Origin: Jeotgalibacillus aurantiacus
Lineage (GTDB): Bacteria > Bacillota > Bacilli > Bacillales > Jeotgalibacillaceae
Assembly: GCF_020595125.1 (NCBI RefSeq)
Contig: NZ_JACNMS010000001.1
Span: 186,001 to 250,000 of the forward strand
Direction: 5' to 3'
Length of the DNA: 64,000 bases
Shown piece by piece: positions 1-64,000 of the stretch. Each line of letters begins with the position of its first letter. Within the stretch, counting starts at the first letter, position 1. The translations under genes and the position numbers were made by a program. The notes under the pieces are model-generated. The model did no database searches and was not told where the DNA came from. It saw nothing but the letters and a program-made list of their open reading frames with translations.

Positions 1-511
1 CCAAGTCATTAAAATCAGGCAATTCATTCATTGAAGCGAGGGCTTCATCCTCAAGTCCCAATGCTCTTACCAAAACACCTGAAACCCATAATCTTGTAGC
101 AGGTTTATAAGGATTGACAACTGTTTCTTGCATTTCAAAAAGTCCGTTTTCAAGTGCTACAGCCACATACCCTTTGACGTTGTCCGGTAAAGCTTTTGCA
201 TCCTTGAATTGTAGTGTTATTTCATCTGGATTCATAGCCTTAGCTTCATCCTCAAGCCCTAATAACCTGACAGCAGTAATGATTGTCTGCATTCTCAGAA
301 CCGGTGCGTTAGGCTTAAATGTTCCATCTTCATATCCCTGAAAAATTCCCTTTTCCTTCATCCGTCCAATCGAATCCTTAACCCACTCAAGCTTTTCTGT
401 ATCCTTAAAATCAATACTAATCGTCTCCCGATCCTCTTCAGCGAAAACCGGAGCCTGATACAATCCAAAAACAAGTAAAGCAATCATAAACGAAACCAAA
501 ACTTTTTTCAT
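1..511 (-). CDS. SLH-domain surface protein, N-terminal part (cut by window start)
   Basis: The reading frame is open from the ATG at 511 to the window edge (170 codons), so the C-terminus is missing. It begins with a signal peptide (MKKVLVSFMIALLVFGLYQA, then an AxA-like VFAEED cleavage region). Two SLH-like repeats follow, with phrases such as WVKDSIGRMKEKGIFQGYED and GTFKPNAPVLRMQTIITAV, then VKGYVAVALENGLFEM. SLH modules bind pyruvylated secondary wall polymer, so this is probably an exported, wall-anchored protein. An AGGAGG-like site (complement of cctcccc near 518-524) precedes the start. What follows the SLH repeats is unknown. Confidence 0.85.
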   Translation of the reverse strand, partial: MKKVLVSFMIALLVFGLYQAPVFAEEDRETISIDFKDTEKLEWVKDSIGRMKEKGIFQGYEDGTFKPNAPVLRMQTIITAVRLLGLEDEAKAMNPDEITLQFKDAKALPDNVKGYVAVALENGLFEMQETVVNPYKPATRLWVSGVLVRALGLEDEALASMNELPDFNDL

Positions 512-614
512 CGAATACCTCCCCGAATGAATTTTTGAGACTTAAATCCTATTTTATATAAGGATAGTCACATTTATTAATTTAAAAAAGAGTATAAAGG
601 AGTGTTTTTGATTA

Positions 615-686
615 AGGAGTGCGGAGCGCCCGTTCCTTTTTTAATAAAAAGACAGAGCTGCTGTTTTGAAAGCCCGCTCCGTTCCC
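615..686. repeat. REPIN-like palindrome, degenerate copy
   Basis: Left arm GTGCGGAGCGCCCGTTCC and right arm GCCCGCTCCGTTCCC surround a centre containing AGACAGAGC. This matches the GGGGACGGAGC...GCTCCGTCCCC family seen at many gene junctions to the right, with substitutions in both ends. It lies between the SLH gene and the next minus-strand gene. Confidence 0.7.
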
Positions 687-690
687 ATTC

Positions 691-987
691 TCATCTAACC
701 CCACCAGCATATAGATAAAGTAGCAACATCACTAAAGAAAACATAATCGCTCCTAAGCTAACAGGTATCTTTATTTTCTTTGTCAATAACCAGTAAGCAA
801 CATAACAGATGATGCTCATAGCGGCCGTGAATGGAATGATAGTTAAGTATATGTACAGACTTATGATTACCGATTCCAATAGCGGTTGTTCCAGCCTGTC
901 ATTATTATGAAAATATGTAACCACTAAAAATTGATATACGAGCGAGCATAATAGAAAAATACCGGAAAACTTAAGTAACCTAATCAC
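691..987 (-). CDS. Small multi-pass membrane protein, unknown function
   Basis: A 98-aa protein with a GTG start at 987, preceded by AGAAGGGAT. Three hydrophobic stretches are visible: residues about 8-25 (FSGIFLLCSLVYQFLVV), 40-65 (SVIISLYIYLTIIPFTAAMS and following) and 76-94 (VSLGAIMFSLVMLLLYLY). No catalytic motif is recognisable. It ends beside a REPIN-like palindrome. The family is not recognised; it could be part of a local set of lineage-specific small membrane proteins. Confidence 0.6.
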   Translation of the reverse strand: MIRLLKFSGIFLLCSLVYQFLVVTYFHNNDRLEQPLLESVIISLYIYLTIIPFTAAMSIICYVAYWLLTKKIKIPVSLGAIMFSLVMLLLYLYAGGVR

Positions 988-1098
988 AGTTATCCCTTCT
1001 CACCAGTTAAATTCGATTCCATAATACTCCTTAATCACTTTGTTCAAAACCGGGTGTGACTTCGTATGGTCCAGCTCAATAGGAAGAAAATCATTTGA

Positions 1099-1623
1099 TC
1101 AGTCGTTTTGTTTGACTGAAAATCCTGTATATGTAAGATTAACTGGATCATTGGACAAGATCACTGACCTGTGATGTTGAACACATTGCATAGCGATCTC
1201 ACTGCGATTTCCCTCTTCATTCACAAAATAAAAAGCATAGTTTATTGGAATACCGGGCTGAATACTTGAAATTAAATCAGGTGAGGAAGTCGCATAATAA
1301 CCTTCTTCATTGATAGAATAAGTAACATTCAATTCATCCTCAAATTCCGTGGGCTCAGCAGATGCCAAGTCATTTACCACAACGAATTCCCCGGAAAAAT
1401 GCTCAGGTATCAAAAATGTCACCGTCCCCTCTCTTATCGGGTCCATCTCCGATAACAATTCATCTTCCTTCATCTCTACTTCCACTGCTTCTCCTTTTAC
1501 TGAACTGTCATTACCATTCCCCAAAAACATATTCAAAGGAAAATACAATAAAATAAATGAAAAAGCAAAAATCAAAACACCAAATCCCAACAAAACATGC
1601 CAGAAATCAAACAACCTCTTCAC
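1099..1623 (-). CDS. Membrane-anchored hypothetical protein
   Basis: A 174-aa protein with a GTG start at 1623 and an upstream AGAGGGA site. One strong N-terminal transmembrane segment (about residues 8-32, WHVLLGFGVLIFAFSFILLY) is followed by an acidic extracellular domain of about 140 residues rich in beta-type sequence. There is no lipobox cysteine and no enzyme motif. It most likely sits on the outer face of the membrane. Function not recognised. Confidence 0.6.
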   Translation of the reverse strand: MKRLFDFWHVLLGFGVLIFAFSFILLYFPLNMFLGNGNDSSVKGEAVEVEMKEDELLSEMDPIREGTVTFLIPEHFSGEFVVVNDLASAEPTEFEDELNVTYSINEEGYYATSSPDLISSIQPGIPINYAFYFVNEEGNRSEIAMQCVQHHRSVILSNDPVNLTYTGFSVKQND

Positions 1624-1717
1624 AACAATCCCTCTTTTCCAAATTTCTCTTTTTATCGTAACATAACTGACATATAAACAGAAGATAGTTTGTGAAGTTT
1701 TTCACAATAAAGATAGT

Positions 1718-1791
1718 GGGGACGGAGCGCCCGTTCCTTTTTAGCAAGAAAGGGACAGAGATGGTGAAAAGACACACCCGCTCCGTCCCCC
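1718..1791. repeat. REPIN-like palindrome, full copy
   Basis: Begins GGGGACGGAGCGCCCGTTCC and ends ACACCCGCTCCGTCCCC, with AGGGACAGAG in the centre. It lies between two minus-strand genes, directly after the stop at 1795, where it could also act as a terminator or mRNA 3'-end stabiliser. Confidence 0.85.
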
Positions 1792-1794
1792 TCT

Positions 1795-2274
1795 TCAAAA
1801 ATCACTCTTAAAAAAAGGCTGTAATTTCATCTCTTCTATGATCAATTTCATAGAAGTCACATGCCGAGAAGCTAATTCTTCATCAATGACTTTTATTAAA
1901 TGGTCACGAAGCACTGGATCCAAAGTGTTCTCTGTTCGAGATGTTTGAATATAGTCCCTATCTATGTTCTTTAGAAAATCAAGAAGCTGAATATACACAT
2001 TGGGAAATTCCTTTTTCAACCGGTCTCTATTTCGCAAAATACTCCCAACGTGTTGATCAAATTCATCATCCTTATAAATAACAAAACTGCATGTAGCATC
2101 CCAGTTTCCCATGAGAACTAAAAAAGCAGCAAAGGAGTATCTTCTTACTTCAATATCTGGATGATCAAAATATTCATAGTATTGTTTTTTCGGTAATGGA
2201 TGTGGCGTATCAAAATATCCGATTGGAAAGCTATTCAATCCAATTTTAACCTCTTTTACAAAATTCTCTTCCAT
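1795..2274 (-). CDS. Hypothetical cytosolic protein
   Basis: A 159-aa soluble protein with no signal peptide or membrane segment. The start is placed at the ATG at 2274 (MEENFVKEVK) because AAGGAGG lies just upstream at 2280-2286; an upstream in-frame ATG at 2289 would put that site inside the gene. Aromatic-rich phrases (KKQYYEYFDHPDIEVRRYSF) and a charged C-terminal helix are visible. The pattern DIEVRRYSFAAFLVL could suggest a HEAT-like or immunity-type helical fold, but that is a guess. Function not recognised. Confidence 0.6.
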   Translation of the reverse strand: MEENFVKEVKIGLNSFPIGYFDTPHPLPKKQYYEYFDHPDIEVRRYSFAAFLVLMGNWDATCSFVIYKDDEFDQHVGSILRNRDRLKKEFPNVYIQLLDFLKNIDRDYIQTSRTENTLDPVLRDHLIKVIDEELASRHVTSMKLIIEEMKLQPFFKSDF

Positions 2275-2441
2275 GATGTCCTCCTTCATATGTTCTAATT
2301 GGCTGGATCGCTTTGAAAGGATGATTAATTATTTGCCAAATTTTTATTCAAGTTTAACATTGTTTTAATTGTAACTTTTTTACTCTCTGAAGCAACTAAT
2401 CGTTATACAAAACAACCAATATGTTTTAGAGGAGGAAAATC

Positions 2442-2903
2442 ATGAAGTATATCCCCGCTTTATTCGCACTTTTTTTGCTGGCAGAATGCAGTCCAAAGTA
2501 TATGGAACAGGATGATATAGTAAAAGAATCTGTTACACCGGACCAATCCCTTAACATCTATTTAGAAGAAAAATATGCGGACAGCTTCAACTGGTCTTTA
2601 AACGAAGGGGAAAAACACGAATTTACTGCTACTTCTGCAACTTACCCAGAACTAATCGAGTCCTATCAACAACTCGGCATTGATATACAATCATTTGCGG
2701 GTCAAACACTATACTCCCACTCATACCCCTTGAGCGAAACTTGCATCCAAAATAACGGAGACACACAAACCTTCTCACTCATCGTGTACGAAGACCAACA
2801 GGGAACCTATCTGGCAGACTTTATCCAGCACAACGATTCTGTACCTGGCGGGATTAAGACAGCAAGCGTGGAGGAGGTTATGACATCAATTGATTGCGAA
2901 TAG
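2442..2903 (+). CDS. Probable small exported lipoprotein
   Basis: A 153-aa protein with a good ribosome site (AGAGGAGGAAAATC before ATG). The N-terminus (MKYIPALFALFLLAECSPKY) is a short lipoprotein-like signal with cysteine 16. The residue before the cysteine is glutamate (LAEC), which is unusual for a lipobox, so lipidation is uncertain. The mature part is acidic and has two further cysteines. No family recognised. The stop codon abuts a REPIN-like palindrome. Confidence 0.6.
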   Translation: MKYIPALFALFLLAECSPKYMEQDDIVKESVTPDQSLNIYLEEKYADSFNWSLNEGEKHEFTATSATYPELIESYQQLGIDIQSFAGQTLYSHSYPLSETCIQNNGDTQTFSLIVYEDQQGTYLADFIQHNDSVPGGIKTASVEEVMTSIDCE

Positions 2904-2977
2904 GGGGACGGAGCCGGTGTTCCTTTTCACCAGCTCTGTCCCCCCTATATGAAAAAGAAACGCCCGCTCCGTCCCCC
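2903..2977. repeat. REPIN-like palindrome between convergent genes
   Basis: GGGGGACGGAGCCGGTGTTCC at the left and CGCCCGCTCCGTCCCCC at the right, with a central AGCTCTGTCCCCCC. It fills the whole gap between the convergent genes ending at 2903 and 2977, so a terminator role for both is likely. Confidence 0.85.
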
Positions 2978-4494
2978 TATAAAACACCAAACATCCTAAA
3001 CTGCCCAATCTCCTTCACTTTCCTCACTTTCACAGGAAGGGCTTTAAAAAACCGTTCGAGATATTCGTAGTCTTTATGGGTGACGGTGACTTGGGCTGGC
3101 ATGGCGTTTTGTTCGATGACCATTTTACAGAAGGCGTCTTGCAGGGCAAGGGGTTTCGGGATGGGCCCGTATGTCTCGTTGACTAAAAACAGTCCGCTTT
3201 TTTTCGAATAGCCTGCAACGATCAGTCCGAAGAATGGTCGGTCACCACGTTTTTCGACGATTGGCTGCCTGGTGTAAGTCCCTCCAAATTCGATATGATC
3301 ATCCACAATCGGGATCGACTGCAGCTGCTTAATGAGGAGTTCATTTTCAACACTTTGCTGTTCCTCTTCAAGCATCCGGTCAAACTCCGTAATTTCAACG
3401 CCGTGTTCTTCATAGAAACCATCGCCCGCCACACGAGTGTACATATAACCTGTTTCAAAAGGGGCGATGACTTCAAGGCCCTCACGAATTCTTTTCGTCA
3501 CATCAAGCACGTGCCGCACAACAAATGTCACCAGGGACTCTTCATGCTCATTTATGTACCACGGAATATAGCCAGGCTCATAACTGCGGAACATCGGCCA
3601 TCTCCCTTTTCCTCTAAAGGAAATGCCAGTATCTTTTACCAAACCATAATCAATCGGATCAAGGTCGTTACGATCGTTAAATGTTGCTGTAATCGCAAAC
3701 TGCTTATACCTATAGTCCTCATCATCTTCTCTAAATAGCGAACTCAACGTGCGCCATCCCTCCATCGAAGGATAAATAGCAAGACCTTTTTCCATTCCTG
3801 CCGCACCCATGACAGAGACAAACACCATAAATCCCTGCTGATCAATTGCGAACACCTGATCAGAATGTAGCACTTCCCAAGGAGCAGCTTTATGTAAATC
3901 CTTCATCAGCTGAATGAGATCATAACTCGGCTCCATCACTTCTTCACCCTCTGTTTCAGGATCAAAAAAGGAATCGTAGCTGCCTAATGTTTGATGGTAT
4001 CCCTGAGAAAACAAATCATTAATCTCTTTTAATAACTCATCATTTGGAATTCGCCCAGCATCATTTACTTCTCCCCTGGAATCCTCAGCTGGAGCTGTTC
4101 CCATCACTTCCAAACAATACGGCACCACTTTACTCTCATCATGATCATATATATGCTCAACCACAATCTCATGCGCCCAGTCATCACCAAAATCATAAAT
4201 ATAAACAGCGTGATCATTCACGCGATTTAACCAATCCCCAACAATTTCATCCTTTTCCTTAAGCTTAGAGGGATCCTCATACAAAGGATCATCGTCCTCC
4301 ATCCCAATAGACCTTTCATTCTCCAGCCCATTAGATTGATAAATCATAAAATGATGCAAATGCGAATTCGTCCAATCAAACGCCACCTGCAACACCTCAT
4401 GCAACTCAAGAAAACTCATCCGGTCATCAACACGAATCCTTCTCCAGACCGGTTTTTCTTCATATAGCAAAGTTACTTTTAGTTCTAGAATCAT
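2977..4494 (-). CDS. PRiA4-ORF3-like domain protein
   Basis: A 505-aa soluble protein. The N-terminal ~190 residues match the plasmid pRiA4b ORF-3-like family: LKVTLLYEEKPVWRRIRV, then LHEVLQVAFDWTNSHLHHF, then YIYDFGDDWAHEIVVE. The C-terminal ~300 residues form a second, less familiar region containing GYMYTRVAGDGFYEEHGVEI and a final domain similar to those often fused to PRiA4-ORF3 proteins. The molecular function of this family is not established; it is frequent in accessory regions. The start at 4494 is preceded by AAGGAGGCTAACTCT. Confidence in the N-terminal domain is good; the role is unknown. Confidence 0.75.
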   Translation of the reverse strand: MILELKVTLLYEEKPVWRRIRVDDRMSFLELHEVLQVAFDWTNSHLHHFMIYQSNGLENERSIGMEDDDPLYEDPSKLKEKDEIVGDWLNRVNDHAVYIYDFGDDWAHEIVVEHIYDHDESKVVPYCLEVMGTAPAEDSRGEVNDAGRIPNDELLKEINDLFSQGYHQTLGSYDSFFDPETEGEEVMEPSYDLIQLMKDLHKAAPWEVLHSDQVFAIDQQGFMVFVSVMGAAGMEKGLAIYPSMEGWRTLSSLFREDDEDYRYKQFAITATFNDRNDLDPIDYGLVKDTGISFRGKGRWPMFRSYEPGYIPWYINEHEESLVTFVVRHVLDVTKRIREGLEVIAPFETGYMYTRVAGDGFYEEHGVEITEFDRMLEEEQQSVENELLIKQLQSIPIVDDHIEFGGTYTRQPIVEKRGDRPFFGLIVAGYSKKSGLFLVNETYGPIPKPLALQDAFCKMVIEQNAMPAQVTVTHKDYEYLERFFKALPVKVRKVKEIGQFRMFGVL

Positions 4495-4527
4495 AGAGTT
4501 AGCCTCCTTTTTAGATTCATTATAACA

Positions 4528-4602
4528 GGGGGACGGAGCCGTTGTTCCTTTTCACCAGCTCTGTCCCCACTAATTCAAAAAGAACGGCCGCTCCGTCCCC
4601 CC
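4528..4602. repeat. REPIN-like palindrome between divergent genes
   Basis: Left GGGGGACGGAGCCGTTGTTCC, right GAACGGCCGCTCCGTCCCCCC, centre CAGCTCTGTCCCC. Unlike most copies it lies between divergent starts (4494 minus and 4676 plus), just upstream of the MerR-type promoter. Confidence 0.85.
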
Positions 4603-4610
4603 AGTTTCTC

Positions 4611-4642
4611 TTGACCCTCACATTAATGTTACAGTTTAAAAT
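4611..4642 (+). promoter_or_regulatory. MerR-type promoter with central dyad
   Basis: A -35 hexamer TTGACC at 4611-4616 and a -10 TAAAAT at 4637-4642 are separated by 20 bp. The spacer contains the perfect palindrome ACATTAATGT (4620-4629). An overlong spacer with a central dyad is the hallmark of promoters controlled by MerR-family activators, and the first gene downstream encodes one, so autoregulation is likely. Confidence 0.65.
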
Positions 4643-4675
4643 AAATATACATTCTTATGAAAGAAGGCATATGTC

Positions 4676-5044
4676 ATGAAGATTGGTGAATTATCAAGGC
4701 TGACAGGGGTGAGTGTCCGGTCTCTGAGGTATTATGAGGAGCAGGGAATATTGATGGCTACCCGGTTGGCTAATGGATATCGTGTTTTCAATTCATCGGC
4801 TGTGGAGCAGGTGAAAACGATCAGGTTTTATTTGGAGTTAGGGCTTTCTATTGAACAGATTTCAGGATTTTTGCATTGTGTTCTGCAAAATAGGGAGTCT
4901 TTTTGTAAGGAAGTGCTTCCGGTTTATGAACAAAAGCTTGAGGAGATTGATAAACAGATCGAAACGCTTCAAATGATCCGCTCTAATTTACTGGAACGCG
5001 TGGCAGCCTTTCAACATGAGAGTAATAATGAAACGGGGGAATAA
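4676..5044 (+). CDS. MerR-family transcriptional regulator
   Basis: A 122-aa protein. The N-terminal winged helix is classic: MKIGELSRLTGVSVRSLRYY, then EEQGILMATRLANGYRVF, then a dimerising coiled coil (EQKLEEIDKQIETLQMIRSN). Only one cysteine pair candidate is visible (FLHCVLQ...SFCKEV), not a typical metal-binding C-terminus; it might respond to redox, but this is inference. It is followed after 2 bp by a thioredoxin gene in the same operon, which fits control of a thiol-stress response. The ribosome site is weak (AGAAGG). Confidence 0.88.
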   Translation: MKIGELSRLTGVSVRSLRYYEEQGILMATRLANGYRVFNSSAVEQVKTIRFYLELGLSIEQISGFLHCVLQNRESFCKEVLPVYEQKLEEIDKQIETLQMIRSNLLERVAAFQHESNNETGE

Positions 5045-5046
5045 AA

Positions 5047-5355
5047 ATGTTAGAGCTAACTAAAGAATCATTTAACAACGAAGTGAAAAAAGACATCGTA
5101 CTGGTCGATTTCGGTGCATCCTGGTGCCCTCCATGCCGCATGCAGGAACCGGTGTTAGAAGAGCTGTTAGAAGAACTAAGCGACAGGGTTTCGATCAACA
5201 AAGTCGACACCGACGCTCAACCTGAACTGGCCTCACAATTCAGCATTATGGGATTGCCCACTCTATTGTTATTTAAAAAAGGACAGCTTAAGGAAACCAT
5301 GAGAGGGTTTCACACGAAGGAACAAATTTTGAGAAAGATTGAAGAGGTTTATTGA
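5047..5355 (+). CDS. Thioredoxin-like protein
   Basis: A 102-aa thioredoxin-fold protein with the active site WCPPC (residues about 26-30, in GASWCPPCRMQEP) and the cis-proline region GLPTLLLFKKG. Length equals a standard thioredoxin. The dithiol reduces disulfides in cytosolic proteins. The active site is CPPC rather than the usual CGPC, which normally shifts the redox potential, so it may serve a specialised partner. It is the second gene of a MerR-thioredoxin operon. Confidence 0.9.
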   Translation: MLELTKESFNNEVKKDIVLVDFGASWCPPCRMQEPVLEELLEELSDRVSINKVDTDAQPELASQFSIMGLPTLLLFKKGQLKETMRGFHTKEQILRKIEEVY

Positions 5356-5359
5356 AAGA

Positions 5360-5433
5360 GGGGACGGAGCCGGTGTTCCTTTTCACCAGCTATGTCCCCC
5401 CTACATAAAAAAGGAACGGCCGCTCCGTCCCCC
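5360..5433. repeat. REPIN-like palindrome between convergent genes
   Basis: Left GGGGACGGAGCCGGTGTTCC, right GGAACGGCCGCTCCGTCCCCC, centre ACCAGCTATGTCCCCCC. It fills the gap between the thioredoxin stop (5355) and the next convergent stop (5436). Confidence 0.85.
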
Positions 5434-5435
5434 AG

Positions 5436-6065
5436 TCAATTCACATCATGCACCTTGTTTTTCTTCTTATACAAATCATCCAACGCCGGCTGAAGTAAAA
5501 ACGGCGTTCCAAATGGTAAGATAGCTGTTTCGTAGATAACCCCACTGGTGATGACTATATCGATTTCTTCGGTGTCAGGGTTGTATCTTAAGGTTAGATT
5601 GAAGGTGTCTTCTCCTGCCTTGGTGTTGATGTCTCCTTTATAACTTCCTTCGTAGATGGTTGAGCCGTCATCGAGTTGGACTTTGTACATCTCTCCATTA
5701 CCGTTCAGGTCGAAGTTTCCGTCTGTTGAAAGGATAGTCCCTTCCACTTCTGTTTCATAGAGGCTTCCATTCTGTGATTCAATTAGAGTAATAAAATTGT
5801 TAAATTCAATTTCCAATTGAGTTCCTTCTAAATCTGTTCCCAGTTTCTCATCATTTTTTTCTGACAGGAGAGGACTGTTATCGAGAACCATCTGGAGATA
5901 TTCCATATTTAAGTCGAGTTCAAATTGCATTTTCTCTGTAGCGGATTCAAGTACTGCAGCTTCATCAGAAGACGCCTCTTTCACTTCACTTTCCGACAAT
6001 TCGCCCGAGCATCCCGCAAGCAGCATAGCCAGCACAGAACCACACACAATCTTCTTAGATTTCAT
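5436..6065 (-). CDS. Exported lipoprotein, unknown function
   Basis: A 209-aa protein. The start is placed at the ATG at 6065 (MKSKKIVCGSVLAMLLAGCS) because GGAGGG lies seven bases upstream; a further in-frame ATG at 6080 would place that site inside the gene. A clear lipobox LAGC (cysteine near residue 19) marks it as a lipoprotein on the outer membrane face. The mature part is acidic with repeated beta-type phrases (GTILSTDGNFDLNGNGEMYK, STIYEGSYKGDINTKAGEDT). No known family is recognised. Confidence 0.75.
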   Translation of the reverse strand: MKSKKIVCGSVLAMLLAGCSGELSESEVKEASSDEAAVLESATEKMQFELDLNMEYLQMVLDNSPLLSEKNDEKLGTDLEGTQLEIEFNNFITLIESQNGSLYETEVEGTILSTDGNFDLNGNGEMYKVQLDDGSTIYEGSYKGDINTKAGEDTFNLTLRYNPDTEEIDIVITSGVIYETAILPFGTPFLLQPALDDLYKKKNKVHDVN

Positions 6066-6352
6066 CACTTTTCCCTCCATTTATCTCAGTAAAATCACAC
6101 AAATGATATAGCTCCATTATACTCTAATAAAGGAAAAAATTATCATTTGACTTAAAAACCAATAGTGAATACACCACTTTTATGTAAATATATACATTCG
6201 CCAGCGCGTATCCTATCCATTATTTTAAATGACAAAACATTTCTACCAGGCAGAATATCGATACATAAATCATTATTTATTATCTTTTATTGTAAAAAAG
6301 AGCTATTCTATTTTATAGGTATTATGTCTTAAAAAATTTACAAGGAGGAGTT

Positions 6353-6604
6353 ATGATGAAAAATCCGGGTATCGCAGCACTTCTTAGTTTCTTTTGGACG
6401 GGTCTTGGACAAATTTATAATGGTCATATTATGAAAGGCGTCCTCATGATCGGGCTTCAGATTGTTAATGCACTATTATTCTTTTTGCTTATTGGGTTTA
6501 TTACTTATCCGATCGTCTGGGTTTGGGGACTCTATGATGCTTATAAGAGCGCTGAGAGAATTAATCAGGAACAAACGAGGCTTCAGAATACAACGGCTAT
6601 TTAA
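6353..6604 (+). CDS. TM2-domain-like small membrane protein
   Basis: Up to 83 aa. Two adjacent ATG codons (6353 and 6356) follow AAGGAGGAGTT; the second gives better spacing. The sequence MKNPGIAALLSFFWTGLGQI, YNGHIMKGVLMIGLQ and YPIVWVWGLYDAYKSAERIN is the pattern of TM2-type proteins: two membrane segments joined by a short turn, with a WxxxDAY motif at the end of the second helix. Function of the family in bacteria is poorly defined. A rho-independent terminator follows. Confidence 0.75.
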   Translation: MMKNPGIAALLSFFWTGLGQIYNGHIMKGVLMIGLQIVNALLFFLLIGFITYPIVWVWGLYDAYKSAERINQEQTRLQNTTAI

Positions 6605-6610
6605 GAAAAA

Positions 6611-6646
6611 AAGAGAGCAGTTCACAATGTGCTGTTCTCTTTTTTC
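6611..6646 (+). terminator. Rho-independent terminator after the TM2-like gene
   Basis: Stem AAGAGAGCAG / CTGTTCTCTT (one G-T pair) with loop TTCACAATGTG, followed by a T run. It lies seven bases after the stop. Confidence 0.8.
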
Positions 6647-6728
6647 TATACAATCATTTAAGAACGATTTGACCAAATTATGTGTTGAATGATTCAAGTT
6701 TTAAAAAACTTCATACTCCACTATTTTT

Positions 6729-6920
6729 TCATTTGATAGTCCGAACACTCGTATAACCCGACACACAACTCCTGTAAATTAAATGCACACAAATGGTCGT
6801 CAATACAAAATCAGTAACGGGCGAATCGGTTTTCATAAAAATCGCAAGGGCATAAAAAATAGTAGCAGAAAGAAAGATGGTCATTCCTACGTGTAAGAAA
6901 GTCATATAAGTGCGATCCAT
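6729..6920 (-). CDS. Small two-pass membrane protein
   Basis: A 63-aa protein with ATG at 6920 (MDRTYMTFLHVGMTIFLSAT). An in-frame GTG at 6926 is possible, but AGGGGGA lies seven bases before the GTG and thirteen before the ATG, so the exact start is open. Two hydrophobic segments are visible (about 8-28 and 37-52). Function not recognised. Confidence 0.45.
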   Translation of the reverse strand: MDRTYMTFLHVGMTIFLSATIFYALAIFMKTDSPVTDFVLTTICVHLIYRSCVSGYTSVRTIK

Positions 6921-6976
6921 TAGCACTTCCCCCTAAATAATATAATTGATTTCAGACTACATCTCTTTTATAACTT

Positions 6977-7882
6977 TTATCGAAAAACTTTTATCCCATA
7001 AAATTCCAACACATACCGAGGCACAAAGAATCTCGCCGTCTTTAGCGGATCCACAATCTGGCTCACCTGAACCTGCCCGGTTGCGCTCATCAGCATGGTC
7101 AGCTCGGAAAGCGTTAAATCAGTATGTGGTTGAAGATAATCAATCATCAGTTCAACAGCCGTATCTGCCGCTTCATCCAGCGTTTCTTTAGAGACAAGCA
7201 CAGAAAGACCTTCTTCGTTTTCTAAAAACGGATAAGAAATCTCGGTACCTTTTATCACTTCAACCGTAATTTTGACCTTTGCCTGAATTTCAATCCCTGA
7301 AACGCTGATCTCACCGTCACCCATTGCGGCATGCAGGTCACCTAGTGACAGCAGCGCTCCTTCATGGAAAACCGGGAAATAAAGTGTCGCCCCAGTCGTT
7401 ACTTCCTTCGTATCCATATTTCCACCATGGGCGCCCGGCGTCCCGCATGAAATGCCTTCATTTTCAGGCGCCACTCCAATCACACCAATCATCGGGTTCA
7501 GCGGCAATACCAACCGGTCATTAAAAACCGCTTTTCCATCCTGAATCGGAATGATCTTCACCTGAAAATCCTCCATCCGGTGGCCCATCACACCAAGCCC
7601 CGGACCCGTCACCATCACACCGCGATCGCCAAGCTCAATATCATCGATCCGGACCTTCAGAATATCTCCCTTCTGCGCACCCTCCACAAAAATCGGACCC
7701 GTCGCAGGATTCACCTTATCCCAGTCAATCGCATTAAAATCCGTCATCTCCGACTTAATCTGATTCTCAAAACAGTCATATGTATCAATTTCAATCTGAT
7801 CGCTAGACCTAACCGTGAGCACAGGCGCATTGCTTTTATCCATTTTATAAACGAAATGCTCCCTCGCAAGATGTTTTGTCAT
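6977..7882 (-). CDS. Acetamidase/formamidase family protein
   Basis: A 301-aa protein starting at the ATG at 7882 (MTKHLAREHFVYKMDKSNAP), nine bases after AAAAGGAGTG; a GTG at 7891 is the alternative. It matches the FmdA/AmdA family throughout: NPATGPIFVEGAQKGDILKV, GVIGVAPENEGISCGTPGAH followed by GGNMDTKE, and LGDLHAAMGDGEISVSGIEI. These motifs carry the conserved acidic and histidine residues of the amidase fold. Members hydrolyse short aliphatic amides to ammonia and carboxylate. It appears to be a single-gene unit. The substrate cannot be told from sequence. Confidence 0.9.
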   Translation of the reverse strand: MTKHLAREHFVYKMDKSNAPVLTVRSSDQIEIDTYDCFENQIKSEMTDFNAIDWDKVNPATGPIFVEGAQKGDILKVRIDDIELGDRGVMVTGPGLGVMGHRMEDFQVKIIPIQDGKAVFNDRLVLPLNPMIGVIGVAPENEGISCGTPGAHGGNMDTKEVTTGATLYFPVFHEGALLSLGDLHAAMGDGEISVSGIEIQAKVKITVEVIKGTEISYPFLENEEGLSVLVSKETLDEAADTAVELMIDYLQPHTDLTLSELTMLMSATGQVQVSQIVDPLKTARFFVPRYVLEFYGIKVFR

Positions 7883-7950
7883 GTGAATCACTCCTTTTAA
7901 GAGTAGTTTACAGGAAAAGAGGAGGATTTTGAAATTTCTGATTTTAAGTC

Positions 7951-8051
7951 AGGGACGGAGCGGGTGTTCCTTTTTTGCATACCTTTCCCCTTTTGATCAA
8001 CAATATTAATAGGGACAGAGCCCGGCAAATGGCACACCCGCTCCGTCCCCC
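7951..8051. repeat. REPIN-like palindrome, long form
   Basis: Left AGGGACGGAGCGGGTGTTCC and right GGCACACCCGCTCCGTCCCCC, with a longer centre (TTTTGATCAACAATATTAAT, then AGGGACAGAGC). About 100 bp, longer than the ~74-bp class; the copy at 9949 shares the extended centre. It lies between two minus-strand genes. Confidence 0.85.
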
Positions 8052-8055
8052 TTCA

Positions 8056-9201
8056 TCATTCTCCAAAAAGGCTGCTAAAATACCAACTCTGTCCCGCACT
8101 CACAAAATTGACCTTACCATCCTTATCAAGAAATTCCACATAATAAGGAAAGCCATCATAGACAAATCTTGAGTAATGCATTTCGCCTGACATATCCGTT
8201 AATTTGGTGTAAATTTGAATGTCTTCCCCAATCACACTCTCCAGTTGCTCCACAGTAAGGTCATCATTCCCATTTAGCAGGACATGAGTAATGATCTCGT
8301 TATCACTTCTGTAGAGAAGCGTAAACCCATCGTAAAAACGTGCCGAACTGCCAGTTACATATCCTTTTTCCCCCTCACCTGCTTTTTCAATTGCTGTTTC
8401 AAGTGAGTCTCCTAAAAGAATACCTGTCTGAAAAAATGCTGAGAATAAATTTTTGAATCCTTCATTATTTGTCAAAGTTTTACCATCAAATAAATTGATC
8501 TCATCACTGATGTTTGCCAACTGATCGCCCTGTAGCACGTAGCTTGTATCCGGCACTTCGTTATCATTCAATAAAATATCCAGACTGTCTTCCGTTACTC
8601 GATAGTCTGCTTGCTTCCCACCTGTGTCAATTCCCTCAAATCGATAAGCTTCTATTACTTTAAAAGCACTATCCTGATCTGAAAAACGAAGAAGTCTGAA
8701 TGTATCTCCTGCTGCATCCATTTCGCCCTCATAGACAGTCGTCACCGCTGCCATTTGTCCGACAGTATCGTTTACCATTATTCCACTGAACCCTGTCGCC
8801 TCGACCTCATCAACGTATACAACTTCCCACTCACTGCCAGTCATTGCCCCTACCAGTAAATGTGTAGACGTTCCAATAACCATCTCATCCGTGCCATCCT
8901 GATTAAAATCCACCGCTTCTTCAAAAACAGCCCCACCATCAGCTGTCCACTTTGAATGCCACGCTGTAGACTCTTCAGGTACAACTGCTTCATCTGCTTT
9001 TGAAACTTCAATGCCAGTTTCCTTCGAAACATTAGATTCATCCGAACTATCATTTCCTTTCGAAGCATCCACTTTTTTCGTTTCATTCACCTCCTCAACC
9101 TCAGCTGCTTTCACCTCTTCCTTTTCGACCGGCTTAGCCTGATCATCCGAACACGCCGCCAAAGCAAGCGCTGCCGTCATAAACCATACATATCTTTTCA
9201 T
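8056..9201 (-). CDS. Large lipoprotein with a C-terminal DUF4309-like domain
   Basis: A 381-aa protein with signal peptide and lipobox (MKRYVWFMTAALALAACSDD, cysteine 17). A low-complexity Glu/Lys/Val linker (residues about 22-75) is followed by a region with FG-GAP-like calcium-loop features (DFNQDGTDEMVIGTSTHLLV). The C-terminal ~140 residues (GEKGYVTGSSARFYDGFTLL, then LLNGNDDLTVEQLESVIGED) resemble DUF4309 domains of Bacillus exported proteins; that assignment is tentative. Likely displayed on the outer membrane face. Ribosome site AGGAGGC precedes the ATG. Confidence 0.75.
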   Translation of the reverse strand: MKRYVWFMTAALALAACSDDQAKPVEKEEVKAAEVEEVNETKKVDASKGNDSSDESNVSKETGIEVSKADEAVVPEESTAWHSKWTADGGAVFEEAVDFNQDGTDEMVIGTSTHLLVGAMTGSEWEVVYVDEVEATGFSGIMVNDTVGQMAAVTTVYEGEMDAAGDTFRLLRFSDQDSAFKVIEAYRFEGIDTGGKQADYRVTEDSLDILLNDNEVPDTSYVLQGDQLANISDEINLFDGKTLTNNEGFKNLFSAFFQTGILLGDSLETAIEKAGEGEKGYVTGSSARFYDGFTLLYRSDNEIITHVLLNGNDDLTVEQLESVIGEDIQIYTKLTDMSGEMHYSRFVYDGFPYYVEFLDKDGKVNFVSAGQSWYFSSLFGE

Positions 9202-9348
9202 AAAAAATGCCTCCTGAACTCTAGTTGAAATTTTTCTAAATAAAACCTAAAATATAAATAATTACTATCGAAACGTTCCAGTAATATAGACGTAACATAA
9301 TTGTAATAGTTACAACATGTTTCAAAAAAATTCAGGGGGAAAATTCAT

Positions 9349-9421
9349 GGGGACGGAGCGCGTGTTCCTTTTATAAAAAAAGGGACAGTGCACGTGAAAA
9401 GAATCACGCGCTCCGTCCCCC
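9349..9421. repeat. REPIN-like palindrome with compensated arms
   Basis: Left GGGGACGGAGCGCGTGTTCC and right CACGCGCTCCGTCCCC. The inner arm bases differ from the usual GCGGGTG/CACCCGC but change together (GCGCGTG/CACGCGC), which indicates that pairing is maintained. Confidence 0.85.
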
Positions 9422-9438
9422 CTCAAAAGGAGTATCAT

Positions 9439-9942
9439 ATGAAAAAATCAGTCCGAATTGTATTGAGTATTTCACTAGTGTTAAACGTCTTTTTTGCTTA
9501 CAAGTGGTATGAACAAAGTCAATCTGTCAAAAATATTTATTATGATGTACTTAACAAAACGATTCGTGTTTCGTCTTTTTTAACGAATGAGAATCCTGAT
9601 TTGGAGGAGAATAAAGATATCCTGTTTCGTTACTTTTCAGAGGCAACACACTCAGTGGAGATTGCAATAGGGATGGATCAGAATGGAGAAAATGTGCCTG
9701 TAAGTTATGACGAAGCTTATGAAATGAAGTCTTTTAACGAGGTACTTGAAATAAAATACCTTCCCTTTTTCGAAAGGATCAAGCATTCTGATGAACCACC
9801 CTCTCAGGAAGACATAGAGATTTATAACGAACTTATTTCCAAGCTTGAAAAAGCCGATTTTCCAAACTCCCTGATCACCGATGACCTTTGGGATGACTAT
9901 ATGAAAGCAGTCAGGGAATTCGTAGATTTGGAGGGAAGATAA
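9439..9942 (+). CDS. Membrane-anchored hypothetical protein
   Basis: A 167-aa protein starting at the ATG at 9439, seven bases after AAAAGGAG; an upstream in-frame ATG at 9388 lies inside the REPIN-like palindrome and is rejected. One N-terminal membrane segment (residues about 5-22, VRIVLSISLVLNVFFAYKWY) precedes an acidic helical domain. Function not recognised. Confidence 0.65.
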   Translation: MKKSVRIVLSISLVLNVFFAYKWYEQSQSVKNIYYDVLNKTIRVSSFLTNENPDLEENKDILFRYFSEATHSVEIAIGMDQNGENVPVSYDEAYEMKSFNEVLEIKYLPFFERIKHSDEPPSQEDIEIYNELISKLEKADFPNSLITDDLWDDYMKAVREFVDLEGR

Positions 9943-9948
9943 GAAGCA

Positions 9949-10050
9949 GGGGGACGGAGCGGGCGTTCCTTTTTAGCAGACCTGTCCCCTCTTAATTAAC
10001 AATTTCAATGGGGACAGAGCAAAGCAAAAAGAACACCAGCTCCGTCCCCC
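9949..10050. repeat. REPIN-like palindrome, long form
   Basis: Left GGGGGACGGAGCGGGCGTTCC, right GAACACCAGCTCCGTCCCCC, with the extended centre also seen at 7951 (TTAACAATTTCAATGGGGAC). It fills the gap between the convergent stops at 9942 and 10050. Confidence 0.85.
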
Positions 10051-10562
10051 TAGAACATAATTGGCATTAAATCCGCCTTCAAAAACAAAGGGTGCCTTGG
10101 ATGCTTTCCATTCTTTGTTTTCTTTATGCAGTGTGGGTCAGAATCTTTAAAGAGCCTGAGTATTTCTCTATTACGATTTAAGATACTTCCGTGTTTTTCT
10201 CCCCATGCAAGGATGGTAAGGTCTGAATGTTGAATTTCGCGCATGATGTAACGGTCATTTTCAGGGCCGACCGGGTCCTCATGCAGTTTTAAGTTGCTCG
10301 GGTCTGTTGAAATCAACGCAAACAAATTCACAACAGAAAAGCCTCCATAGCCCCAATTACGCGCAAATGTAGCGCACCGATCAAGTGTAGGATCACAAAT
10401 TTTCTGATCAGCGACACTTGGATTCAGCATCACAAACATTACTGATCCGGCTTGCTCATTCCATCTACACTTTAAAAGGTACCTATACTTTCTGCTTTGT
10501 TCATCATTCGTATCAAAGATTGCTTCAACAACTTCATCACTTCTCCATAACCTGTTTGGCAT
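10050..10562 (-). CDS. DUF1643-domain protein
   Basis: A 170-aa soluble protein. It matches the DUF1643 family along its whole length: YRYLLKCRWN, then VMFVMLNPSVADQKICDPTL, DRCATFARNWGYGGFSVVNL and FALISTDP, and a C-terminal HPLFLKADLMPI. Members are widespread in bacteria and phages, and their biochemical role is not established. It follows the same minus orientation as the helicase upstream but is separated from it by half a REPIN-like element. Confidence 0.88.
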   Translation of the reverse strand: MPNRLWRSDEVVEAIFDTNDEQSRKYRYLLKCRWNEQAGSVMFVMLNPSVADQKICDPTLDRCATFARNWGYGGFSVVNLFALISTDPSNLKLHEDPVGPENDRYIMREIQHSDLTILAWGEKHGSILNRNREILRLFKDSDPHCIKKTKNGKHPRHPLFLKADLMPIMF

Positions 10563-10590
10563 ATAACCTCATCCCCTTTTTATAAGTTCC

Positions 10591-10631
10591 AGGGACAGAG
10601 CTCTTCAAAAAGAACACCCGCTCCGTCCCCC
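10591..10631. repeat. REPIN-like element, half copy
   Basis: Only the central AGGGACAGAGC and the right arm AACACCCGCTCCGTCCCCC remain; the usual left arm is missing. It abuts the helicase stop at 10631. Confidence 0.75.
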
Positions 10632-12745
10632 TATTTCCCATCCATTACCGCTTTATCAATCAACTCCGATAAAGGATCCACTTCGACAATAAGTAAGCTA
10701 TACAAAGCTCGTGTTAAGACCATGTAGAGCAGTTTTGAGAAGTATTGGTTGTTTGGATAGTCGATGTCTGATGGGTTGTAGACGATGACGTGGTTGAATT
10801 CCAGGCCTTTTACTTGGTGGGCTGGGATGATTGTAATGTTGGCATCGTCCAGACTTGTTTCGTTTTTTGTGATGACTTTTGTTTTGAATTTTCCTATTTT
10901 ATTTACTACATTTTTTATGGTTTCCGCTTCTTGTACTGAATTGGTGATGATCGCCACTGATTCTTTGTTTTTGTTCCACTTTTCCAAATATTCTTGAGAG
11001 ATTTGTTTCCAATTAAATGTTAAAGATTCATCTAAATCAAATTGGACGTGAACTGGCTTTACTCCTGTCTCTAACACACCAACACCTTTAAACTCAGGAT
11101 CGATTAGGCAGCTGGTGGCAAGATCCATAATTTCTTTAGATGAGCGATAATTATAATCGAGTCTGATAAGTTCCGAATCAAAAATGGATGTGATGTGATC
11201 CCATGAATCCAATCCCCGCTGAAGATAGATTTGCTGATTTAAATCCCCTACAATTGTAAAGCTCGCGTTTTTATAGATCTTCTTTAAAATCACGTACTGT
11301 ATATAATTTAAATCCTGGGCTTCGTCAATAAAAACATGATTATAGTCTGATCGCACAGATACAGAATCAATTAAATGTGATAAATAAACAAGCGCTGGTA
11401 TGTCCTCTTCGAACCATTTTTCCTGCTGATGATTTAATCGGTCCAGCTCAGTGCCGCCAAACATATTTGACGTCTTTAAAAAGCTCTTATAAACCTTATC
11501 AGTTTTCGTTTTATGATTTCTGAATTCGATTGTGAAGAGCTGTGAAATCATCGCTGCTTTTTCTTTATCTATTTGATGAAGAATTTGATCAACATATTGT
11601 ATGGTTCGATCAATCATCATATTAAACGAAACACCCTCAAGCTTTTGAAAAATATTCATCATCAGCTTCTCAGATAAAACAGGATGTATGTGTGCGTAAC
11701 TCTTTTTAAATATTTGCAATTTCAGCGAATTGACATAGCTTTCGATTGATTCTATATAGGCTAATGACCCTTTATGCATAAACCATTTCGCATAAAGATT
11801 CCGCTTTGTTTCATCTAATGTACTGGTAAAATGATAAGTCAAATCGTCTTTAATTTTTGACTCCGCAATCTTTATTCCTTTTGGAGAAAGGTTGAAAAAC
11901 AGATCCTGTACAGAGGTGAACTCAACTTTATTTAGGTTTAAATTAGGAACAAGGTTTTTGATATAATCGAGAAATAAATTGTTCGGGCAAACGGCTAGGA
12001 TTTTTGATTGACGATTATTTTTCTCAAGCTGGTAAATCAGGTATGACAGCCTTTGCAGCCCCATCGTTGTTTTTCCTGACCCCGATACTCCCTGAACCAA
12101 AACATTTTGATTGCCGGGTGTTCTAATGATTTCATTCTGCATTTGATCGATGGTTTCAAAAACAGGCATCAGTTTTTTTGCATTCCTGTTTACCAGATGA
12201 TTTTGAAGGAAGTCACTGGATATGTAATGATTAAACGCTTTAAGTAAATCTGATTGCTTTGAATCTAAATGCAGGATTTCAAAATCACTGAAATCAATCA
12301 AACACCCATTTTGTATATTGAAATTTCGAATATTGAGCAGTTTAATATTCCTACCGTCCTTCATTTCAAAGTTCGGAATTTTTTTATAAAAAAGATCCCC
12401 ATACTCAGAAGCCCATGAAATAACTAAATTTCGCTCATTGTGATAAATGTCTGCCTCACCGATATAATACTCCTGTTTAATATCTCCTTCTTCTACATAA
12501 ATCTTTCCGAAATAAGGCTGATCTTTTAAACTCTCAAGACGTTTGATTTTTTGAGGAAATGTTTTCTTTGCTTCAAGCGCTTTCATTTTCTTGACCTCAA
12601 AATCCCAGCTATTAAACAGATCGCCTACAGCATAAACATTTGGACTTTGCTCTTCATACTCTTTATTCAAATCATTAATACTCTCAACCAAGGCACTCGA
12701 AACCTTATCAAAATAATCCTGTTCAAGCTGCAGCTGACCATCCAA
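10631..12745 (-). CDS. helD: HelD-like superfamily 1 helicase
   Basis: A ~704-aa UvrD/Rep-type motor resembling HelD, which releases stalled RNA polymerase. Features: N-terminal charged helical region, Walker A VLVQGVSGSGKTTMGLQRL (residues about 222-240), Walker B VFIDEAQDLNYIQY, motif III GDLNQQIYLQRG, motif IV-like RLDYNYRSSKEI, and C-terminal HQVKGLEFNHVIVYNP with LLYMVLTRALYSLLIV. Length is slightly below typical HelD (~770). The start is uncertain: no ATG is near. A TTG at 12745 follows AGAGGTGAGACTA, while a TTG at 12763 has no visible ribosome site. It appears to be transcribed alone. A specialised HelD paralogue or a defence helicase is the alternative. Confidence 0.8.
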   Translation of the reverse strand: MDGQLQLEQDYFDKVSSALVESINDLNKEYEEQSPNVYAVGDLFNSWDFEVKKMKALEAKKTFPQKIKRLESLKDQPYFGKIYVEEGDIKQEYYIGEADIYHNERNLVISWASEYGDLFYKKIPNFEMKDGRNIKLLNIRNFNIQNGCLIDFSDFEILHLDSKQSDLLKAFNHYISSDFLQNHLVNRNAKKLMPVFETIDQMQNEIIRTPGNQNVLVQGVSGSGKTTMGLQRLSYLIYQLEKNNRQSKILAVCPNNLFLDYIKNLVPNLNLNKVEFTSVQDLFFNLSPKGIKIAESKIKDDLTYHFTSTLDETKRNLYAKWFMHKGSLAYIESIESYVNSLKLQIFKKSYAHIHPVLSEKLMMNIFQKLEGVSFNMMIDRTIQYVDQILHQIDKEKAAMISQLFTIEFRNHKTKTDKVYKSFLKTSNMFGGTELDRLNHQQEKWFEEDIPALVYLSHLIDSVSVRSDYNHVFIDEAQDLNYIQYVILKKIYKNASFTIVGDLNQQIYLQRGLDSWDHITSIFDSELIRLDYNYRSSKEIMDLATSCLIDPEFKGVGVLETGVKPVHVQFDLDESLTFNWKQISQEYLEKWNKNKESVAIITNSVQEAETIKNVVNKIGKFKTKVITKNETSLDDANITIIPAHQVKGLEFNHVIVYNPSDIDYPNNQYFSKLLYMVLTRALYSLLIVEVDPLSELIDKAVMDGK

Positions 12746-12857
12746 TAGTCTCACCTCTATCAAGAAAATTACATGTTATATAGACTATTATACACATAAA
12801 AATGAGAACTTGACGGTGTTAATGAATTTTTTTCCAAAGAAAAACTGAATATAAAAA

Positions 12858-12901
12858 CTCTATCACCAATTAGATTCGTTGATCTAACTCAGGTGATAGA
12901 G
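12858..12901 (-). terminator. Nested-hairpin terminator
   Basis: A perfect 10-bp outer stem (CTCTATCACC / GGTGATAGAG) encloses an inner stem TTAGAT / ATCTAA. On the minus strand it is followed by TTTTTAT. It lies just after the minus-strand stop at 12912. Confidence 0.8.
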
Positions 12902-12911
12902 CTGAATTTGT

Positions 12912-13226
12912 TTACTTCTTATAATTTGGCGCCATTTTTAATACATCGATTATAAACTTAGCGAATTCTTCATTATTTAACCAGTCAATTTTTTCATCAA
13001 ATTGCGGAACTGCGTGATCAAATAAATATTCCCAATCGTAATTGATTTCAGCAAGGTCATTCGAGTTCGCAATTTCCATCCTGTTTTCTCTCATTAAAAT
13101 CCTATATTTATAGGGCCATAAAGGAGCGCCTACTTTATGCTCCTGCATAATAAAGTGTTCAGACTGCTTGATATTCTTCCACCAACTTAATCCTCCAAGT
13201 GTTGAAATAGGTTTTCTGAATGCCAT
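12912..13226 (-). CDS. Hypothetical soluble protein
   Basis: A 104-aa protein with an excellent ribosome site (AGGAGGAAAACTAA before ATG) and its own terminator, which support a real gene. Tryptophan-rich (LSWWKN, PLWPYKYRIL, YDWEYLF, DWLNN), with no membrane segment. Family not recognised. Confidence 0.65.
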   Translation of the reverse strand: MAFRKPISTLGGLSWWKNIKQSEHFIMQEHKVGAPLWPYKYRILMRENRMEIANSNDLAEINYDWEYLFDHAVPQFDEKIDWLNNEEFAKFIIDVLKMAPNYKK

Positions 13227-13247
13227 TTAGTTTTCCTCCTAGTGTTT

Positions 13248-13321
13248 GGGGGTCGGAGCGCCTGTTCCTTTTTAGACAATAGGGACAGAGCCCGTAAAAA
13301 GGAACACCCGCTCCGTCCCCC
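13248..13321. repeat. REPIN-like palindrome
   Basis: Left GGGGGTCGGAGCGCCTGTTCC, right GGAACACCCGCTCCGTCCCCC, centre AGGGACAGAGCCCG. It sits between minus-strand genes, immediately after the stop at 13328. Confidence 0.85.
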
Positions 13322-13327
13322 ATTATT

Positions 13328-13981
13328 TTAACCTACCTTCTTCCGTTCCTCCTGCCATCTAACAATCTTATTTTCGACCCAATCTATATTGTGACACTTG
13401 ATCTTAAAGTCTTCTGCCTGAGCTAGTGCATTTTTTGTATAACCTGAGGTTGTGATAAATGTTGCCAGTATGCATTTATGGTTACGTTTTGCTGCATGCA
13501 GCTCTCTGATTTTTTCGACTCCAATTCGATTTCCTGAACCTATGTAATGTTTTATTTGGATTGCTTCCTGGGCTTTGTCACGTGGGTGATAGATGATCAG
13601 ATCCACACCACCATCTGCACCTTTTCCTGTTTCTCTTGGTTTATATCCTTTTGCTTCATAATAAAGAAAACATAGTCTCTCAAATTCTCTCCATGAGAGG
13701 TTCTCTAACTTTGAAGCAATAATCTCACGGTCGGACCTCAATTGATTGGTTGATTGTTTTTGTTGTGATCTTGATGAACTTCCCGATCTTTTCCGGTTCG
13801 ATTTTTCTTTAGCAGGAAGAATAGAATAAACAATTCTATCTACAAAAGGAGTAGACAAAATTAACCCCATCAAAAGATAGATATTACTGCTATCTAATAT
13901 AATCCAATAAACATATAACCCTACCAATAAATAAATCATCGATATTGTATTTGATATATTTTTTCTTTGTTTCTTTAACAT
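13328..13981 (-). CDS. Membrane-anchored Mrr-type restriction endonuclease
   Basis: A 217-aa protein. Two N-terminal hydrophobic segments (residues about 12-30 and 33-52) anchor it; a Ser/Lys-rich linker follows; the C-terminal ~120 residues are an Mrr-cat nuclease domain. Visible motifs: LSWREFERLCFLYYEAKGYK, GKGADGGVDLIIYHP (catalytic Asp), EAIQIKHY (the QxK of the PD-(D/E)xK fold), and TTSGYTKNALAQAEDF. Family members cleave modified or foreign DNA. Two membrane helices before an Mrr domain are a known layout. It lies beside an ankyrin-like and a GIY-YIG gene, suggesting a small nuclease-rich accessory patch. Confidence 0.85.
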   Translation of the reverse strand: MLKKQRKNISNTISMIYLLVGLYVYWIILDSSNIYLLMGLILSTPFVDRIVYSILPAKEKSNRKRSGSSSRSQQKQSTNQLRSDREIIASKLENLSWREFERLCFLYYEAKGYKPRETGKGADGGVDLIIYHPRDKAQEAIQIKHYIGSGNRIGVEKIRELHAAKRNHKCILATFITTSGYTKNALAQAEDFKIKCHNIDWVENKIVRWQEERKKVG

Positions 13982-14029
13982 AATGTATCCTTTCCATCCA
14001 TTCCTGATTTATTCAGACCATGCATAACC

Positions 14030-14458
14030 CTATGCAGTTGCGCCGCGCTCATATTCTAGGATGACTTCAAGGTATGTTCCCTGCTTAATTAAATCTATGA
14101 TTTCATAATTTCTTACCAGATGAGCTACTTTTACTTCCCGAGCCGTGACAGCTGCTCCGTATTTTATTAAATAGGCTAAAATATATTTATTTTCTTTCAG
14201 AATGGCTAACTCCACGGCAGATTCTCCCGATACGGTACGGGGATTCACAGGGCACAAATCATTTTTCAGGCAATATTTGACCCCTTCAACATTGTCATTC
14301 ACGATATGATCGAGCAGTCTCTCACTGCTAATCACCCGTTCTTTTTCTTTTTCCTTTTTACTTCTATAAATTGTAATGAGAATTCCTAAAATGATGACAA
14401 TTGGCCATTTAAATGTCTCTAAAGTTTGCGAAAACACTTGATATTCATAAAAATTCAA
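14030..14458 (-). CDS. Membrane-anchored ankyrin-repeat-like protein
   Basis: A 142-aa protein with one N-terminal membrane helix (residues about 16-32, KWPIVIILGILITIYRSK) and two or three ankyrin-like units (GVKYCLKNDLCPVN, then SAVELAILKENKYILAYLIK and YGAAVTAREVKVAHLVRN). Such proteins mediate protein contacts. It is 48 bp upstream of the Mrr-type gene on the same strand, so co-transcription is likely. The specific partner is unknown. Confidence 0.65.
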   Translation of the reverse strand: MNFYEYQVFSQTLETFKWPIVIILGILITIYRSKKEKEKERVISSERLLDHIVNDNVEGVKYCLKNDLCPVNPRTVSGESAVELAILKENKYILAYLIKYGAAVTAREVKVAHLVRNYEIIDLIKQGTYLEVILEYERGATA

Positions 14459-14480
14459 GTAAAAACCTCCTTTAAGAATA

Positions 14481-14553
14481 GGGGAACGGAGCGCCTGTTC
14501 ATTTTCAGAAAAAAGGGACAGAGCCCGGCAAAAGGCACACCCGCTCCGTCCCC
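14481..14553. repeat. REPIN-like palindrome
   Basis: Left GGGGAACGGAGCGCCTGTTC, right GGCACACCCGCTCCGTCCCC, centre AAGGGACAGAGCCCGG. Located between minus-strand genes. Confidence 0.85.
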
Positions 14554-14578
14554 TGTTTCCCCCTGTTTCAAGCGCTTC

Positions 14579-15235
14579 TCACCTATTAAACTGCACGTTC
14601 CAACCCGGTGCGTACTTCAAAATAAGGGCTTTTTCCAATGCTTTTACCGTTTGTACATCCTCACTGGAATTCCCTACAACAAGAATTGAAATCTGTGCAT
14701 GATCAGCATTTTCGTTCATTAAACTGCCTGATCTGTGAGTTCTTGCGCTGTCACTGTTTCTGTTATAATCGCGGAGTCTTTTTCTGAACCCTCCATTACT
14801 GTGCTCAATCGCTCGACCAATATATTGAACTTTCCCGTTAACTTCCGCTTTATAAATGCCGATATCTTTGTTATATTTTTGAAGTTGTTCCGTGGAAAGA
14901 TCCCGTAGATTACCCAAACGTCTCCACCTAGATTCCCATTGTTTAAGGGTATAGCCTCCAAATGTCACTTCTCCAGCAGCGTTTACAGTTACCTGCTCAT
15001 TTACTGCACCACCACTATATGCTTTTACCTTTTGCTGCTCCAGGCGTCTTCTTGCCTCCTGAACCTTATTGGCATATTCAGGATCATCCATTCTATTAGA
15101 TTTTGCAGCTTGGTTTAATTGTGATTCATATTGTTTTAGTGTTCGTGCATTCTGCTTTTGTACTTGAGCCTGCTTTTTCATTCCCTCTTCAAGCAAAGCA
15201 GCTCCAATTTGCCCTATAGCCTTCCAAAAACTCAT
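14579..15235 (-). CDS. GIY-YIG-domain protein with coiled-coil N-terminus
   Basis: A 218-aa protein starting at the ATG at 15235 (MSFWKAIGQIGAALLEEGMK), eight bases after AAGGGGGG; longer in-frame reading is not needed. The N-terminal half is a helical, glutamine/lysine-rich coiled coil. The C-terminal half carries a GIY-YIG signature: IGIYKAEVNGKVQYIGRAIE, then GFRKRLRDYNR with the conserved arginine, and a late acidic residue in VKALEKALILKYAPGWNVQF. GIY-YIG domains are single-strand-nicking or double-strand nucleases. Context (Mrr nuclease next door) fits an accessory DNA-cleaving role, but this is inference. Confidence 0.75.
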   Translation of the reverse strand: MSFWKAIGQIGAALLEEGMKKQAQVQKQNARTLKQYESQLNQAAKSNRMDDPEYANKVQEARRRLEQQKVKAYSGGAVNEQVTVNAAGEVTFGGYTLKQWESRWRRLGNLRDLSTEQLQKYNKDIGIYKAEVNGKVQYIGRAIEHSNGGFRKRLRDYNRNSDSARTHRSGSLMNENADHAQISILVVGNSSEDVQTVKALEKALILKYAPGWNVQFNR

Positions 15236-15369
15236 GACATTAACCCCCCTTATTGTATAACTAAGTAGCACTTTATAAATACAAATACCCAATACTATAA
15301 TATCACTAATATGGAATTTACGTGTTATTTTTCGGATCTGTTCTTACCCCTATAAAACCATCCATAAAA

Positions 15370-15405
15370 AAAGACCCTGCAACTGATGAAGTTGTTAGGA
15401 TCTTA
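15370..15405. other. Imperfect hairpin in an otherwise empty gap
   Basis: AAGACCCTGCAACT ... AGTTGTTAGGATCTT can form an imperfect stem followed by T-rich DNA. It lies in the 15293-15642 intergenic stretch, which holds no gene I can support; only this hairpin and a partial REPIN-like element are visible. Confidence 0.35.
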
Positions 15406-15496
15406 CTTTTAAATTTGTCCAGTTCTTGTAGCAATAATTGGTCGAAAGCGTCACCTGTTTTGCGTTGAAACGTCTCCTCTGTCTCATCCTAAACTC

Positions 15497-15537
15497 GGGG
15501 GACACACCTGACAAAAAGGCACACCCGCTCCGTCCCC
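15497..15537. repeat. REPIN-like element, right half only
   Basis: GGGGGACACACCTG followed by GGCACACCCGCTCCGTCCCC; the left palindrome arm is lost. It lies upstream of the SLH-5'-nucleotidase gene. Confidence 0.7.
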
Positions 15538-15642
15538 ATCAAATTTTACAATTTTTACATCCCTTCTCCCTTTATTTCCTATATAATAAAAAAGTGAGTG
15601 TAAAAATCTCGCAATCTATCTATGTTCAAAGGAGAGAGTCTA

Positions 15643-17799
15643 TTGTTCAAAAAGGTTGGTAAGAGGTTAGTTGGCGTGGCACTCAGTGCAACAGTTGCCC
15701 TTGGGGTTGTTTTGGTTCCGGCGGGTGAGACTGGTTATGCGCAGGGGGAGAATGTTCAGGTTCAGCTTTTGGGGGTAAATGATTTACACGGTTTTTATAC
15801 GAGTACATATACCGAAATGGTGGATGGTGTAGAAACAGAGATTGGGCGCATGGATTATTTGGCGACTCATATGAAAAACAGGGAAGCAGAAAATCCGAAT
15901 ACGCTTCTTGTTCATTCTGGCGATATGATTGGTGGAAGTCCGTTGGTTTCTGCAGCGTTTCAGGATGAGCCGATCGTTGAAGTCATGAATGCAATGGGCT
16001 TTGATTTTGGTACTGCGGGCAACCATGAGTTTGATGAAGGAATTGCTGAATACCTTCGTATGGTAAAGGGTGGCGATCATCCTGAAGGAAAAGGCAGTGA
16101 AGGATACGCCGGCATGGACTTCCCTAATGTCTTAGCGAATGCGATTGATTCGTCAACTGGCGAGTTGTTACTTGAACCTTATGCGATCACTGAAATTGAA
16201 GGCCAAAAAGTAGGGTTTATCGGGGTTGCTACGACTGAGACACCAAGCATCGTTGTGAGACAGGGAAATGAAAACCTTGAAATCACAGATGAAGTAGAAG
16301 CAATCAATAAGTATACGGAAGAATTGAAGGAACAAGGCGTTCAATCGATTATTGTCCTTGCACATAACCCTGTGAATCAGGAAGGTGAAGGCGGCGCAGG
16401 ATCAGCTGATGAAATCGCAAGAAATATTGATGCTGAAGTTGATATTATTCTGGCTGGCCATAACCACCAGGCAGTCAATCGTACGGTAAACGATATTTTA
16501 ATTGTACAAGCCTATGAATATGGTAAAGCGTTTGTGGATGTAGATTTTGAAATTGACCCTGCCACTGGGGATATTGTGTCTAAAGAAGCAGAGATTGTCT
16601 ATAACGTGCAGGAAGGCATTGAAGCAGATCCTGAAGTTAGCGCGATTATCGACAAATACGAAGCCCAGGTAGAAGACGTTCGTGCTCAGTATGCAGGCGA
16701 TGCACCATTTACGATTACGGGTGGTTATGGATCACGCGGGCCAATTGGTGATAATGGGCTTGGTAATCTGATTGCTGATGGTATGGCATGGGAAATGGAT
16801 GCAGACTTTGCCATGATGAATGGCGGCGGAATCAGAGAAAGCCTGTATGAAGGTGAGATCACGTACGGCGATTTATTTGATATCCAGCCGTTTGGCAATA
16901 CGTTAACTAAATTTACGATTAAAGGCGAGGATCTCGTCACTGTTTTAAATACGCAATTGAGCGATAAATATGGTCCGGATTTTTCAATTTCAGGCTTTAC
17001 TTATACGTGGGATGGAGAGTCAAACACGATTGATACGTTATATGATTATAATGGGAATCCGCTAGACCTCAATGAAGAGTACACGGTAGTCGTCAACAAT
17101 TATATGTACGGACGTGAAGCACATCGTATGGAAGAATTCACAATCGGTGAGCCTGAAATCGGTCTTGTTGATGTAGATGCTTCATTTGAGTATATTCAAT
17201 CATTTGACGGCCCTGTTGAAGCATATGCAGAAGGCAGATACCAGGAAGTAAGGTCTATTTTCAATGATGTCCCTACAAGCCACTGGGCAAATCCGTTTGT
17301 CGCTGACTTATTTGCAGACAACATTGTAAAAGGAACTACACCTGCTACGTTTTCACCGAATAAGTCTTTAACGCGCGCGCAATTCGCGTCCATGCTCGTT
17401 CGATCTCTTGAGTTAGAAGCTGAAGGAACATCACCATTTACAGACACAACAAGCCTGGCAGCTGAAACGCAAAATGAAATCACTGCTGCTTATGAGAACG
17501 GATTAATCAAGGGTACATCCGCTACAACATTTAAGCCGAATAAAGCCATTACACGCGGCCAAATGGTCACCATGCTCAAGCGTGCATTCGAGCTTGAAAC
17601 AGGTGAGCAGATCATCGTTTCAGAAAACGACATGTTCACTGACCTAGGTAACCTTGATGAAGAAGCACGTGCTGCCGTTCAATGGGCTTCAGATTATGGC
17701 ATTGTCATGGGTTATGATGATCAGTTCAAGCCTTGGGCAACTGCTACAAGAGCACAGAGTTCGAAGGTTCTTTCTATTAATAACTATATCATTCGATAA
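15643..17799 (+). CDS. Surface-anchored 5'-nucleotidase/metallophosphoesterase with three SLH domains
   Basis: A 718-aa protein with a TTG start at 15643 after AAAGGAGAGAG (an upstream ATG at 15622 overlaps that site). Signal peptide (VGVALSATVALGVVLVPAGE, then TGYAQ). A calcineurin-like domain has LGVNDLHGF, HSGDMIGG, GNHEFDEG and LAGHNHQA, all metal ligands present. A 5'-nucleotidase C-terminal domain follows (GNLIADGMAWEMDADFAMMN, GGGIRE, then FDIQPFGNTLTKF). Three SLH modules close the protein (NDVPTSHWANPFVADLFADN; TRGQMVTMLKRAF; ARAAVQWASDYGIVMGY). Family members dephosphorylate extracellular nucleotides for phosphate and nucleoside salvage; SLH modules tie it to the wall polymer. Confidence 0.95.
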   Translation: MFKKVGKRLVGVALSATVALGVVLVPAGETGYAQGENVQVQLLGVNDLHGFYTSTYTEMVDGVETEIGRMDYLATHMKNREAENPNTLLVHSGDMIGGSPLVSAAFQDEPIVEVMNAMGFDFGTAGNHEFDEGIAEYLRMVKGGDHPEGKGSEGYAGMDFPNVLANAIDSSTGELLLEPYAITEIEGQKVGFIGVATTETPSIVVRQGNENLEITDEVEAINKYTEELKEQGVQSIIVLAHNPVNQEGEGGAGSADEIARNIDAEVDIILAGHNHQAVNRTVNDILIVQAYEYGKAFVDVDFEIDPATGDIVSKEAEIVYNVQEGIEADPEVSAIIDKYEAQVEDVRAQYAGDAPFTITGGYGSRGPIGDNGLGNLIADGMAWEMDADFAMMNGGGIRESLYEGEITYGDLFDIQPFGNTLTKFTIKGEDLVTVLNTQLSDKYGPDFSISGFTYTWDGESNTIDTLYDYNGNPLDLNEEYTVVVNNYMYGREAHRMEEFTIGEPEIGLVDVDASFEYIQSFDGPVEAYAEGRYQEVRSIFNDVPTSHWANPFVADLFADNIVKGTTPATFSPNKSLTRAQFASMLVRSLELEAEGTSPFTDTTSLAAETQNEITAAYENGLIKGTSATTFKPNKAITRGQMVTMLKRAFELETGEQIIVSENDMFTDLGNLDEEARAAVQWASDYGIVMGYDDQFKPWATATRAQSSKVLSINNYIIR

Positions 17800-17822
17800 G
17801 CTTTGTTCATTTGGAAAACTGA

Positions 17823-17874
17823 GGGGACGGAGCGGGTGTTCATTTCTTAAAAATTGAACACTCGCTCCGTCCCC
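17823..17874. repeat. REPIN-like palindrome, short hairpin form
   Basis: A 52-bp version without the usual centre: GGGGACGGAGCGGGTGTTCA and TTGAACACTCGCTCCGTCCCC pair almost completely and are followed by TTTTTT. It lies between convergent genes and is well placed to terminate the 5'-nucleotidase transcript. Confidence 0.85.
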
Positions 17875-17900
17875 TTTTTTCCCGGTGTTTCCTTTCTTCA

Positions 17901-18530
17901 TTATATAAATCTCTGCAACTCAGCTACTAACCTGTGGACTGTTGTACTTGGGTTCTTTCTAGCGTATGATTCGCATTTCACATTTTCACAAAGTTTCTCT
18001 GCATATGAGAAGGCCATTTTCTGGTTTCCGTGTTCATTTAAAAGTTCATATATATTCTTTTGATTTTTTTTATAATCACCTAGGTAACTTTTCAATTTTT
18101 CTACGTATTGATATCTTGTGAGAGCTGACTGACTGTATTCAAAGTGCAGCACATACCACAGTTCAAATGATTCATTAGAATATGCTAGAAAGATATCATT
18201 CTGTTCTGCCATTTGACATGCTTCATTAAATTGTTCATTTGTAAAGCTGTCTTTATCAAATACACACCAGACTTGCGAATAATCTGGATTCGCTTGTTCC
18301 TTTAGTTGTATAGCAGCTTTGACAAGACTTATGGTATTTGCGCCCTCTCCTTTGATTTCAATATCAACTGAATGTTTCTTTTTTTGATTAATCATTTCTT
18401 TAAATGATTTGAAGTAGTTAGGTTCCGTTTTCTCACCTTCACAAACAATTAAAAATCGATCAGGTGCAATAATTCTTTTCTTTCTTCTCCGCTCAAGTTT
18501 TCTTTTCTTAAATAAGTCATCAGAACCCAT
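17901..18530 (-). CDS. rloB: RloB-family protein (defence pair partner)
   Basis: A 209-aa protein. The N-terminus has a basic stretch (KKRKLERRRKKRII), then the RloB signature RFLIVCEGEKTEPNYFKSF (residues about 26-44) and, further on, the acidic motif WCVFDKDSF, consistent with a Toprim-like metal-binding site. The family was named from R-linked open reading frames in Campylobacter restriction loci and is regarded as an abortive-infection component. It overlaps the upstream AAA ATPase gene by 11 bp, which indicates translational coupling and a two-gene system. Confidence 0.85.
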   Translation of the reverse strand: MGSDDLFKKRKLERRRKKRIIAPDRFLIVCEGEKTEPNYFKSFKEMINQKKKHSVDIEIKGEGANTISLVKAAIQLKEQANPDYSQVWCVFDKDSFTNEQFNEACQMAEQNDIFLAYSNESFELWYVLHFEYSQSALTRYQYVEKLKSYLGDYKKNQKNIYELLNEHGNQKMAFSYAEKLCENVKCESYARKNPSTTVHRLVAELQRFI

Positions 18531-19785
18531 CTGGAACCTCCCGAACAGAATGGTTCACGTAAGGAATGGCTCCATATTTCCCCTGAATGTAATCCTTCTC
18601 AAACGGAGCATCTGACCGAATTTTTTGTCCATCTTCTGTTTCGAGATCCTCAAGTGAGTAAAGGTCAGTTCCACCATCCTCGGATTTTTCGGTAAACCAG
18701 ATCTGATCTTTCCTGAAGAAGCGGTTTGATAAGAACCCAGTATCATGAGTGGTAAAAATGAGTTGTGCATTCTCAGGATTATTTTCTTCAGAATTAAAGA
18801 GCTGCACAATATATCTTGTTAACAAAGGGTGGAGTTTAGCATCCAATTCATCTAGAATCAGCACGCCTCCGATATGCAAAGTACTAATAACCATCGCACT
18901 TAATGAAAATAACTTTTTAGTTCCTTCGGACTCAACTTCAGAAAAATTAAATTTTTTATTTTTAATGGTACCATCCTTTTGACGGACACGATGTTCACTG
19001 TATACAACATAATCATTCATCATCGATTCACGAACCTCGTCCGGGAAAAACTCAGGAATTTCCTTGTCTTCTATCTTCCTGGCTGATAAACCATCAATCC
19101 CTACATCTGCATTATTCATGAAGTCAATGATTACCGAACTAATATCAGGTCTATCATGCAAGATCTCTGCAGAAAGTTGAAACAAACTAGATTCCCTGTC
19201 GTTCGTAAGAATATTCAGTTTATTAAACCAATCAAGGATTCGTCTCGACAGTTCACCGTTTAGTTCAGAAACTACTGTAAGAAACAGGACAGATTCAGCT
19301 GTCTTCTCGTCTAAACCTCTTCCTTCTTTAAACTCACGCCCCAATCTATATTGATTGTCCTTACGTTCATATTGCATCGTTTCGCGAGAACTATTTTTAG
19401 TGTATAGCCACTCATCTGTAATTATTGTTCCTTTAACACTAAAACCGAACCTGTAAATAATATCTTCAATTGCAAATACAAACTCAAAGGTCGTCGGTAA
19501 TTCAAGACAGTTTTGATCAAGGTGAAATGGAGGCGCCATCGGTTTTCTTTTCATATTTACAAAAGATCGTGAATGTTTAATCATCATTGAAGCGTGTTTC
19601 AATGCTTGAATAAAATTAGATTTACCACTTCCATTTGCTCCATATACAACAGTTGATTTTAATATTGGACTATTTTTATAAAGAAAATAATTCTCGGGGT
19701 GTTTTTGTGAGCTTGATCCAATCATGCTAAAGGTGATTTTATTTTTAATTGATCGGAAATTCTCGACAGTAAATTCAAGAAGCAT
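18520..19785 (-). CDS. rloA: RloA-type AAA ATPase (AAA_15 family)
   Basis: A 421-aa protein. The ATG at 19785 (MLLEFTVENFRSIKNKITFS) follows GAAGGGGGGAGC; an in-frame ATG at 19815 precedes that site and is less likely. Features: Walker A VVYGANGSGKSNFIQALKHA, signature region SEGTKKLFSLSAMV, Walker B GGVLILDELDAKLHPLLTR and the switch histidine in LIFTTHDTGFL. This is the SMC/ABC-like ATPase of the OLD/AAA_15 group that is paired with RloB. Such ATPases act as sensors in phage defence pairs. The pair appears to be a two-gene operon between a REPIN-like element and the RAYT gene. Confidence 0.88.
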   Translation of the reverse strand: MLLEFTVENFRSIKNKITFSMIGSSSQKHPENYFLYKNSPILKSTVVYGANGSGKSNFIQALKHASMMIKHSRSFVNMKRKPMAPPFHLDQNCLELPTTFEFVFAIEDIIYRFGFSVKGTIITDEWLYTKNSSRETMQYERKDNQYRLGREFKEGRGLDEKTAESVLFLTVVSELNGELSRRILDWFNKLNILTNDRESSLFQLSAEILHDRPDISSVIIDFMNNADVGIDGLSARKIEDKEIPEFFPDEVRESMMNDYVVYSEHRVRQKDGTIKNKKFNFSEVESEGTKKLFSLSAMVISTLHIGGVLILDELDAKLHPLLTRYIVQLFNSEENNPENAQLIFTTHDTGFLSNRFFRKDQIWFTEKSEDGGTDLYSLEDLETEDGQKIRSDAPFEKDYIQGKYGAIPYVNHSVREVPDGF

Positions 19786-20022
19786 ACTGCTCCCCCCTTC
19801 TAGTTTTGTTTTCATTATTAGTATAATGCAATGAATGTTAAAAATATACGATTAAGCTGCATGAAATTTAAATTCGGAGCGTTTTTTTGATCCGAAAAAA
19901 CAAGAGAGTGAAGTAGCTGTTTCTTTTCAAGTTAGTTCTTTGTCCTATGAACGGAATCAGGACAGTGGTAAAACAAATGAAACATGATCAAATGTTGATC
20001 ACATATTTGAATTCACTGAGTT

Positions 20023-20790
20023 TCACGCCCGATATATCAAACTCTGCGAAACGCCAAGTAGTCTTGCTGCCTGTCGGATTGAAAGGTGTGGGATTTGTTT
20101 AATTTGATGAAGGATCGGGTCGCGCTGTTCTTTTGGGAGGCTTTTGATGTGAGGGAGGATTTCTGTTCCAACTTTTGCGGCGATGAGCTTTCTTGCCTGC
20201 TGGTCAGAGAGTCTGTTTGTATCCGTAAAGGCTGACATACACCAGTCTTGTTTTTTCGTTTCTTCGTTGAAGGTTTTAAAATGAGGAATGCTGTGATTGA
20301 AGAAGTTCATGATCAGAGAGGTTTCAATGAGGCTGGAAAAAGGACCGTTTTCGTGATAGTAAGCACTGCAGCTGCTCCACTTCCACTCGTTGGGCTTGTT
20401 AGTGATCCCGGCGATAACCGGATTTTGGTGAATGTATCGGACGACTGTGAGCAAGTAATGTTCTGTTTCCACTTCCTCACTTTTGAATCTGTCCTGAAAA
20501 AGGTGTCCATTCGTTTTATATTTGCCGTGATAGTATTTCACATAGCTGACACCGATTCTTTTCATGAAGAGGGACAGTTTTTCCATCGGACATTTTATTA
20601 AAAAGTGGACATGGTTCCCCATCTGACACCAGGCATGAATGACCAAAGGAAAGTCTCGTCTTTTCCGTTCGATGATGTTGATAAACTCAATCCGGTCATC
20701 TTCATCATGAAAGATCTCCTGCCGATTTGCTCCCCGGATAATGACATGGTAAAAGTCAGTTTTACTTAAAGTTCTCTTTTGCCTCGGCAT
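20023..20790 (-). CDS. REP-associated tyrosine transposase (RAYT, Y1/HUH family)
   Basis: A 255-aa protein with the IS200-like Y1 fold. Visible: MPRQKRTLSKTDFYHVIIRG, the HUH pair in GNHVHFLIKCP, the catalytic-tyrosine helix VSYVKYYHGKYKTNGHLFQD, RFKSEEVE and VVRYIHQNPVIAGI, plus WKWSSCSAYY. A C-terminal helix-turn-helix (LSIRQAARLLGVSQSLIYRA) is typical of one RAYT subgroup. RAYTs act on REP/REPIN palindromes rather than mobilising themselves as an IS. No flanking IS ends or target duplication were seen. It is 5 bp downstream of yifB, and about 15 REPIN-like elements lie within 20 kb, so it may be their enzyme. Confidence 0.92.
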   Translation of the reverse strand: MPRQKRTLSKTDFYHVIIRGANRQEIFHDEDDRIEFINIIERKRRDFPLVIHAWCQMGNHVHFLIKCPMEKLSLFMKRIGVSYVKYYHGKYKTNGHLFQDRFKSEEVETEHYLLTVVRYIHQNPVIAGITNKPNEWKWSSCSAYYHENGPFSSLIETSLIMNFFNHSIPHFKTFNEETKKQDWCMSAFTDTNRLSDQQARKLIAAKVGTEILPHIKSLPKEQRDPILHQIKQIPHLSIRQAARLLGVSQSLIYRA

Positions 20791-20794
20791 TTAC

Positions 20795-22315
20795 TCACTC
20801 CTTTACGACAGCAGGCATTGAATGCTGGATTTTCCGAAGCGTCAGGGCTTCTTCGAGAGATTGATCTGTAATATGAATATCTCCTTTTAAATCAGCTATG
20901 GTTCTGGCCAGTCTGATGCATTTTATCTGCACACGGTTACTGAATGCGTATTGACTTGATATTTTTTGAATCCAGTGCATTTGAGCTGAGGTGAGTGGAG
21001 AATGTTTGATGAGCATTTCATATGGAACTTGACCATTACAAATGATCTCCTGATAGCGTTCATACTGCCTTTCTCTCGCCTGAGTTACACGGCTGCGAAT
21101 AACTTCGGAGGTGTCAGCTGTTTCGAATTGCTTCTGTTCCAAATTGACAGGCTGGATTGATAAGAGGATATCAATTCGATCCAGAATGGGGCCGGATACT
21201 TTATTTTTGTATGTTTTAATCTGATGGACTGTACATGTACAATAATGTTCTTTTGATCCGTGAAATCCGCAAGGACAGGGATTCATCGCCGCAATAAAAA
21301 TAGCATCGGCCGGATATGTAACAGTAGAATGGGCTCGGCTAATTGTCACTTTATGACTTTCAAGTGGTTGCCTCATCATATCCAGGGTCCGCTTTGAGAA
21401 CTCACCCAATTCATCCATGAACAGAACTCCTTTATGCGCAAGTGAGACTTCACCGGGCTTGGGATTGCTGCCTCCTCCTATGATGGACACTGCTGATGCT
21501 GAGTGGTGAGGATGTCTGAATGGGGGCTGAGTGAGTGATCGATAAGGTGCTCCTGCAAGTTGGTACAAACTTATTTTTTCAAGCTGCTGTTCCTGATTTA
21601 ATGGTGGGAGAATGCTGACAAAAGTTTCAGCAAGGAGGCTTTTACCACATCCAGGTGGTCCATCCAACATGAGGTAATGCTCCCCGGCAGCTGCGATTTC
21701 CATCGCTCTTTTAGCCATCTCATGACCAAAAATCTGGCTGAAGTCCTTGTCATGGAACCATTCGTCTGATAACTGATTTCTGACTAGGGGAAAAGATAAT
21801 GTTTGTTTTCCATTAAAAATGTCGATGATTTGCTGTAAGTCATGAATGTAATTTAGCTCAAGTTCGGGAAGATCAATATGAGGTACGTTAGGATCAAGAG
21901 GGAGGAATAACTTGTTAAATCCAAGCTTTTTCGCTGCCAAAACCGCGGCCACCATCCCTTCAACAGGAACGACTTTTCCATCGAGTGATAATGCGCCGAT
22001 GAAGGCTGTATCTGAAGAAATCTCTTTTGTGATCAGGTTCGCACCCTTCATCATCGCAATGGCGATCGGCAAGTCGAATAGCGGCCCGTTCTTTTTCTGC
22101 TCTGCCGGCGACAGATTCACAACGACTTTCTTTTCAGTCATCAGCAGACTTACTGATCGTAAAGCCGCGATCACCCGCTCCCTCGATTCACGAACTGACG
22201 CATCAGGAAGTCCTACAATCGTCACGCTTTCCATCCCTTTATTCACTTGAACCTCAACCGTCACCCGGTAACCTTCAAGGCCTTTTAAACCGATACTTGA
22301 AACGAAATAAGTCAT
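20795..22315 (-). CDS. YifB/ComM family Mg-chelatase-like AAA+ ATPase
   Basis: A 506-aa protein of standard length. N-terminal Lon-protease-like fold (GLEGYRVTVEVQVNKGMESV, then GLPDASVRESRERVIAALRS), Mg-chelatase AAA+ core with Walker A LMLDGPPGCGKSLLAETF, Walker B GVLFMDELGEFSKRTLD, a cysteine-rich insert NPCPCGFHGSKEHYCTC and arginine finger region GPILDRIDI. The C-terminal helical domain ends in LTLRKIQHS. ComM promotes branch migration during natural transformation. It is transcribed toward the RAYT gene with a 4-bp gap. The tract 22316-22419 holds only the promoter region. Confidence 0.93.
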   Translation of the reverse strand: MTYFVSSIGLKGLEGYRVTVEVQVNKGMESVTIVGLPDASVRESRERVIAALRSVSLLMTEKKVVVNLSPAEQKKNGPLFDLPIAIAMMKGANLITKEISSDTAFIGALSLDGKVVPVEGMVAAVLAAKKLGFNKLFLPLDPNVPHIDLPELELNYIHDLQQIIDIFNGKQTLSFPLVRNQLSDEWFHDKDFSQIFGHEMAKRAMEIAAAGEHYLMLDGPPGCGKSLLAETFVSILPPLNQEQQLEKISLYQLAGAPYRSLTQPPFRHPHHSASAVSIIGGGSNPKPGEVSLAHKGVLFMDELGEFSKRTLDMMRQPLESHKVTISRAHSTVTYPADAIFIAAMNPCPCGFHGSKEHYCTCTVHQIKTYKNKVSGPILDRIDILLSIQPVNLEQKQFETADTSEVIRSRVTQARERQYERYQEIICNGQVPYEMLIKHSPLTSAQMHWIQKISSQYAFSNRVQIKCIRLARTIADLKGDIHITDQSLEEALTLRKIQHSMPAVVKE

Positions 22316-22419
22316 AACAGACCTCCTGTGCGGATATTTTCATGCGTGGAATTGATTTTTATGGAATTCTGAGGAGTACATCTAATTTACCATACAACAT
22401 TTGAAGCCACAATGAAACA

Positions 22420-22540
22420 GGGGGACAGATAACAAGGCTCTGTCTGGGACCTGAGGGATGGAGAGGCTATTCCTTTTTACTGATCTGTCCCCCTAATCAA
22501 ATGGATAGATCATGACAAATAGCACAGCCGCTCCGTCCCA
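22420..22540. repeat. REPIN-like element, diverged long copy
   Basis: Left part GGGGGACAGATAACAAGGCTC, a central GGGATGGAGAGGCTATTCC, and right arm ACAGCCGCTCCGTCCCA. It is longer and more degenerate than the standard copies and marks the left border of the gene-cassette-like array. Confidence 0.65.
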
Positions 22541-22569
22541 CCTTCCAGGAGCTAACCTCTATTCTTCTT

Positions 22570-22616
22570 CAGCCTTTCGATCGGCGAATGAAACAGGATC
22601 TACGTCCCGGCGTTTC
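22570..22616. repeat. Cassette repeat, tail segment only
   Basis: AGCCTTTCGATCGGCGAATG, then GAAACAGGATCTACGTCCCG and GCGTTTC. This is the 3' part of the composite repeat; the hairpin part is absent. It starts the region shared by the two copies of the nucleotidyltransferase module (the other begins at 28344). Confidence 0.8.
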
Positions 22617-22687
22617 TTCCCTTCTCACACTCAATTGAATATAATAATAGTAAATCGATTAAAATACCGGTAACAGGAGTGATACTG

Positions 22688-22921
22688 ATGCGAACCATAT
22701 CTTTACAAGAGATCAATGAAAAAATCGTTAAAAATCGCAAAATGGCGGATGCAGTGATCAGATCTTCTTCTCATGGTCGCAGAAAGAAATCCCGGACGAG
22801 AACGCCTGGCGAAGTAAAAGCTCTGAATGAAATTTCCATTGCACGCTGGCAGAAGGCGGTTGAAAATAAGAAAATCATAAGAACAAGTATGAGGTCGATG
22901 TATTATGACTACCGTGAGTGA
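22688..22921 (+). CDS. Small basic protein paired with nucleotidyltransferase, copy 1
   Basis: A 77-aa basic protein. ATG at 22688 follows AGGAGTGATACTG (an in-frame GTG at 22679 overlaps the ribosome site). It contains a strongly charged stretch HGRRKKSRTRTPGEVKALNE and ends MRSMYYDYRE. A TATAAT box lies at 22640-22645. It overlaps the next gene by 17 bp, so the two are co-translated. A nearly identical copy occurs at 28450. Length, charge and partner suggest an antitoxin or a nucleic-acid-binding adaptor, but no family is recognised. Confidence 0.7.
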   Translation: MRTISLQEINEKIVKNRKMADAVIRSSSHGRRKKSRTRTPGEVKALNEISIARWQKAVENKKIIRTSMRSMYYDYRE

Positions 22922-23471
22922 TTTAAAACAAGCGCTTGTTAACCTGGCTGATAAACCGAAATTTGAAAGACAGCTTGAATTTGCTTCCCTACTGACTGAT
23001 TACTTTCTTCAAAAAGGGATCAAACCCATCGTAGTAGGTGGACTGGCAGTAGAGATTTATACGCGTAATGATTACCATACCCATGATATTGACTTTGTCA
23101 GCGAAGGCTGGCATTTGTTTAACGACTTGCTGATAAATGAATTAGGATTTGAACGCAGCGAAAGAGAGTGGTATCACATAGATGCTGAAATTGCGGTTAA
23201 AGTTCCTTCTAATCATCTGGAAGGCAACCCGGACAAGGTCTATGAAATTACCATTCCCAATCAAAAAAAGCTATACGTGATAAGCATTGAAGATATCATT
23301 ATTCACCGTCTTGAAGGCATTGCGTTTACATTGGTTTATCCAAAAGACGATGAAGACTATGAGTGGGCCTACCGAATGTTTCTCATTCATAAAGAGGATT
23401 TAGACCTTGATTATCTTACTTCCAAAGCAAAAGAAGTGAAGGTTTTTTCGTTGATTGAAGACTGGCTTTGA
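22905..23471 (+). CDS. Nucleotidyltransferase (AbiEii/MNT-like), copy 1
   Basis: A 188-aa protein with the core of the DNA polymerase beta-type nucleotidyltransferase fold: PIVVGGLAVEIYTRNDYHTH followed by DIDFV (GG, then DxD) and a third acidic position in EWYHIDAEIAVKVP. The helix ISIEDIIIHRLEGIAF is typical of the AbiEii/DUF6036 group. Type IV toxin-antitoxin toxins and MNT-type toxins use this fold to transfer nucleotides to tRNA or protein. It is coupled to the small basic gene upstream. The copy at 28664 is almost identical in protein sequence. Whether it is toxin, antitoxin or housekeeping enzyme is not settled by sequence. Confidence 0.8.
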   Translation: MTTVSDLKQALVNLADKPKFERQLEFASLLTDYFLQKGIKPIVVGGLAVEIYTRNDYHTHDIDFVSEGWHLFNDLLINELGFERSEREWYHIDAEIAVKVPSNHLEGNPDKVYEITIPNQKKLYVISIEDIIIHRLEGIAFTLVYPKDDEDYEWAYRMFLIHKEDLDLDYLTSKAKEVKVFSLIEDWL

Positions 23472-23478
23472 AGTAACT

Positions 23479-23567
23479 GGACCGAGCGGCCGTTCCTTTA
23501 TTTCTGCATTGTCCCCGGATCAATAAATAAGAGTAACAGAGCCCTCCAAATAACGCACCTCTTGTCC
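23479..23567. repeat. Degenerate REPIN-like element after nucleotidyltransferase copy 1
   Basis: GGACCGAGCGGCCGTTCC at the left, AACAGAGCCCTCCAAATAAC in the centre and GCACCTCTTGTCC at the right. It is repeated with few changes at 29238 after copy 2, so it travelled with the module. Confidence 0.7.
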
Positions 23568-23574
23568 ATACAAC

Positions 23575-23690
23575 AAAACTCCTGCCATCTCAACTAAGAG
23601 ACAGCAGGAGTTTTCTTTTCAGGAGCACATCCAGTTCATTCAACAGCCTTTCGATCATCGAATGAAACAGAATCTACGTCCCGGTGTTTC
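23575..23690. repeat. Composite cassette repeat, full copy
   Basis: Hairpin ACTCCTGC-ca-TCTC / GAGA-ca-GCAGGAGT (23579-23611) with a TTTTCTTTT tail, then a spacer, then CAACAGCCTTTCGATCATCG, then GAAACA-N15-TGTTTC at 23664-23690. The hairpin can terminate transcription of the upstream gene; the tail forms a second small hairpin. Confidence 0.85.
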
Positions 23691-23785
23691 AAAGAGATAA
23701 CAGGAGTCTCATTTCAGGAGCAAACCCAGTTCATTCAACAACCTTTCGATTGCCGAATGAAACAGAATCTACGTCCCGGTGTTTC
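23691..23785. repeat. Composite cassette repeat, left hairpin arm lost
   Basis: Starts at AGAGATAACAGGAGTCTC (right arm of the hairpin) and runs through CAACAACCTTTCGATTGCCG to GAAACA...TGTTTC at 23759-23785. Directly follows the previous copy, giving a tandem pair. Confidence 0.8.
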
Positions 23786-23886
23786 CCAGCAGGAGTTTCC
23801 TTTTTCAGATTCAAATCCAGTCCACCCAACAACCTTTCGACCACCGAATGAAACACCATCTACGTCCCGCATTTACCCGGTGTTTC
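23786..23886. repeat. Composite cassette repeat, third tandem unit, diverged
   Basis: Begins CCAGCAGGAGTTTCC (remaining right hairpin arm), continues CAACAACCTTTCGACCACCG, and ends GAAACACCATCTACGTCCCG with a short insertion before TGTTTC (23881-23886). It ends 7 bp before the next gene. Confidence 0.75.
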
Positions 23887-23893
23887 ATCTTAA

Positions 23894-24088
23894 ATGAGAA
23901 TGGAAAAACTTGAAGTAGGTCGAGACGGTTGTGTGAAATTTGATATAATGGAACTAAATAACTGTGCTGTGATTATCGACAATGGTAAAGCCAAAATGGT
24001 TCCTCTTCCTGAATACGGAGAAGCGCGGATCATCACTCACCAGGGTAAGATCAAGCGCGTAAAGTTTGAGGAAGGGGAAGAGTTTTGA
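23894..24088 (+). CDS. Small XtrA/YqaO-like protein
   Basis: A 64-aa acidic protein, MRMEKLEVGRDGCVKFDIME, then KAKMVPLPEYGEARIITHQG and KIKRVKFEEGEEF. The C-terminal pattern (PxYGE, THQGKxKRV, EEGEEF) recalls the phage-derived XtrA/YqaO family of Bacillus, whose function is unknown; the match is from memory. No strong ribosome site is visible before either ATG (23894, 23900). It overlaps the next gene by 4 bp (TTGA), so the two form a coupled pair inside the cassette-like array. Confidence 0.6.
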   Translation: MRMEKLEVGRDGCVKFDIMELNNCAVIIDNGKAKMVPLPEYGEARIITHQGKIKRVKFEEGEEF

Positions 24089-24846
24089 ATACTAGAAAAG
24101 AAAGATTACAAAATAAAAAAAATGTATTTAAGATTTTTTTGAAACAACTTCTATTTCATCCAATAGTTTTCCCGTTTGTAGTAATCATATTTAATATAGT
24201 AGTTATTTGGTTAATAGGTACTACAATTGAGTTCTTAGGAATATCATATAAAATTATAGAGGTTGTTACATTTTTTCTTTTTTATGCAGGTGCAGCTTAC
24301 AGTGTTCGATTAGTAATAAATAACGTTTTGAATCGACCTCCAAAAAAACTATACAAAAAATATAAAGATGTTAACGACTGGTATCATAAAGGGGCAGAGT
24401 TAAATAGTTCTGAATATTTCATCGGAATTTTGAATAAATCAGATTTTAATAATGATCCAATAGAAGATATGAGATCTATTTTGAAACAATTCCAGTCAGA
24501 ATCATTAGAAACTTTAAAAATTTTGAGAGTTCAATTTCAATCTGCTGTTACAACATCCAAACATGTAGCGATATTATCAGGTTCTTTAATAACTCTTGCA
24601 GTTTCAACTTTTATAGTTTATATAAGAACTTTCGATAATTTTGAAAATTCAATAAGTGATTTTTTTCAAACGACAATGTTATTAATTGTTTTATTCGTAG
24701 TTATTTTTGAGGCAATTCGGGGCTTTGTAATTGTTGGATTCAGATCAAATAATAAAGCTCAATTGTTTATCGATTTAGTTGATATTGTTATTGAGGAAAA
24801 AGATGAACAAAAGAAACAAGAGTCCGACCGGACACCTCCCCCCTAA
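24085..24846 (+). CDS. Four-helix membrane protein, AT-rich
   Basis: A 253-aa protein with a TTG start at 24085, preceded by GAGGAAGGGGAAGAG and overlapping the stop of the upstream small gene. Four likely membrane segments: residues about 26-45, 52-75, 168-190 and 200-222, with a ~90-residue cytosolic helical insert between the pairs and a charged tail (EEKDEQKKQESDR). Its base composition is clearly more AT-rich than the flanking repeats, suggesting separate acquisition. A membrane effector of an accessory system is one possibility; no family was recognised. Confidence 0.7.
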   Translation: MNTRKERLQNKKNVFKIFLKQLLFHPIVFPFVVIIFNIVVIWLIGTTIEFLGISYKIIEVVTFFLFYAGAAYSVRLVINNVLNRPPKKLYKKYKDVNDWYHKGAELNSSEYFIGILNKSDFNNDPIEDMRSILKQFQSESLETLKILRVQFQSAVTTSKHVAILSGSLITLAVSTFIVYIRTFDNFENSISDFFQTTMLLIVLFVVIFEAIRGFVIVGFRSNNKAQLFIDLVDIVIEEKDEQKKQESDRTPPP

Positions 24847-24848
24847 AT

Positions 24849-24960
24849 AACCCCTGCCATCTCAACTAAGAGACAGCAGGAGCCTTATTTCAGGAGCAAA
24901 CCCAGTTCACTCAACAACTTTTCGATCACCGAATGAAACAGAATCTACGTCCCGGATTTA
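24849..24960. repeat. Composite cassette repeat, 3' hairpin damaged
   Basis: Hairpin CCCCTGC-ca-TCTC / GAGA-ca-GCAGGAG, spacer, then CAACAACTTTTCGATCACCG, then GAAACAGAATCTACGTCCCG and an altered end (GATTTA in place of GTGTTTC). It directly follows the membrane-protein stop and can act as its terminator. Confidence 0.8.
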
Positions 24961-24978
24961 TCTAGCACTTGACACACC

Positions 24979-25096
24979 AAAAAACTCCTACCGTCTCATC
25001 TAAGAGACAGCAGGAGTTTCTTTTTCAGGAGCACATCCAGTTCTTTCAATAACCTTACGACCATCAAATGAAACAAGATCTACGTCCCGGTGTTTC
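24979..25096. repeat. Composite cassette repeat, full copy
   Basis: Hairpin ACTCCTAC-cg-TCTC / GAGA-ca-GCAGGAGT, spacer with AATAACCTTACGACCATCAA, and GAAACAAGATCTACGTCCCG then GTGTTTC, ending at 25096. Confidence 0.85.
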
Positions 25097-25157
25097 AACA
25101 GTTCACCCAACAACCTTTCGATCATCGAATGAAACAGAATCTACGTCCCGGTGTTTC
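25097..25157. repeat. Cassette repeat, tail only
   Basis: GTTCACCCAACAACCTTTCG, ATCATCGAAT, then GAAACA-N15-TGTTTC at 25131-25157. It is tandem with the preceding full copy. The following 25158-25306 stretch is AT-rich leader DNA with no gene. Confidence 0.8.
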
Positions 25158-25306
25158 CAGTGTTTCCTTTTTAAAAAGTCGATACAATCAGATTTATTAA
25201 TATATACATTAATATATTTTAAATATATTGACACGAAAACGAAAGTGCTTTATTATCAAATTAACAAATATATTTGTAATATATCAACGGAAAAGAGGAT
25301 AATATT

Positions 25307-25972
25307 ATGTTTGAAAAAACAAATGTTCAAAATGCTTGGATTTTACGTCCAAAGCCGCACGGGACTGATCAAATGAGATATTTTCTGAAAAACAATCGAA
25401 TATGTATTGGTTACCCTCTTGGATATTCATTAAATGACTTTAACTTTACAGAGTTAAAACGCGCTCTAATTGAGGAAGATGACAAACGTAAGAATAATGG
25501 TGAATTGAACTCAAACTGGATTGGAGGGTTGAGCAACTTAAACATTTTGGTCCGGGAAATGGGTATTGGTGATTTGGTGGTGGTCCCCCATGGAAACGAA
25601 ATTTATTTCTGTGTGGTTAAAAGCGAGTACACCTACCTCCCTGAATTCGATGAAGACAAAAAAGGTTCAGGATTTCCGCATCAGCGCGAAGTTGAATGGC
25701 TTTTAGAGGGAAAATCCATTTCTAGAAATGAATTACCTGAAGCACTTAGACACTCACTACAGTTTCCAGGAACAGCTGCAAGTATTTCAAAGCATATTAA
25801 TGTCCTTCTTGACTTGCTCTCAGATACCCGTATTGGCGATGTTCCTGAGAAAAATAAATTGAATATCTTAAAAGACGATAGTTTAAAATTCGTTACTAAT
25901 GTATTACACAACGAAAAATATCCGACTGAACAAAGGCTACGTGCAGCTGAGATTATTTTGAATATGAAATAG
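25307..25972 (+). CDS. Stand-alone EVE/PUA-like sensor domain protein
   Basis: A 221-aa protein. It resembles the N-terminal module of Mrr/McrB-type modification-dependent restriction proteins: AWILRPKPHG, NNRICIGYPLGYSL, a central LVREMGIGDLVVVPHGNEIY, then FPHQREVEWL and ELPEALRHSLQFPGTAASIS. That pattern (methionine-rich entry, GDxVVVP, HQRxVEWL, LPxxLRxSL) is shared by PUA-fold domains that recognise altered DNA bases. No nuclease motif is attached; the C-terminal 50 residues are helical. A partner nuclease may be encoded elsewhere, or the GIY-YIG gene next door may be it (inference). The start has AAAAGAGGATAATATT upstream. Confidence 0.65.
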   Translation: MFEKTNVQNAWILRPKPHGTDQMRYFLKNNRICIGYPLGYSLNDFNFTELKRALIEEDDKRKNNGELNSNWIGGLSNLNILVREMGIGDLVVVPHGNEIYFCVVKSEYTYLPEFDEDKKGSGFPHQREVEWLLEGKSISRNELPEALRHSLQFPGTAASISKHINVLLDLLSDTRIGDVPEKNKLNILKDDSLKFVTNVLHNEKYPTEQRLRAAEIILNMK

Positions 25973-26005
25973 TACTTTGATAAAAAGCTACTGTCTCAGT
26001 ATTCA

Positions 26006-26103
26006 GGGGACCGAGCGGTCGTTCCTTTTCTTAAGCTCTGTCCCCTAAAGAGGAAAAAAACACTGGGACAGGGCCTCGGTAATAGCACAACCGCTCCGTC
26101 CCC
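26006..26103. repeat. REPIN-like palindrome, rightmost clear copy
   Basis: Left GGGGACCGAGCGGTCGTTCC, right ACAACCGCTCCGTCCCC, centre TGGGACAGGGCCTCGG. No standard copy was found to its right apart from the degenerate one at 29238. Confidence 0.8.
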
Positions 26104-26149
26104 ATGTATCGGATTAATATAACAATTTAAAAGAAAAGGATGTTGCTCA

Positions 26150-26572
26150 ATGAATTGCAATTCTAGCCCGCTCGGCGTCCCTGGCGAATTACTAAATGGA
26201 TTTTCTGAGCTGAAACTATCTGACTTTGACAGACCAGGTGTGTATGGTCTCATTCTAAATGAAACAGAATATCTGTATATTGGAAAATCTAATACTTCTA
26301 TGTTTAAAAGAATTTGGGATCATATAGGGAACTTGTTAACGAAACCCGAATTATTTGGGCTATTACCTTCTGAATTAAAATGTAGGAATATGAGGATCAG
26401 TATTGTCGAGGTTAAGGATTTTGGTGACGACAAAATTAGTTTAAATGATAAAGAACTAAATGCTATTAATAAAAATAAACCAATCTTACAAATACAACCT
26501 AACAGTGATCGGTGCATCCGCGGCAATGACAAAAGAAGGGCTGCTGTAAAAGAAAGGATGCATATTGTTTGA
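26150..26572 (+). CDS. GIY-YIG nuclease-family protein
   Basis: A 140-aa protein. The domain starts with PGVYGLILNETEYLYIGKSN (GVY ... YIG), followed by MFKRIWDHIGNLL with the conserved arginine and histidine, and SLNDKELNAINKNKP with an acidic residue in the expected helix. A compact single-domain GIY-YIG protein of this length resembles small nicking enzymes. The preceding sequence has AAAAGAAAAGGATG. It is part of the plus-strand accessory gene run, next to the EVE-like gene. Confidence 0.78.
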   Translation: MNCNSSPLGVPGELLNGFSELKLSDFDRPGVYGLILNETEYLYIGKSNTSMFKRIWDHIGNLLTKPELFGLLPSELKCRNMRISIVEVKDFGDDKISLNDKELNAINKNKPILQIQPNSDRCIRGNDKRRAAVKERMHIV

Positions 26573-26750
26573 GTATTACGGTTTATAAATTAAGGCCGGA
26601 AAAGAATCAATCAAATTCGGCTCTTTTTCGTATTCGGAATTTTATGCGTCATATTAAACATCAGAGAACATATTTTAATTGGCAATTAAGTAATGTAGGT
26701 TTTGGCAATTAGCAGTACTCATTCATCTGTATTTATATACCTATTCGAGG

Positions 26751-26852
26751 GGCTTGACACGGAGCTTCTATGGTCATGCTTTTAGGCATTAGGGCAAGGT
26801 TTAAACTTGACAGGCGAGTTAGCATACCATGACCACCTCTCCGTGTAAAGCC
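26751..26852. other. Long imperfect palindrome, candidate structured RNA or recombination site
   Basis: GGCT-tg-ACACGGAG at 26751-26764 pairs with CTCCGTGT-aa-AGCC at 26839-26852. After an asymmetric internal loop (CTTCTA / CCT), TGGTCATG pairs with CATGACCA. That gives 20 Watson-Crick pairs around a ~50-nt apical region. No T run follows, so it is not a simple terminator. It lies in the 26573-27109 gap, which otherwise holds no gene and the partial repeat at 26921. Confidence 0.6.
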
Positions 26853-26920
26853 ATGAAGTATTCAATATGTCCTGCATACTCTTATTTGCCGTTTCCTACA
26901 ATATTAAATTGACATAATTA

Positions 26921-27028
26921 GCCATACCAACCAAGAGACAGCAGGACCCTTCTTTTTCAAGACAAACCACACCTCACTCAACAACCTTTCGATTGCCGAA
27001 TGAAACACAATCTACGTCCCAGTGTTTC
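26921..27028. repeat. Composite cassette repeat, hairpin partly degraded
   Basis: GCCATACCAACCAAGAGACA, GCAGGACCC (hairpin remnant), then CTCAACAACCTTTCGATTGC and CGAAT, then GAAACACAATCTACGTCCCA ending GTGTTTC at 27028. Confidence 0.75.
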
Positions 27029-27109
27029 CACATAGCATCGATCAATTAATAAAAACTAATTCCTGCCGATATATTTAAAGAGTGCAAATTTACCATAAGA
27101 GGTGAGGAA

Positions 27110-28045
27110 ATGGGAATAAAAATGGAAGATGCTTTTTATTCAATAAAAAATGACGATATTAGCATTGACTATGCAACAGAAAATTCAATTAAAGAGCATT
27201 TGTATTGTGTTACACCAAATTGCAGAATTCCAATTTCCTATCGAAGGGCTTCTATACGTAAAGTTAATGATAAGGATTCTATAGTAAAGGCACATTTTAT
27301 GAGAAAAGGTACAAAGGAACACGATGAAAATTGTAAATTTAATACGTTAGGTTTTGTGAAAGTAACAGCCCGGGATTCAGATGGTATATTAACAAGTATT
27401 GGGGATGGTATGTATAATTTTAGGCTTAATCTTATTACTTCTGCATTGAGGAGCCCCAAATCTATAAATCTGAATGGAGCTGCTAGACCGGACCTTGTAC
27501 AACCCACAAAACAAGCAACTAAGAAATATGAGAACAAAGGCAAAATAGATCCATATTTATCTACAATGCATAAAATACTGAAATTACGTACTGAAATAGA
27601 AGATAATAAGGAATTAAGCAATATTATAAAACTTAAGTATAATGGTCAAGAAATTCCTTGGAAGAATTTTTATTTTGAAAGGGACGACTATAGAAGATGT
27701 TTTACTTATTTAGAAAAAAATAAAATTGAGCATCCAATTTGTCTTGAAGGTAAAATCAAAGAAATTAAAGAGCCTAATGAAAAGTTCGACTATTATTCCG
27801 TTAAACTTACATCTATTTGGATAGAAGATACAGATCGTGATGGAGTAAAGAGAATACCATCCGTATCAGTTAATGTGTATAACAAGAAGGTGGGCGAGTA
27901 TATTCAATCCGAATACGTAAAAGGAAAGAGGGATTTAGCTTTTTACTCTTCTTTACAAACAAGAGCAGGAGTTTTTGATCAAGATACAACGTACCTAAAC
28001 ATTATTGGTTATATTAATCATAAACAACAGATTCAATTTCTTTAA
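27110..28045 (+). CDS. Hypothetical protein with N-terminal zinc-ribbon-like motif
   Basis: A 311-aa protein with ATG at 27110 after AGAGGTGAGGAA. Residues 33-75 contain C33, C38, H62, H71 and C75 (YCVTPNC ... AHFMRKG ... HDENCKF), similar to the treble-clef-type start of CoiA-like and related nuclease proteins. The remaining ~230 residues contain a beta-rich segment (CLEGKIKEIKEPNEKFDYYS, then VKLTSIWIEDTD) that could be an OB-like fold. The gene is AT-rich relative to the repeats around it. Function is not recognised; its place in the accessory array suggests a defence or DNA-related role. Confidence 0.65.
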   Translation: MGIKMEDAFYSIKNDDISIDYATENSIKEHLYCVTPNCRIPISYRRASIRKVNDKDSIVKAHFMRKGTKEHDENCKFNTLGFVKVTARDSDGILTSIGDGMYNFRLNLITSALRSPKSINLNGAARPDLVQPTKQATKKYENKGKIDPYLSTMHKILKLRTEIEDNKELSNIIKLKYNGQEIPWKNFYFERDDYRRCFTYLEKNKIEHPICLEGKIKEIKEPNEKFDYYSVKLTSIWIEDTDRDGVKRIPSVSVNVYNKKVGEYIQSEYVKGKRDLAFYSSLQTRAGVFDQDTTYLNIIGYINHKQQIQFL

Positions 28046-28124
28046 AATCAACTTTGTTTAATTCGTTCCCTAAAAAAAGAGACTGTGTAACATTTACATT
28101 TGGCGGATTTTGCGTCACCATATC

Positions 28125-28241
28125 AAAAACTCCTGCCATCTCAACTAAGAGATAACAGGAGTTTCTATTTCAGAAGTAAATTCAGTTCAGTCAACAACCT
28201 TTCTATTATCAAATGAAACAGAATCTACGTCCCGGTGTTTC
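28125..28241. repeat. Composite cassette repeat, full copy
   Basis: Hairpin ACTCCTG-ccaTCTC / GAGAtaa-CAGGAGT, spacer, GTCAACAACCTTTCTATTAT, then GAAACA-N15-TGTTTC at 28215-28241. It lies 80 bp after the zinc-ribbon gene. Confidence 0.85.
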
Positions 28242-28340
28242 AAGACAAAGTGACAGGAGCTTTTCGATTTAAGAACCAATCCTGATCACCCGGTAGTCCT
28301 TCGACAGTCGAGTGAAACAGGATCTACGTCCCGGCGTTTC
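28242..28340. repeat. Composite cassette repeat, left arm lost
   Basis: GTGACAGGAGCTTTTCGATT (remaining hairpin arm), a diverged spacer with CGGTAGTCCTTCGACAGTCG, then GAAACAGGATCTACGTCCCG and GCGTTTC at 28314-28340. Confidence 0.8.
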
Positions 28341-28374
28341 ATGGAATGAAACAGGATCTACGCCCCGTCGTTTC
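28341..28374. repeat. Cassette repeat, minimal tail
   Basis: GAATGAAACAGGATCTACGC, CCCGTCGTTTC. It is tandem with the preceding copy and marks the start of the second nucleotidyltransferase module. Confidence 0.8.
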
Positions 28375-28447
28375 CTTCCCTTCTCTTCCCCAATTGAATA
28401 TAATGAGAGTAAAACGATTAAAATACCGGTAACAGGAGTGATACTAA

Positions 28448-28680
28448 TGCGAACCATATCGTTACAAGAGATAGATGAAAAAATCGTGAAAAACCGCAAA
28501 ATGGCGGATGCAGTGATCAGATCTTCTTCTAATGGTCGCAGAAAAAAATCCCGGACGAGAACGCCTGGCGAAGTAAAAGCTTTGAATGAAATTTCCATTG
28601 CACGCTGGCAGAAGGCGGTTGAAAATAAGAAAATCATAAGAACAGGTTCGAGGTCGATGTATTATGACTACCGTGAGTGA
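28448..28680 (+). CDS. Small basic protein paired with nucleotidyltransferase, copy 2
   Basis: A 77-aa protein starting at ATG 28448 and differing from the copy at 22688 by only a few residues (for example EID for EIN, SNGRRKK for SHGRRKK, GSRSM for SMRSM). The same AGGAGTGATACT ribosome site and TATAAT box upstream are kept, and the 17-bp overlap with the next gene is retained. Both copies are intact, so the duplication has been maintained or is recent. Confidence 0.7.
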
Positions 28681-29230
28681 TTTAAAACAAGCGCTTGTAA
28701 ACCTGGCGGAAAAACCGAAATTTGAAAGGCAGCTTGAATTTGCCTCCCTATTGACTGATTACTTTCTGCAAAAAGGAATTAAGCCCATCGTAGTAGGTGG
28801 ACTTGCTGTAGAGATTTATACGAGGAATGATTACCATACTCATGATATAGACTTTGTCAGCGAAGGTTGGCATTTGTTTAACGACTTGCTGATGAATCAA
28901 TTAGGATTTGAACGCAGCGAAAGAGAGTGGTATCACGTAGATGCTGAAATTGCGGTTGAAGTCCCTTCCAACCATTTGGAAGGCAACCCGGACAAGGTCT
29001 ATGAAATTACCCTTCCGAACCAAAAGAAGCTATATGTGATCAGTATTGAAGATATCATCATTCACCGTCTTGAAGGTATTGCGTTTACATTGGTTTATCC
29101 TCAAAATGATGAAGACTATGAGTGGGCCTACCGCATGTTTCTCATTCATAAAGATGACTTAGACCTTGATTATCTTACTTCCAAAGCAAAAGAAGTAAAG
29201 GTTTTTTCGTTAATTGAAGACTGGTTTTGA
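28664..29230 (+). CDS. Nucleotidyltransferase (AbiEii/MNT-like), copy 2
   Basis: A 188-aa near-identical paralogue of the gene at 22905. Catalytic residues are the same (VVGGLAVEIYTRNDYHTH, DIDFV); changes are conservative or outside the core (INEL to MNQL, HIDAEIAVKV to HVDAEIAVEV, PKDDED to PQNDED, DWL to DWF). Both copies appear functional. Upstream partner and downstream REPIN-like remnant are duplicated too, so the unit copied is the module, not just the gene. Function as discussed for copy 1: probable nucleotide transfer in a toxin-antitoxin-like pair, unproven. Confidence 0.8.
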   Translation: MTTVSDLKQALVNLAEKPKFERQLEFASLLTDYFLQKGIKPIVVGGLAVEIYTRNDYHTHDIDFVSEGWHLFNDLLMNQLGFERSEREWYHVDAEIAVEVPSNHLEGNPDKVYEITLPNQKKLYVISIEDIIIHRLEGIAFTLVYPQNDEDYEWAYRMFLIHKDDLDLDYLTSKAKEVKVFSLIEDWF

Positions 29231-29237
29231 AGTAACT

Positions 29238-29326
29238 GGACCGAGCGGCCGTTCCTTTATTTCTGCATTGTCTCCGGATCAATATATAAGAGTAACAGAG
29301 CCCTCCAAATAACGCACCTCTTGTCT
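29238..29326. repeat. Degenerate REPIN-like element after nucleotidyltransferase copy 2
   Basis: Nearly the same as 23479-23567 (GGACCGAGCGGCCGTTCC ... GCACCTCTTGTC), showing that it was duplicated with the module. Confidence 0.7.
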
Positions 29327-29333
29327 ATACAAC

Positions 29334-29450
29334 AAAAACTCCTGCCATCTCAACTAAGAGACAGCAGGAGTTTCTTTTTCAGGAGCAAATTTAGGTCATT
29401 AAACAGCCTTTCGACCACCGAATGAAACAGAATCTACGTCCCGGTGTTTC
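29334..29450. repeat. Composite cassette repeat, full copy
   Basis: Hairpin ACTCCTGC-ca-TCTC / GAGA-ca-GCAGGAGT with TTTCTTTTT, spacer, AAACAGCCTTTCGACCACCG, then GAAACA-N15-TGTTTC at 29424-29450. It closes module copy 2 just as 23575-23690 closes copy 1. Confidence 0.85.
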
Positions 29451-29453
29451 TAC

Positions 29454-29641
29454 AAAAACACGTTGCCAGTTATGAATAACGCCCATCCTCTTCGTTACAT
29501 CAGGCGGAAGATACGTCATAAAACAAAAGAAGCTCCAGATCACTCAATTAAGAGCAATCTGGAGCTTTCTTTTCAGGACAACCTCTTTCAACCACAACCT
29601 TTCGATTACCGAATGAAACAGAATCTACGTCCCGGTGTTTC
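29454..29641. repeat. 188-bp extended cassette repeat, variant hairpin, left copy
   Basis: Starts AAAAACACGTTGCCAG, continues through ATCCTCTTCGTTACATCAGG, then a different hairpin AGCTCCAGAT / ATCTGGAGCT that keeps the inner CTCAATTAAGAG, then the standard tail GAAACA-N15-TGTTTC (29615-29641). The copy at 30386 is nearly the same, so the acetyltransferase gene lies between direct repeats. Open reading frames through it are not credible genes. Confidence 0.85.
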
Positions 29642-29790
29642 ACAACCGAAGGTTTACGAGCACTTAGTGGCCAGTGGAGTAGAATTTTTAGCGGTTGATT
29701 ATCAACCCCCTACTGCTGAATAAATGAATATATTAAGAAACCTTAACTCTGTTATACTGATTATAAAATGTTTGGCATGGAGGAATAAAA

Positions 29791-30273
29791 TTGGAGATAA
29801 GGTTATTAGATTCTAATGAAATTTCAAACTTAATTGATTTTGTTCATCAAGTAGAAGAAATAGATGAAAATTGTAATGATTTTCTTGAGGTAAGTCCGCA
29901 TTTTTTTAAGGTAATGAAAGATAAAAAAGTAATTTGTTATGGAATATTTGAAGAAGATAAATTAATAGCATATTATCTTGTGCATTTTGAAGGAGTCCAT
30001 CCATATAGTTTGCCAAAGGGAATTAACAAAGAATGTATAAACAAAACAGCAGAAATTTTCTCGTTTTTAGTGCACTCTTCATTTCGAGGGAGATCACTTC
30101 AAAAAATATTGACTGAAAAGGCAGAATTAGAAGCGATAAATAGAGGTTTTTTATACATGCTTGTAAAGGTAAAAAGTAATAATGAATACTCCAAAAATAA
30201 CTTCGAAAAAATGGGATATATCACAGATACTCAAAAGAACGGATTGAGAACTTATTATAAATCATTAAGATAA
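29791..30273 (+). CDS. GNAT-family N-acetyltransferase
   Basis: A 160-aa protein with a TTG start at 29791 after ATGGAGGAATAAAA. GNAT core: YGIFEEDKLIAYYLVHFEG (beta strands 2-3), FSFLVHSSFRGRSLQKIL (motif A, with the acetyl-CoA loop reduced to RGRSLQ from the usual RGxGxG/A), and YSKNNFEKMGYITDTQKNGL (motif B). It transfers an acetyl group from acetyl-CoA to an unknown amine. The gene is AT-rich and bracketed by 188-bp direct repeats, consistent with a captured cassette. Confidence 0.85.
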   Translation: MEIRLLDSNEISNLIDFVHQVEEIDENCNDFLEVSPHFFKVMKDKKVICYGIFEEDKLIAYYLVHFEGVHPYSLPKGINKECINKTAEIFSFLVHSSFRGRSLQKILTEKAELEAINRGFLYMLVKVKSNNEYSKNNFEKMGYITDTQKNGLRTYYKSLR

Positions 30274-30385
30274 CGATTGAAAGAACAACACCCAACGATG
30301 ATCTTGACCAAAATGAAGATTGTCCTGAATGTTATGTTTTAGATTTATGTCTCAATCGGTAATAGATGCGTCTCAATCACTCCCT

Positions 30386-30574
30386 AAAAACACGTTATCC
30401 GATATGAATAATGCACATCCTCTTCGCCACATCAGGCGGAAAATACGTCATAAAATAAAAGAAGCTCCAGATCACTCAATTCAGAGCAATCTGGAGCTTT
30501 CTTTTCAGGACAACCTCTTTCACCCAACAACCTTTCGATCACCGAATGAAACAGAATCTACGTCCCGGTGTTTC
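30386..30574. repeat. Extended cassette repeat, variant hairpin, right copy
   Basis: Near-identical partner of 29454-29641, including the variant stem AGCTCCAGAT / ATCTGGAGCT (with a loop change to CTCAATTCAGAG) and the tail GAAACA-N15-TGTTTC at 30548-30574. A decayed start of another tail (GAATGAAACAAGATCTA) follows near 30592. This is the right end of the array. Confidence 0.85.
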
Positions 30575-30640
30575 AACAGCATTTTAAGCATAGAATGAAA
30601 CAAGATCTAATCTCTTTATTTCATTTATATATACAGTAAA

Positions 30641-30681
30641 AAGCCGACTATTTCTGATATTCAGAAATAGTCGGCTTTTTT
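30641..30681 (-). terminator. Strong terminator of the S-layer gene
   Basis: AAAAAGCCGACTATTTCTGA pairs with TCAGAAATAGTCGGCTTTTT around a 2-nt loop. A 16-19 bp perfect stem flanked by A and T runs works in both directions, ending the minus-strand S-layer transcript and isolating the plus-strand array. Confidence 0.92.
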
Positions 30682-30738
30682 ATAGAAAATTTCAGAAATT
30701 TTCATCAAGGATTACTTACAACCGTATTTAAGTCTTAA

Positions 30739-33700
30739 TTAGTTTACAGTTACTTCATAAGTAGCTACTAAACCATTTTCAGAAACGAATGCAATTACTG
30801 CTGTTCCTGCTGCTACTGCAGTTACAGTACCGTCAGCAGCTACTGTTGCTACATCTTCGTCAGAAGAACTATAAGTTCCATCAGTTTCTGCACCAGCAGT
30901 AATATCTACTCCATACTGATCCTCAACCGTAAGCACTACTGAACCAGATGTAGTTGTTACAGTATCCAAAGCTAATGAATCATCAGCAAATGACACTGAA
31001 GTTGGTACCGGAGCCTCTGTAGATGTTGTAACAGTCAAAGTAGCTAGACGAGTCGCACCGTCAAATGCTGAAATAGTAGATGTTCCAGCACTTAATCCAA
31101 ATGCAACATCTCCAGTAATTCCAACTACACCAGGGGCTGAAGTTGACCAAGAAGTTACTTTTCCAGATACAAGTGCAACCTCTTTATTATCAGACGTCAT
31201 ACCCATAACAGTCAAAGTTTCAGCATAATCACTTGCAGCTGTATGAGCAGCATCAGCATATAATACGCCTACATCACTGATTGAGTAAGAAGTGATTTCA
31301 TCTTCTGCAACTGAAGCTAATGTTAATTCAAATGTATCTGTTCCACCTGGAAGAGAGATTTCAACAACTTCATTGTTATCATAATCTGAAGTACCTGTGA
31401 AAGTGAAAACATCAGTAGTTGCATTGAATGTTCCATCTCCACCATCTGTTGTTTGGGATGCAGTTACAGTATCAAATGAACCATCAACAGCTGATACAGA
31501 AATTTCTTCTGTTGTTAGGTTGAAGTCACGTCCGTACTGATCCTTTACAGTGATGTCACTGAAAGTAAGTTCTGCAGTCCCACCATCTTCATATCTTTCA
31601 GCAAGATCAACTGAAACGATTGAGTTAGCAACAGCTTCTTCTTGAACGTCAAGAGTTACAGTACCAACTGTCACCCCACCTTTAGTTGCAGTAAGAGTAA
31701 CCTCACCATCATCAAGTGTCGGAACTTGAAGTTTACCTTCAGAGTCAAAATCAACTGATGCTCCATTAACAACTAAATTGTTAGATGAAGTAAAAGTAAT
31801 TCCGTTTAATAGAGTACTATCCGGCGCAATAGCATCACCGTACTGATCTACTGCACTGAATGGAACTTCAACAGTTTCTGTAGCAGCAACTAATACACTT
31901 GGCTCAGAAAGGTTAAGAGCTTCTAATTCAGCAGCTTCTTCAACAGTTACTGTAAAGCTTGCAGTTTCACCAGTCGAGTTAATGATCGCTGTTACGATAG
32001 CTGTTCCAGCAGAAGCACCAGCTGTGAATAAAAGTTCTCCATCAGCATTAACTGTAAATGTATCTGGGTTTACAACTGAAAGATTAGAAGATGTAAATAG
32101 TACACCATCAATTGTTTCAGTGTTAGCAACTCCATCTGCGTTAGCAGTGTGAGTATCAAATTCAATTTCTTCACCAAACTGATTAGATAAAACATATGGT
32201 ACTTTCAATCCAGCGTTCGAAGGGGTAATTCTTACTTCACCTTCTAATGGCTCTACAGAACCAAATGAAACATCAGCTGCAGCTGGAATTTCAACAGCAG
32301 TTACAGTTTTTTGGATAGTTTCGCCTTGATAAGAGATAGTAACACGTACTTGATCCCCTACTGCAATTTGATCGTCATCGTTTCCAAGAACATCATCTGC
32401 ACCGTCAACATCCGTGAAAGAAATTTTACTTTCTGTCGCAGATCCAGTTAAAGATACGTTATTTGCACCAGTAACATTGAATGCTGTCGCTACAACTTCA
32501 TCTCCATCAATCTCCATGTCTGCTCCATATTGATTAACTACTTTAAAATCAATTGTTGCATTATTCATTGTAGAGAATGTATTAGAAATGATTTCAACTC
32601 CAGCTACTTCTTCTGCTTCAACAGTTACAGTTTCAACTAAAGCTTCTTCTGTAAGACCTTCAACTGTAACAGTGTAGTCTCCAGCAGGAAGATCAACTGC
32701 AGTTTCAAGTGTTGCTACAGTGCCTTCTTCATTGAAAGTGACGTCAGCATTGTAAACTACAGCACCTCTGCGTAGAGTAATCTCAGCATCTTCTGTGTTT
32801 ACAGCCTGGTTAAACGTTACAGCAAGTTGATTAGTGTTAACCGCCATTACACTCTCAACCATTACTTCACCAGTAAGAACAGGTACCTCTACTACAGCAC
32901 CATCAAATCCTACGATAGAAAGCTCAGTCACTTCAGAAAGGTCCTCTTCAACTTCAAAAGTGAATGTTGATGTGTGATCGTCAGCAGCAGCTGTTGCAGC
33001 TTCTACAGAACCTTCAACAACCGTTAGAGCTGGATCGAACTCAAGAGTAGATACAAGGTAAGCTGCTTCTTCTTCAGACACGTCGCCTTCGAAAGTTACA
33101 GATACTTTTCCGTCTACTACTTCAGCAGAAGCAATTCCGAACGTTTCAAGTGTGTAAGTTGCAGATGCTTCACCAATCATAAGTTCGATTTCTTCAGCAT
33201 CAAGACCAAGTACACGTACTGCTACGTCAAGGTCAGTGTGAGTGAACGTTACTGCAGTGCGGTCTTCGTTCCACTCAGGCATTAAGTTAAGAGCTGCAAG
33301 AAGCTCAGCAGATGCAGGCTCACCATTTACCATTACGCCAGCGTCAACAACTGATGCAAGTAATACGTCGTCAGATACATCTTCAGATACCATTTCATCG
33401 AAAGTAGCAGTGAACTCGTTACCTTCTTCGTTGAACATAAGTTCGAACGCTGGAAGTGGGATTGGAACTGGAATCGGATTAACTTCAAGCGCACGGATCA
33501 GGAATGAAGCAAACTGACCACGAAGCGTGTTGTCACGTGGATCGAATTCTGTTTGTGTTGTTACTTCGTTCTCGCGAAGGATGTTGATGTTTTCGCGGTG
33601 AACTTCGAAAGCAGCGTCAAGGTCAGTTACATCTGACTCAACGTTTTCAAGATCTTCAAGTCCGAAAGTACGAACAAGAACTGTTGCCATTTCCTGACGT

Positions 33701-34155
33701 GAGATTGTGTCAGAAGGGCGAACATTGTTGTTGCTTCCAACGAAGATTCCAGCTTCTTTCACTACTAGAGAAAGGCTGTAAAGTTCTTTGTCAGAGATTG
33801 ACTCAGGAATATCATTGAATGGTGTTACTTCTGAAAGGTCAACCATTTCCTGATAGTCTGCAAGTGTTTCAGCACCTGCTTGAGCAATTACGTAACGAGC
33901 AAGGATCTTGATAACGTGAGAACGTTTGATATCAGAGTAAGGCTTGAACGTTCCATCTGTGTAACCATTGATTAGACCAAGGTCAACAGCTTTGTAGATG
34001 TTTTCGCCGTGAACGTCTGTCACAGATACGTCAGTGAATGTTTTGCCTGCTTGTGCTTCCTGAGCGCCAGCAACTGGTGCTACTACAGATGCAACAAGAG
34101 CAGTTGTTACAGTACCCGCAAGAAACTTACGGTAAGACTTTGGTTGGTAAGCCAT
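30739..34155 (-). CDS. Major S-layer protein candidate (SLH plus Ig-like repeats)
   Basis: A 1138-aa protein. Signal peptide ending VASVVAPVAGAQEAQAG (about residue 35). Three SLH modules occupy about 35-235 (FTDVSVTDVHGENIYKAVDL; NDIPESISDKELYSLSLVVK; TDLDAAFEVHRENINILREN). The remaining ~900 residues are acidic, beta-rich, cysteine-free Ig-like repeats, ending in a BIG2-like domain (VATVAADGTVTAVAAGTAVI). The acidic mature part, lack of cysteine, strongly biased codon use, consensus promoter and strong terminator all point to the abundant S-layer subunit. SLH modules anchor it to the wall polymer. The SecA2/SlaP genes nearby probably export it. Ribosome site GGGAGG precedes the ATG. Confidence 0.92.
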   Translation of the reverse strand: MAYQPKSYRKFLAGTVTTALVASVVAPVAGAQEAQAGKTFTDVSVTDVHGENIYKAVDLGLINGYTDGTFKPYSDIKRSHVIKILARYVIAQAGAETLADYQEMVDLSEVTPFNDIPESISDKELYSLSLVVKEAGIFVGSNNNVRPSDTISRQEMATVLVRTFGLEDLENVESDVTDLDAAFEVHRENINILRENEVTTQTEFDPRDNTLRGQFASFLIRALEVNPIPVPIPLPAFELMFNEEGNEFTATFDEMVSEDVSDDVLLASVVDAGVMVNGEPASAELLAALNLMPEWNEDRTAVTFTHTDLDVAVRVLGLDAEEIELMIGEASATYTLETFGIASAEVVDGKVSVTFEGDVSEEEAAYLVSTLEFDPALTVVEGSVEAATAAADDHTSTFTFEVEEDLSEVTELSIVGFDGAVVEVPVLTGEVMVESVMAVNTNQLAVTFNQAVNTEDAEITLRRGAVVYNADVTFNEEGTVATLETAVDLPAGDYTVTVEGLTEEALVETVTVEAEEVAGVEIISNTFSTMNNATIDFKVVNQYGADMEIDGDEVVATAFNVTGANNVSLTGSATESKISFTDVDGADDVLGNDDDQIAVGDQVRVTISYQGETIQKTVTAVEIPAAADVSFGSVEPLEGEVRITPSNAGLKVPYVLSNQFGEEIEFDTHTANADGVANTETIDGVLFTSSNLSVVNPDTFTVNADGELLFTAGASAGTAIVTAIINSTGETASFTVTVEEAAELEALNLSEPSVLVAATETVEVPFSAVDQYGDAIAPDSTLLNGITFTSSNNLVVNGASVDFDSEGKLQVPTLDDGEVTLTATKGGVTVGTVTLDVQEEAVANSIVSVDLAERYEDGGTAELTFSDITVKDQYGRDFNLTTEEISVSAVDGSFDTVTASQTTDGGDGTFNATTDVFTFTGTSDYDNNEVVEISLPGGTDTFELTLASVAEDEITSYSISDVGVLYADAAHTAASDYAETLTVMGMTSDNKEVALVSGKVTSWSTSAPGVVGITGDVAFGLSAGTSTISAFDGATRLATLTVTTSTEAPVPTSVSFADDSLALDTVTTTSGSVVLTVEDQYGVDITAGAETDGTYSSSDEDVATVAADGTVTAVAAGTAVIAFVSENGLVATYEVTVN

Positions 34156-34265
34156 GTAAAAATTTCCTCCCTTAAATGGAAAATATATTAATGGTCTGCT
34201 TTTGAAGGATATGTATGTAGGTACTCATAAAGTCCTAAAAAGCACACCGTGAAGCTACACCCATC

Positions 34266-34294
34266 AGTATAGTCACAGACTCAAAGAATGTCAA
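34266..34294 (-). promoter_or_regulatory. Consensus sigma-A promoter of the S-layer gene
   Basis: On the minus strand TTGACA (34294-34289) and TATACT (34271-34266) are separated by exactly 17 bp. Transcription would begin near 34259, giving a leader of about 100 nt before the ATG at 34155. A near-perfect promoter fits a highly expressed surface protein. The rest of the 34156-34673 gap is AT-rich and shows no gene. Confidence 0.8.
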
Positions 34295-34673
34295 ACATTT
34301 TACAAAATGTCATTTATTCATATAAATTGACAAATCATAGAATATTTCGTATTCCTCTCGCCTTCCTTTATTCTACAAGATGACAGGAATATTTCAATCT
34401 TTTTTTCTGTTTTTTTCGAAGAAAACTGTCTTTACAACCTTTTTTTGAGTAGAATTTTCTGACCATTATATAAACAAACCCTTATGAAATATAGCTGTAA
34501 CGGTTGTTACATTAAGTTCCAGTCCGGTGTCATTCAAGAAAACTTTTCCCTATTTACAATGACTTTTATCCTTTTTACAGAATATTAATTGTATTTTTAC
34601 AAAAAATAAAACTGGCGAAAAAAGTCCCGAATATCCTTTTTACACCAGCTTTAATATTTACTATTCTATGAAA

Positions 34674-36095
34674 TTACTTCTCTTCCATCAGTCTGATAGT
34701 CCTTTCGACAAACAACGCGTATTGGCCACGCGTCACATCTCTCCATGGATTAAAAGCACGATCAGCGTCAGCTACTGTAATGTCATTATAAACAAGTGTG
34801 GAAATGTCAGGGTAGTTCGCATCTGTGACAGCAATATCACGAATCCTGATCACGCCCGTCGGATCTTCATACACATCTCCAAATGCTCTATTAAGGATAG
34901 AAGCCATCTGTGAACGCTTCAGCGGTTTCGTTGCATCCATCGTACCGCCACGTCCCATAATATTGTGGTATTCCATAATCGCAAGATCCTCATATCCTGG
35001 AGTGGACGGCGTCAGATCCGGTGATTTCACCACATAGTTATCAGGCTTTGTCAGACCGAGTGCCCGTACAATCAGTGCAGCGGCATGACGTCTCTCCAGT
35101 ACACTTCGCTCGCGGTAAGTGCCATCTGTATACCCATTAATAATGCCTCTATGCTGAAGATAGGCAACGGCTGTCTCTACCTCACCTGTATTCAGATCCG
35201 AGAACACCTTCAGATCGTCGCTTGATTGGAGATTTGAACTTGCGATGTATCCAGTCCCAAAGTTTCCTTTCACTTCATAAAACACGTACTGATTTGCTTC
35301 ACCGGTTGCTTCATACGGTCCACCAGTGATCTGCATTGGCGTATAATGATTAATCCGCTCAGGAGTTGCATCCGTGATACTTTCTCTTAAGTTGGAATAA
35401 GAAAGGTCTTCATTATAGGAGAAAACCATATCCCCGATCTCAGCCAACTGAAGACTCTCTGTTTCTGTTGGCCAGGTGTAATCCAGATCTGCCGGGAATC
35501 GCATAATGAGGCGATCTTCATCCGTATCACCATAATTGATTGTTAGTTCCGGCGTCTCCCCGAGCGGAATCAGACTGTAATTACGCACATAATCAAACAC
35601 CCGCTCCTGATAAGACGATACAGGATGCGTACCAGGATCATTAATCTCACTTAACCCGTTATACGCCATCACCGCAAAATACCAGGACTCAAGATCATGC
35701 AGCTCGTTGTCATTCACAAGTGGCAAATTCAGATTCTTCTTTCTCAACAGATGATCCGCTGCCTGTTCGATATGATACTTTACATCAGACTCCAGACGAT
35801 CCGTATCTATCTGGTAACGTGAAATCTCCTCCGGTGTCAGCGTCAGCTGCATCAGCCCAATACCGCCGTCATCCGTCCGAATCGCTTTCCCATTCTCATC
35901 AAAATGAACAAAACCCTTACTCTCCGCATACGCCATTGCCTTTAAAATTTCAGGAGGAATGCCCTTATCCCGTCCAACCTCCGTTAACAGCTCCTTAAAC
36001 CCCTGCACATCATTTTCCGCCGCGGCTGCTCCATCTGCTCCAAAAATCCCGGCAGACAGCACCGCAGCCGCGGTAAAAGTCATAACCTTCTTCAA
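34674..36095 (-). CDS. SLH-anchored lytic transglycosylase-like protein
   Basis: A 473-aa protein with a TTG start at 36095 placed after GGGGGAGGCGTA; longer in-frame starts exist but lie upstream of that site. Signal peptide (LKKVMTFTAAAVLSAGIFGA, then DGAAAAEN). SLT-type domain: PPEILKAMAYAESKGF with the catalytic glutamate, then DDGGIGLMQLTLTPEEISRY and WYFAVMAYNGLSEIN. A central SH3-like stretch follows (GPYEATGEANQYVFYEVKGN). Three SLH modules close it (NTGEVETAVAYLQHRGIING; LERRHAAALIVRALGL; RSQMASILNRAF). It would cleave peptidoglycan at the wall, perhaps opening the wall for S-layer assembly. Confidence 0.88.
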   Translation of the reverse strand: MKKVMTFTAAAVLSAGIFGADGAAAAENDVQGFKELLTEVGRDKGIPPEILKAMAYAESKGFVHFDENGKAIRTDDGGIGLMQLTLTPEEISRYQIDTDRLESDVKYHIEQAADHLLRKKNLNLPLVNDNELHDLESWYFAVMAYNGLSEINDPGTHPVSSYQERVFDYVRNYSLIPLGETPELTINYGDTDEDRLIMRFPADLDYTWPTETESLQLAEIGDMVFSYNEDLSYSNLRESITDATPERINHYTPMQITGGPYEATGEANQYVFYEVKGNFGTGYIASSNLQSSDDLKVFSDLNTGEVETAVAYLQHRGIINGYTDGTYRERSVLERRHAAALIVRALGLTKPDNYVVKSPDLTPSTPGYEDLAIMEYHNIMGRGGTMDATKPLKRSQMASILNRAFGDVYEDPTGVIRIRDIAVTDANYPDISTLVYNDITVADADRAFNPWRDVTRGQYALFVERTIRLMEEK

Positions 36096-36275
36096 TACGC
36101 CTCCCCCTTTAGCATTGCACTTCCCTCTAACCATACCATAATTACCATTCCCATCCATGCAATTTTCCTAATATTCTAATGTCATAACTGGCAGTTAATG
36201 CTATACTGTAAGGTGTTTGTAACACTTTCAAAAAAGTTTCGTAATGTTAATTTTTATTTCGCGATTATTAGTTGA

Positions 36276-36450
36276 TCGAAGCGGAGGGCAGGCGACTACT
36301 GCGGCCTCAGAAAAGCGGAGGCGACTCGTACAGCCCCGACAAGGATGAGTCAAAGATGATAAAGAGGGCTGACCTTCGCCCTCATTCAGCTTTGACTTAT
36401 GACCTCGAGGGGCTAGTCGCCGGAGCTGGAAAAAGGAAAGCGCCTCCCGG
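36276..36450. repeat. Bacillaceae-type GC-rich intergenic repeat
   Basis: GAAGCGGAGGGCAGGCGACT, then AAAAGCGGAGGCGACTCG and GGGGCTAGTCGCCGGAGCTG. Long arms such as GGCGACT / AGTCGCC can pair. The sequence shares the AAAAGCGGAGGCG core with the element at 39865. Such elements are scattered between genes in Bacillus relatives. It occupies most of the gap before secA2. Confidence 0.6.
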
Positions 36451-36494
36451 AGCGGAGATCAACGATTCAGAAAACCATACAAGGAGCGTACACC

Positions 36495-38870
36495 ATGATT
36501 ACACTCATCAAAAAAATCACCGGCTCCCGGGACGACCGGCAGCTCAAGGACTACCGGAAACACGTCCAGGAGATCAATAAACTGGAAGAATCCATCTCCC
36601 TTTTAACCGACGAAGAGCTGCGAGCGCAGACAGCCCGTTTCAGAGAACGTCTCACAGACGGCGAAGAACTGTCAGATATCCGTAACGAAGCCTTTGCCAC
36701 AGTTCGCGAAGCCTCAAAACGCGTTCTCGGCATGCGCCACTTTGACGTTCAGCTGATCGGCGGACTTGCACTATCTGACAGCAACATCGCAGAAATGCCA
36801 ACGGGAGAAGGAAAAACACTTGTTGCCTCCCTTCCTTCCTACCTGCATGCACTTGAAGGGAAAGGCGTACACGTCATCACAGTAAACGAATATCTTGCCA
36901 GGCGTGACCGCGACTTAATTGGACAGGTTCACGAATATCTTGGTTTATCAGTCAGCTTGAACATCCCTGGCATCGATCCGGATCGCAAACGGATGGCCTA
37001 TAAGGCTGATATTACATACGGAATTGGCAGTGAGTATGGCTTTGACTATCTGCGCGACAACATGGTCTACGATCTGAATGAGCGCGTGCAGCGTCCGCTT
37101 CATTTTGCGATCATTGATGAAGTGGACAGTGTACTGATTGATGAAGCAAAAACACCGTTAATCATTGCCGGAAAAGACGGGATCAGTACTGAACTTAGCT
37201 ATCTGTGTGCCCGCATTGTGAAAGGCTTTGAAGAAGGCACTGAGTTCCACTTTGATCTGGAAACAAAAACAACGAACCTGACAGAAGAAGGAATTGCCAA
37301 GATTGAACGGGGCTTTGATATCGACAACCTGTATGACCTGGAGCACCAGACACTTTATCATTATGTCATTCAGGCGCTGCGGGCACGCGTTATGTTCAAG
37401 CGCGATGTGGATTACATCGTGAAGGAAGGTAAAATTCTTCTGATCGATATGTTTACAGGACGTGCCATGGAAGGCCGTTCGTTAAGTAACGGGCTTCATC
37501 AGGCGATCGAAGCCAAAGAAGGTCTGGAAGTCACGGAGGAAAACAAAACCCAGGCTGCCATCACCATCCAGAACTATTTTAGAAAATATGAAAAGCTTGC
37601 AGGGATGACCGGAACGGCTAAAACCGAAGAAAAAGAGCTTCGCGACATTTACAACCTCGGCGTTGTTCAGGTCCCAACAAACAAACCGATTGCCCGTGAA
37701 GATCTTGAAGACCGTATTTTTGATACGATTGAACAAAAGTATGAAAATGCTGTAGACCGCGCTGAGGAAATGCACCAGTTCGGCCGCCCGGTTTTAATCG
37801 GTACAACCTCCATTATCCAATCAGAACTAGTGTCTAAAGCATTGAAAAAGCGCGGACTGCCGCATGAAGTACTGAATGCGAAAAGTGTTGAACAGGAAGT
37901 CCGTCTGATCTCGATGGCAGGACAAAAAGGCAATATCACTGTGGCTACCAATATGGCCGGCCGGGGAACGGATATTGTACTCGGTGAAGGTGTGCGCGAG
38001 CTTGGCGGTCTGTATGTGATCGGCACTGAACGTCATGAATCCCGCCGTATTGATAACCAGCTAAAAGGTCGATCAGGGCGTCAGGGTGATCCTGGAACGG
38101 CGGAATTCTTCGTTTCACTCGAAGATGAGATGTACCGTCGATTTGCCGGCGAAGAGCTTGAAAAGTTAAAGAGCAAAATCAGTTCAAATAAAAACGGGGA
38201 AATCACAAACAAAAAAGTAAAAGAGTTCATTGATCGAGTACAGCGGATTTGTGAAGGCGCGAACTTCTCTATGCGTGAATATAACCTGAAGCTGGATGAT
38301 GTCCTTGGGCTGCAGCGGGCAACCATTTACGACCTGCGCGACAAGCTGCTTGAGCGTGAAGCCGTCCACCCGATTCTGAAGAAAATCATCTCCTCTCATG
38401 TGGAGGAAGAAATCCGCATGCAGTGTCCTGAGGATGAGCCGGAAGAATCGTGGGAGCTTGAACTGTTAAAAGAAAACCTTTCTTACATGATTCCGACTGC
38501 TGAATTTGATTTTATAAATGAGGAAACACCTTATAAAGCAATGAAAAAGCAGATTAAAGAAGCAACAGATCATTATGTGGAGCTTGTAGATGAGCACCTG
38601 AAGGAACCGGAATTCGCTGAAAAACTGAGACGTTTTCTGTTATCAAGAACAGACTACTACTGGTTACGTCATATTGATGCGATGGACCGCCTGAAGGAAG
38701 GCGTAGGACTCAGAAGCTATTCACAGGAAGATCCAATGCGTCAGTATCAGCGTGAAGGCCTTGAACTGTTCCGCATGATGCACTATCAGCTTGAGCAGGA
38801 TGTAAGCCGTCAGACCGCGCAGCTAATCACACAAATGGAAAAACGAAAGAACGGAGTGACAACAACATGA
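36495..38870 (+). CDS. secA2: Accessory protein translocase ATPase SecA2
   Basis: A 791-aa SecA-family motor. It has Walker A EMPTGEGKTLVASLPSYLHA, Walker B FAIIDEVDSVLIDEAKTPLI, the preprotein cross-linking region, the second motor domain (MAGRGTDIVLGEGVRELGGL, then GRSGRQGDPGTAEFFVSLED) and the two-helix finger region (YYWLRHIDAMDRLKEGVGLR). It lacks the C-terminal zinc-binding tail of housekeeping SecA and is shorter, ending MEKRKNGVTTT. It overlaps slaP by 4 bp. In Bacillus anthracis SecA2 with SlaP secretes S-layer proteins; the S-layer gene here is about 2.3 kb away. AGGAGCGTACACC precedes the ATG. Confidence 0.95.
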   Translation: MITLIKKITGSRDDRQLKDYRKHVQEINKLEESISLLTDEELRAQTARFRERLTDGEELSDIRNEAFATVREASKRVLGMRHFDVQLIGGLALSDSNIAEMPTGEGKTLVASLPSYLHALEGKGVHVITVNEYLARRDRDLIGQVHEYLGLSVSLNIPGIDPDRKRMAYKADITYGIGSEYGFDYLRDNMVYDLNERVQRPLHFAIIDEVDSVLIDEAKTPLIIAGKDGISTELSYLCARIVKGFEEGTEFHFDLETKTTNLTEEGIAKIERGFDIDNLYDLEHQTLYHYVIQALRARVMFKRDVDYIVKEGKILLIDMFTGRAMEGRSLSNGLHQAIEAKEGLEVTEENKTQAAITIQNYFRKYEKLAGMTGTAKTEEKELRDIYNLGVVQVPTNKPIAREDLEDRIFDTIEQKYENAVDRAEEMHQFGRPVLIGTTSIIQSELVSKALKKRGLPHEVLNAKSVEQEVRLISMAGQKGNITVATNMAGRGTDIVLGEGVRELGGLYVIGTERHESRRIDNQLKGRSGRQGDPGTAEFFVSLEDEMYRRFAGEELEKLKSKISSNKNGEITNKKVKEFIDRVQRICEGANFSMREYNLKLDDVLGLQRATIYDLRDKLLEREAVHPILKKIISSHVEEEIRMQCPEDEPEESWELELLKENLSYMIPTAEFDFINEETPYKAMKKQIKEATDHYVELVDEHLKEPEFAEKLRRFLLSRTDYYWLRHIDAMDRLKEGVGLRSYSQEDPMRQYQREGLELFRMMHYQLEQDVSRQTAQLITQMEKRKNGVTTT

Positions 38871-39772
38871 GCTGGCTGAAAAAATTCACACGTGATAAAA
38901 AGAAACAAGGTAAAGACCATGCAGTATCCTCTGATGAAGTGCTCGGCACATCATCAGACGGTTCAGGAGAAGAACAAATCAAAACCAGGCTTTCCATTCA
39001 TCCGCAGGCGCAGGTAAATGATGAGAGCAAATACTTCTATCAGTTTTTAAATAATGAACTTCCTGATCTGAAGCGCAACCAGCTTTCTCTATCCGGTATT
39101 GATCTCGAGCATCACGAAAAAACCGGAATGGTCAGCGTAACAGCCTTTGTCCGCACGAGCCTTGAAAAGCCTGTTACTTTAGGCAAGACAACATTACTGC
39201 TACTTAATCCTGAAGGCGAACGAATTGCCCGTAAGGAGTTTGATCTTGCAGAACTAGGCGAGCTTCCGGCAGAAAGCAGCCGTCCATGGCAGTTTGATTT
39301 TGAGAAGAAGACCATTGAGGCTAAAGAAATTCCTTCTGAAGACTGGCAGCTTGCTTTTGAATTAAAACCAAAAGAAGTGCCACATCGTCTTGAGCTTGAT
39401 GAAAACTGGGAGAAATCACTTGCTGTAGAAGAGCAGGAAAAGCTTTCAGCATTCGTCCAAAACACCGAACCGCCAAAACCAGGGGAAGTCAATTTCCTCG
39501 GACTGCAGCAGGCGATGAAACAGGACGGCAGTCTCCACGTCACACTGCTGATCCGTAACGGCAGTCAGAAAAACATCTCACTCGAGCAGCTTCCACTTGT
39601 GATTGAAGATGCAAAAGGAGATGTCGTGGCAAAAGGCGGCTTCAAGCTTGGACCGCTAAGCGTATCATCCAACACAAGCAAACCATGGACCTTCATCTTC
39701 CCAAAAGAAATGGTTCAAAAAACAGACGCTGACTTCAGCCGCTGGAAAGCCTATCCACCTCAGCAGGCATAG
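38867..39772 (+). CDS. slaP: Accessory Sec system S-layer assembly protein SlaP
   Basis: A 301-aa hydrophilic protein with two related halves. In each, a beta-rich domain contains phrases such as GMVSVTAFVRTSLEKPVTLG, ESSRPWQFDFEKKTI in half one, and SLHVTLLIRNGSQKNISLEQ, NTSKPWTFIFPKEMV in half two. This internal duplication is the hallmark of the SLAP family that works with SecA2. It has no signal peptide, so it acts on the cytoplasmic side. Its ATG overlaps the secA2 stop (ATGA), giving coupled translation. A strong terminator follows. Confidence 0.92.
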   Translation: MSWLKKFTRDKKKQGKDHAVSSDEVLGTSSDGSGEEQIKTRLSIHPQAQVNDESKYFYQFLNNELPDLKRNQLSLSGIDLEHHEKTGMVSVTAFVRTSLEKPVTLGKTTLLLLNPEGERIARKEFDLAELGELPAESSRPWQFDFEKKTIEAKEIPSEDWQLAFELKPKEVPHRLELDENWEKSLAVEEQEKLSAFVQNTEPPKPGEVNFLGLQQAMKQDGSLHVTLLIRNGSQKNISLEQLPLVIEDAKGDVVAKGGFKLGPLSVSSNTSKPWTFIFPKEMVQKTDADFSRWKAYPPQQA

Positions 39773-39785
39773 GAATTCAATCATA

Positions 39786-39819
39786 AAACCCCCTTGCGAA
39801 ACGATTCGCAGGGGGTTTT
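39786..39819 (+). terminator. Terminator of the secA2-slaP operon
   Basis: CCCCCTTGCGAA pairs with TTCGCAGGGGG (one bulged T) around a 4-nt loop and is followed by TTTTG. Confidence 0.88.
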
Positions 39820-39864
39820 GTCTTGGATAATACATGATAGAAAATAACAATTCTACCTAAAGTG

Positions 39865-40125
39865 ACGGGGACATCCGAAGACTCCTGTGGCGGAAAGGGA
39901 CAGGTGAAACCGACTAAAGCGCAGGCGGGTTCACCGCCCGGCCTAGGAAAAGCGGAGGCGGGCGTTTAGGGACGTACAAACTGGACTGGCACCGACGGAG
40001 ATAAAGGAAACACAGCGAACGCAGTGAGCTGATGTTGACTTATCGTACGAGGGGGCTGGAAGTTTGCTAGTCCCTGCCCGACAGAGCTCGACAGCGGAAA
40101 GCGTAGGATGTCCTCGTCACGGTTT
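39865..40125. repeat. Bacillaceae-type GC-rich intergenic repeat
   Basis: GGGGACATCCGAAGACTCCT begins the element and GCGTAGGATGTCCTCGTCAC ends it, so the two ends (GACATCC / GGATGTC) pair. Inside are GGCGGGTTCACCGCCCGGCC, AAAAGCGGAGGCGGGCG and GGGGGCTGGAAGTTTGCTAG. It is a large imperfect palindrome resembling the common GACTCCTG...AAAGCGGA repeats of Bacillus relatives. It fills the gap between the secA2-slaP operon and the polymer gene cluster. Confidence 0.65.
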
Positions 40126-40152
40126 TTCAAAAAAATCTGCTGGCTGAAAATG

Positions 40153-40185
40153 AAAAAGCGCCCTTCAAAAAGAGCGCTCCCGGCC
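40153..40185 (-). terminator. Probable terminator of the wall-polymer gene cluster
   Basis: On the minus strand AGCGCTCTTTTTGAAGGGCG forms a short AGCGC / GCGCT stem followed by TTTTTC. It lies about 100 bp after the last minus-strand stop (40281). Confidence 0.6.
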
Positions 40186-40280
40186 ACCAACCAGCCTGTT
40201 TTATATTCTAGAGGAAAAATTTATCTGCCCTTACAGTTTACCATCTATTTCTTCTATTCACAATCTTTGTTTTTTTATTA

Positions 40281-41537
40281 TTATATTTTCTTTTCAACGG
40301 TAGACGTAACAAAAGCAAAGAGAATCATAAAGATCAAACCAAGATCCAAAAGGCCGGTATGAAGGGAAACCGTAAAGATTGTCAGCACAAAAGCATAGGC
40401 GATTTTCTGATAAGAACGCTCTCCTACCTGACGGGTCTGGTTATATAAAATCGTAATCAGAAAACCTGCAAGGCCGAATCCAAGGATCACACCCACATAC
40501 CCGAAGTCCGCATAAAACTGCCCAAATAACGTCGGTGATGTGGTTCTCCCCGGACGGGTAATATAGATTCCTTCCTCCACTGAAAGCGAGTTTGTCAGCT
40601 CTGCTACCAGCTTCCTTGGCATAATCTGCTCGCCCGGAAGTACAGGACCAAGAATACTTGCATGAAGATCTCCAAGCAGGTAACCCTCCTGATCGGTATA
40701 TTCCATCAGTTTACTTAACACCACGTGTCCCGTCACATTCTTATAATTTATCCCTCTAATGACGTCAGGTGTCTCTTCCATCTTTGCACGCAGCAACGCA
40801 TTTCGTTCCTCAATCTGGTCCACATTCAGTTCATCAGATACTTCAGGCAGATCACGGCTGTTTAACGGGTTTGACGGATCTTCCGTTGACAGCTGATAAA
40901 AACCGATCATGGAAAACGTCAGACCTACAATTAAGAGTGCCGTCATAAACCAGGTGAATTCAATCGGTCTCACCATGTAATGAAAAACAATAATGGCTGT
41001 AAAAAGCATGACAATGACTGGTGTAATATAGCCGATCAATGCAAACAAACCGATCAGGATGATTAAAAGTAAAAGAAACGCGCCAATTTTCCGATTTTTC
41101 ACGAGGAAAAACCAGCTGCCAAGATATAATGCCGCGAACCAGAGCATCGCGCTGAAAAACTGCAGTGACGGATTCGGGTTTCGACGGACTTCCGCATCAA
41201 AAATACCGATTTGTCCGGAAATAATTAATAGTATGTATGCAACCAGTCCAACTCCTGCAAGCAAAAACAAGAGAGGTATGCTTTTTCCTCTCAGGCTGTC
41301 CGGGAGCGTGATCGTGAACCGCCAGTTTTTACTGCGGACAATCCAGACCATCAGCCAATAGGAGAGAAAGCCTGTCAGCACAACAGGCGCAACTGAATAC
41401 GTTAAATCAAAGTATTCAAAGCGCCCGAAGTCAAACAGGCTCGTGGCAAAATAAATAAAAATGACAAAAGGGAAAAACAGGTATGGTGAAAACATATCGA
41501 TGCGATTCAATTCCTGAAGCGTATGTCTGATCTTCAT
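40281..41537 (-). CDS. Wzy-like oligosaccharide repeat-unit polymerase
   Basis: A 418-aa membrane protein with about ten predicted transmembrane helices (for example FPFVIFIYFATSLFDFG, LLFLLAGVGLVAYILLIISG, GLFALIGYITPVIVMLFTAI) and a large extracytoplasmic loop near residues 215-330. That loop (GYLLGDLHASILGPVLPGEQ, then TSPTLFGQFYADFGYVGVIL) is the usual layout of O-antigen/repeat-unit polymerases. It would join lipid-linked repeat units on the outer face. Its start overlaps the MurJ-like stop by 4 bp. Terminal gene of the minus-strand glycan cluster. Confidence 0.8.
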   Translation of the reverse strand: MKIRHTLQELNRIDMFSPYLFFPFVIFIYFATSLFDFGRFEYFDLTYSVAPVVLTGFLSYWLMVWIVRSKNWRFTITLPDSLRGKSIPLLFLLAGVGLVAYILLIISGQIGIFDAEVRRNPNPSLQFFSAMLWFAALYLGSWFFLVKNRKIGAFLLLLIILIGLFALIGYITPVIVMLFTAIIVFHYMVRPIEFTWFMTALLIVGLTFSMIGFYQLSTEDPSNPLNSRDLPEVSDELNVDQIEERNALLRAKMEETPDVIRGINYKNVTGHVVLSKLMEYTDQEGYLLGDLHASILGPVLPGEQIMPRKLVAELTNSLSVEEGIYITRPGRTTSPTLFGQFYADFGYVGVILGFGLAGFLITILYNQTRQVGERSYQKIAYAFVLTIFTVSLHTGLLDLGLIFMILFAFVTSTVEKKI

Positions 41538-43051
41538 CCTGTTCGTCTCCCCCTCGTTCTGATTAATTCCTTAAATGGTTCACTCTTTAACAGCCACAAT
41601 GCTGCAGCATAAATGACAATGCCGGCAACACCAATGACAATCAGGTATGGAATGACCGACCAGGAGACAATGGCTGTCTGCTGGAGTCCGTAAAGTACGG
41701 CAGCCATCATTCCTGCTGCTGTCATTACTTTAAGATAATTCCATCCGATACTCTTTATATTAAAGCCTTCTGTGATTTTATACAACGTCGTAAATGTCAT
41801 CAGACAGTACAACATTCCGACCACAGATGATGAAAAAGCGAGTCCAACCGGACCAAAAAGGCTTGAGAACCACCAATTTAATAAGATATTCAGCACGATG
41901 GAAACAAGTCCTATTCTCATCATGAGGTATCCTTTTGACATCGTGTAAAAACCTTTGGCAATTACGGCCTGAATACTGTAAAACAGCACCGATCCAACGT
42001 AAAAAATCGCATATAGGCTTGTTTCTGACGTATCAGCCGCCGTAAATTCCCCACGCTGATAAAACAGCTGCACAACCTGATCCATCACCAGAATCATCCC
42101 GATCACGGTTGGCACAAGAAACATGAACATAAACATCAGACCTTTTTCAATCCCCTGCTTAAACAGCCCCATCTTTTTCTCACTATAGGCAGAAGCAATC
42201 AGTGGAAAAACGAGCGTTGCAATGGTGACACCAAAGATCGCCTGAGGAATATTCACAAGGCGGAAAGCCAGCGTCAGATTCGTTACAACCCCTTCCGCAA
42301 AACGCGCGGAGAAAATCGTATCCACCATAAGGTTAATCTGGCCGATTGCAATCGTCAGTCCAACGGGCAGGAAAATCAGATAAAAGCTTTTGATTTCCTG
42401 TTTGTCCATTTTCTGTGTCCAGGCCATCATTTTACTCGGTTTTAAATAGATCATTTTAATCAAAAACGAAATCATCGTCCCGATCAGATAACCGATTGGC
42501 ACCGCATAAATACTCAGCTGCTGATAAAATAAAAACGTAAAACCAATCATCACGAGGACAACAACGGTCTGTGAAAACGTTGAAAATGAAAACTTTTTCT
42601 GCGAATCAAAAAAGCCTTCATACACCGCATTCATTCCCACAAAGATAATGGCAATGAAATAAATAATCGCCGTCCACGCGGCAATCTGGAACCCGTCTTC
42701 ATAGTTGCTAAACTCCGGATATAACAGTCTTACGAGAAACGGTGAAGCTGCAATGCCAATCGCTGATATCGCAACAGAGATCCAAAATGTTCCCTTTACC
42801 ACATTCGTTAAATGGGAAAAGCCTTTTCCCCGACGCTCAAATTCATAGTAGCTCGGCAAAAAGGCATCCTTCATTCCTGTCAGCATAAACAGCACAATCG
42901 CATTGGGCACCGTCATCGCCGCAAAATAAATATCCGCCTGGCTTGACGCACCGAACAGCCCCGCGATCGTCATGTCGCGAAGCATGCTCGAAAATTTCAA
43001 TACAAGTGTAGAAAGTAAAAACAAAATACTCGCTGCTCTGAATTTTGACAT
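41534..43051 (-). CDS. MurJ/MviN-family lipid-linked precursor flippase
   Basis: A 505-aa membrane protein of the MOP superfamily, with about 14 helices. The N-terminal region is characteristic: LVLKFSSMLRDMTIAGLFGA, SSQADIYFAAMTVPNAIVLF. Further helices include FGPVGLAFSSSVVGMLYCLM near the C-terminus. Family members flip lipid II or other polyprenyl-linked sugars across the membrane. Since it sits between a glycosyltransferase and a polymerase, a role as the flippase for this cluster's repeat unit is more likely than housekeeping MurJ, though lipid II transport cannot be excluded. Confidence 0.85.
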   Translation of the reverse strand: MSKFRAASILFLLSTLVLKFSSMLRDMTIAGLFGASSQADIYFAAMTVPNAIVLFMLTGMKDAFLPSYYEFERRGKGFSHLTNVVKGTFWISVAISAIGIAASPFLVRLLYPEFSNYEDGFQIAAWTAIIYFIAIIFVGMNAVYEGFFDSQKKFSFSTFSQTVVVLVMIGFTFLFYQQLSIYAVPIGYLIGTMISFLIKMIYLKPSKMMAWTQKMDKQEIKSFYLIFLPVGLTIAIGQINLMVDTIFSARFAEGVVTNLTLAFRLVNIPQAIFGVTIATLVFPLIASAYSEKKMGLFKQGIEKGLMFMFMFLVPTVIGMILVMDQVVQLFYQRGEFTAADTSETSLYAIFYVGSVLFYSIQAVIAKGFYTMSKGYLMMRIGLVSIVLNILLNWWFSSLFGPVGLAFSSSVVGMLYCLMTFTTLYKITEGFNIKSIGWNYLKVMTAAGMMAAVLYGLQQTAIVSWSVIPYLIVIGVAGIVIYAAALWLLKSEPFKELIRTRGRRTG

Positions 43052-43060
43052 CTTATTCTC

Positions 43061-43768
43061 CTATTTCTTCAGCACTTTCAGCAGAAATTTCGGAAGAATC
43101 ATTTGTCTCTTAATCCGCTTCGGTTCTTTCAGCAAACGGTAAAACCATTCAAGTCCGAGACGCTGAAACCCCTCTGGCGCACGCTTAATCCGGCCCGACA
43201 GCACATCAAATGAACCGCCAACTCCCTGAAAAATATGCGGATACAGCTTTTGCATATTTTCAATGATGAAGTATTCCTGTGCCGGGCTTCCCATCGCTAC
43301 AAACAGGATGTCCGGCTTTGCTTCATTGATCGCTGCTTCGATCACAGCCGGATCTTTTTCATAACCGTTCAGCGTTCCTGAGACCTGTATACCTGGATAG
43401 CGCTCCTCAAGACCTTTTTTAGCCTCTTCCGCTACACCAGGTTTGGCACCGAATAAAAAGACCTTTTTCCCTGTCTGTGCTGCCTCTTCACAAATTCGCA
43501 TCATCATATCAATACCCGTGACCCGGCTTCTGACATTTCCGCCTTTCAGCTTCGATGCCAGAATAATGCCGATCCCATCAGGAATTTGAAAATCCGCACG
43601 ATTTAAAAGAGCTTTTAAATTTTGATCATCCTGCGCCTTCATTACCTTTTCAGGATTGATGGCGACAATAAATGATTTCTGTTTCTGCTCAAGTCTATTA
43701 AAAAGGGCTTTAATCAGCTCATCATAGTTCTCAGGGCTGACGTCGACACCCAGAAAGTTTTCCTTCAT
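43061..43768 (-). CDS. WecG/TagA/CpsF-family glycosyltransferase
   Basis: A 235-aa protein of standard length. Signature pieces: FIVAINPEKVMKAQDDQNLK, DFQIPDGIGIILASKLKGGN with the catalytic aspartate, KKVFLFGAKPGVAEEAKKGL, and PDILFVAMGSPAQEYFI with GVGGSFDVLSGRIKRAPEGF. TagA adds ManNAc to GlcNAc-PP-undecaprenol on the inner membrane face; WecG adds ManNAcA. The neighbouring UDP-ManNAc-type dehydrogenase suggests ManNAcA or ManNAc as donor. The C-terminal basic tail (KEPKRIKRQM) binds membrane in this family. Confidence 0.9.
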   Translation of the reverse strand: MKENFLGVDVSPENYDELIKALFNRLEQKQKSFIVAINPEKVMKAQDDQNLKALLNRADFQIPDGIGIILASKLKGGNVRSRVTGIDMMMRICEEAAQTGKKVFLFGAKPGVAEEAKKGLEERYPGIQVSGTLNGYEKDPAVIEAAINEAKPDILFVAMGSPAQEYFIIENMQKLYPHIFQGVGGSFDVLSGRIKRAPEGFQRLGLEWFYRLLKEPKRIKRQMILPKFLLKVLKK

Positions 43769-43797
43769 GTCATCACCTATTTCATTGAGGCCTTTGC

Positions 43798-45075
43798 TCA
43801 GGATTGTTTGGAATCTCCAAGTAATCCAAACTCAAAGCCTGCTTCTTCCCACTTGCTGCGGTTCAGACAGTTTTTCGTGTCCAGTACAGCGGCCGTGCGG
43901 AGTTCATCCTTAAAGGATGCTGGGTTCAGTTCTTTAAATTCATTATGGTCCGTCAGTACAAGCACAAGATCAGCATGCTTAACAGCTTCTGTGAAATCCT
44001 GCGTCTGGCAGGGAACCTTATTTTCTTTCACATGCGGGTCAAATGCTGTGTAATCAAGTCCCGCTTCTTCAAGTTGGCGCAATACTTCCAATGACGGGCT
44101 TTCACGCACGTCATCCACATTTCCTTTAAAAGCAAGACCAAATACGGCTACGCGGCCATTCTGGATCTGCTTGCGCTGGAAATATTCCTGCACGCGGCCT
44201 ACCGTATGAGCAGGCATGCCGTCGTTTGTTTCACGCGCCAGGTGAATCATTTTTGCAAGGTCCGGTGCCAATTCAACAAGGAACCATGGATCCACAGCGA
44301 TACAGTGACCACCAACGCCAGGACCCGGCTTATGAATGTTCACGCGCGGATGGAAGTTTGCGAAATCAATCGCTTCCCATACATTAACATCGAGCTTTTC
44401 AGCGATCTTTGCAAGCTCGTTGGCAAATGCAATATTCACATCACGGTACGTGTTTTCAATCACTTTAACAAGCTCAGCTGTTGTTGCATCTGTTAAATGG
44501 ATTTTTCCTTTAACGAACGTTTCATACAGCTCTTTCGTTTTTTGTGACGATTCTTCACTGATTCCGCCGACGATCCGGTCATTTTGAACAAGCTCTTCAA
44601 AAATTCTGCCCGGGATCACGCGCTCCGGAGAATGAGAAATCAGAAGCTCTGTTCCAAACTCAAGACCTGTTTCCTTCAGAACCGGCATCATCACATCTTC
44701 AACTGTACGTGGAGGAACAGTTGACTCAAGGATCACAAGGTTGCCTTTTTTAACAAACGGCACAATAGACTGAGTCGCTTTGCGGACATAGTCCAGGTTC
44801 GCTGTCTTATCATCATTAATCGGAGACGGAACGGCAATAATAAACACATCCGCTTGCTCCGGTGTTGTTGAAACGGTTAACGTGCCTGCATCTACCGCTT
44901 TTTCAAGGTATTCCTGCAGACCATTTTCTTCGATGTGAAGCTGCTTATTCTGAATCATGCTGACTGCTTTCTCGTTCACATCCACTCCATGAACTTTAAT
45001 ACCATGGTTTGCAAACATCACAGCTGTTGGAAGCCCGATATACCCAAGCCCAACGACACAAATTTTTTCAAACAT
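43798..45075 (-). CDS. UDP-N-acetylmannosamine dehydrogenase-type enzyme
   Basis: A 425-aa nucleotide-sugar dehydrogenase. The Rossmann start KICVVGLGYIGLPTAVMFAN HG pattern is that of the WecC type (GLGYIGLP) rather than UDP-glucose dehydrogenase. It also has NLVILESTVPPRTVEDVMMP, HSPERVIPGRIFEELVQNDR, NTYRDVNIAFANELAKIAEK, and GPGVGGHCIAVDPWFLVELA with the catalytic cysteine. It would oxidise UDP-ManNAc (or UDP-GlcNAc) to the uronic acid using two NAD+. It is 30 bp upstream of the glycosyltransferase and in the same direction, so it supplies that enzyme's donor. Confidence 0.9.
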   Translation of the reverse strand: MFEKICVVGLGYIGLPTAVMFANHGIKVHGVDVNEKAVSMIQNKQLHIEENGLQEYLEKAVDAGTLTVSTTPEQADVFIIAVPSPINDDKTANLDYVRKATQSIVPFVKKGNLVILESTVPPRTVEDVMMPVLKETGLEFGTELLISHSPERVIPGRIFEELVQNDRIVGGISEESSQKTKELYETFVKGKIHLTDATTAELVKVIENTYRDVNIAFANELAKIAEKLDVNVWEAIDFANFHPRVNIHKPGPGVGGHCIAVDPWFLVELAPDLAKMIHLARETNDGMPAHTVGRVQEYFQRKQIQNGRVAVFGLAFKGNVDDVRESPSLEVLRQLEEAGLDYTAFDPHVKENKVPCQTQDFTEAVKHADLVLVLTDHNEFKELNPASFKDELRTAAVLDTKNCLNRSKWEEAGFEFGLLGDSKQS

Positions 45076-45177
45076 ACGTTACGTACTTCCTTTCACGGTT
45101 TATTCCCATAAACCTGCCTTTTATTATATCGAAAAACATCTTAAGTTGACATAGTGGAAATGAAAGAATTTCTTTCA

Positions 45178-46470
45178 TTATCCACGTCCAATTGAATGGT
45201 AATCAATGCCATGCTTTTTCATGTCACTAACCGTAAAACAATTACGTCCATCAAAAATAACCGGACGCTTCATTTTTTCTTTAAAATAGGAAGGATCGGT
45301 TTCTTTAATTTGCGCCCAATCCGTAATAATAAACGCGGTTTCAGCATCCTGAAGAGCTGTTTCGAGTGAATCTGTATAAGTCAGATCCGGAAAAACCTCT
45401 TTCATTTTCTCTGTCGCAATCGGATCATACGCGATAATATCCGCTCCCCGGTTCTGGAGCTCTTCGATAAGACGGATCGCGGGTGATTCACGCGTATCAT
45501 CTGTGTTCGGCTTGAAAGCAAGGCCAAGCACTGCAGCCTTCACACCTTTTTCAATTGCGTTCTCAGCATCCGCCTTTTCAAGCAGCTTGTTATGCTGAAG
45601 TTCATTGACCTCAAGCACCGCATTCAGCATACGGAACTCATAGCCCGCTTCTGCAGACATTGTGGTCAGGGCTTTCGTATCCTTCGGGAAACACGATCCG
45701 CCAAAGCCGATCCCTGCCTTTAGGAACTGACTGCCGATCCGCTTATCAAGACCCATCCCTTCAGCCACTTCCTCAACATTCGCACCTGTGAGCTCGCAAA
45801 TGTTGGCAATTTCATTAATAAAGCTGATTTTTGTCGCGAGAAAGGCGTTAGATGCGTACTTAATCAGCTCAGCGCTCTTTGTGTCAGTCTTCACAATCGG
45901 AATCCCAAAAGAGCTGAAGCATTCTGCTACCTTGTCTACAGCCGGCTGGTGGTGTCCGCCGATCACAATCCGGTCTCCGTGGAAGGAATCATGAATCGCG
46001 TTTCCTTCGCGTAAAAACTCCGGGTTCGAGACGGCGTGCACCTGAATGTTTGACGCTGCCCGTTCCCGGATGATCGCCTCAACCTGATCATTTGTGCCGA
46101 CTGGAACCGTACTTTTTGTTACAACGATCGCATCATCCTGAATCGTGTCACCAATTTCTTCCGCCACTTTTTTCACAAAAGAAAGATCAGCGTGACCATT
46201 TTCTCCTTCAGGCGTTCCAACTGCAATGAATAGAATATCTTTTCCACGGTAAGCTTCCGTTTTTTCAGTTGTAAATGTGAGCCGTCCTGCAGCCTGATTG
46301 CGCTGCATCATTTCCTCAAGCCCAGGTTCGTAAATAGGTGATTTCCCGCTTTTCATCAAAGCAATTTTCTCGGGTGAAACATCCAGACATGTAACGTGAT
46401 GGCCTGCTTCAGACAGGCACACTCCTGTTACAAGTCCGACGTACCCGGTACCTGCAATTCCAATATTCAT
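45178..46470 (-). CDS. ugd: UDP-glucose 6-dehydrogenase
   Basis: A 430-aa enzyme with the typical start MNIGIAGTGYVGLVTGVCLS, DIVVTKSTVPVGT-like segment (AIVVTKSTVPVGTNDQV), SNPEFLREGNAIHDSFHGDR, and the active-site motif GIGFGGSCFPKDTKAL with the catalytic cysteine. It converts UDP-glucose to UDP-glucuronate using two NAD+. It is 4 bp from galU, so the two give UDP-glucuronate from glucose-1-phosphate. Two different sugar dehydrogenases in one cluster indicate an acidic polymer with two types of uronic acid. The 45076-45177 gap shows nothing. Confidence 0.93.
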   Translation of the reverse strand: MNIGIAGTGYVGLVTGVCLSEAGHHVTCLDVSPEKIALMKSGKSPIYEPGLEEMMQRNQAAGRLTFTTEKTEAYRGKDILFIAVGTPEGENGHADLSFVKKVAEEIGDTIQDDAIVVTKSTVPVGTNDQVEAIIRERAASNIQVHAVSNPEFLREGNAIHDSFHGDRIVIGGHHQPAVDKVAECFSSFGIPIVKTDTKSAELIKYASNAFLATKISFINEIANICELTGANVEEVAEGMGLDKRIGSQFLKAGIGFGGSCFPKDTKALTTMSAEAGYEFRMLNAVLEVNELQHNKLLEKADAENAIEKGVKAAVLGLAFKPNTDDTRESPAIRLIEELQNRGADIIAYDPIATEKMKEVFPDLTYTDSLETALQDAETAFIITDWAQIKETDPSYFKEKMKRPVIFDGRNCFTVSDMKKHGIDYHSIGRG

Positions 46471-46474
46471 GATC

Positions 46475-47359
46475 TTATCCTTTCTGACGTGCCATTAGCT
46501 CCTTAATATATAACTCTAAATCTTCTTTAAGGTCTTCCCGTTTCAAGCCAAGTTCAAGCGTCGCCTTAATAAATCCTAACTTATCCCCTACATCGTAACG
46601 GTCCCCATCAAAAAAATAAGCCAGCAGACGCTGATCCTCTGACAGCTTTCTTAACGCATCCGTCAGCTGAATCTCATCTCCTGCACCCGGTTCAAGCGTT
46701 TCGAGAATCTCAAAAATCTCCGGCTGCAGAATATAACGCCCCTGAATCGCCAATGTAGATGGCGCATCCTCGATAGACGGCTTTTCAACAAGCGTCTTAA
46801 TACTGTAAACGCGGTCTTCAAGCAGATGATCCGGGGCGACAATCCCGTACTTCGAGACATCTTCTTTCGCCACTTCCTGCACGCCTACAATAGAAGAACC
46901 GTCATAACGTTCATACACATCAATCAGCTGCTTTAAACACGGTGTCTCAGATTCCACAATGTCATCACCTAAAATCACCGCAAACGGCTCATCCCCAATA
47001 AAACTGCGCGCACACGAAATCGCATGCCCAAGTCCCTTTGGCTCCTTTTGACGTATATAATGTATATTCGCCAGATTCGAAATTGCCTGAACCTGCGCTA
47101 AAATCTCTTTCTTCTCTTTCTTAGCCAGGGTTTCTTCCAGTTCGTACGACTTATCAAAATGATCCTCAATCGCACGCTTCCCCCTGCCACTAATAATAAT
47201 TATGTCCTCAACGCCCGAAGCAACCGCCTCTTCTACTATGTACTGAATCGTCGGCTTATCAACAAGCGGAAGCATCTCCTTCGGCTGAGCTTTCGTCGCC
47301 GGCAGCATACGAGTACCCAGACCTGCAGCAGGTATAATTACTTTTCTAATTTTACTCAC
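46475..47359 (-). CDS. galU: UTP-glucose-1-phosphate uridylyltransferase
   Basis: A 294-aa GalU/GtaB enzyme. It has the nucleotide-binding start [20 protein letters not shown] and [72 protein letters not shown] with the metal aspartates, and [20 protein letters not shown]. It makes UDP-glucose for UDP-glucuronate, glycolipids and teichoic acid glucosylation. First gene of the minus-strand glycan cluster; the next gene upstream is divergent (47644). Confidence 0.95.
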
Positions 47360-47572
47360 GCTAAGTCCCCCTGATCTGCTACTTTTTTATCAACCTATTA
47401 TAACGTAAACAGAACGGGAACTCCTACTATTACTCTTGAACATACAAGCACAATTCACCATTTTAATTCAGCAACGGTTCAAACGGTAGATTCCGTGATA
47501 AAATTTAAACGAAATGTAATTTTTAACGAAATCGCAGAAATGATTGAAATATTCCCGACTACCGCCATCAGG

Positions 47573-47608
47573 ATATGAGATGACTATATCGAAAGTCTCA
47601 TATATAAT
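47573..47608 (+). promoter_or_regulatory. Promoter with overlapping inverted repeat before the XRE-TPR regulator
   Basis: ATATGAGA (47573-47580) and TCTCATAT (47596-47603) form perfect 8-bp inverted arms with a 15-bp spacer. The right arm runs into a -10 box TATAAT at 47603-47608. No strong -35 is seen at the matching distance (TGACTA at 47581 lies in the spacer), which fits activator control or autoregulation. Transcription would start about 30 bp before the regulator ATG. Confidence 0.6.
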
Positions 47609-47643
47609 AGAAGAATCTAGAAAGTCTCCGGGGTGAGCAACAT

Positions 47644-48903
47644 ATGAACGTAGGGTCGATTATTAAATACTATCGAACGAAACAGGGGATGACGCAGACA
47701 GAGCTGGCCGAGGGCATTTGTTCCACATCTCATTTAAGTAAAATAGAAACGAATATGTATGCAGCCAATGAAGAAACTGTTGGAATGCTGCTGGAGAAGC
47801 TGGGGTTGAAGCTTGAAGAGGTTTCTGGGCGACTCAATGAAATGAAAGAACTGTTACAGGAATTTATTGAAGCGATTTTCACGCAGGATCGGGAGCTTGC
47901 AGCTACTTTGTATGTACAAGTTATTGAAAATCAAGATTACATGCTTTCAAGCGAATTAGTAAACCTCTATCATTTATATATATACAGGTATCAGCTTTGG
48001 AATCAGGAAGCTGAGAAAGCTAATGAAAGTTTAAAAATACTCCAGAAGATAAAAAATACGTTCAATTCAATTGAGCTGAATATATTCTCCTTTGTACAAG
48101 CTGTCCACTGTTCGACTAAAGAAGATCATGAGATGACGATTAAACATATGAACAATTTTCTGGAAAACCCTATTCCTATAGGAAATTATTGGGTCGCAGA
48201 GTGCCATTATCAACTAGCATATGCCCACATAAGTATTAATCAAAATGAAGCAGGCTTGATTACAGGAAAAAAAGCCTATGATTTATACGTTGCCGAATGT
48301 AATTTCACCAGGCAGATTCACGCACAAATGATTTTAGGTATTTGTTATACCAGACTTGGATTATATAACGAAGCTATAGTAGTTTATAGACCTTTACTAA
48401 GAAACGTTAGAATGCATTACAAAAACAGTTTATATGTGAGTGTTCTGATTAACTATTCACGCTGTATGTATTTGTCAAAGGAATATTCTAAGGTCCAACG
48501 TCACGTTGATGAAGCACTTCAACTAGTAGAACCATATACTGATTCGCACGGAACAGCATTACTAATATGGCTCGAAAATGCATTAAAAACAAAAAAAGTA
48601 AATAAAACCTGGCATAGTCGTGTACTTCTGCTGAGAGAAATTTCAGCAATTATTAACGATAAATACTATCATCATTACTCTATTTATTTAGAAAAGTTAG
48701 AATTTTCCCAAGTTGACGGGATCAAATATGCTGTAAAATGGTTATATCCTTACTTGATTAAAGTAAATGCCTATAGTGATGCCCGGGAAGTTGTTGAAGA
48801 AATTATCGATTATTTCAATCAGGTTGGGGATTATGTAAAAGCAAAAGAATACTACGATCAATGGCGCACATTGATTGAAAAGGAGAGAAATTATCATGTC
48901 TAA
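47644..48903 (+). CDS. RRNPP-type XRE-TPR transcriptional regulator
   Basis: A 419-aa protein. Residues 1-60 are an XRE-type helix-turn-helix (SIIKYYRTKQGMTQTELAEG, CSTSHLSKIETNMYAANEET). Residues from about 65 to the end are TPR-like helices (SLYVSVLINYSRCMYLSKEY, AREVVEEIIDYFNQVGDYVK, AKEYYDQWRTL). This HTH-TPR layout defines the Rgg/Rap/NprR/PlcR/PrgX peptide-receptor superfamily. Length matches NprR/AimR-type members. Its 3' end overlaps by 8 bp a 64-aa secreted peptide gene, the arrangement expected for a receptor and its pheromone. The ribosome site before ATG 47644 is CTCCGGGGTGAG (GGGGTGAG). Confidence 0.85.
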   Translation: MNVGSIIKYYRTKQGMTQTELAEGICSTSHLSKIETNMYAANEETVGMLLEKLGLKLEEVSGRLNEMKELLQEFIEAIFTQDRELAATLYVQVIENQDYMLSSELVNLYHLYIYRYQLWNQEAEKANESLKILQKIKNTFNSIELNIFSFVQAVHCSTKEDHEMTIKHMNNFLENPIPIGNYWVAECHYQLAYAHISINQNEAGLITGKKAYDLYVAECNFTRQIHAQMILGICYTRLGLYNEAIVVYRPLLRNVRMHYKNSLYVSVLINYSRCMYLSKEYSKVQRHVDEALQLVEPYTDSHGTALLIWLENALKTKKVNKTWHSRVLLLREISAIINDKYYHHYSIYLEKLEFSQVDGIKYAVKWLYPYLIKVNAYSDAREVVEEIIDYFNQVGDYVKAKEYYDQWRTLIEKERNYHV

Positions 48904-49090
48904 AACAGTTAAACTTTTGTTATCAAGCGGTTTGGCATTAGTTGTATTAGCAGGGAGTTATTCATTGACTGAGTCGTCTTTTGGAGATAAATCATCAAAT
49001 GAATCTTATGGAGAATTACAAATAGCTGCTCCTAAAGGTGATTATAAAACTGAGGATCATAACCACGTAAACAGACCACCTGGTTATTAA
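48896..49090 (+). CDS. Candidate pheromone precursor of the XRE-TPR regulator
   Basis: A 64-aa protein with ATG at 48896 after AAAAGGAGAG, lying inside the end of the regulator gene. Its N-terminus is a signal peptide (KTVKLLLSSGLALVVLAGSY), followed by a short polar region and a C-terminus of DYKTEDHNHVNRPPGY. Small exported precursors encoded directly after, or overlapping, an RRNPP receptor are typical Phr/PapR/NprX/AimP-like signals, with the active peptide at the C-terminus. No sequence similarity to a named peptide was recognised. A terminator follows, so the two genes form one operon. Confidence 0.75.
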   Translation: MSKTVKLLLSSGLALVVLAGSYSLTESSFGDKSSNESYGELQIAAPKGDYKTEDHNHVNRPPGY

Positions 49091-49175
49091 TGTAAACCCA
49101 ATTTTCCCAATAGACTTTTGCATTATTTTATACTAAAATAAGATTATGAAATGACCCAGCAATACCCTCTCATTA

Positions 49176-49205
49176 ACCACCTGAACAATCAGGTGGTCTT
49201 TTTTT
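49176..49205 (+). terminator. Terminator of the regulator-peptide operon
   Basis: ACCACCTG / CAGGTGGT with a 6-nt loop (AACAAT) and a CTTTTTTT tail. The rest of the gap 49206-49456 has no gene or strong signal. Confidence 0.9.
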
Positions 49206-49456
49206 ATGATTTTGGCGGTAGATCGGGATTTGTAAGATTTACAGGTCGGATCAATCTTTTTACATGTGTAATGACACTCGTTCTTTAATCGGATAAACTT
49301 TTTGGTGAATTATTTGATTAGAAAAATATTTTTAATTCGAGATAAGTTGCTTTGAGTGGAATTGAGGGGCCGGTTCGGAAAAAAGTAATTTTTTTTGAGG
49401 GTCGTTTGGCATGTTTTTTAAGAATTTTCCCAAGTATAATACTTGGATATACAATC

Positions 49457-49503
49457 ATATGAAAACCCGCATTTCATCTCTTGCTCATGAAATGCGGGTT
49501 TAT
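49457..49503 (-). terminator. Terminator of the IDEAL-domain gene
   Basis: AAACCCGCATTTCAT pairs with ATGAAATGCGGGTTT across a CTCTTGCTC loop. It lies right after the minus-strand stop at 49523. Confidence 0.85.
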
Positions 49504-49522
49504 GGACATCGCTGCGGAACCA

Positions 49523-49981
49523 TTACTGTGCCGCCTCCTCTGTTTTGAGTTTTTCAGTCAACTCCATAAACAGATCACGGTCACCTTCGAGTAGCGCCTT
49601 GTCAATCAGCCGGTAGAGGTTTTGCAGTTCTAGGTTCGTAATTTCTTCATTCATGGCTTCTTCCTCCTCTTCTGACTGTATCTGCTGGATGTAAAATTGG
49701 GCGATGGCCTGTAGATGTTCAAGCAGATCAGATATCTGCAGCAATTGAAATAATGGGACTCTGAAAATTCTTGTACCGCGCTGGAATACAAAGATATCGG
49801 TGAGATTTTCAATCTGTTTCGTTTTCAGATTGATGCGGATCTCGTTCGATTCGACCGGGATAAACTGATAGACTTCGTCACCTTTGACAACGGAGAAATA
49901 CTGGTACGCAAAGACAAGCTTTAGCTCGTTGCCTTCCTGGAGTGTATAAAACGGCTTCATCATCTTGACTGTCAGCAACAT
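49523..49981 (-). CDS. IDEAL-domain protein
   Basis: A 152-aa soluble protein. The N-terminal ~90 residues form a beta-rich domain (VFAYQYFSVVKGDEVYQFIP, TDIFVFQRGTRIFRVPLFQL). The C-terminus has the IDEAL motif region LYRLIDKALLEGDRDLFMEL followed by TEKL, where the ID-x-AL-x-x-GD pattern is typical. IDEAL proteins in Bacillus are small and regulatory but poorly defined. Ribosome site GGGGGAGGGTCCA precedes the ATG. A terminator follows. Confidence 0.75.
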   Translation of the reverse strand: MLLTVKMMKPFYTLQEGNELKLVFAYQYFSVVKGDEVYQFIPVESNEIRINLKTKQIENLTDIFVFQRGTRIFRVPLFQLLQISDLLEHLQAIAQFYIQQIQSEEEEEAMNEEITNLELQNLYRLIDKALLEGDRDLFMELTEKLKTEEAAQ

Positions 49982-50190
49982 TGGACCCTCCCCCCGTCAC
50001 GTAAATTTGAAATATTCAGTTATTTAATATCATTATCGTATATTTTATGTAAAAGATAAAGGGAAAATGCTTATGTTGTTGGCTGGAAGTGTTTAGGCGT
50101 TTACAGGATGGACAAAATTCGGGTGGTGGGACTCGTGGTGCGTTGCTTATTCTGGTTAGATTATTGGTTATTCTGTATAGATATGCTTGG

Positions 50191-50518
50191 ATTTTATGCA
50201 CTTTTTTCTTCATTCAGTATACTTTCCCGTTTATTCTGCACACTTCCCTTCTCTTTCTACACACCTCCGCATCCAAATCCCGGCGAAGCTCGGGGGCTCT
50301 TCAAGAACTTTCATTACCCAAAACCTGCTTGGCTGGACGCTTCGCTTGGATCCGAAAGCTGGATTCAGTGCGATTGTGAGCTTATTCTTCACACTTCTCC
50401 CCCGATTCGATACACCTTCTTCTTCATTCTGCATACTTTCCCGTTTATTCTGCACACCTCCCCTCCCTTTCTGCACACCTCCGCATCCAAATCCCGGCGA
50501 AGCTCGGGGGGGCTCTTA
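50191..50518. repeat. Degenerate 21-22-bp tandem repeats with a CCCGGCGAAGCTCGGGG module
   Basis: Two blocks of units like TTTATTCTGCACACTTCCC repeat every 21-22 bp (50191-50262 and 50383-50475), each followed by GCATCCAAATCCCGGCGAAG and CTCGGGG. Between them is TGCTTGGCTGGACGCTTCGC. On the minus strand the 21-bp period reads as 7-residue repeats (VCRIxxK), but stops, lack of ribosome sites and drift argue against a protein. Related blocks occur at 62691-62970. Confidence 0.75.
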
Positions 50519-50534
50519 AAGATCTTAACAAACC

Positions 50535-50562
50535 AAAAACCCCTCTCCGAAGAAAGGGGCTT
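50535..50562 (-). terminator. Terminator of the serC-serA operon
   Basis: On the minus strand CCCCTTTCTTCGGAGAGGGG, followed by TTTTT. It lies 5 bp beyond the serA stop (50567). Confidence 0.85.
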
Positions 50563-50566
50563 CTCA

Positions 50567-51751
50567 TTAATGCCAGCCGTTCGCAATATGTCTTGCCTTC
50601 ACTACGCCCTCAATGTTCTGAAGCCGAGCCATGATGTCGTTGGCTTCGTCGTCGTTGAGTTTGTTGTCGATGTCGATCAGGGTGTAGGCCCAGTCGCCTC
50701 GGCTTCGGTTGAGCATGTCGGCGATGTTGAAGTTGCGTTCGGCCAACAGGTTGGAGAATTGTCCAACCATGTTTGGGATGTTGCGGTGCATGATGGTCAG
50801 GCGGCCGGGTGATGTGAGTGGCAGGCTGACGTTTGGAAAGTTGACCGCGTTTTTGATGTTGCCGGTTTCGAGATAGTTTTTGAGCTGGCGCGCTGCCATG
50901 ACGGCACAGTTTTCTTCTGATTCGGTTGTGGATGCACCGAGGTGCGGTGTGGCCACTACGTTATCGAGTCCGAAGATTTCGTCGTTCGGGAAGTCAGTGA
51001 TATATTTTCCGACTGTTCCGTCTGCGAGTGCTTCTTTTAATGCGACTTCATCGACGAGTTCGCCGCGGGCAAAGTTGATGAATTGGATACCTTTTTTCAT
51101 CGCTTTGAAGGCTTTGGCGTCGATCAATCCGGTAGTTTTCGGGCTGAGCGGCACGTGGATGGTGATGTAATCGCAGACGGCCAGCAGTTCTTCAAGCTGG
51201 TGAACACGCTGGACGTTTCGTGAAATGGTCCAGGCAACGTCGACTGAGACGAATGGATCGTAAGCCATGACGTCCATGTCGAGTGCAAGTGCATCGTTCG
51301 CAACGACAGAGCCGATGTTGCCGAGTCCGATGACGCCGAGTTTTTTACCGCTGATTTCATGTCCGATAAAGGCTTTTTTATTGGCTTCCACTTTTTCTGA
51401 GACGTTTTGTTCCCCGTTTAGCGTGCTGGTCCATTTAATGGCGTCAAACAGATTTCTGGCGCTTGCGATAAGACAGGAGATGACGAGTTCTTTTACTGCG
51501 TTGGCGTTGGCGCCTGGTGTATTGAACACGACAATGCCCTGCTCGGTGCACTGGTCGATCGGGATGTTATTCGTTCCTGCTCCGGCGCGCGCGATGGCCT
51601 GGACGGAATTCGGGATCGGCTGTCCGTGCAGCTTATGGCTGCGCAGTAAGATGGCGTCCGGATTCTGGTCAGTGTTGATTTCGTATTGGCTGTCGAGTAA
51701 ATCGAGTCCTTTTTTGGCGATCTGGTTATAGGTTTTAATCTGATACGTCAA
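50567..51751 (-). CDS. serA: D-3-phosphoglycerate dehydrogenase
   Basis: A 394-aa enzyme of the short form with an ACT regulatory domain. It has substrate-binding DAILLRSHKLHGQPIPNSVQ and GAGTNNIPIDQCTEQGIVVF, a nucleotide-binding GKKLGVIGLGNIGSVVANDA, ARGELVDEVALKEALADGTV, and the catalytic histidine in VVATPHLGASTTESEENCAV. The C-terminal ~80 residues (ERNFNIADMLNRSRGDWAYT) form the ACT domain that senses serine. It oxidises 3-phosphoglycerate as the first step of serine synthesis. Overlaps serC by 4 bp. Confidence 0.95.
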   Translation of the reverse strand: MTYQIKTYNQIAKKGLDLLDSQYEINTDQNPDAILLRSHKLHGQPIPNSVQAIARAGAGTNNIPIDQCTEQGIVVFNTPGANANAVKELVISCLIASARNLFDAIKWTSTLNGEQNVSEKVEANKKAFIGHEISGKKLGVIGLGNIGSVVANDALALDMDVMAYDPFVSVDVAWTISRNVQRVHQLEELLAVCDYITIHVPLSPKTTGLIDAKAFKAMKKGIQFINFARGELVDEVALKEALADGTVGKYITDFPNDEIFGLDNVVATPHLGASTTESEENCAVMAARQLKNYLETGNIKNAVNFPNVSLPLTSPGRLTIMHRNIPNMVGQFSNLLAERNFNIADMLNRSRGDWAYTLIDIDNKLNDDEANDIMARLQNIEGVVKARHIANGWH

Positions 51752-52842
51752 CGGTAAGTACCTCCCACGGCAATTTTCTCGAATTCTTTGATGGCGTCTG
51801 CCAGGCGTTCCACGTGTTCAAGCGGCATGGCGTTGTACATGCTCGCTCTCATGCCTCCTACGGAACGGTGGCCTTTCAGTTCCACGAGCTGTTTGGATGC
51901 GGCGAAATGAAGAAAAGCCCGATCCTGTTCCGCGCTGTCTGTTTTAAATGGAATGTTCATAAGTGAACGGTCTTCTTTTTTAACAGGTGAACTAAAAATC
52001 GGTGATTCATCGATGACGCTATATAATAGAGAAGCTTTTTCACGGTTGCGACGTTCGATCTCTTCGACGCCTCCGAGCTCCTGCAGCCATTCGAGCATCA
52101 GGCCGATCATATAGATGCCGAACGTCGGCGGTGTATTATAAAGAGAGTCGGCTTTTACATGTGTTTTGTAATTGAGCATGGTGGGCACCCATTCAGGAGC
52201 CTGTCCGATGAGATCGTCACGGATGATCACGACGGTTACACCTGAGGGCCCGAGATTTTTCTGTGCGCCGGCGTAAATCATGCCATAATCACTGACGTTG
52301 ATTTTCTCTGACAGGATACCGGATGACCAGTCATTGATAACCGGTACGCTGAAATCAGGTAATCTGGTAATCCGTGTTCCTTCTATTGTATTGTTTCCCG
52401 TGACGTGCACGTAGGATGTGTTGTTTTTCAGTGTAAGATTTGATAGATCGGGAATAGAAGTAAATGATGTGTCTTCAGATGTTGCGAGCACCGAAGTATT
52501 TCCGGCTTTTGTCGCCTCCTGAAACGCTTTTTGGGACCATGAACCTGTAATAATATAGGCTGCCTCGTGATCTTTTTGTAATAAATTTAAAGGAATCATG
52601 CTGAATTGTAACGATGCGCCCCCCTGCAAAAACAAAATTTTATAGTTTTCCGGGATGTTTAAACTTTTTTTCAAAAGGTCCTTGGTTCGCTGTAAAATTT
52701 CTTCAAAATGTTGTGAGCGGTGACTCATTTCCATAACTGACATGCCTGAACCATTTGTATTAATAAGCTCAGACTTCGCTCGTATCAAGACCTCGAGCGG
52801 CATAGCCGAAGGTCCTGCTGAGAAATTGACGACTCGATCCAT
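51748..52842 (-). CDS. serC: Phosphoserine aminotransferase
   Basis: A 364-aa PLP enzyme starting at the ATG at 52842 (MDRVVNFSAGPSAMPLEVL), preceded by GAGAGGAGTAATAGAAG. Signature regions: NTNGSGMSVMEMSHRSQHFE, ILFLQGGASLQFSMIPLNLL, MIYAGAQKNLGPSGVTVVII with the PLP lysine, and LYNTPPTFGIYMIGLMLEWL, ending HRSVGGMRASMYNAMPLEHV. It transfers the amino group from glutamate to 3-phosphohydroxypyruvate. With serA it is a complete two-step operon; serB is not seen here. Confidence 0.95.
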   Translation of the reverse strand: MDRVVNFSAGPSAMPLEVLIRAKSELINTNGSGMSVMEMSHRSQHFEEILQRTKDLLKKSLNIPENYKILFLQGGASLQFSMIPLNLLQKDHEAAYIITGSWSQKAFQEATKAGNTSVLATSEDTSFTSIPDLSNLTLKNNTSYVHVTGNNTIEGTRITRLPDFSVPVINDWSSGILSEKINVSDYGMIYAGAQKNLGPSGVTVVIIRDDLIGQAPEWVPTMLNYKTHVKADSLYNTPPTFGIYMIGLMLEWLQELGGVEEIERRNREKASLLYSVIDESPIFSSPVKKEDRSLMNIPFKTDSAEQDRAFLHFAASKQLVELKGHRSVGGMRASMYNAMPLEHVERLADAIKEFEKIAVGGTYR

Positions 52843-52905
52843 TCTTCTATTACTCCTCTCTTCCACGTTAAATCGATAAAAGATTTTTCCTAAAAGATAG
52901 GTTAT

Positions 52906-52934
52906 AGTATATGCCTCCTGTATACACATGTCAA
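52906..52934 (-). promoter_or_regulatory. Consensus promoter of the serine operon
   Basis: On the minus strand TTGACA (52934-52929) and TATACT (52911-52906) have an exact 17-bp spacer. The start lies near 52899, giving a ~57-nt leader before serC. Confidence 0.8.
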
Positions 52935-52983
52935 CGAGACAAAGACAATTAAGCTCGTAATCTAATTGTTACTACATTCTAAC

Positions 52984-53012
52984 TTGAATGACACTCCACT
53001 GAAATCTATAGA
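52984..53012 (+). promoter_or_regulatory. Possible promoter of the LysM-3D gene
   Basis: TTGAAT at 52984-52989 and TATAGA at 53007-53012 are separated by 17 bp, about 45 bp before the gene's start. A clear WalR-type direct repeat was not found nearby. Confidence 0.45.
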
Positions 53013-53055
53013 TGTTATGATTGGTCTCGTTAGTGAGAAGGAGGGTATTCATTTT

Positions 53056-53841
53056 ATGAAAAAACAAATCGTTGCACTAACCGCAATCGCAGCTTTATCC
53101 GCTGGGACAGCCGCACAGGCGTCAGCAGCAGAGCACACAGTACAAAGAGGAGACACACTGTGGAGCATCTCTCAAAAGAACAATGTCACGGTAGAACAAA
53201 TTCAAGAGTGGAATGACCTGTCATCAACACTTATATATCCAAATCAAACACTTACAGTATCAGAAGAAACAGCTTCTGAAGAAACGTACACTGTTGTGAA
53301 AGGTGACACTCTATACAAGATTGCCACTGAGTACGGCATTACTGTTGGCGAACTCATGCAATGGAACGGTCTTTCAAGTGACCTGATCTTTCCAGGACAA
53401 GAGTTTGTTGTAGCTGGTGGAACACCACAGGCAGCCGCTCCTGCTCAGGCAGAAGCAGCTGATCAGTCAGCCGTTGCCCAGGATTCAGGTATGACTCAGT
53501 CAGCTGAAGGTGTAGAAGGTACAGGTGGCGAAGCACCATCTGCTGAAGCAACTCAGGAACTGACTGTAACTGCAACAGCTTATACTGCATACTGTGCAGG
53601 ATGCTCAGGTATCACTGCTACAGGTATTGATCTTCGTTCAAATCCTGATCAGAAAGTAATCGCAGTAGACCCTAACGTTATTCCATTAGGATCACGTGTA
53701 TGGGTTGAAGGTTACGGTGAAGCGATCGCAGGAGACACTGGCGGCGCTATTAAAGGTAACAAAATCGATGTATTCATCCCATCTCAGGACGCAGCTCTTG
53801 ACTGGGGCGTACAAACAGTAGACGTCAAAATCCTGGACTAA
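53056..53841 (+). CDS. LysM-3D domain wall protein (YocH-like)
   Basis: A 261-aa protein with ATG at 53056 after AAGGAGGG. Signal peptide (KKQIVALTAIAALSAGTAAQ, then ASAAE). Two LysM modules (HTVQRGDTLWSISQKNNVTV; YTVVKGDTLYKIATEYGITV) bind peptidoglycan. An Ala/Gln/Glu-rich linker leads to a 3D domain of the MltA/RlpA type (TATAYTAYCAGCSGITATGI, AVDPNVIPLGSRVWVEGYGE, then GGAIKGNKIDVFI with the conserved aspartates). YocH-like proteins are muralytic enzymes regulated by WalRK or dormancy signals in Bacillus. It is a single-gene unit with a strong shared terminator. Confidence 0.92.
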   Translation: MKKQIVALTAIAALSAGTAAQASAAEHTVQRGDTLWSISQKNNVTVEQIQEWNDLSSTLIYPNQTLTVSEETASEETYTVVKGDTLYKIATEYGITVGELMQWNGLSSDLIFPGQEFVVAGGTPQAAAPAQAEAADQSAVAQDSGMTQSAEGVEGTGGEAPSAEATQELTVTATAYTAYCAGCSGITATGIDLRSNPDQKVIAVDPNVIPLGSRVWVEGYGEAIAGDTGGAIKGNKIDVFIPSQDAALDWGVQTVDVKILD

Positions 53842-53863
53842 TCAGGTTTGCTATATAAATAGT

Positions 53864-53894
53864 AAAAGCAAGGGACCCGGTCCCTTGCTTTTTT
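53864..53894. terminator. Bidirectional terminator between convergent genes
   Basis: AAAAGCAAGGGACC / GGTCCCTTGCTTTT with a very short loop; A and T runs on both sides let it serve the LysM-3D gene and the convergent SLH gene. Confidence 0.92.
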
Positions 53895-53895
53895 G

Positions 53896-55125
53896 TTATT
53901 GAGCGATATCTATGATGGCTTCTTTAAAATGAATTTTAACTGTTTCTTTTCCCATCGTGCTATACAGATTGAAGTAATGATACGCCTCGTCTGAACGAAG
54001 ATATTCCACACGATACAACTGATAACCTTCAGCGTATCCTCTGTAATTGCGATTTTCCACGATGTTAGCTGCCTCTTCTACTGAAAGATTCAGCTCAGGG
54101 ATATCATCAAAAACGTATTCATCGACTTTCCAATTGCCGCCTTCTTTCACAATCGTGATTTTGACCTGGCGTCCATAAATTAGTCCATCACCTGGCGTAA
54201 CGGTTTGAATGGAGATCACATCTTCAGTATTCTCAAAGACTTTGTAATTCACTTTCATGCCAAGTGCATCATAATAAAATGAGCCGTCACATTCTCTGCA
54301 TTGTCTATTGTAGTGATCTACTAAAGTAGGCTCGTAGTTTGCTGTGATGACTTCTCTCATCTCATTCTGGAAGTTTTCGTATGGATAAGCAGGCTCGTTC
54401 GGATACGTTTTGCTCAGATTTTCAAAAAAGATTTCAGTCATTCTATTGACTGTATCACGCACCTGAACAAGAGCACGCTCATCCGTGATGGCCTCATTTT
54501 CATAAATACGGTCAATAAATGCGGCCAGTTCATAACGTTTCACTGTCCTGTTTGGTGAATAGGTTGTGTCGGATGTCCCTGTTGTGATTCCTGCATCAAC
54601 TAATGCTTTGACGTAAGGGGCTGACCAGTCGTCTTCAGCTACATCTTCGAATCCTGTCTGGCGATTCGTTTCGGAATAAGGAAGATCAAAGCCAAGCACG
54701 ATCATCTTGGCAATTTGAGCACGTGTAAGGCGACCGTTCGGATCAAATTGACCATCTCTTCCCGATACGACTTCCTCATTTTCAAGGATTGCCACATAGT
54801 CGTGTGCCCAATGGAATTCAGTCATGTCGCTAAAAGTCGTTTTTTCCTGAGAAGCATTTGGATATCCCATTCCAATTGCAATCATTTTCGCAGCCTGTGC
54901 TCTGGTCACCTGATTAGTTGGCTTCATTGCATAACGTGGAATACGATTAATCGGGTCCATTCTGTTATAACCCGTCATGATATCCTTGTAATACACGCTT
55001 TCAAGGTTGTCATAAAAAGGTGATTCCTTTGATACATCTGTAAATTCGACTCCTGCAACAGGAGCTGCAAGACCTGTTGTTAATAGAATGGCTCCTGTAA
55101 ATGTTGCTAATGTTTTTTTAATCAT
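53896..55125 (-). CDS. SLH-domain surface protein with C-terminal NTF2-like region
   Basis: A 409-aa exported protein. Signal peptide MIKKTLATFTGAILLTTGLA. Three SLH modules between residues about 25 and 210 (FYDNLESVYYKDIMTGYN; WAHDYVAILENEEVVSGRDG; WSAPYVKALVDAGITTGTSD). The C-terminal 190 residues (YENFQNEMREVITANYEPTL, RQCRECDG with two cysteines, then GGNWKVDEYVFDDIP) resemble a small NTF2-like fold; this assignment is tentative. It is a paralogue of the gene upstream at 55317. SLH anchoring to wall polymer is expected; the job of the C-terminal domain is unknown. Confidence 0.85.
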   Translation of the reverse strand: MIKKTLATFTGAILLTTGLAAPVAGVEFTDVSKESPFYDNLESVYYKDIMTGYNRMDPINRIPRYAMKPTNQVTRAQAAKMIAIGMGYPNASQEKTTFSDMTEFHWAHDYVAILENEEVVSGRDGQFDPNGRLTRAQIAKMIVLGFDLPYSETNRQTGFEDVAEDDWSAPYVKALVDAGITTGTSDTTYSPNRTVKRYELAAFIDRIYENEAITDERALVQVRDTVNRMTEIFFENLSKTYPNEPAYPYENFQNEMREVITANYEPTLVDHYNRQCRECDGSFYYDALGMKVNYKVFENTEDVISIQTVTPGDGLIYGRQVKITIVKEGGNWKVDEYVFDDIPELNLSVEEAANIVENRNYRGYAEGYQLYRVEYLRSDEAYHYFNLYSTMGKETVKIHFKEAIIDIAQ

Positions 55126-55149
55126 GTAAATGCTCCTTCTTATAATCTG

Positions 55150-56399
55150 TTAACGAATATGTTCCCAGCTTACTTCACCGTACTTCTTACCAACATACAC
55201 TAATATTTTTTCTTTTGTGCCAGTTGCTTTGAAAATAAATACGTCATCACTTTGGCTTTCATATTGAATAGATTCAAAAGTTTTCATTAACGATCTTGCC
55301 ATGGTTTCAGCATCATTTATTGCCTGATACCTGGTTGGGTAGTGCGGGATGTTTGATCCCCTGCACTGTAACCATCCAATTGCCACTCTCCATTGTCTCT
55401 CACTAATTTAAATTGAATATTATGTTCTCCAAAAGTGGCTGTCTCAAATTGTATTGTATCGTCATTCTTAGTAGAGAATTCTATAAAACGATCAGGATTC
55501 AGTTGCGTTTCAAAAAGTTGAACCGAACATTGAGTACAACTTTTTCCATAAACTGATTCCAGAGTAGGCAAGTAATTCTCTGTCATGAAGGGTTCAATGT
55601 CATTTTGAAAAGTATCAAATGCTGGCAAAACGGGCTGGGCACCGTCCAGGTAACCTTGCTGTCTATGATAGCCCGTCATCGATTCCAATCTGTACACTGT
55701 TTCAATGGCTATTAGTAAGGTTTGTCTTGTATTCATTTCATCTACGCTTACCTGGTTGTATGCCCTGTCCAGAAAAGCAGCTAATTGATAGCGGGTCACT
55801 TTGGCAAAAGGGTCAAATCTGTCAGCCGTTCTGCCAGTCGTAATCCCCGCTTCAGTCAGTGCATTTACATAGGGTGCGTACCAGCTGTCAGAAGGAACAT
55901 CGGAATAAAATGAAGTGCCCTGATACGTCTTATTGAGATCGAAGGCATGCACTATCATTTTGGCCGCCTGTGCTCTTGTCAGTGTATCTTCCGGTTTGAA
56001 AGATCCATTCTCTTTACCACTCACAATATTATCCAGCGTCAGTTGCGTGATGTAATCATGAGCCCAATGAGATTCAGGGACATCATTATAATCATTGTTT
56101 TCCTGCGTATTCGGATGATATCCTGAAATAATTGAAATCATTTTACTTGCCTGTGCACGCGTCACATACTGGTTAGGGCGGAACTCTGCTTTATCCAGAT
56201 AGTTCCCTCCATTTTTGTAGCCTGAGATGACTCCCTTATAAAACATACTATCAATTTCATCGAAAAACTCACTGGTTACACTCACATCAGAAAAGCGATT
56301 ATATACTTCTTTCGTTTCAACAGCATCCGCATGATCGACTCCAATGAAAAGCAGCGCTCCGCAGACAAAACCTATGTATTGCTTTTTTAATGGTTTCAT
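55150..56399 (-). pseudogene. SLH-domain paralogue broken by a frameshift
   Basis: The main frame starts at 56399 (signal peptide MKPLKKQYIGFVCGALLFIG) and runs through three SLH modules (FFDEIDSMFYKGVISGYKNG; WAHDYITQLTLDNIVSGKEN; WYAPYVNALTEAGITTGRTA) into the same C-terminal domain as the neighbour, then stops at 55317 soon after GEWQLDGYSAGDQTS. The lost part (YQAINDAETMARSLMKTFES, then SDDVFIFKATGTKEKILVYV) continues in another frame to 55150. The two frames are joined by a -1 shift, as one missing base would cause. No slippery heptamer was found. It is either a recent pseudogene, a sequencing error or, less likely, programmed frameshifting. Confidence 0.7.
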
Positions 56400-56668
56400 A
56401 ATGTGTACACCTCCTAATATTAAAATCTACAGATCGTTTCTTACTACATAACAGATCATGCGCTTCTTCTTTCTGTAACAATAATGTAACATTAAATTAA
56501 TTATATTGAAACAATAATGGTAAAATAAATCCAAAATAATTCTTTTGTCTTGTTTTTTTATTAAAAATAGAAAAATATTCAATCTTACAGACCGTTTTAT
56601 ATCAATTTATGAGCATAAAAAAGAACCCTTTTATATTCATATAAGTAAAATTATTCATTTTCGGTTAT

Positions 56669-56698
56669 AAAAAAAGTCCAGACTGATATCTGAACTTT
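56669..56698 (-). terminator. Terminator of the RsbR-like gene
   Basis: AAAAAGTCCAGA ... TCTGAACTTTT pair with one mismatch around CTGATA. On the minus strand it lies right after the stop at 56707. Confidence 0.75.
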
Positions 56699-56706
56699 TA
56701 CATTAA

Positions 56707-57540
56707 TTATCGTTTAAATCCTATTTCACTAAGTGCTGCTTTCAGCGTGGCATATGATGGTATCTCTTTAAAATCCAGTCCCAGCTGTACGATTGTCTGA
56801 GCCATTTCCGGTGATATCCCGCTGATTTTTGGCACAACACCGATTAATTTTAAAGAGTCAATTACCTGGAAAAGCTTCTGGGCGACAAATGTATCGACCA
56901 TTGCAACACCTGACAGATCAATCACAAATTGATCCACGTTCAGTTCCAGACATTTTGTGAGGGACTCCTCCATAATCATTTTAGCACGGTGTGTATCAAT
57001 CGTTCCAACGAGCGGTAAGACGGCAACGCCATTGTCCACAGGCACAACCGGGACAGACATCTCAAGCATCTGCTCCTGAGAAGCTTGCAGATTCTTTGTC
57101 TGGACCTCTACAAAAGGCAAGCAGAAGTAATAGACAATTTCATTGACGGTCTGGTCCAGTACCGTGATGACTTCGTAAAGCTTTGCTGCTGAGTAATCAT
57201 ATGTAATGGCCACTTCTTTAATGAGTTCTCCAATTGCATTTCTGTACAAAGGGACTTCCTTTAACATTGAATCAAGTGTTGTACCCATTTCGGCACATTG
57301 TTTGCCTGTTTCCAGTCCCCATTTTTCAATTCGATTGGCCCGTTCAAGCGGATCCATGGAAAGTGCTTCACCATATAATGTAACAAGCCCAATTCTTAAT
57401 GGTAATAGGTTTTCTGACATGGAACGCAGCCTGGAATAGCGTTTGTTCTGTTCTTCTGTGATTTGCTCAGCCAACTGTACTCTCTGGTCCAAAATCCGGT
57501 CAGTCAGCTCTTCTAAAGTAAGATCTATTTGTTCAGCCAT
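56707..57540 (-). CDS. RsbR-family stressosome protein (STAS)
   Basis: A 277-aa protein. The N-terminal half is a helical globin-like sensor region (EQNKRYSRLRSMSENLLPLR, VITVLDQTVNEIVYYFCLPF). The C-terminal ~115 residues form a STAS domain: VAVLPLVGTIDTHRAKMIME, VDQFVIDLSGVAMVDTFVAQ, KLIGVVPKISGISPEMAQTI. The threonines in GTIDTHRA and VDTFVAQ match the sites phosphorylated in RsbR by the RsbT kinase. Such proteins build the stressosome that controls sigma-B. No rsbS, rsbT or sigB gene lies nearby, so it is a stand-alone paralogue. Confidence 0.88.
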   Translation of the reverse strand: MAEQIDLTLEELTDRILDQRVQLAEQITEEQNKRYSRLRSMSENLLPLRIGLVTLYGEALSMDPLERANRIEKWGLETGKQCAEMGTTLDSMLKEVPLYRNAIGELIKEVAITYDYSAAKLYEVITVLDQTVNEIVYYFCLPFVEVQTKNLQASQEQMLEMSVPVVPVDNGVAVLPLVGTIDTHRAKMIMEESLTKCLELNVDQFVIDLSGVAMVDTFVAQKLFQVIDSLKLIGVVPKISGISPEMAQTIVQLGLDFKEIPSYATLKAALSEIGFKR

Positions 57541-57778
57541 GGGCGACCCCTTTCAAGCACGAAAATTAGGAAATTTCTTAAAAACTTTACCCTATATATT
57601 ATAAATATAAACAATACTTTCGGGAATCTTTTCGTCACCAGAATGTCATATGAAAGCGGATATTTTGTCGAATCTTGTCTACATATATTATTTGTGTAAC
57701 AAGCCGATTAAGAAACGATGATTTTGTTGAATCGCTAACTTCAGGGGTTGTATGATGTTGTCAAAAGGAGGCGCGGTC

Positions 57779-57928
57779 ATGCATAAAGAAACGGTTTTCC
57801 ATTTAGAAGAACGGTTTTTATTTATTCAGTCGCTAAAGCCTTCACACGTTCGTATTGACCATTTAACCCAGATTTCTCCGGAAGGATCCCGCTGGAAAAA
57901 GTCAGTCAGCCAGAAACATTTGCAGTAA
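57779..57928 (+). CDS. Small 49-aa basic protein
   Basis: ATG at 57779 follows AAAAGGAGGCGCGGTC, a very strong ribosome site, and the frame closes at 57928: MHKETVFHLEERFLFIQSLK, PSHVRIDHLTQISPEGSRWK, KSVSQKHLQ. The ribosome site and a downstream small gene with the same orientation (57966) support a real gene. No homologue or function is recognised. Confidence 0.55.
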   Translation: MHKETVFHLEERFLFIQSLKPSHVRIDHLTQISPEGSRWKKSVSQKHLQ

Positions 57929-57965
57929 TGATTCAACTTAGAAGACTTACAGGAGGTGTACTTCA

Positions 57966-58154
57966 GTGAAACTGCTAAATGTCGCCACTTTATTGTCCAC
58001 GGTCTTATTAGTATCTTATATATTCCTTAGATTTTTCACAGATCTCATTTCACCTGCGTTTAGTGAATCTTTCATTCTGGAGTTTCTTCTTATCTTTATG
58101 GTGATCGGCTTACATACTTTTCGGAGTTGGAAAGCTGAGGAAGAGGAGTATTAA
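57966..58154 (+). CDS. Small two-pass membrane protein
   Basis: A 62-aa protein with a GTG start at 57966 after CAGGAGGTGTACTTCA. Two hydrophobic stretches (about 5-26 and 34-52) and an acidic tail (KAEEEEY). It follows the 49-aa gene by 37 bp on the same strand and is closed by a terminator, so the two may be co-transcribed. Function unknown. Confidence 0.65.
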   Translation: MKLLNVATLLSTVLLVSYIFLRFFTDLISPAFSESFILEFLLIFMVIGLHTFRSWKAEEEEY

Positions 58155-58164
58155 AATTTCACAA

Positions 58165-58196
58165 ATAAAAAAGCTGCTAAAATGGCAGCTTTTTTA
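58165..58196. terminator. Terminator between convergent genes
   Basis: AAAAAGCTGC and GCAGCTTTTT around TAAAATG, with T runs on both strands; it lies after the small membrane gene and overlaps the end of the SGNH gene. Confidence 0.85.
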
Positions 58197-59306
58197 TTTT
58201 TTGAGCGTTATAGATCTTTCAGCAATCCCTTCATTATCAAGTTGTGCTATGTCGAATTCAAGAATCTGCTGACGTAAATTTTGCAGTTTGGCAGCATACT
58301 CATCTTTTGACGTAACAGGTTCTTCATTTGCGATTGTATCAATGATGTGTTCATTTACAAATTCATAGTAATGAACCGCATCGCCCATATAATTGCCAAT
58401 ATCGAACGTAATTTCTCTGTCATCCTGAAAATCATAAAGCTCTGCATTGTCATATTCGCTCAGTATTTCAAATACTTCTTCTTTGAAAGCCAGTCTTTCT
58501 TTTAAGTATTCCGGATGGATCTGATAGAATCTATAATGGTTATACACAGGGTATGGTGCATAGAAAAACGTAAAAGTGGTATCCGGGTTTTCTTCAAGGA
58601 CAGTCACAACATTTTCTTTAAAGGACTTAATCATCATCTCTTTTGTCTGGTTTTCAGGAAGTTCCTCCAGCGGTTCAGCAGCTCCGAGCCACCTTTCAAT
58701 TCTATCTGTTGTTTCTTCAGGTGCTACCTGTCCAAATTTATATAACGGCTCAACATCCCGCCTGATTTCACTTCCGTTTAAATTGGCCTCCAGATTATCC
58801 TGGGTCAATTGTACATTATAAGAGTTAAAGAGATAACGGATATCGTTAATTTTGTTTTCATCATACATATATGTTGGGAAAGGTGTAGCCGAATCCAGTA
58901 CTTTGTCCGGATCCTCAGCAAAAGAATAATAATTTAACTCCCAAATAACCTGTTCAACATTTTCCTGTTCCTGAAGGGCAAATTGAGTGACCATCGACTG
59001 CTCTTTTGCATAAGAAGAAGCCAGCGAACCGTTTAAAGTATTCGTCTTCAATACTTCATCTACATAAGATTCACGAAAATTCCTGCCCATTGATGTAGCT
59101 GTAATTAACGTTTCATATTCCATATTCCTCAATAATCCTGGCATTTGATAACGTGCGTCCGCATTATACTGCGGCTCATAAAGCCCCTCATTCCTGTAAT
59201 AAAACAATGGGTCGATTATATAAAAAATCAATGCAACAGTTCCGACAAGTGACAGGACTATACTAACGAAAAATAAAATGAATTTTTTGCTGGACAACTG
59301 TTTCAC
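58194..59306 (-). CDS. SGNH-hydrolase-like partner of an MBOAT acyltransferase
   Basis: A 370-aa protein with one N-terminal membrane helix (ILFFVSIVLSLVGTVALIFY). The extracytoplasmic domain contains ETLITATSMGRNFRESYVDE, where the serine in TSM is the likely nucleophile, and YDFQDDREITFDIGNYMGDA, VHYYEFVN (a DxxH-type site). The gene starts 2 bp after the MBOAT stop. MBOAT plus SGNH pairs (AlgI/AlgJ, PatA/PatB, DltB/DltD-like) transfer acyl groups from inside to a surface polymer. Here the target could be the wall polymer made by the cluster at 40-47 kb (inference). Confidence 0.75.
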   Translation of the reverse strand: MKQLSSKKFILFFVSIVLSLVGTVALIFYIIDPLFYYRNEGLYEPQYNADARYQMPGLLRNMEYETLITATSMGRNFRESYVDEVLKTNTLNGSLASSYAKEQSMVTQFALQEQENVEQVIWELNYYSFAEDPDKVLDSATPFPTYMYDENKINDIRYLFNSYNVQLTQDNLEANLNGSEIRRDVEPLYKFGQVAPEETTDRIERWLGAAEPLEELPENQTKEMMIKSFKENVVTVLEENPDTTFTFFYAPYPVYNHYRFYQIHPEYLKERLAFKEEVFEILSEYDNAELYDFQDDREITFDIGNYMGDAVHYYEFVNEHIIDTIANEEPVTSKDEYAAKLQNLRQQILEFDIAQLDNEGIAERSITLKK

Positions 59307-59308
59307 CT

Positions 59309-60751
59309 CTAAAAATTGAAATAGATAAACTCACTGACTCTTGTTAAATAAAGGAGCGATATGACAAAAAACACACTGGCTGCAATTCCTGTACGGACAT
59401 TGGGCTCAAACGTATTCAAGCGCTCAATCGAATTTCTTGTAAAGAAGACAATCACATATCCTATTGCTAAGTAAAGAACAATCGTTAAATTAAAGAAGTA
59501 ATCGGCCGATTGAAAATTCATATTCAAAAGGTTACTCAATGCAGCTGAAATTCCCGGAGGAAGATCAAGTGCCCTTACATTAAACATATTTGAAACCATT
59601 AGATTGGCCGTTGACAGGTCCGGTGCGCGAAAATACACCCAGGCAACATGTACGAACAGGAACGTGATTCCCCAGGCGATGACTTTCGGAAGCCTTACCT
59701 TCCCCTTACTCCATGCCCGGTAAATGATGCTGGCTACGCCATGCATGACTCCCCATACAATGAAGGTCCATCCTGCACCGTGCCAAAACCCACTGATAAA
59801 GAAAATCAGAAATAAGTTAATGTATGTTCTGACAGGCCCTTTTTTACTTCCGCCCAAAGGAATGTACACGTATTGTGTAAAAAATCTTCCAAGGGTGATG
59901 TGCCACCTTCTCCAAAATTCCTGTATATTTAATGACTTATAAGGAGAATTAAAGTTTACAGGTATTCTAAAGTTAAATAGTAAGGCTAATCCAATTGCCA
60001 TATCACAATAACCGCTGAAATCAAAATACAGCTGTAAAGTATATGCAAGTGTTGTAATCCAGCTATCTACAACAGTCAATGATGCAAGATTTGAGTAGCC
60101 ATCATTGGCATATTGAGCAAAAGTATCAGCAATCAAAACTTTTTTCGCCAAACCAATACTAAAAATGAACAATCCTGAAGCGAAATTATGGGAATTGAAT
60201 TTAGCGTTAGCCTTATCCTTAAACTGTGAGATCATTTCACTATGATGAACGATCGGTCCAGCGATCAGCTGCGGAAAGAAAGTCACAAAAAGTGAGTAAT
60301 CAACAAAGTTATAATGAGCCGTTTCACCTCGGTAGCTATCTACTATGTATGCAATCTGCTGAAACGTAAAGAAGCTGATCGCCAAAGGCAATGCAATTTC
60401 AAGTAACGGTAAATTTGTTTGAAAAAACTGATTGGTACTCTCTATGAAAAAATCGAAATATTTAAAGTATCCAAGCAATGAAATATTAAAAACAATACCA
60501 GCAACCAAGTATATCTTTTTAAGAATCGTCCTTTGAACACGATTAATGACGATTGCGATCACATAGTTGATCAAAATCGATATTAAGATCAACGGTAAGT
60601 AATTAATATTCCAAAAGCTATAAAAATACAGAGATCCCAATACTAATAGAAGTCTGGAATACAGTTTGTTGTCGAGTTTCAAAAGCAAATAATATGAAAC
60701 GATGACAACAGGCAAAAAGCAGAGGATAAATACATAGGAATTGAATAACAC
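59309..60751 (-). CDS. MBOAT-family O-acyltransferase
   Basis: A 480-aa membrane protein with about 11 helices. MBOAT motifs: LALAISFFTFQQIAYIVDSY-type segment, QLIAGPIVHHSEMISQFKDK, YLDFSGYCDMAIG-like QLYFDFSGYCDMAIGLALLF, WRRWHITLGRFFTQYVYIPL and FFISGFWHGAGWTFIVWGVM with the catalytic histidine. Closest in layout to AlgI/PatA-type proteins. It would bring an acyl group, usually acetyl, across the membrane to its SGNH partner. Two-gene operon with the gene at 58194. Confidence 0.92.
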   Translation of the reverse strand: MLFNSYVFILCFLPVVIVSYYLLLKLDNKLYSRLLLVLGSLYFYSFWNINYLPLILISILINYVIAIVINRVQRTILKKIYLVAGIVFNISLLGYFKYFDFFIESTNQFFQTNLPLLEIALPLAISFFTFQQIAYIVDSYRGETAHYNFVDYSLFVTFFPQLIAGPIVHHSEMISQFKDKANAKFNSHNFASGLFIFSIGLAKKVLIADTFAQYANDGYSNLASLTVVDSWITTLAYTLQLYFDFSGYCDMAIGLALLFNFRIPVNFNSPYKSLNIQEFWRRWHITLGRFFTQYVYIPLGGSKKGPVRTYINLFLIFFISGFWHGAGWTFIVWGVMHGVASIIYRAWSKGKVRLPKVIAWGITFLFVHVAWVYFRAPDLSTANLMVSNMFNVRALDLPPGISAALSNLLNMNFQSADYFFNLTIVLYLAIGYVIVFFTRNSIERLNTFEPNVRTGIAASVFFVISLLYLTRVSEFIYFNF

Positions 60752-60915
60752 GCTTTAACATCTCCTCTTTATGAATACAGAACTAGGAAATGTTACCATG
60801 ATCTTTTCAGGCATGTCAATGAATCGTCAAAAAACTCAATCCTATGACATATCATTTTACTTCTATAGTCTTAGTCCTAATCGACATATAATAAGGAATA
60901 AATTAAGTTCTCCAT

Positions 60916-60946
60916 AAAAAAATCCGGAAAATTGATTTTCCGGATT
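60916..60946 (-). terminator. Terminator of the 171-aa hypothetical gene
   Basis: AATCCGGAAAAT / ATTTTCCGGATT with a 2-nt loop; on the minus strand a T run follows. It lies after the stop at 60965. Confidence 0.88.
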
Positions 60947-60964
60947 AACGCTATAATATGTTCT

Positions 60965-61477
60965 TTAGTTCTGATAATAAAGCGGCAAGTCCTGAAGTTT
61001 GACCGGAAGCAGAACAATCGGTATTTCCTTCATTTCATCACCGTAAAGTTCGACCATTTTCCCCTCCAGTGTCGTAAAGAGCTGATCCATCCATTGTTGA
61101 ACTTCCTCATTTGCGAAAGGCTGGTCGATAAAAAACTCGATCGTTTTTGTATCTTTTTTATGCTGAAAATGTGCGACAGAACCAATCGCCTTATTTAAAT
61201 CGAGTTCTTTTAGCCTTTTTGTATAAAAAGTAAGATGAACACCATCTATCTGGTTCTCCTTCATTTTATCAATTTCTCCTGCAAAGCTTACCTTTGCAAT
61301 GACTTTCTCAAGCTCAGGATTGTCTTCAGTTTCGATAAAATGATCCGGCAATAAAAAGACTGCCTCTGTTATATCCTTATCATCATAGAAACGATGGTCA
61401 TCCACCGTCCATTTCTGATCACGTAATTTCTTACATATTTCCATGAATAACATTTTTCCAATCGGGTCCAGTTGCAT
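60965..61477 (-). CDS. Hypothetical cytosolic protein
   Basis: A 170-aa soluble protein starting at the ATG at 61477 (MQLDPIGKMLFMEICKKLRD) after AAAGGGGATC; an upstream in-frame ATG at 61495 overlaps that site. It has alternating charged and hydrophobic segments (QIDGVHLTFYTKRLKELDLN, KTIEFFIDQPFANEEVQQWM) and no membrane helix. No family recognised. Confidence 0.65.
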   Translation of the reverse strand: MQLDPIGKMLFMEICKKLRDQKWTVDDHRFYDDKDITEAVFLLPDHFIETEDNPELEKVIAKVSFAGEIDKMKENQIDGVHLTFYTKRLKELDLNKAIGSVAHFQHKKDTKTIEFFIDQPFANEEVQQWMDQLFTTLEGKMVELYGDEMKEIPIVLLPVKLQDLPLYYQN

Positions 61478-61626
61478 GATAAGATCCCCTTTCACTTTTG
61501 CTTGTTATGTGTATGACCTGTTTTTAGTTTTACTAAACATTTTAAGAGGCCGAATAACATTAAGTGAATACGAACATACTGTAAACATAATGAAGAGAAA
61601 AAAGTTCGTTATATAGAACAAAATTA

Positions 61627-61655
61627 TTGTTTTTCTCTGATGAAAGGACTATAAT
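61627..61655 (+). promoter_or_regulatory. Sigma-A promoter of the winged-helix-like gene
   Basis: TTGTTT at 61627-61632 and TATAAT at 61650-61655 have a 17-bp spacer, about 45 bp before the gene's start at 61708. An imperfect palindrome GTTCGTTATATAGAAC lies just upstream at 61604-61619. Confidence 0.7.
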
Positions 61656-61707
61656 AAAAACTAACAAACAGGATAAAGAGATAAAGAATCCTTTAGGAGG
61701 GTTATAT

Positions 61708-62607
61708 ATGGGTCAAGAATCGTATCACTTAAGTGTTCGTTATAAAGATTTCGAGTATACCGTCACGGGGGATCGATCTTATGTAGATGAACACCATCAA
61801 GAAATTAAAGGTTATTTGTCTAAGTTAATGCGTGAAGATCTCCATCCAAAAGCAACACGTGGATTAGAGAAAATCTCCAGCACATTTGAAATTGAAAAAC
61901 AGTCTCCTGCCCCTAAGCCGCTTCCAACAGCTGATCCATCAAACAAGCCAAATATTCAACGTTATTTAGAAGAATTGCCATTGCATTCTGAATGGCAATT
62001 CACACTAGCCATGGCCTACTATTTATTTCAACACAAGCTGCAGCCCTCATTCACCGCCAAAATCGTCCGCAAACAATTCCGTGAAGCCAGGCATACCGTT
62101 CCAAACAATATCCATTTAAGTGTGCATACATGTGTTAAAAAAGGTTATTTAAAAGAGTCCGGTCAGGCTGACCTTCAAAAGACTTACGAAATTACTGAGT
62201 CTGGAATTGCTTATATTCAGGCACTGCAAAACAGCAGCGCAGAGGTAAAACAATCCGGAGTTAAAAATATCTCAGATAATGTCGAACAGGAAACAGACCG
62301 TACTATCGAAGACTTTAAACTTGAAAATAATCCGGATCCAAGACGTCTCGAACGAATTGAAGACCAAGCATTGAGTATTCTATATATTTACCGAAAAGAA
62401 TTTGACGTTGAACATCTTTCCGCCCGCGAAGTACATGAAGTCTTGAGAAAGTATTTCGAAACAGAGCACTCATCAAAGGCCGTTCAGATCGCACTCAGCC
62501 GCTCCAGACCATTAGTTGAAAAAATAAAATTTGAAGGTCAAATGCACTATAAACTAACGACAAAAGGGTTGGATTACATGGAGACTTTACTTGGAAAGCA
62601 AGTTTGA
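61708..62607 (+). CDS. Hypothetical protein with helix-rich, possibly winged-helix domains
   Basis: A 299-aa protein with ATG at 61708 after TTAGGAGGG. The start MGQESYHLSVRYKDFEYTVT, GDRSYVDEHHQEIKGYLSKL is followed by two related ~75-residue units (LTTKGLDYMETL and ITESGIAYIQAL at their ends). Each unit has the helix pattern of a winged-helix domain (ARHTVPNNIHLSVHTCVKKG; SSKAVQIALSRSRPLVEKIK). It may be a DNA-binding protein, but this is inferred from pattern only. No named family recognised. Confidence 0.65.
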   Translation: MGQESYHLSVRYKDFEYTVTGDRSYVDEHHQEIKGYLSKLMREDLHPKATRGLEKISSTFEIEKQSPAPKPLPTADPSNKPNIQRYLEELPLHSEWQFTLAMAYYLFQHKLQPSFTAKIVRKQFREARHTVPNNIHLSVHTCVKKGYLKESGQADLQKTYEITESGIAYIQALQNSSAEVKQSGVKNISDNVEQETDRTIEDFKLENNPDPRRLERIEDQALSILYIYRKEFDVEHLSAREVHEVLRKYFETEHSSKAVQIALSRSRPLVEKIKFEGQMHYKLTTKGLDYMETLLGKQV

Positions 62608-62690
62608 ATGGAAACCGGGGCTGCGTGCTCCGGTTTTTTGTGTGCATGGGGATTGAGGTGAGTTTGTTGGTTATTTGATCGAGTTTGCTT

Positions 62691-62970
62691 CTTATTCTGC
62701 ACACTTCCCGCTTTATTTTGCAGACTTCGCCATTTATCCGATATACTTTCCACGTTATTCTGCACACCTCCTCCAGAAACATCCCGGCGAAGCTCGGGGG
62801 CTCTTCATGCCTTTAAGTATCCTAAAAACTGCTTGGCTGGACGCTGCGCTTGGATCAGGAAGCGGGATTGTGATGAGTTTGCTCCTTATTCTGAACACTT
62901 TCCGCTTTATTTTGCAGACTTCGCCGTTTATTCGATATACTTTCCACGTTATTCTGCACACCTGCTACCA
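62691..62970. repeat. Degenerate 21-bp tandem repeats, second locus
   Basis: Units such as TTATTCTGCACACTTCCCGC, TTTATTTTGCAGACTTCGCC, then ATTTATCCGATATACTTTCC repeat every 21 bp at 62691-62768 and again at 62880-62965. Between them lies the AACATCCCGGCGAAGCTCGG and TGCTTGGCTGGACGCTGCGC module also seen at 50278-50360. Minus-strand frames with VCRI-type heptads are a by-product of the 21-bp period. Confidence 0.75.
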
Positions 62971-62974
62971 AAGT

Positions 62975-63008
62975 AAAAAAGCAGGAAACCATCTCTGGCC
63001 TCCTGCTT
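62975..63008 (-). terminator. Terminator of the penicillin-acylase-family gene
   Basis: AAGCAGGA (62979-62986) pairs with TCCTGCTT (63001-63008) around a 14-nt loop; a T run follows on the minus strand. Confidence 0.7.
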
Positions 63009-63013
63009 CCCTA

Positions 63014-64000
63014 TTAAGGTATTAACTCCAGCACGTCTCCTTCTGCTGTACCATCTGTTTTGGTAAAGTGATAGTTTCCGTCAACCCAGTCCTGTAGCTG
63101 GTTGTCGTACCATTTGGATTTGATGTGGCCTGATTGTCCTGGACCTACGAGATGATAGGCGCCGGTTTCATCAGCCATGTCTTTGACGAATCGCCAGGAG
63201 GCGCCGTGTGTGACGGTGCCGTCTTCGTTGTAGGATGCTGCCTGGACGGTAATTTGACTGCCACCCATTTCGATTGGGCGCTCCGGAGTGAAGATGCGCT
63301 CAAGGATAGGTGAGGCTGCGGCAAGCGGGTGGTCAAAGATGACCTGGTGATAATCTCCCCAGCGCCAGTCTGATGGGTCTTCTCCATACTCTTCAGACAG
63401 TCGTTCTGTTACCCGCTCAAGTGAATCAGTGAGCCACTTTTCGACTCCGCCGTATTCTTCAACCCAGACGCTTGTTTCGCCGCTGAATGATTTGCGGAGC
63501 ATTTCGTCTGTGACGTGGTTCTGTCCGGCAAACAGGGATGCGACGTCTTCTGGGATGTCTTCTTCAAACAGCACAGCAGGCAGTTCTTTCATCCATAAAT
63601 GAAAGAGTAATGGTCCGGCGCTGTCGACATGATCATAGCGGTCCCACTTGCTTAAAATATCGAGCTCTTGTTCAAAGCCTGATACGGAGCTGATCATGTC
63701 ATCGAGAAATTCTTCTGCATATAGATTTTTCTGGTCCATTTGCAGGGCGATCATGTCTTCAGCAGTGACCCGATCGTTTTCGCTTAAATATTCATCGATG
63801 CGCAGATAACGGTATGGCTGGGCCCAGAAATCAGTGATGTGATAAGGATAGCTCTCATCTACAACAGCATTGTTAGCTGTTGCGATATAGCCTTTTTCCG
63901 GATTTACGACAGTAGGCAGCTCGTCAAAAGGAACGTACCCTGTCCAGCGGTAGGTTTCAGAATCACCTGGAACCGGCAGCTGACCGTCACCCGTTTCGCG
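63014..64000 (-). CDS. Penicillin-acylase-family hydrolase, C-terminal part (cut by window end)
   Basis: The frame is open from 64000 to the stop at 63014 (328 codons); the N-terminus lies outside. The piece begins RETGDGQLPVPGDSETYRWT, GYVPFDELPTVVNPEKGYIA and TANNAVVDESYPYHITDFWA, a typical run of the Ntn-hydrolase beta chain with the oxyanion-hole asparagine, and continues YRYLRIDEYLSENDRVTAED. The end has MGGSQITVQAASYNEDGTVT, HGASWRFVKDM and VGPGQSGHIKSKWYDNQL. Members hydrolyse N-acyl amides, including acyl-homoserine lactones and penicillins. The catalytic serine itself is not in the window. An internal ATG at 63754 is not the start. Confidence 0.9.
   Translation of the reverse strand, partial: RETGDGQLPVPGDSETYRWTGYVPFDELPTVVNPEKGYIATANNAVVDESYPYHITDFWAQPYRYLRIDEYLSENDRVTAEDMIALQMDQKNLYAEEFLDDMISSVSGFEQELDILSKWDRYDHVDSAGPLLFHLWMKELPAVLFEEDIPEDVASLFAGQNHVTDEMLRKSFSGETSVWVEEYGGVEKWLTDSLERVTERLSEEYGEDPSDWRWGDYHQVIFDHPLAAASPILERIFTPERPIEMGGSQITVQAASYNEDGTVTHGASWRFVKDMADETGAYHLVGPGQSGHIKSKWYDNQLQDWVDGNYHFTKTDGTAEGDVLELIP

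Follow-up and report, generated by a model that had tools for sequence, protein, structure and literature searches.

The gene island at 22.57-30.57 kb of the window (the whole 64,000-nucleotide stretch of Jeotgalibacillus aurantiacus DNA analysed here) carries 14 same-strand copies of a repeat, which occupy seven of its eight intergenic gaps. The tail of this repeat belongs, as one subfamily, to a REP/REPIN family spread through the genome, and the island element is a solo REP, half of a REPIN, fused to a terminator-like hairpin. The reading that we favour, and hold to be reasonably probable, is that the transposase RAYT1 is its likely partner and that its 3' end (GTTTC) is a fixed breakpoint for rearrangement via RAYT. 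The island bears on the questions of what RAYTs do for their hosts and of how REPs spread; passages of the 2021 TnpAREP paper describe work on REP dissemination as still in progress (PMC8266576).

The initial annotation had reported about 14 composite repeats in 8 kb, placed in most gaps between plus-strand genes, and this was borne out. Repeat-family detection gave 13-14 direct copies per family, all on the plus strand, and besides the 14 tails in the island there is one partial tail at 30595. With a 17-nt consensus and up to three mismatches ten matches were found in the window, all inside the island; 100 shuffles gave 0.10 on average and never more than 2. The ten ORFs taken as genes (22679-30273) all lie on the plus strand and the flanking comM-like and SLH genes on the minus strand. 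The eight gaps span 22315-30739; seven hold at least one copy each, and the one at 25972-26150 has a different REP instead. The copies are non-uniform. A hairpin is present in eight of the 14, including 26921-27028 with its degraded left arm, so that the description of each copy as hairpin plus tail applies to these and not to the other six, which comprise the right half of the hairpin, the linker, or the tail alone. The features, with repeat copies numbered c0 to c13, are:

20023..20790, minus strand: RAYT1, a Y1 HUH transposase with which the repeat is probably paired (55.1 bits against Pfam Y1_Tnp; cut-off 23)
20795..22315, minus strand: ORF adjoining RAYT1, which from its sequence we take to be comM/YifB-like
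22576..22616, plus strand: REP tail c0, without hairpin
22586..23690, plus strand: duplication segment A, its right end a REP 3' end (92.9% identity to 28344-29450)
22679..23471, plus strand: copy A of a two-gene unit, an 80-aa ORF and a DUF6036-like nucleotidyltransferase (DUF6036 at 23.1 bits, just under the cut-off of 23.6)
23575..23690, plus strand: full composite c1 (hairpin and REP)
23691..23876, plus strand: two partial copies that follow c1 in tandem, c2 (to 23785) and c3
23894-24088, plus strand: PBSX XtrA-like gene (PF17356, 67 bits; cut-off 29.7)
24085-24846, plus strand: 253-aa ORF with no family assigned (nothing at E 0.01; a single hit, below cut-off, at E 0.069)
24850..25157, plus strand: two composites, c4 (to 24961) and c5 (24980-25096), followed by c6, a tail alone
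25307..25972, plus strand: PDC-S02-like candidate defence gene (PADLOC, E 3.4e-12)
25990..26102, no strand: REP pair of another family, in the sole gap without the island repeat
26150..26572, plus strand: possible GIY-YIG gene (GIY-YIG E 0.038, below cut-off; homologue in congener G004 85% identical)
26921..27028, plus strand: composite c7, whose hairpin has a degraded left arm
27110..28045, plus strand: 311-aa gene of a phage protein family without assigned function (phrog_7195, E 3.1e-14)
28125..28374, plus strand: composite c8 (to 28241), partial c9 (to 28340) and tail c10
28344..29450, plus strand: segment B, the second copy of the two-gene unit, with composite c11 (29334-29450), beginning 3 nt past the c9 3' end
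29454..29641, plus strand: derived segment D1 with composite c12, beginning 3 nt past the c11 3' end (92.6% identity to 30386-30575)
29791..30273, plus strand: GNAT acetyltransferase (PF00583, 35.5 bits; cut-off 20.7)
30356..30574, plus strand: segment D2 with composite c13 (homologous, at 78.5%, to DNA 3' of the G004 GIY-YIG-like gene)

The initial annotation had noticed no copy elsewhere in the window. In the genome at large the hairpin-tail composite is confined to the island, and it was found in congeners at this chromosomal region only (three congeners); the tail is not so confined, since ATGAAACANNATCTACGTCCCGG at up to three mismatches has 27 sites in the genome, 14 in the island and 13 elsewhere. 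Correspondingly, the 128-nt composite gave 21 genome matches, the seven outside the island reaching query positions 68-128 (the tail side) only. Across the 12 genomes compared (this one, G000, and congeners including G004, G006, G008 and G011) the family-1 pattern matched 44 times in this genome, 67 in G004, three in G011, once each in G006 and G008 and not at all in the seven others. Family 1 reads GGGGACGT on the opposite strand. As to the GTAG-type tetranucleotide expected of REPs at the foot of a stable hairpin, the minus strand of island copies has ACGTAGAT, but the tail folds weakly (z about -1) and family 1 elsewhere has ACGTAT. The other REP family of the window has GGGGACAG at seven places. 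Dispersal irrespective of genes, which the initial annotation held would speak against a capture system, is seen in part: the tail REP occurs outside arrays too, often as inverted pairs (loci L028, L029 and L034). The orientation of solo REPs is uniform per region (island 13/0, L068 0/12, L030 0/6). It fits local GC skew in 56 of 72 copies and at 11 of 15 loci, with three against and one tie, under a post hoc rule and with non-independent copies; L034 and L092, which have no solo copies, were omitted, as was L094 because its skew is near zero. A relation of REP orientation to replication is suggestive only. A phage origin was rejected, the 27-nt repeat core having no exact match in viral contigs. 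The 21-nt core was absent from a literature text search, and a search at listing level for Jeotgalibacillus repeats or integrase-less cassettes returned nothing relevant.

Homologous blocks end sharply at the REP 3' end and their left ends are variable. Column identity among the 14 island copies is 0.86 at the last base and 0.34 at the next; among 22 copies of G004 it passes from 0.74 to 0.29 across the same point. Alignments 45 nt or longer numbered 178, not independent of one another; 129 of them have both right ends no more than 6 nt from a REP 3' end, and one has both left ends so placed. A sharp right end by itself is expected for any inserted repeat. Of the 26 array copies, 11 are followed by the start of another homologous block at -1 to +6 nt from the REP 3' end; 2000 random sets gave a mean of 1.8 and a maximum of 7, under a random-point null that ignores intergenic clustering. 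Forty-seven left ends fall between -7 and +6: 45 lie 0-6 nt past the REP end and two overlap it (-6 and -7). Since homology starts beyond the REP end instead of spanning it, little microhomology is seen at the junctions. The two-gene segment B has REP 3' ends at both its start and its end, and in G004 two broken nucleotidyltransferase copies start 0-1 nt past a REP 3' end. Judged from these alignments, the REP 3' end is likely to be a recurrent, sharply placed breakpoint and the repeat a recombination site, and the junctions are probably REP-anchored duplications and deletions driven by RAYT. Of the earlier proposal, a recombination or mobilisation site of an undescribed capture system, the recombination site is thus likely and the capture of foreign genes unlikely.

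RAYT1 lies about 2 kb from the island. The earlier statement that the window holds no tyrosine recombinase had missed this HUH tyrosine transposase at 20023-20790, and the check it had proposed, for a co-occurring recombinase or HUH gene, came out positive for an HUH gene, with RAYT1 nearby here and a close relative in G004. The protein scored 71 bits against NCBIfam REP_Tyr_transpos (cut-off 80) and had no match among solved structures at E 0.001; its residues H60, H62 and Y119, the last presumably the catalytic tyrosine, are invariant among seven homologues. Among the congeners close relatives occur only in this genome and G004 (63%), the two species in which RAYT1 is co-distributed with the repeat and from which its pairing with family 1 is drawn. 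This genome has two Y1 genes, and RAYT2 forms a REPtron with family 2 at G000:C1:174765. The only Y1 gene of G004 has a family-1 REP on either side, at distances of about 0.5 and 0.1 kb; RAYT1 in the window has no clear family-1 REPs directly flanking it, the REPtron layout being seen for the G004 orthologue. RAYT-REP pairing is not strict, because G004 has 57 family-2 REPs and no second Y1 gene was found there. Among the 12 genomes the adjoining comM-like gene has a strong match only in this one; in G011 a fragment of it lies next to what is left of a RAYT. The idea that comM and RAYT generally form an operon was rejected, since of 18 RAYT-bearing or array loci comM adjoins a RAYT only here and as the G011 fragments.

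In the likeliest mechanism RAYT would cut folded single-stranded REP DNA at the REP 3' end, after GTTTC, and the cut end would be linked, with orientation kept, to DNA close by. Linkage to upstream DNA would produce a tandem duplication; linkage to downstream DNA would cause a deletion that places the next gene against the repeat. Several such rounds, together with homologous recombination between copies, would yield tightly packed gene-hairpin-REP units in one orientation, so that the island would resemble a cassette array and yet be no integron. We infer the cutting by RAYT, its single-stranded substrate and the order of events. In its workings such a process would bear some likeness to a cassette array or to one-ended HUH transposition.

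Integron arrays, above all the superintegrons of Vibrio, are made up of single genes and alike repeats in one direction, break near the repeat end and consist of units of a gene with its 3' repeat. The island is like them in its one-direction genes split by alike repeats, its fixed break near the repeat end and its gene plus 3' repeat units, but its repeat is a genome-wide REP with variable left ends. No attC core ends (GTTRRRY/RYYYAAC) were noticed on reading the island sequence, and integron integrase TIGR02249 gave eight matches in this genome, none over the 265-bit cut-off (best 95.5); 14 control genomes likewise match below cut-off, none of them a positive control. With no integrase over cut-off and a genome-wide REP as its repeat, an integron was rejected. 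In the form given, the integron-style reading of the initial annotation is not supported. Further evidence against it comes from G004, in whose array five of ten genes run in the repeat direction and five against; the rule that copies bracket genes of one direction, good for ten of ten in the island, fails there. One-ended HUH transposition (IS91/ISCR, Helitrons; cf. PMC4778049) has one fixed hairpin end and a variable other end, and neighbouring genes are carried or deleted. The island matches these traits, and the use of an HUH enzyme, but has a Y1 RAYT rather than a Rep-type rolling-circle enzyme, and only local events were seen.

With REP/REPIN-RAYT (TnpAREP) systems this genome shares short intergenic repeats that are numerous and occur both singly and in inverted pairs, and a Y1 HUH RAYT-type transposase; REPtrons are seen in G004 (family 1) and at the RAYT2 locus (family 2). 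The island repeat differs in having no clear GTAG-tagged hairpin, in its fusion to a terminator-like hairpin, and in its clustering within an array of genes that all point one way, where breakpoints fall at one end of the REP; no comparable REP gene array was found in the REP/RAYT literature searched. Passages of Di Nocera et al. 2013 (PMC3733652) describe TIRYTs and TIRtrons, RAYT-like genes flanked by repeats, some with a GGGGWSAS motif, and make no mention of gene arrays. The other REP family of the window (GGGGACAG) shares this motif and family 1 (GGGGACGT on its other strand) is one base off it. The CGTC-tagged REPs of the same passages have CGTC at one end, an 8-9 bp stem and a 4-5 nt loop (PMC3733652); in the island CGTC is internal, the unit runs 12 nt further to GTTTC, and the tail stems are 4-6 bp.

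Array content differs among congeners, which speaks for the reading of the initial annotation. Under gene capture RAYT would mobilise gene-hairpin-REP cassettes, through circles or one-ended transfer, and insert them after REP 3' ends, an integron-like logic with an HUH enzyme. We consider such capture unlikely. Unit B with its two genes exactly between REP 3' ends and D1 as a copy of D2 placed after one would suit it, as would the GIY-YIG-like gene, which has different neighbours here and in G004 and is REP-bracketed there, and the sporadic nucleotidyltransferase (27 of 299 genomes of the order). The same nucleotidyltransferase gene pair also lies between REPINs in G209 and G184, but that bracketing is not special, because REPINs recur every few kb in those regions, and the pair was set aside as independent cassette evidence. 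Half of the G004 genes oppose the repeat, no unit was seen at an unlinked locus, the composite keeping to this one chromosomal region, and deletion plus duplication explain the junctions more simply. It is similarly doubtful that RAYT and REP make up a cassette-array engine, the HUH enzyme cutting folded REPs at a fixed 3' end and joining or inserting units there, with a domesticated transposase in this way assembling and rearranging a resident array much as the integrase does in integrons. Slippage at hairpins and homologous recombination between repeats, with the REPs as passengers and RAYT uninvolved, would account for the partial copies that lie in tandem and for the short stretches duplicated where REPs end, and recombination between blocks of 92-93% identity is easy to imagine; but the 45 of 47 left ends past the REP end, with little visible microhomology, and the joins of REP ends to gene interiors, which REP-REP recombination would not yield, make this quite improbable. 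A hitchhiking repeat, named earlier as an alternative, comes nearest to the evidence but misses the breakpoint behaviour.

The other alternative named there, an RNA family with its own terminator, would now be a structured RNA or terminator family selected at gene 3' ends and itself immobile, and is very improbable. The hairpin shows covariation (88.6% of cells paired; score 0.172, compared with 0.074 for shuffles, none of 500 reaching it) and three pairs with two-sided change, and as DNA the composite folds well (z -5.0). Yet 80 of 500 shuffles reach that number of pairs, the full hairpin is missing in six of 14 copies, and a terminator scan gave seven sites against 5.0 in shuffles, with the composites detected on the minus strand only. 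Rfam at the gathering threshold had no match in the window, and a known RNA family was rejected on this ground; the junctions, too, are left unexplained. The tail hairpin GAAACA-N15-TGTTTC is weak (z -1.3; 20 of 200 shuffles fold equally well).

If REP-anchored rearrangement via RAYT is true, REP-RAYT systems would be shapers of local gene arrays, beyond spreading small repeats, and there would be one explanation for cassette-like arrays that lack an integrase. In this island the REP ends mark dated, gene-sized rearrangements beside a RAYT, and these offer natural substrates with predicted cut sites.

At the same locus G006 and G008 have an SLH gene and no array, with one and two weak tail matches per 20 kb at up to four mismatches. 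An S-layer neighbour common to the arrays was also rejected: the array abuts homologous SLH genes in this genome and G011, and a large secreted protein in G004.

Fourteen copies of the repeat lie in the island (22.57–30.57 kb), where they occupy seven of the eight gaps between ten plus-strand genes. The same-direction array described in the initial annotation is real, with all copies on one strand, far above chance expectation. Eight copies consist of a terminator-like hairpin of ca. 37 nt, a linker and a tail (the composite), and the other six are truncated on the left at varying points. The tail (TTCGN5CGAATGAAACAnnATCTACGTCCCGGTGTTTC) belongs to a subfamily of a repeat whose commoner form is TTCGN5CGAATGATTCAnnATATACGTCCC. 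The idea that the repeat is confined to the island holds for the composite (21 genome matches, of which the seven outside the island cover the tail side only) but fails for the tail, whose family recurs elsewhere in the genome both solo and as inverted pairs.

The hairpin is paired in 88.6% of cells, and its covariation score lies above all 500 shuffles; three pairs show two-sided changes, an unremarkable count which 80 of 500 shuffles reach. Folded as DNA, the composite is strong (z -5.0), and the tail alone gave no good fold (z -1.3). Since a terminator scan returned seven sites versus 5.0 expected, and detected composites on the minus strand only, we can only infer that the hairpin is a terminator in function.

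The distribution of the tail is that of a REP/REPIN. With a wider pattern (≤3 mismatches; each inverted pair scores two) applied to 12 congeners, family 1, to which the tail belongs, numbered 44 in this genome, 67 in Jeotgalibacillus sp. R-1-5s-1, three in J. alimentarius YKJ-13, one each in two others (G006 and G008) and none in the remaining seven. A second, related family occurs in the 20 kb upstream of the island within the window (98 matches in this genome, 57 in R-1-5s-1, none in ten others). Its pairs are densely packed at 1719–17876 (AAGGAACACCCGCTCCGTCCCC).

The co-occurrence of an HUH gene, raised as a point to check, was confirmed: a Y1 HUH protein (RAYT1) is encoded at 20023–20790 on the minus strand. 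It is one of two Y1 genes in the genome; the other (C1:174765–175538), just beyond the window, is flanked by family-2 REPs and is likely the partner of that family. The single Y1 gene of R-1-5s-1 (63% identity to RAYT1) has family-1 REPs on either side. Because of these flanks, and by exclusion, we assign family 1 to RAYT1. Two facts speak against a strict correspondence: R-1-5s-1 carries 57 family-2 REPs although no second Y1 gene was found there, and clear REPs do not directly flank RAYT1 in the window. Remoter homologs (28–43% identity) occur in seven further congeners. Adjoining RAYT1, a gene which we take to be comM-like (20795–22315) has a strong match in this genome only, among the 12 congeners; a fragment of it is kept beside a RAYT fragment in YKJ-13. 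At 18520–19815 lies an AAA ATPase resembling the defence proteins AbiLi (PADLOC E 1.8e-90) and AriA (2.6e-39).

The island contents are accessory or phage-linked genes:

DUF6036-like nucleotidyltransferase, match slightly below cut-off
XtrA-like gene and GNAT gene, family matches
PDC-S02-like gene, match
possible GIY-YIG gene, match below cut-off
phrog_7195, match

When the island copies are aligned on the tail, identity falls from 0.86 to 0.34 within one base past GTTTC and then stays at background; the R-1-5s-1 copies behave alike (0.74 to 0.29). Leftward of the tail, homology fades at varying points. Comparing each array with itself and with the other gave 178 direct-orientation alignments of ≥45 nt, which are not independent of one another. 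In 129 of these both right ends lay ≤6 nt from a REP 3' end; for left ends this was true of both in one and of at least one in 45. A homologous block starts immediately after 11 of 26 REP 3' ends (5/14 here, 6/12 in R-1-5s-1); 2000 random-point sets average 1.8 and never exceed 7, under a null which ignores intergenic clustering. Among the blocks are:

28344–29450, unit B, 1.1 kb, two genes, 92.9% identical to unit A (22586–23690)
29454–29641, D1, 190 bp, 92.6% identical to D2 (aligned at 30386–30575)
truncated composites in tandem
two nucleotidyltransferase fragments in R-1-5s-1, starting 0–1 nt past a REP end

Block left ends lie at or past the REP end, except two at -6 and -7, and little microhomology is therefore visible.

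Among 101 relatives searched, the composite is present in this genome, R-1-5s-1 and YKJ-13. The R-1-5s-1 array occupies the same chromosomal region, inverted, as judged from flanking homologies (homolog of window 47.6–51.7 kb, array, RAYT, homolog of 6.4–9.2 kb). Three composites adjoin an SLH gene at the end of a contig in YKJ-13, whose comM and RAYT fragments are on a different contig; in G006 and G008 the SLH locus is present with no array there. Array content, which might have been identical among relatives, varies: of the genes here, R-1-5s-1 has the nucleotidyltransferase pair and, at a distance of 24 kb, the GIY-YIG-like gene, and the remaining genes differ. D2 continues the 3' flank which the GIY-YIG-like gene carries in R-1-5s-1; here gene and flank are separated by 3.7 kb, and the array has therefore been reshuffled.

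We think that RAYT1 shaped the array by cutting at GTTTC|, the REP 3' end, with nearby joining in the same orientation. The enzyme would cut REP DNA at this point, the cut end would be joined to nearby DNA with its orientation unchanged, and such joins would yield tandem duplications and adjacent deletions. Cleavage and rejoining of REPs are described for E. coli TnpAREP (PMC8266576), and action on the lagging-strand template for IS200/IS605 relatives (PMC6006769). Solo REPs are uniformly oriented within regions, which would fit a single-strand substrate; their orientation opposes the local GC skew in 56 of 72 copies and at 11 of 15 loci (three against, one tie), a trend that is no more than suggestive.

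The initial annotation proposed that the repeat is a recombination or mobilisation site of a gene-capture system. The recurrent breakpoint at the REP 3' end agrees with this, and the nucleotidyltransferase gene, found in 27 of the 299 genomes from the order, has a patchy distribution and is therefore mobile by some route. Capture, however, predicts that new units are gained at REP ends, a gain which cannot be demonstrated here; five of ten genes in the R-1-5s-1 array oppose the repeat direction, and the homologs of the nucleotidyltransferase gene lying between REPINs in two other genomes (G209, G184) sit where REPINs are frequent anyway. We consider capture unlikely, and favour local cutting and joining by RAYT1.

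The 80-aa ORF and the nucleotidyltransferase (22679–23471) overlap, occur together in other genera too and are possibly a toxin-antitoxin pair. Two species of another genus carry the 80-aa gene a second time (L098:2161–2469, L099:2161–2480); this copy, with no nucleotidyltransferase downstream, ends just ahead of a REPIN, and short duplications are located at the REPIN end. Elsewhere, in a region with full REPINs, a 1282-aa ORF (L028:2529–6377), which we take to be a reverse transcriptase with a nitrilase-like C-terminal part, lies downstream of a presumably glmS-like gene.
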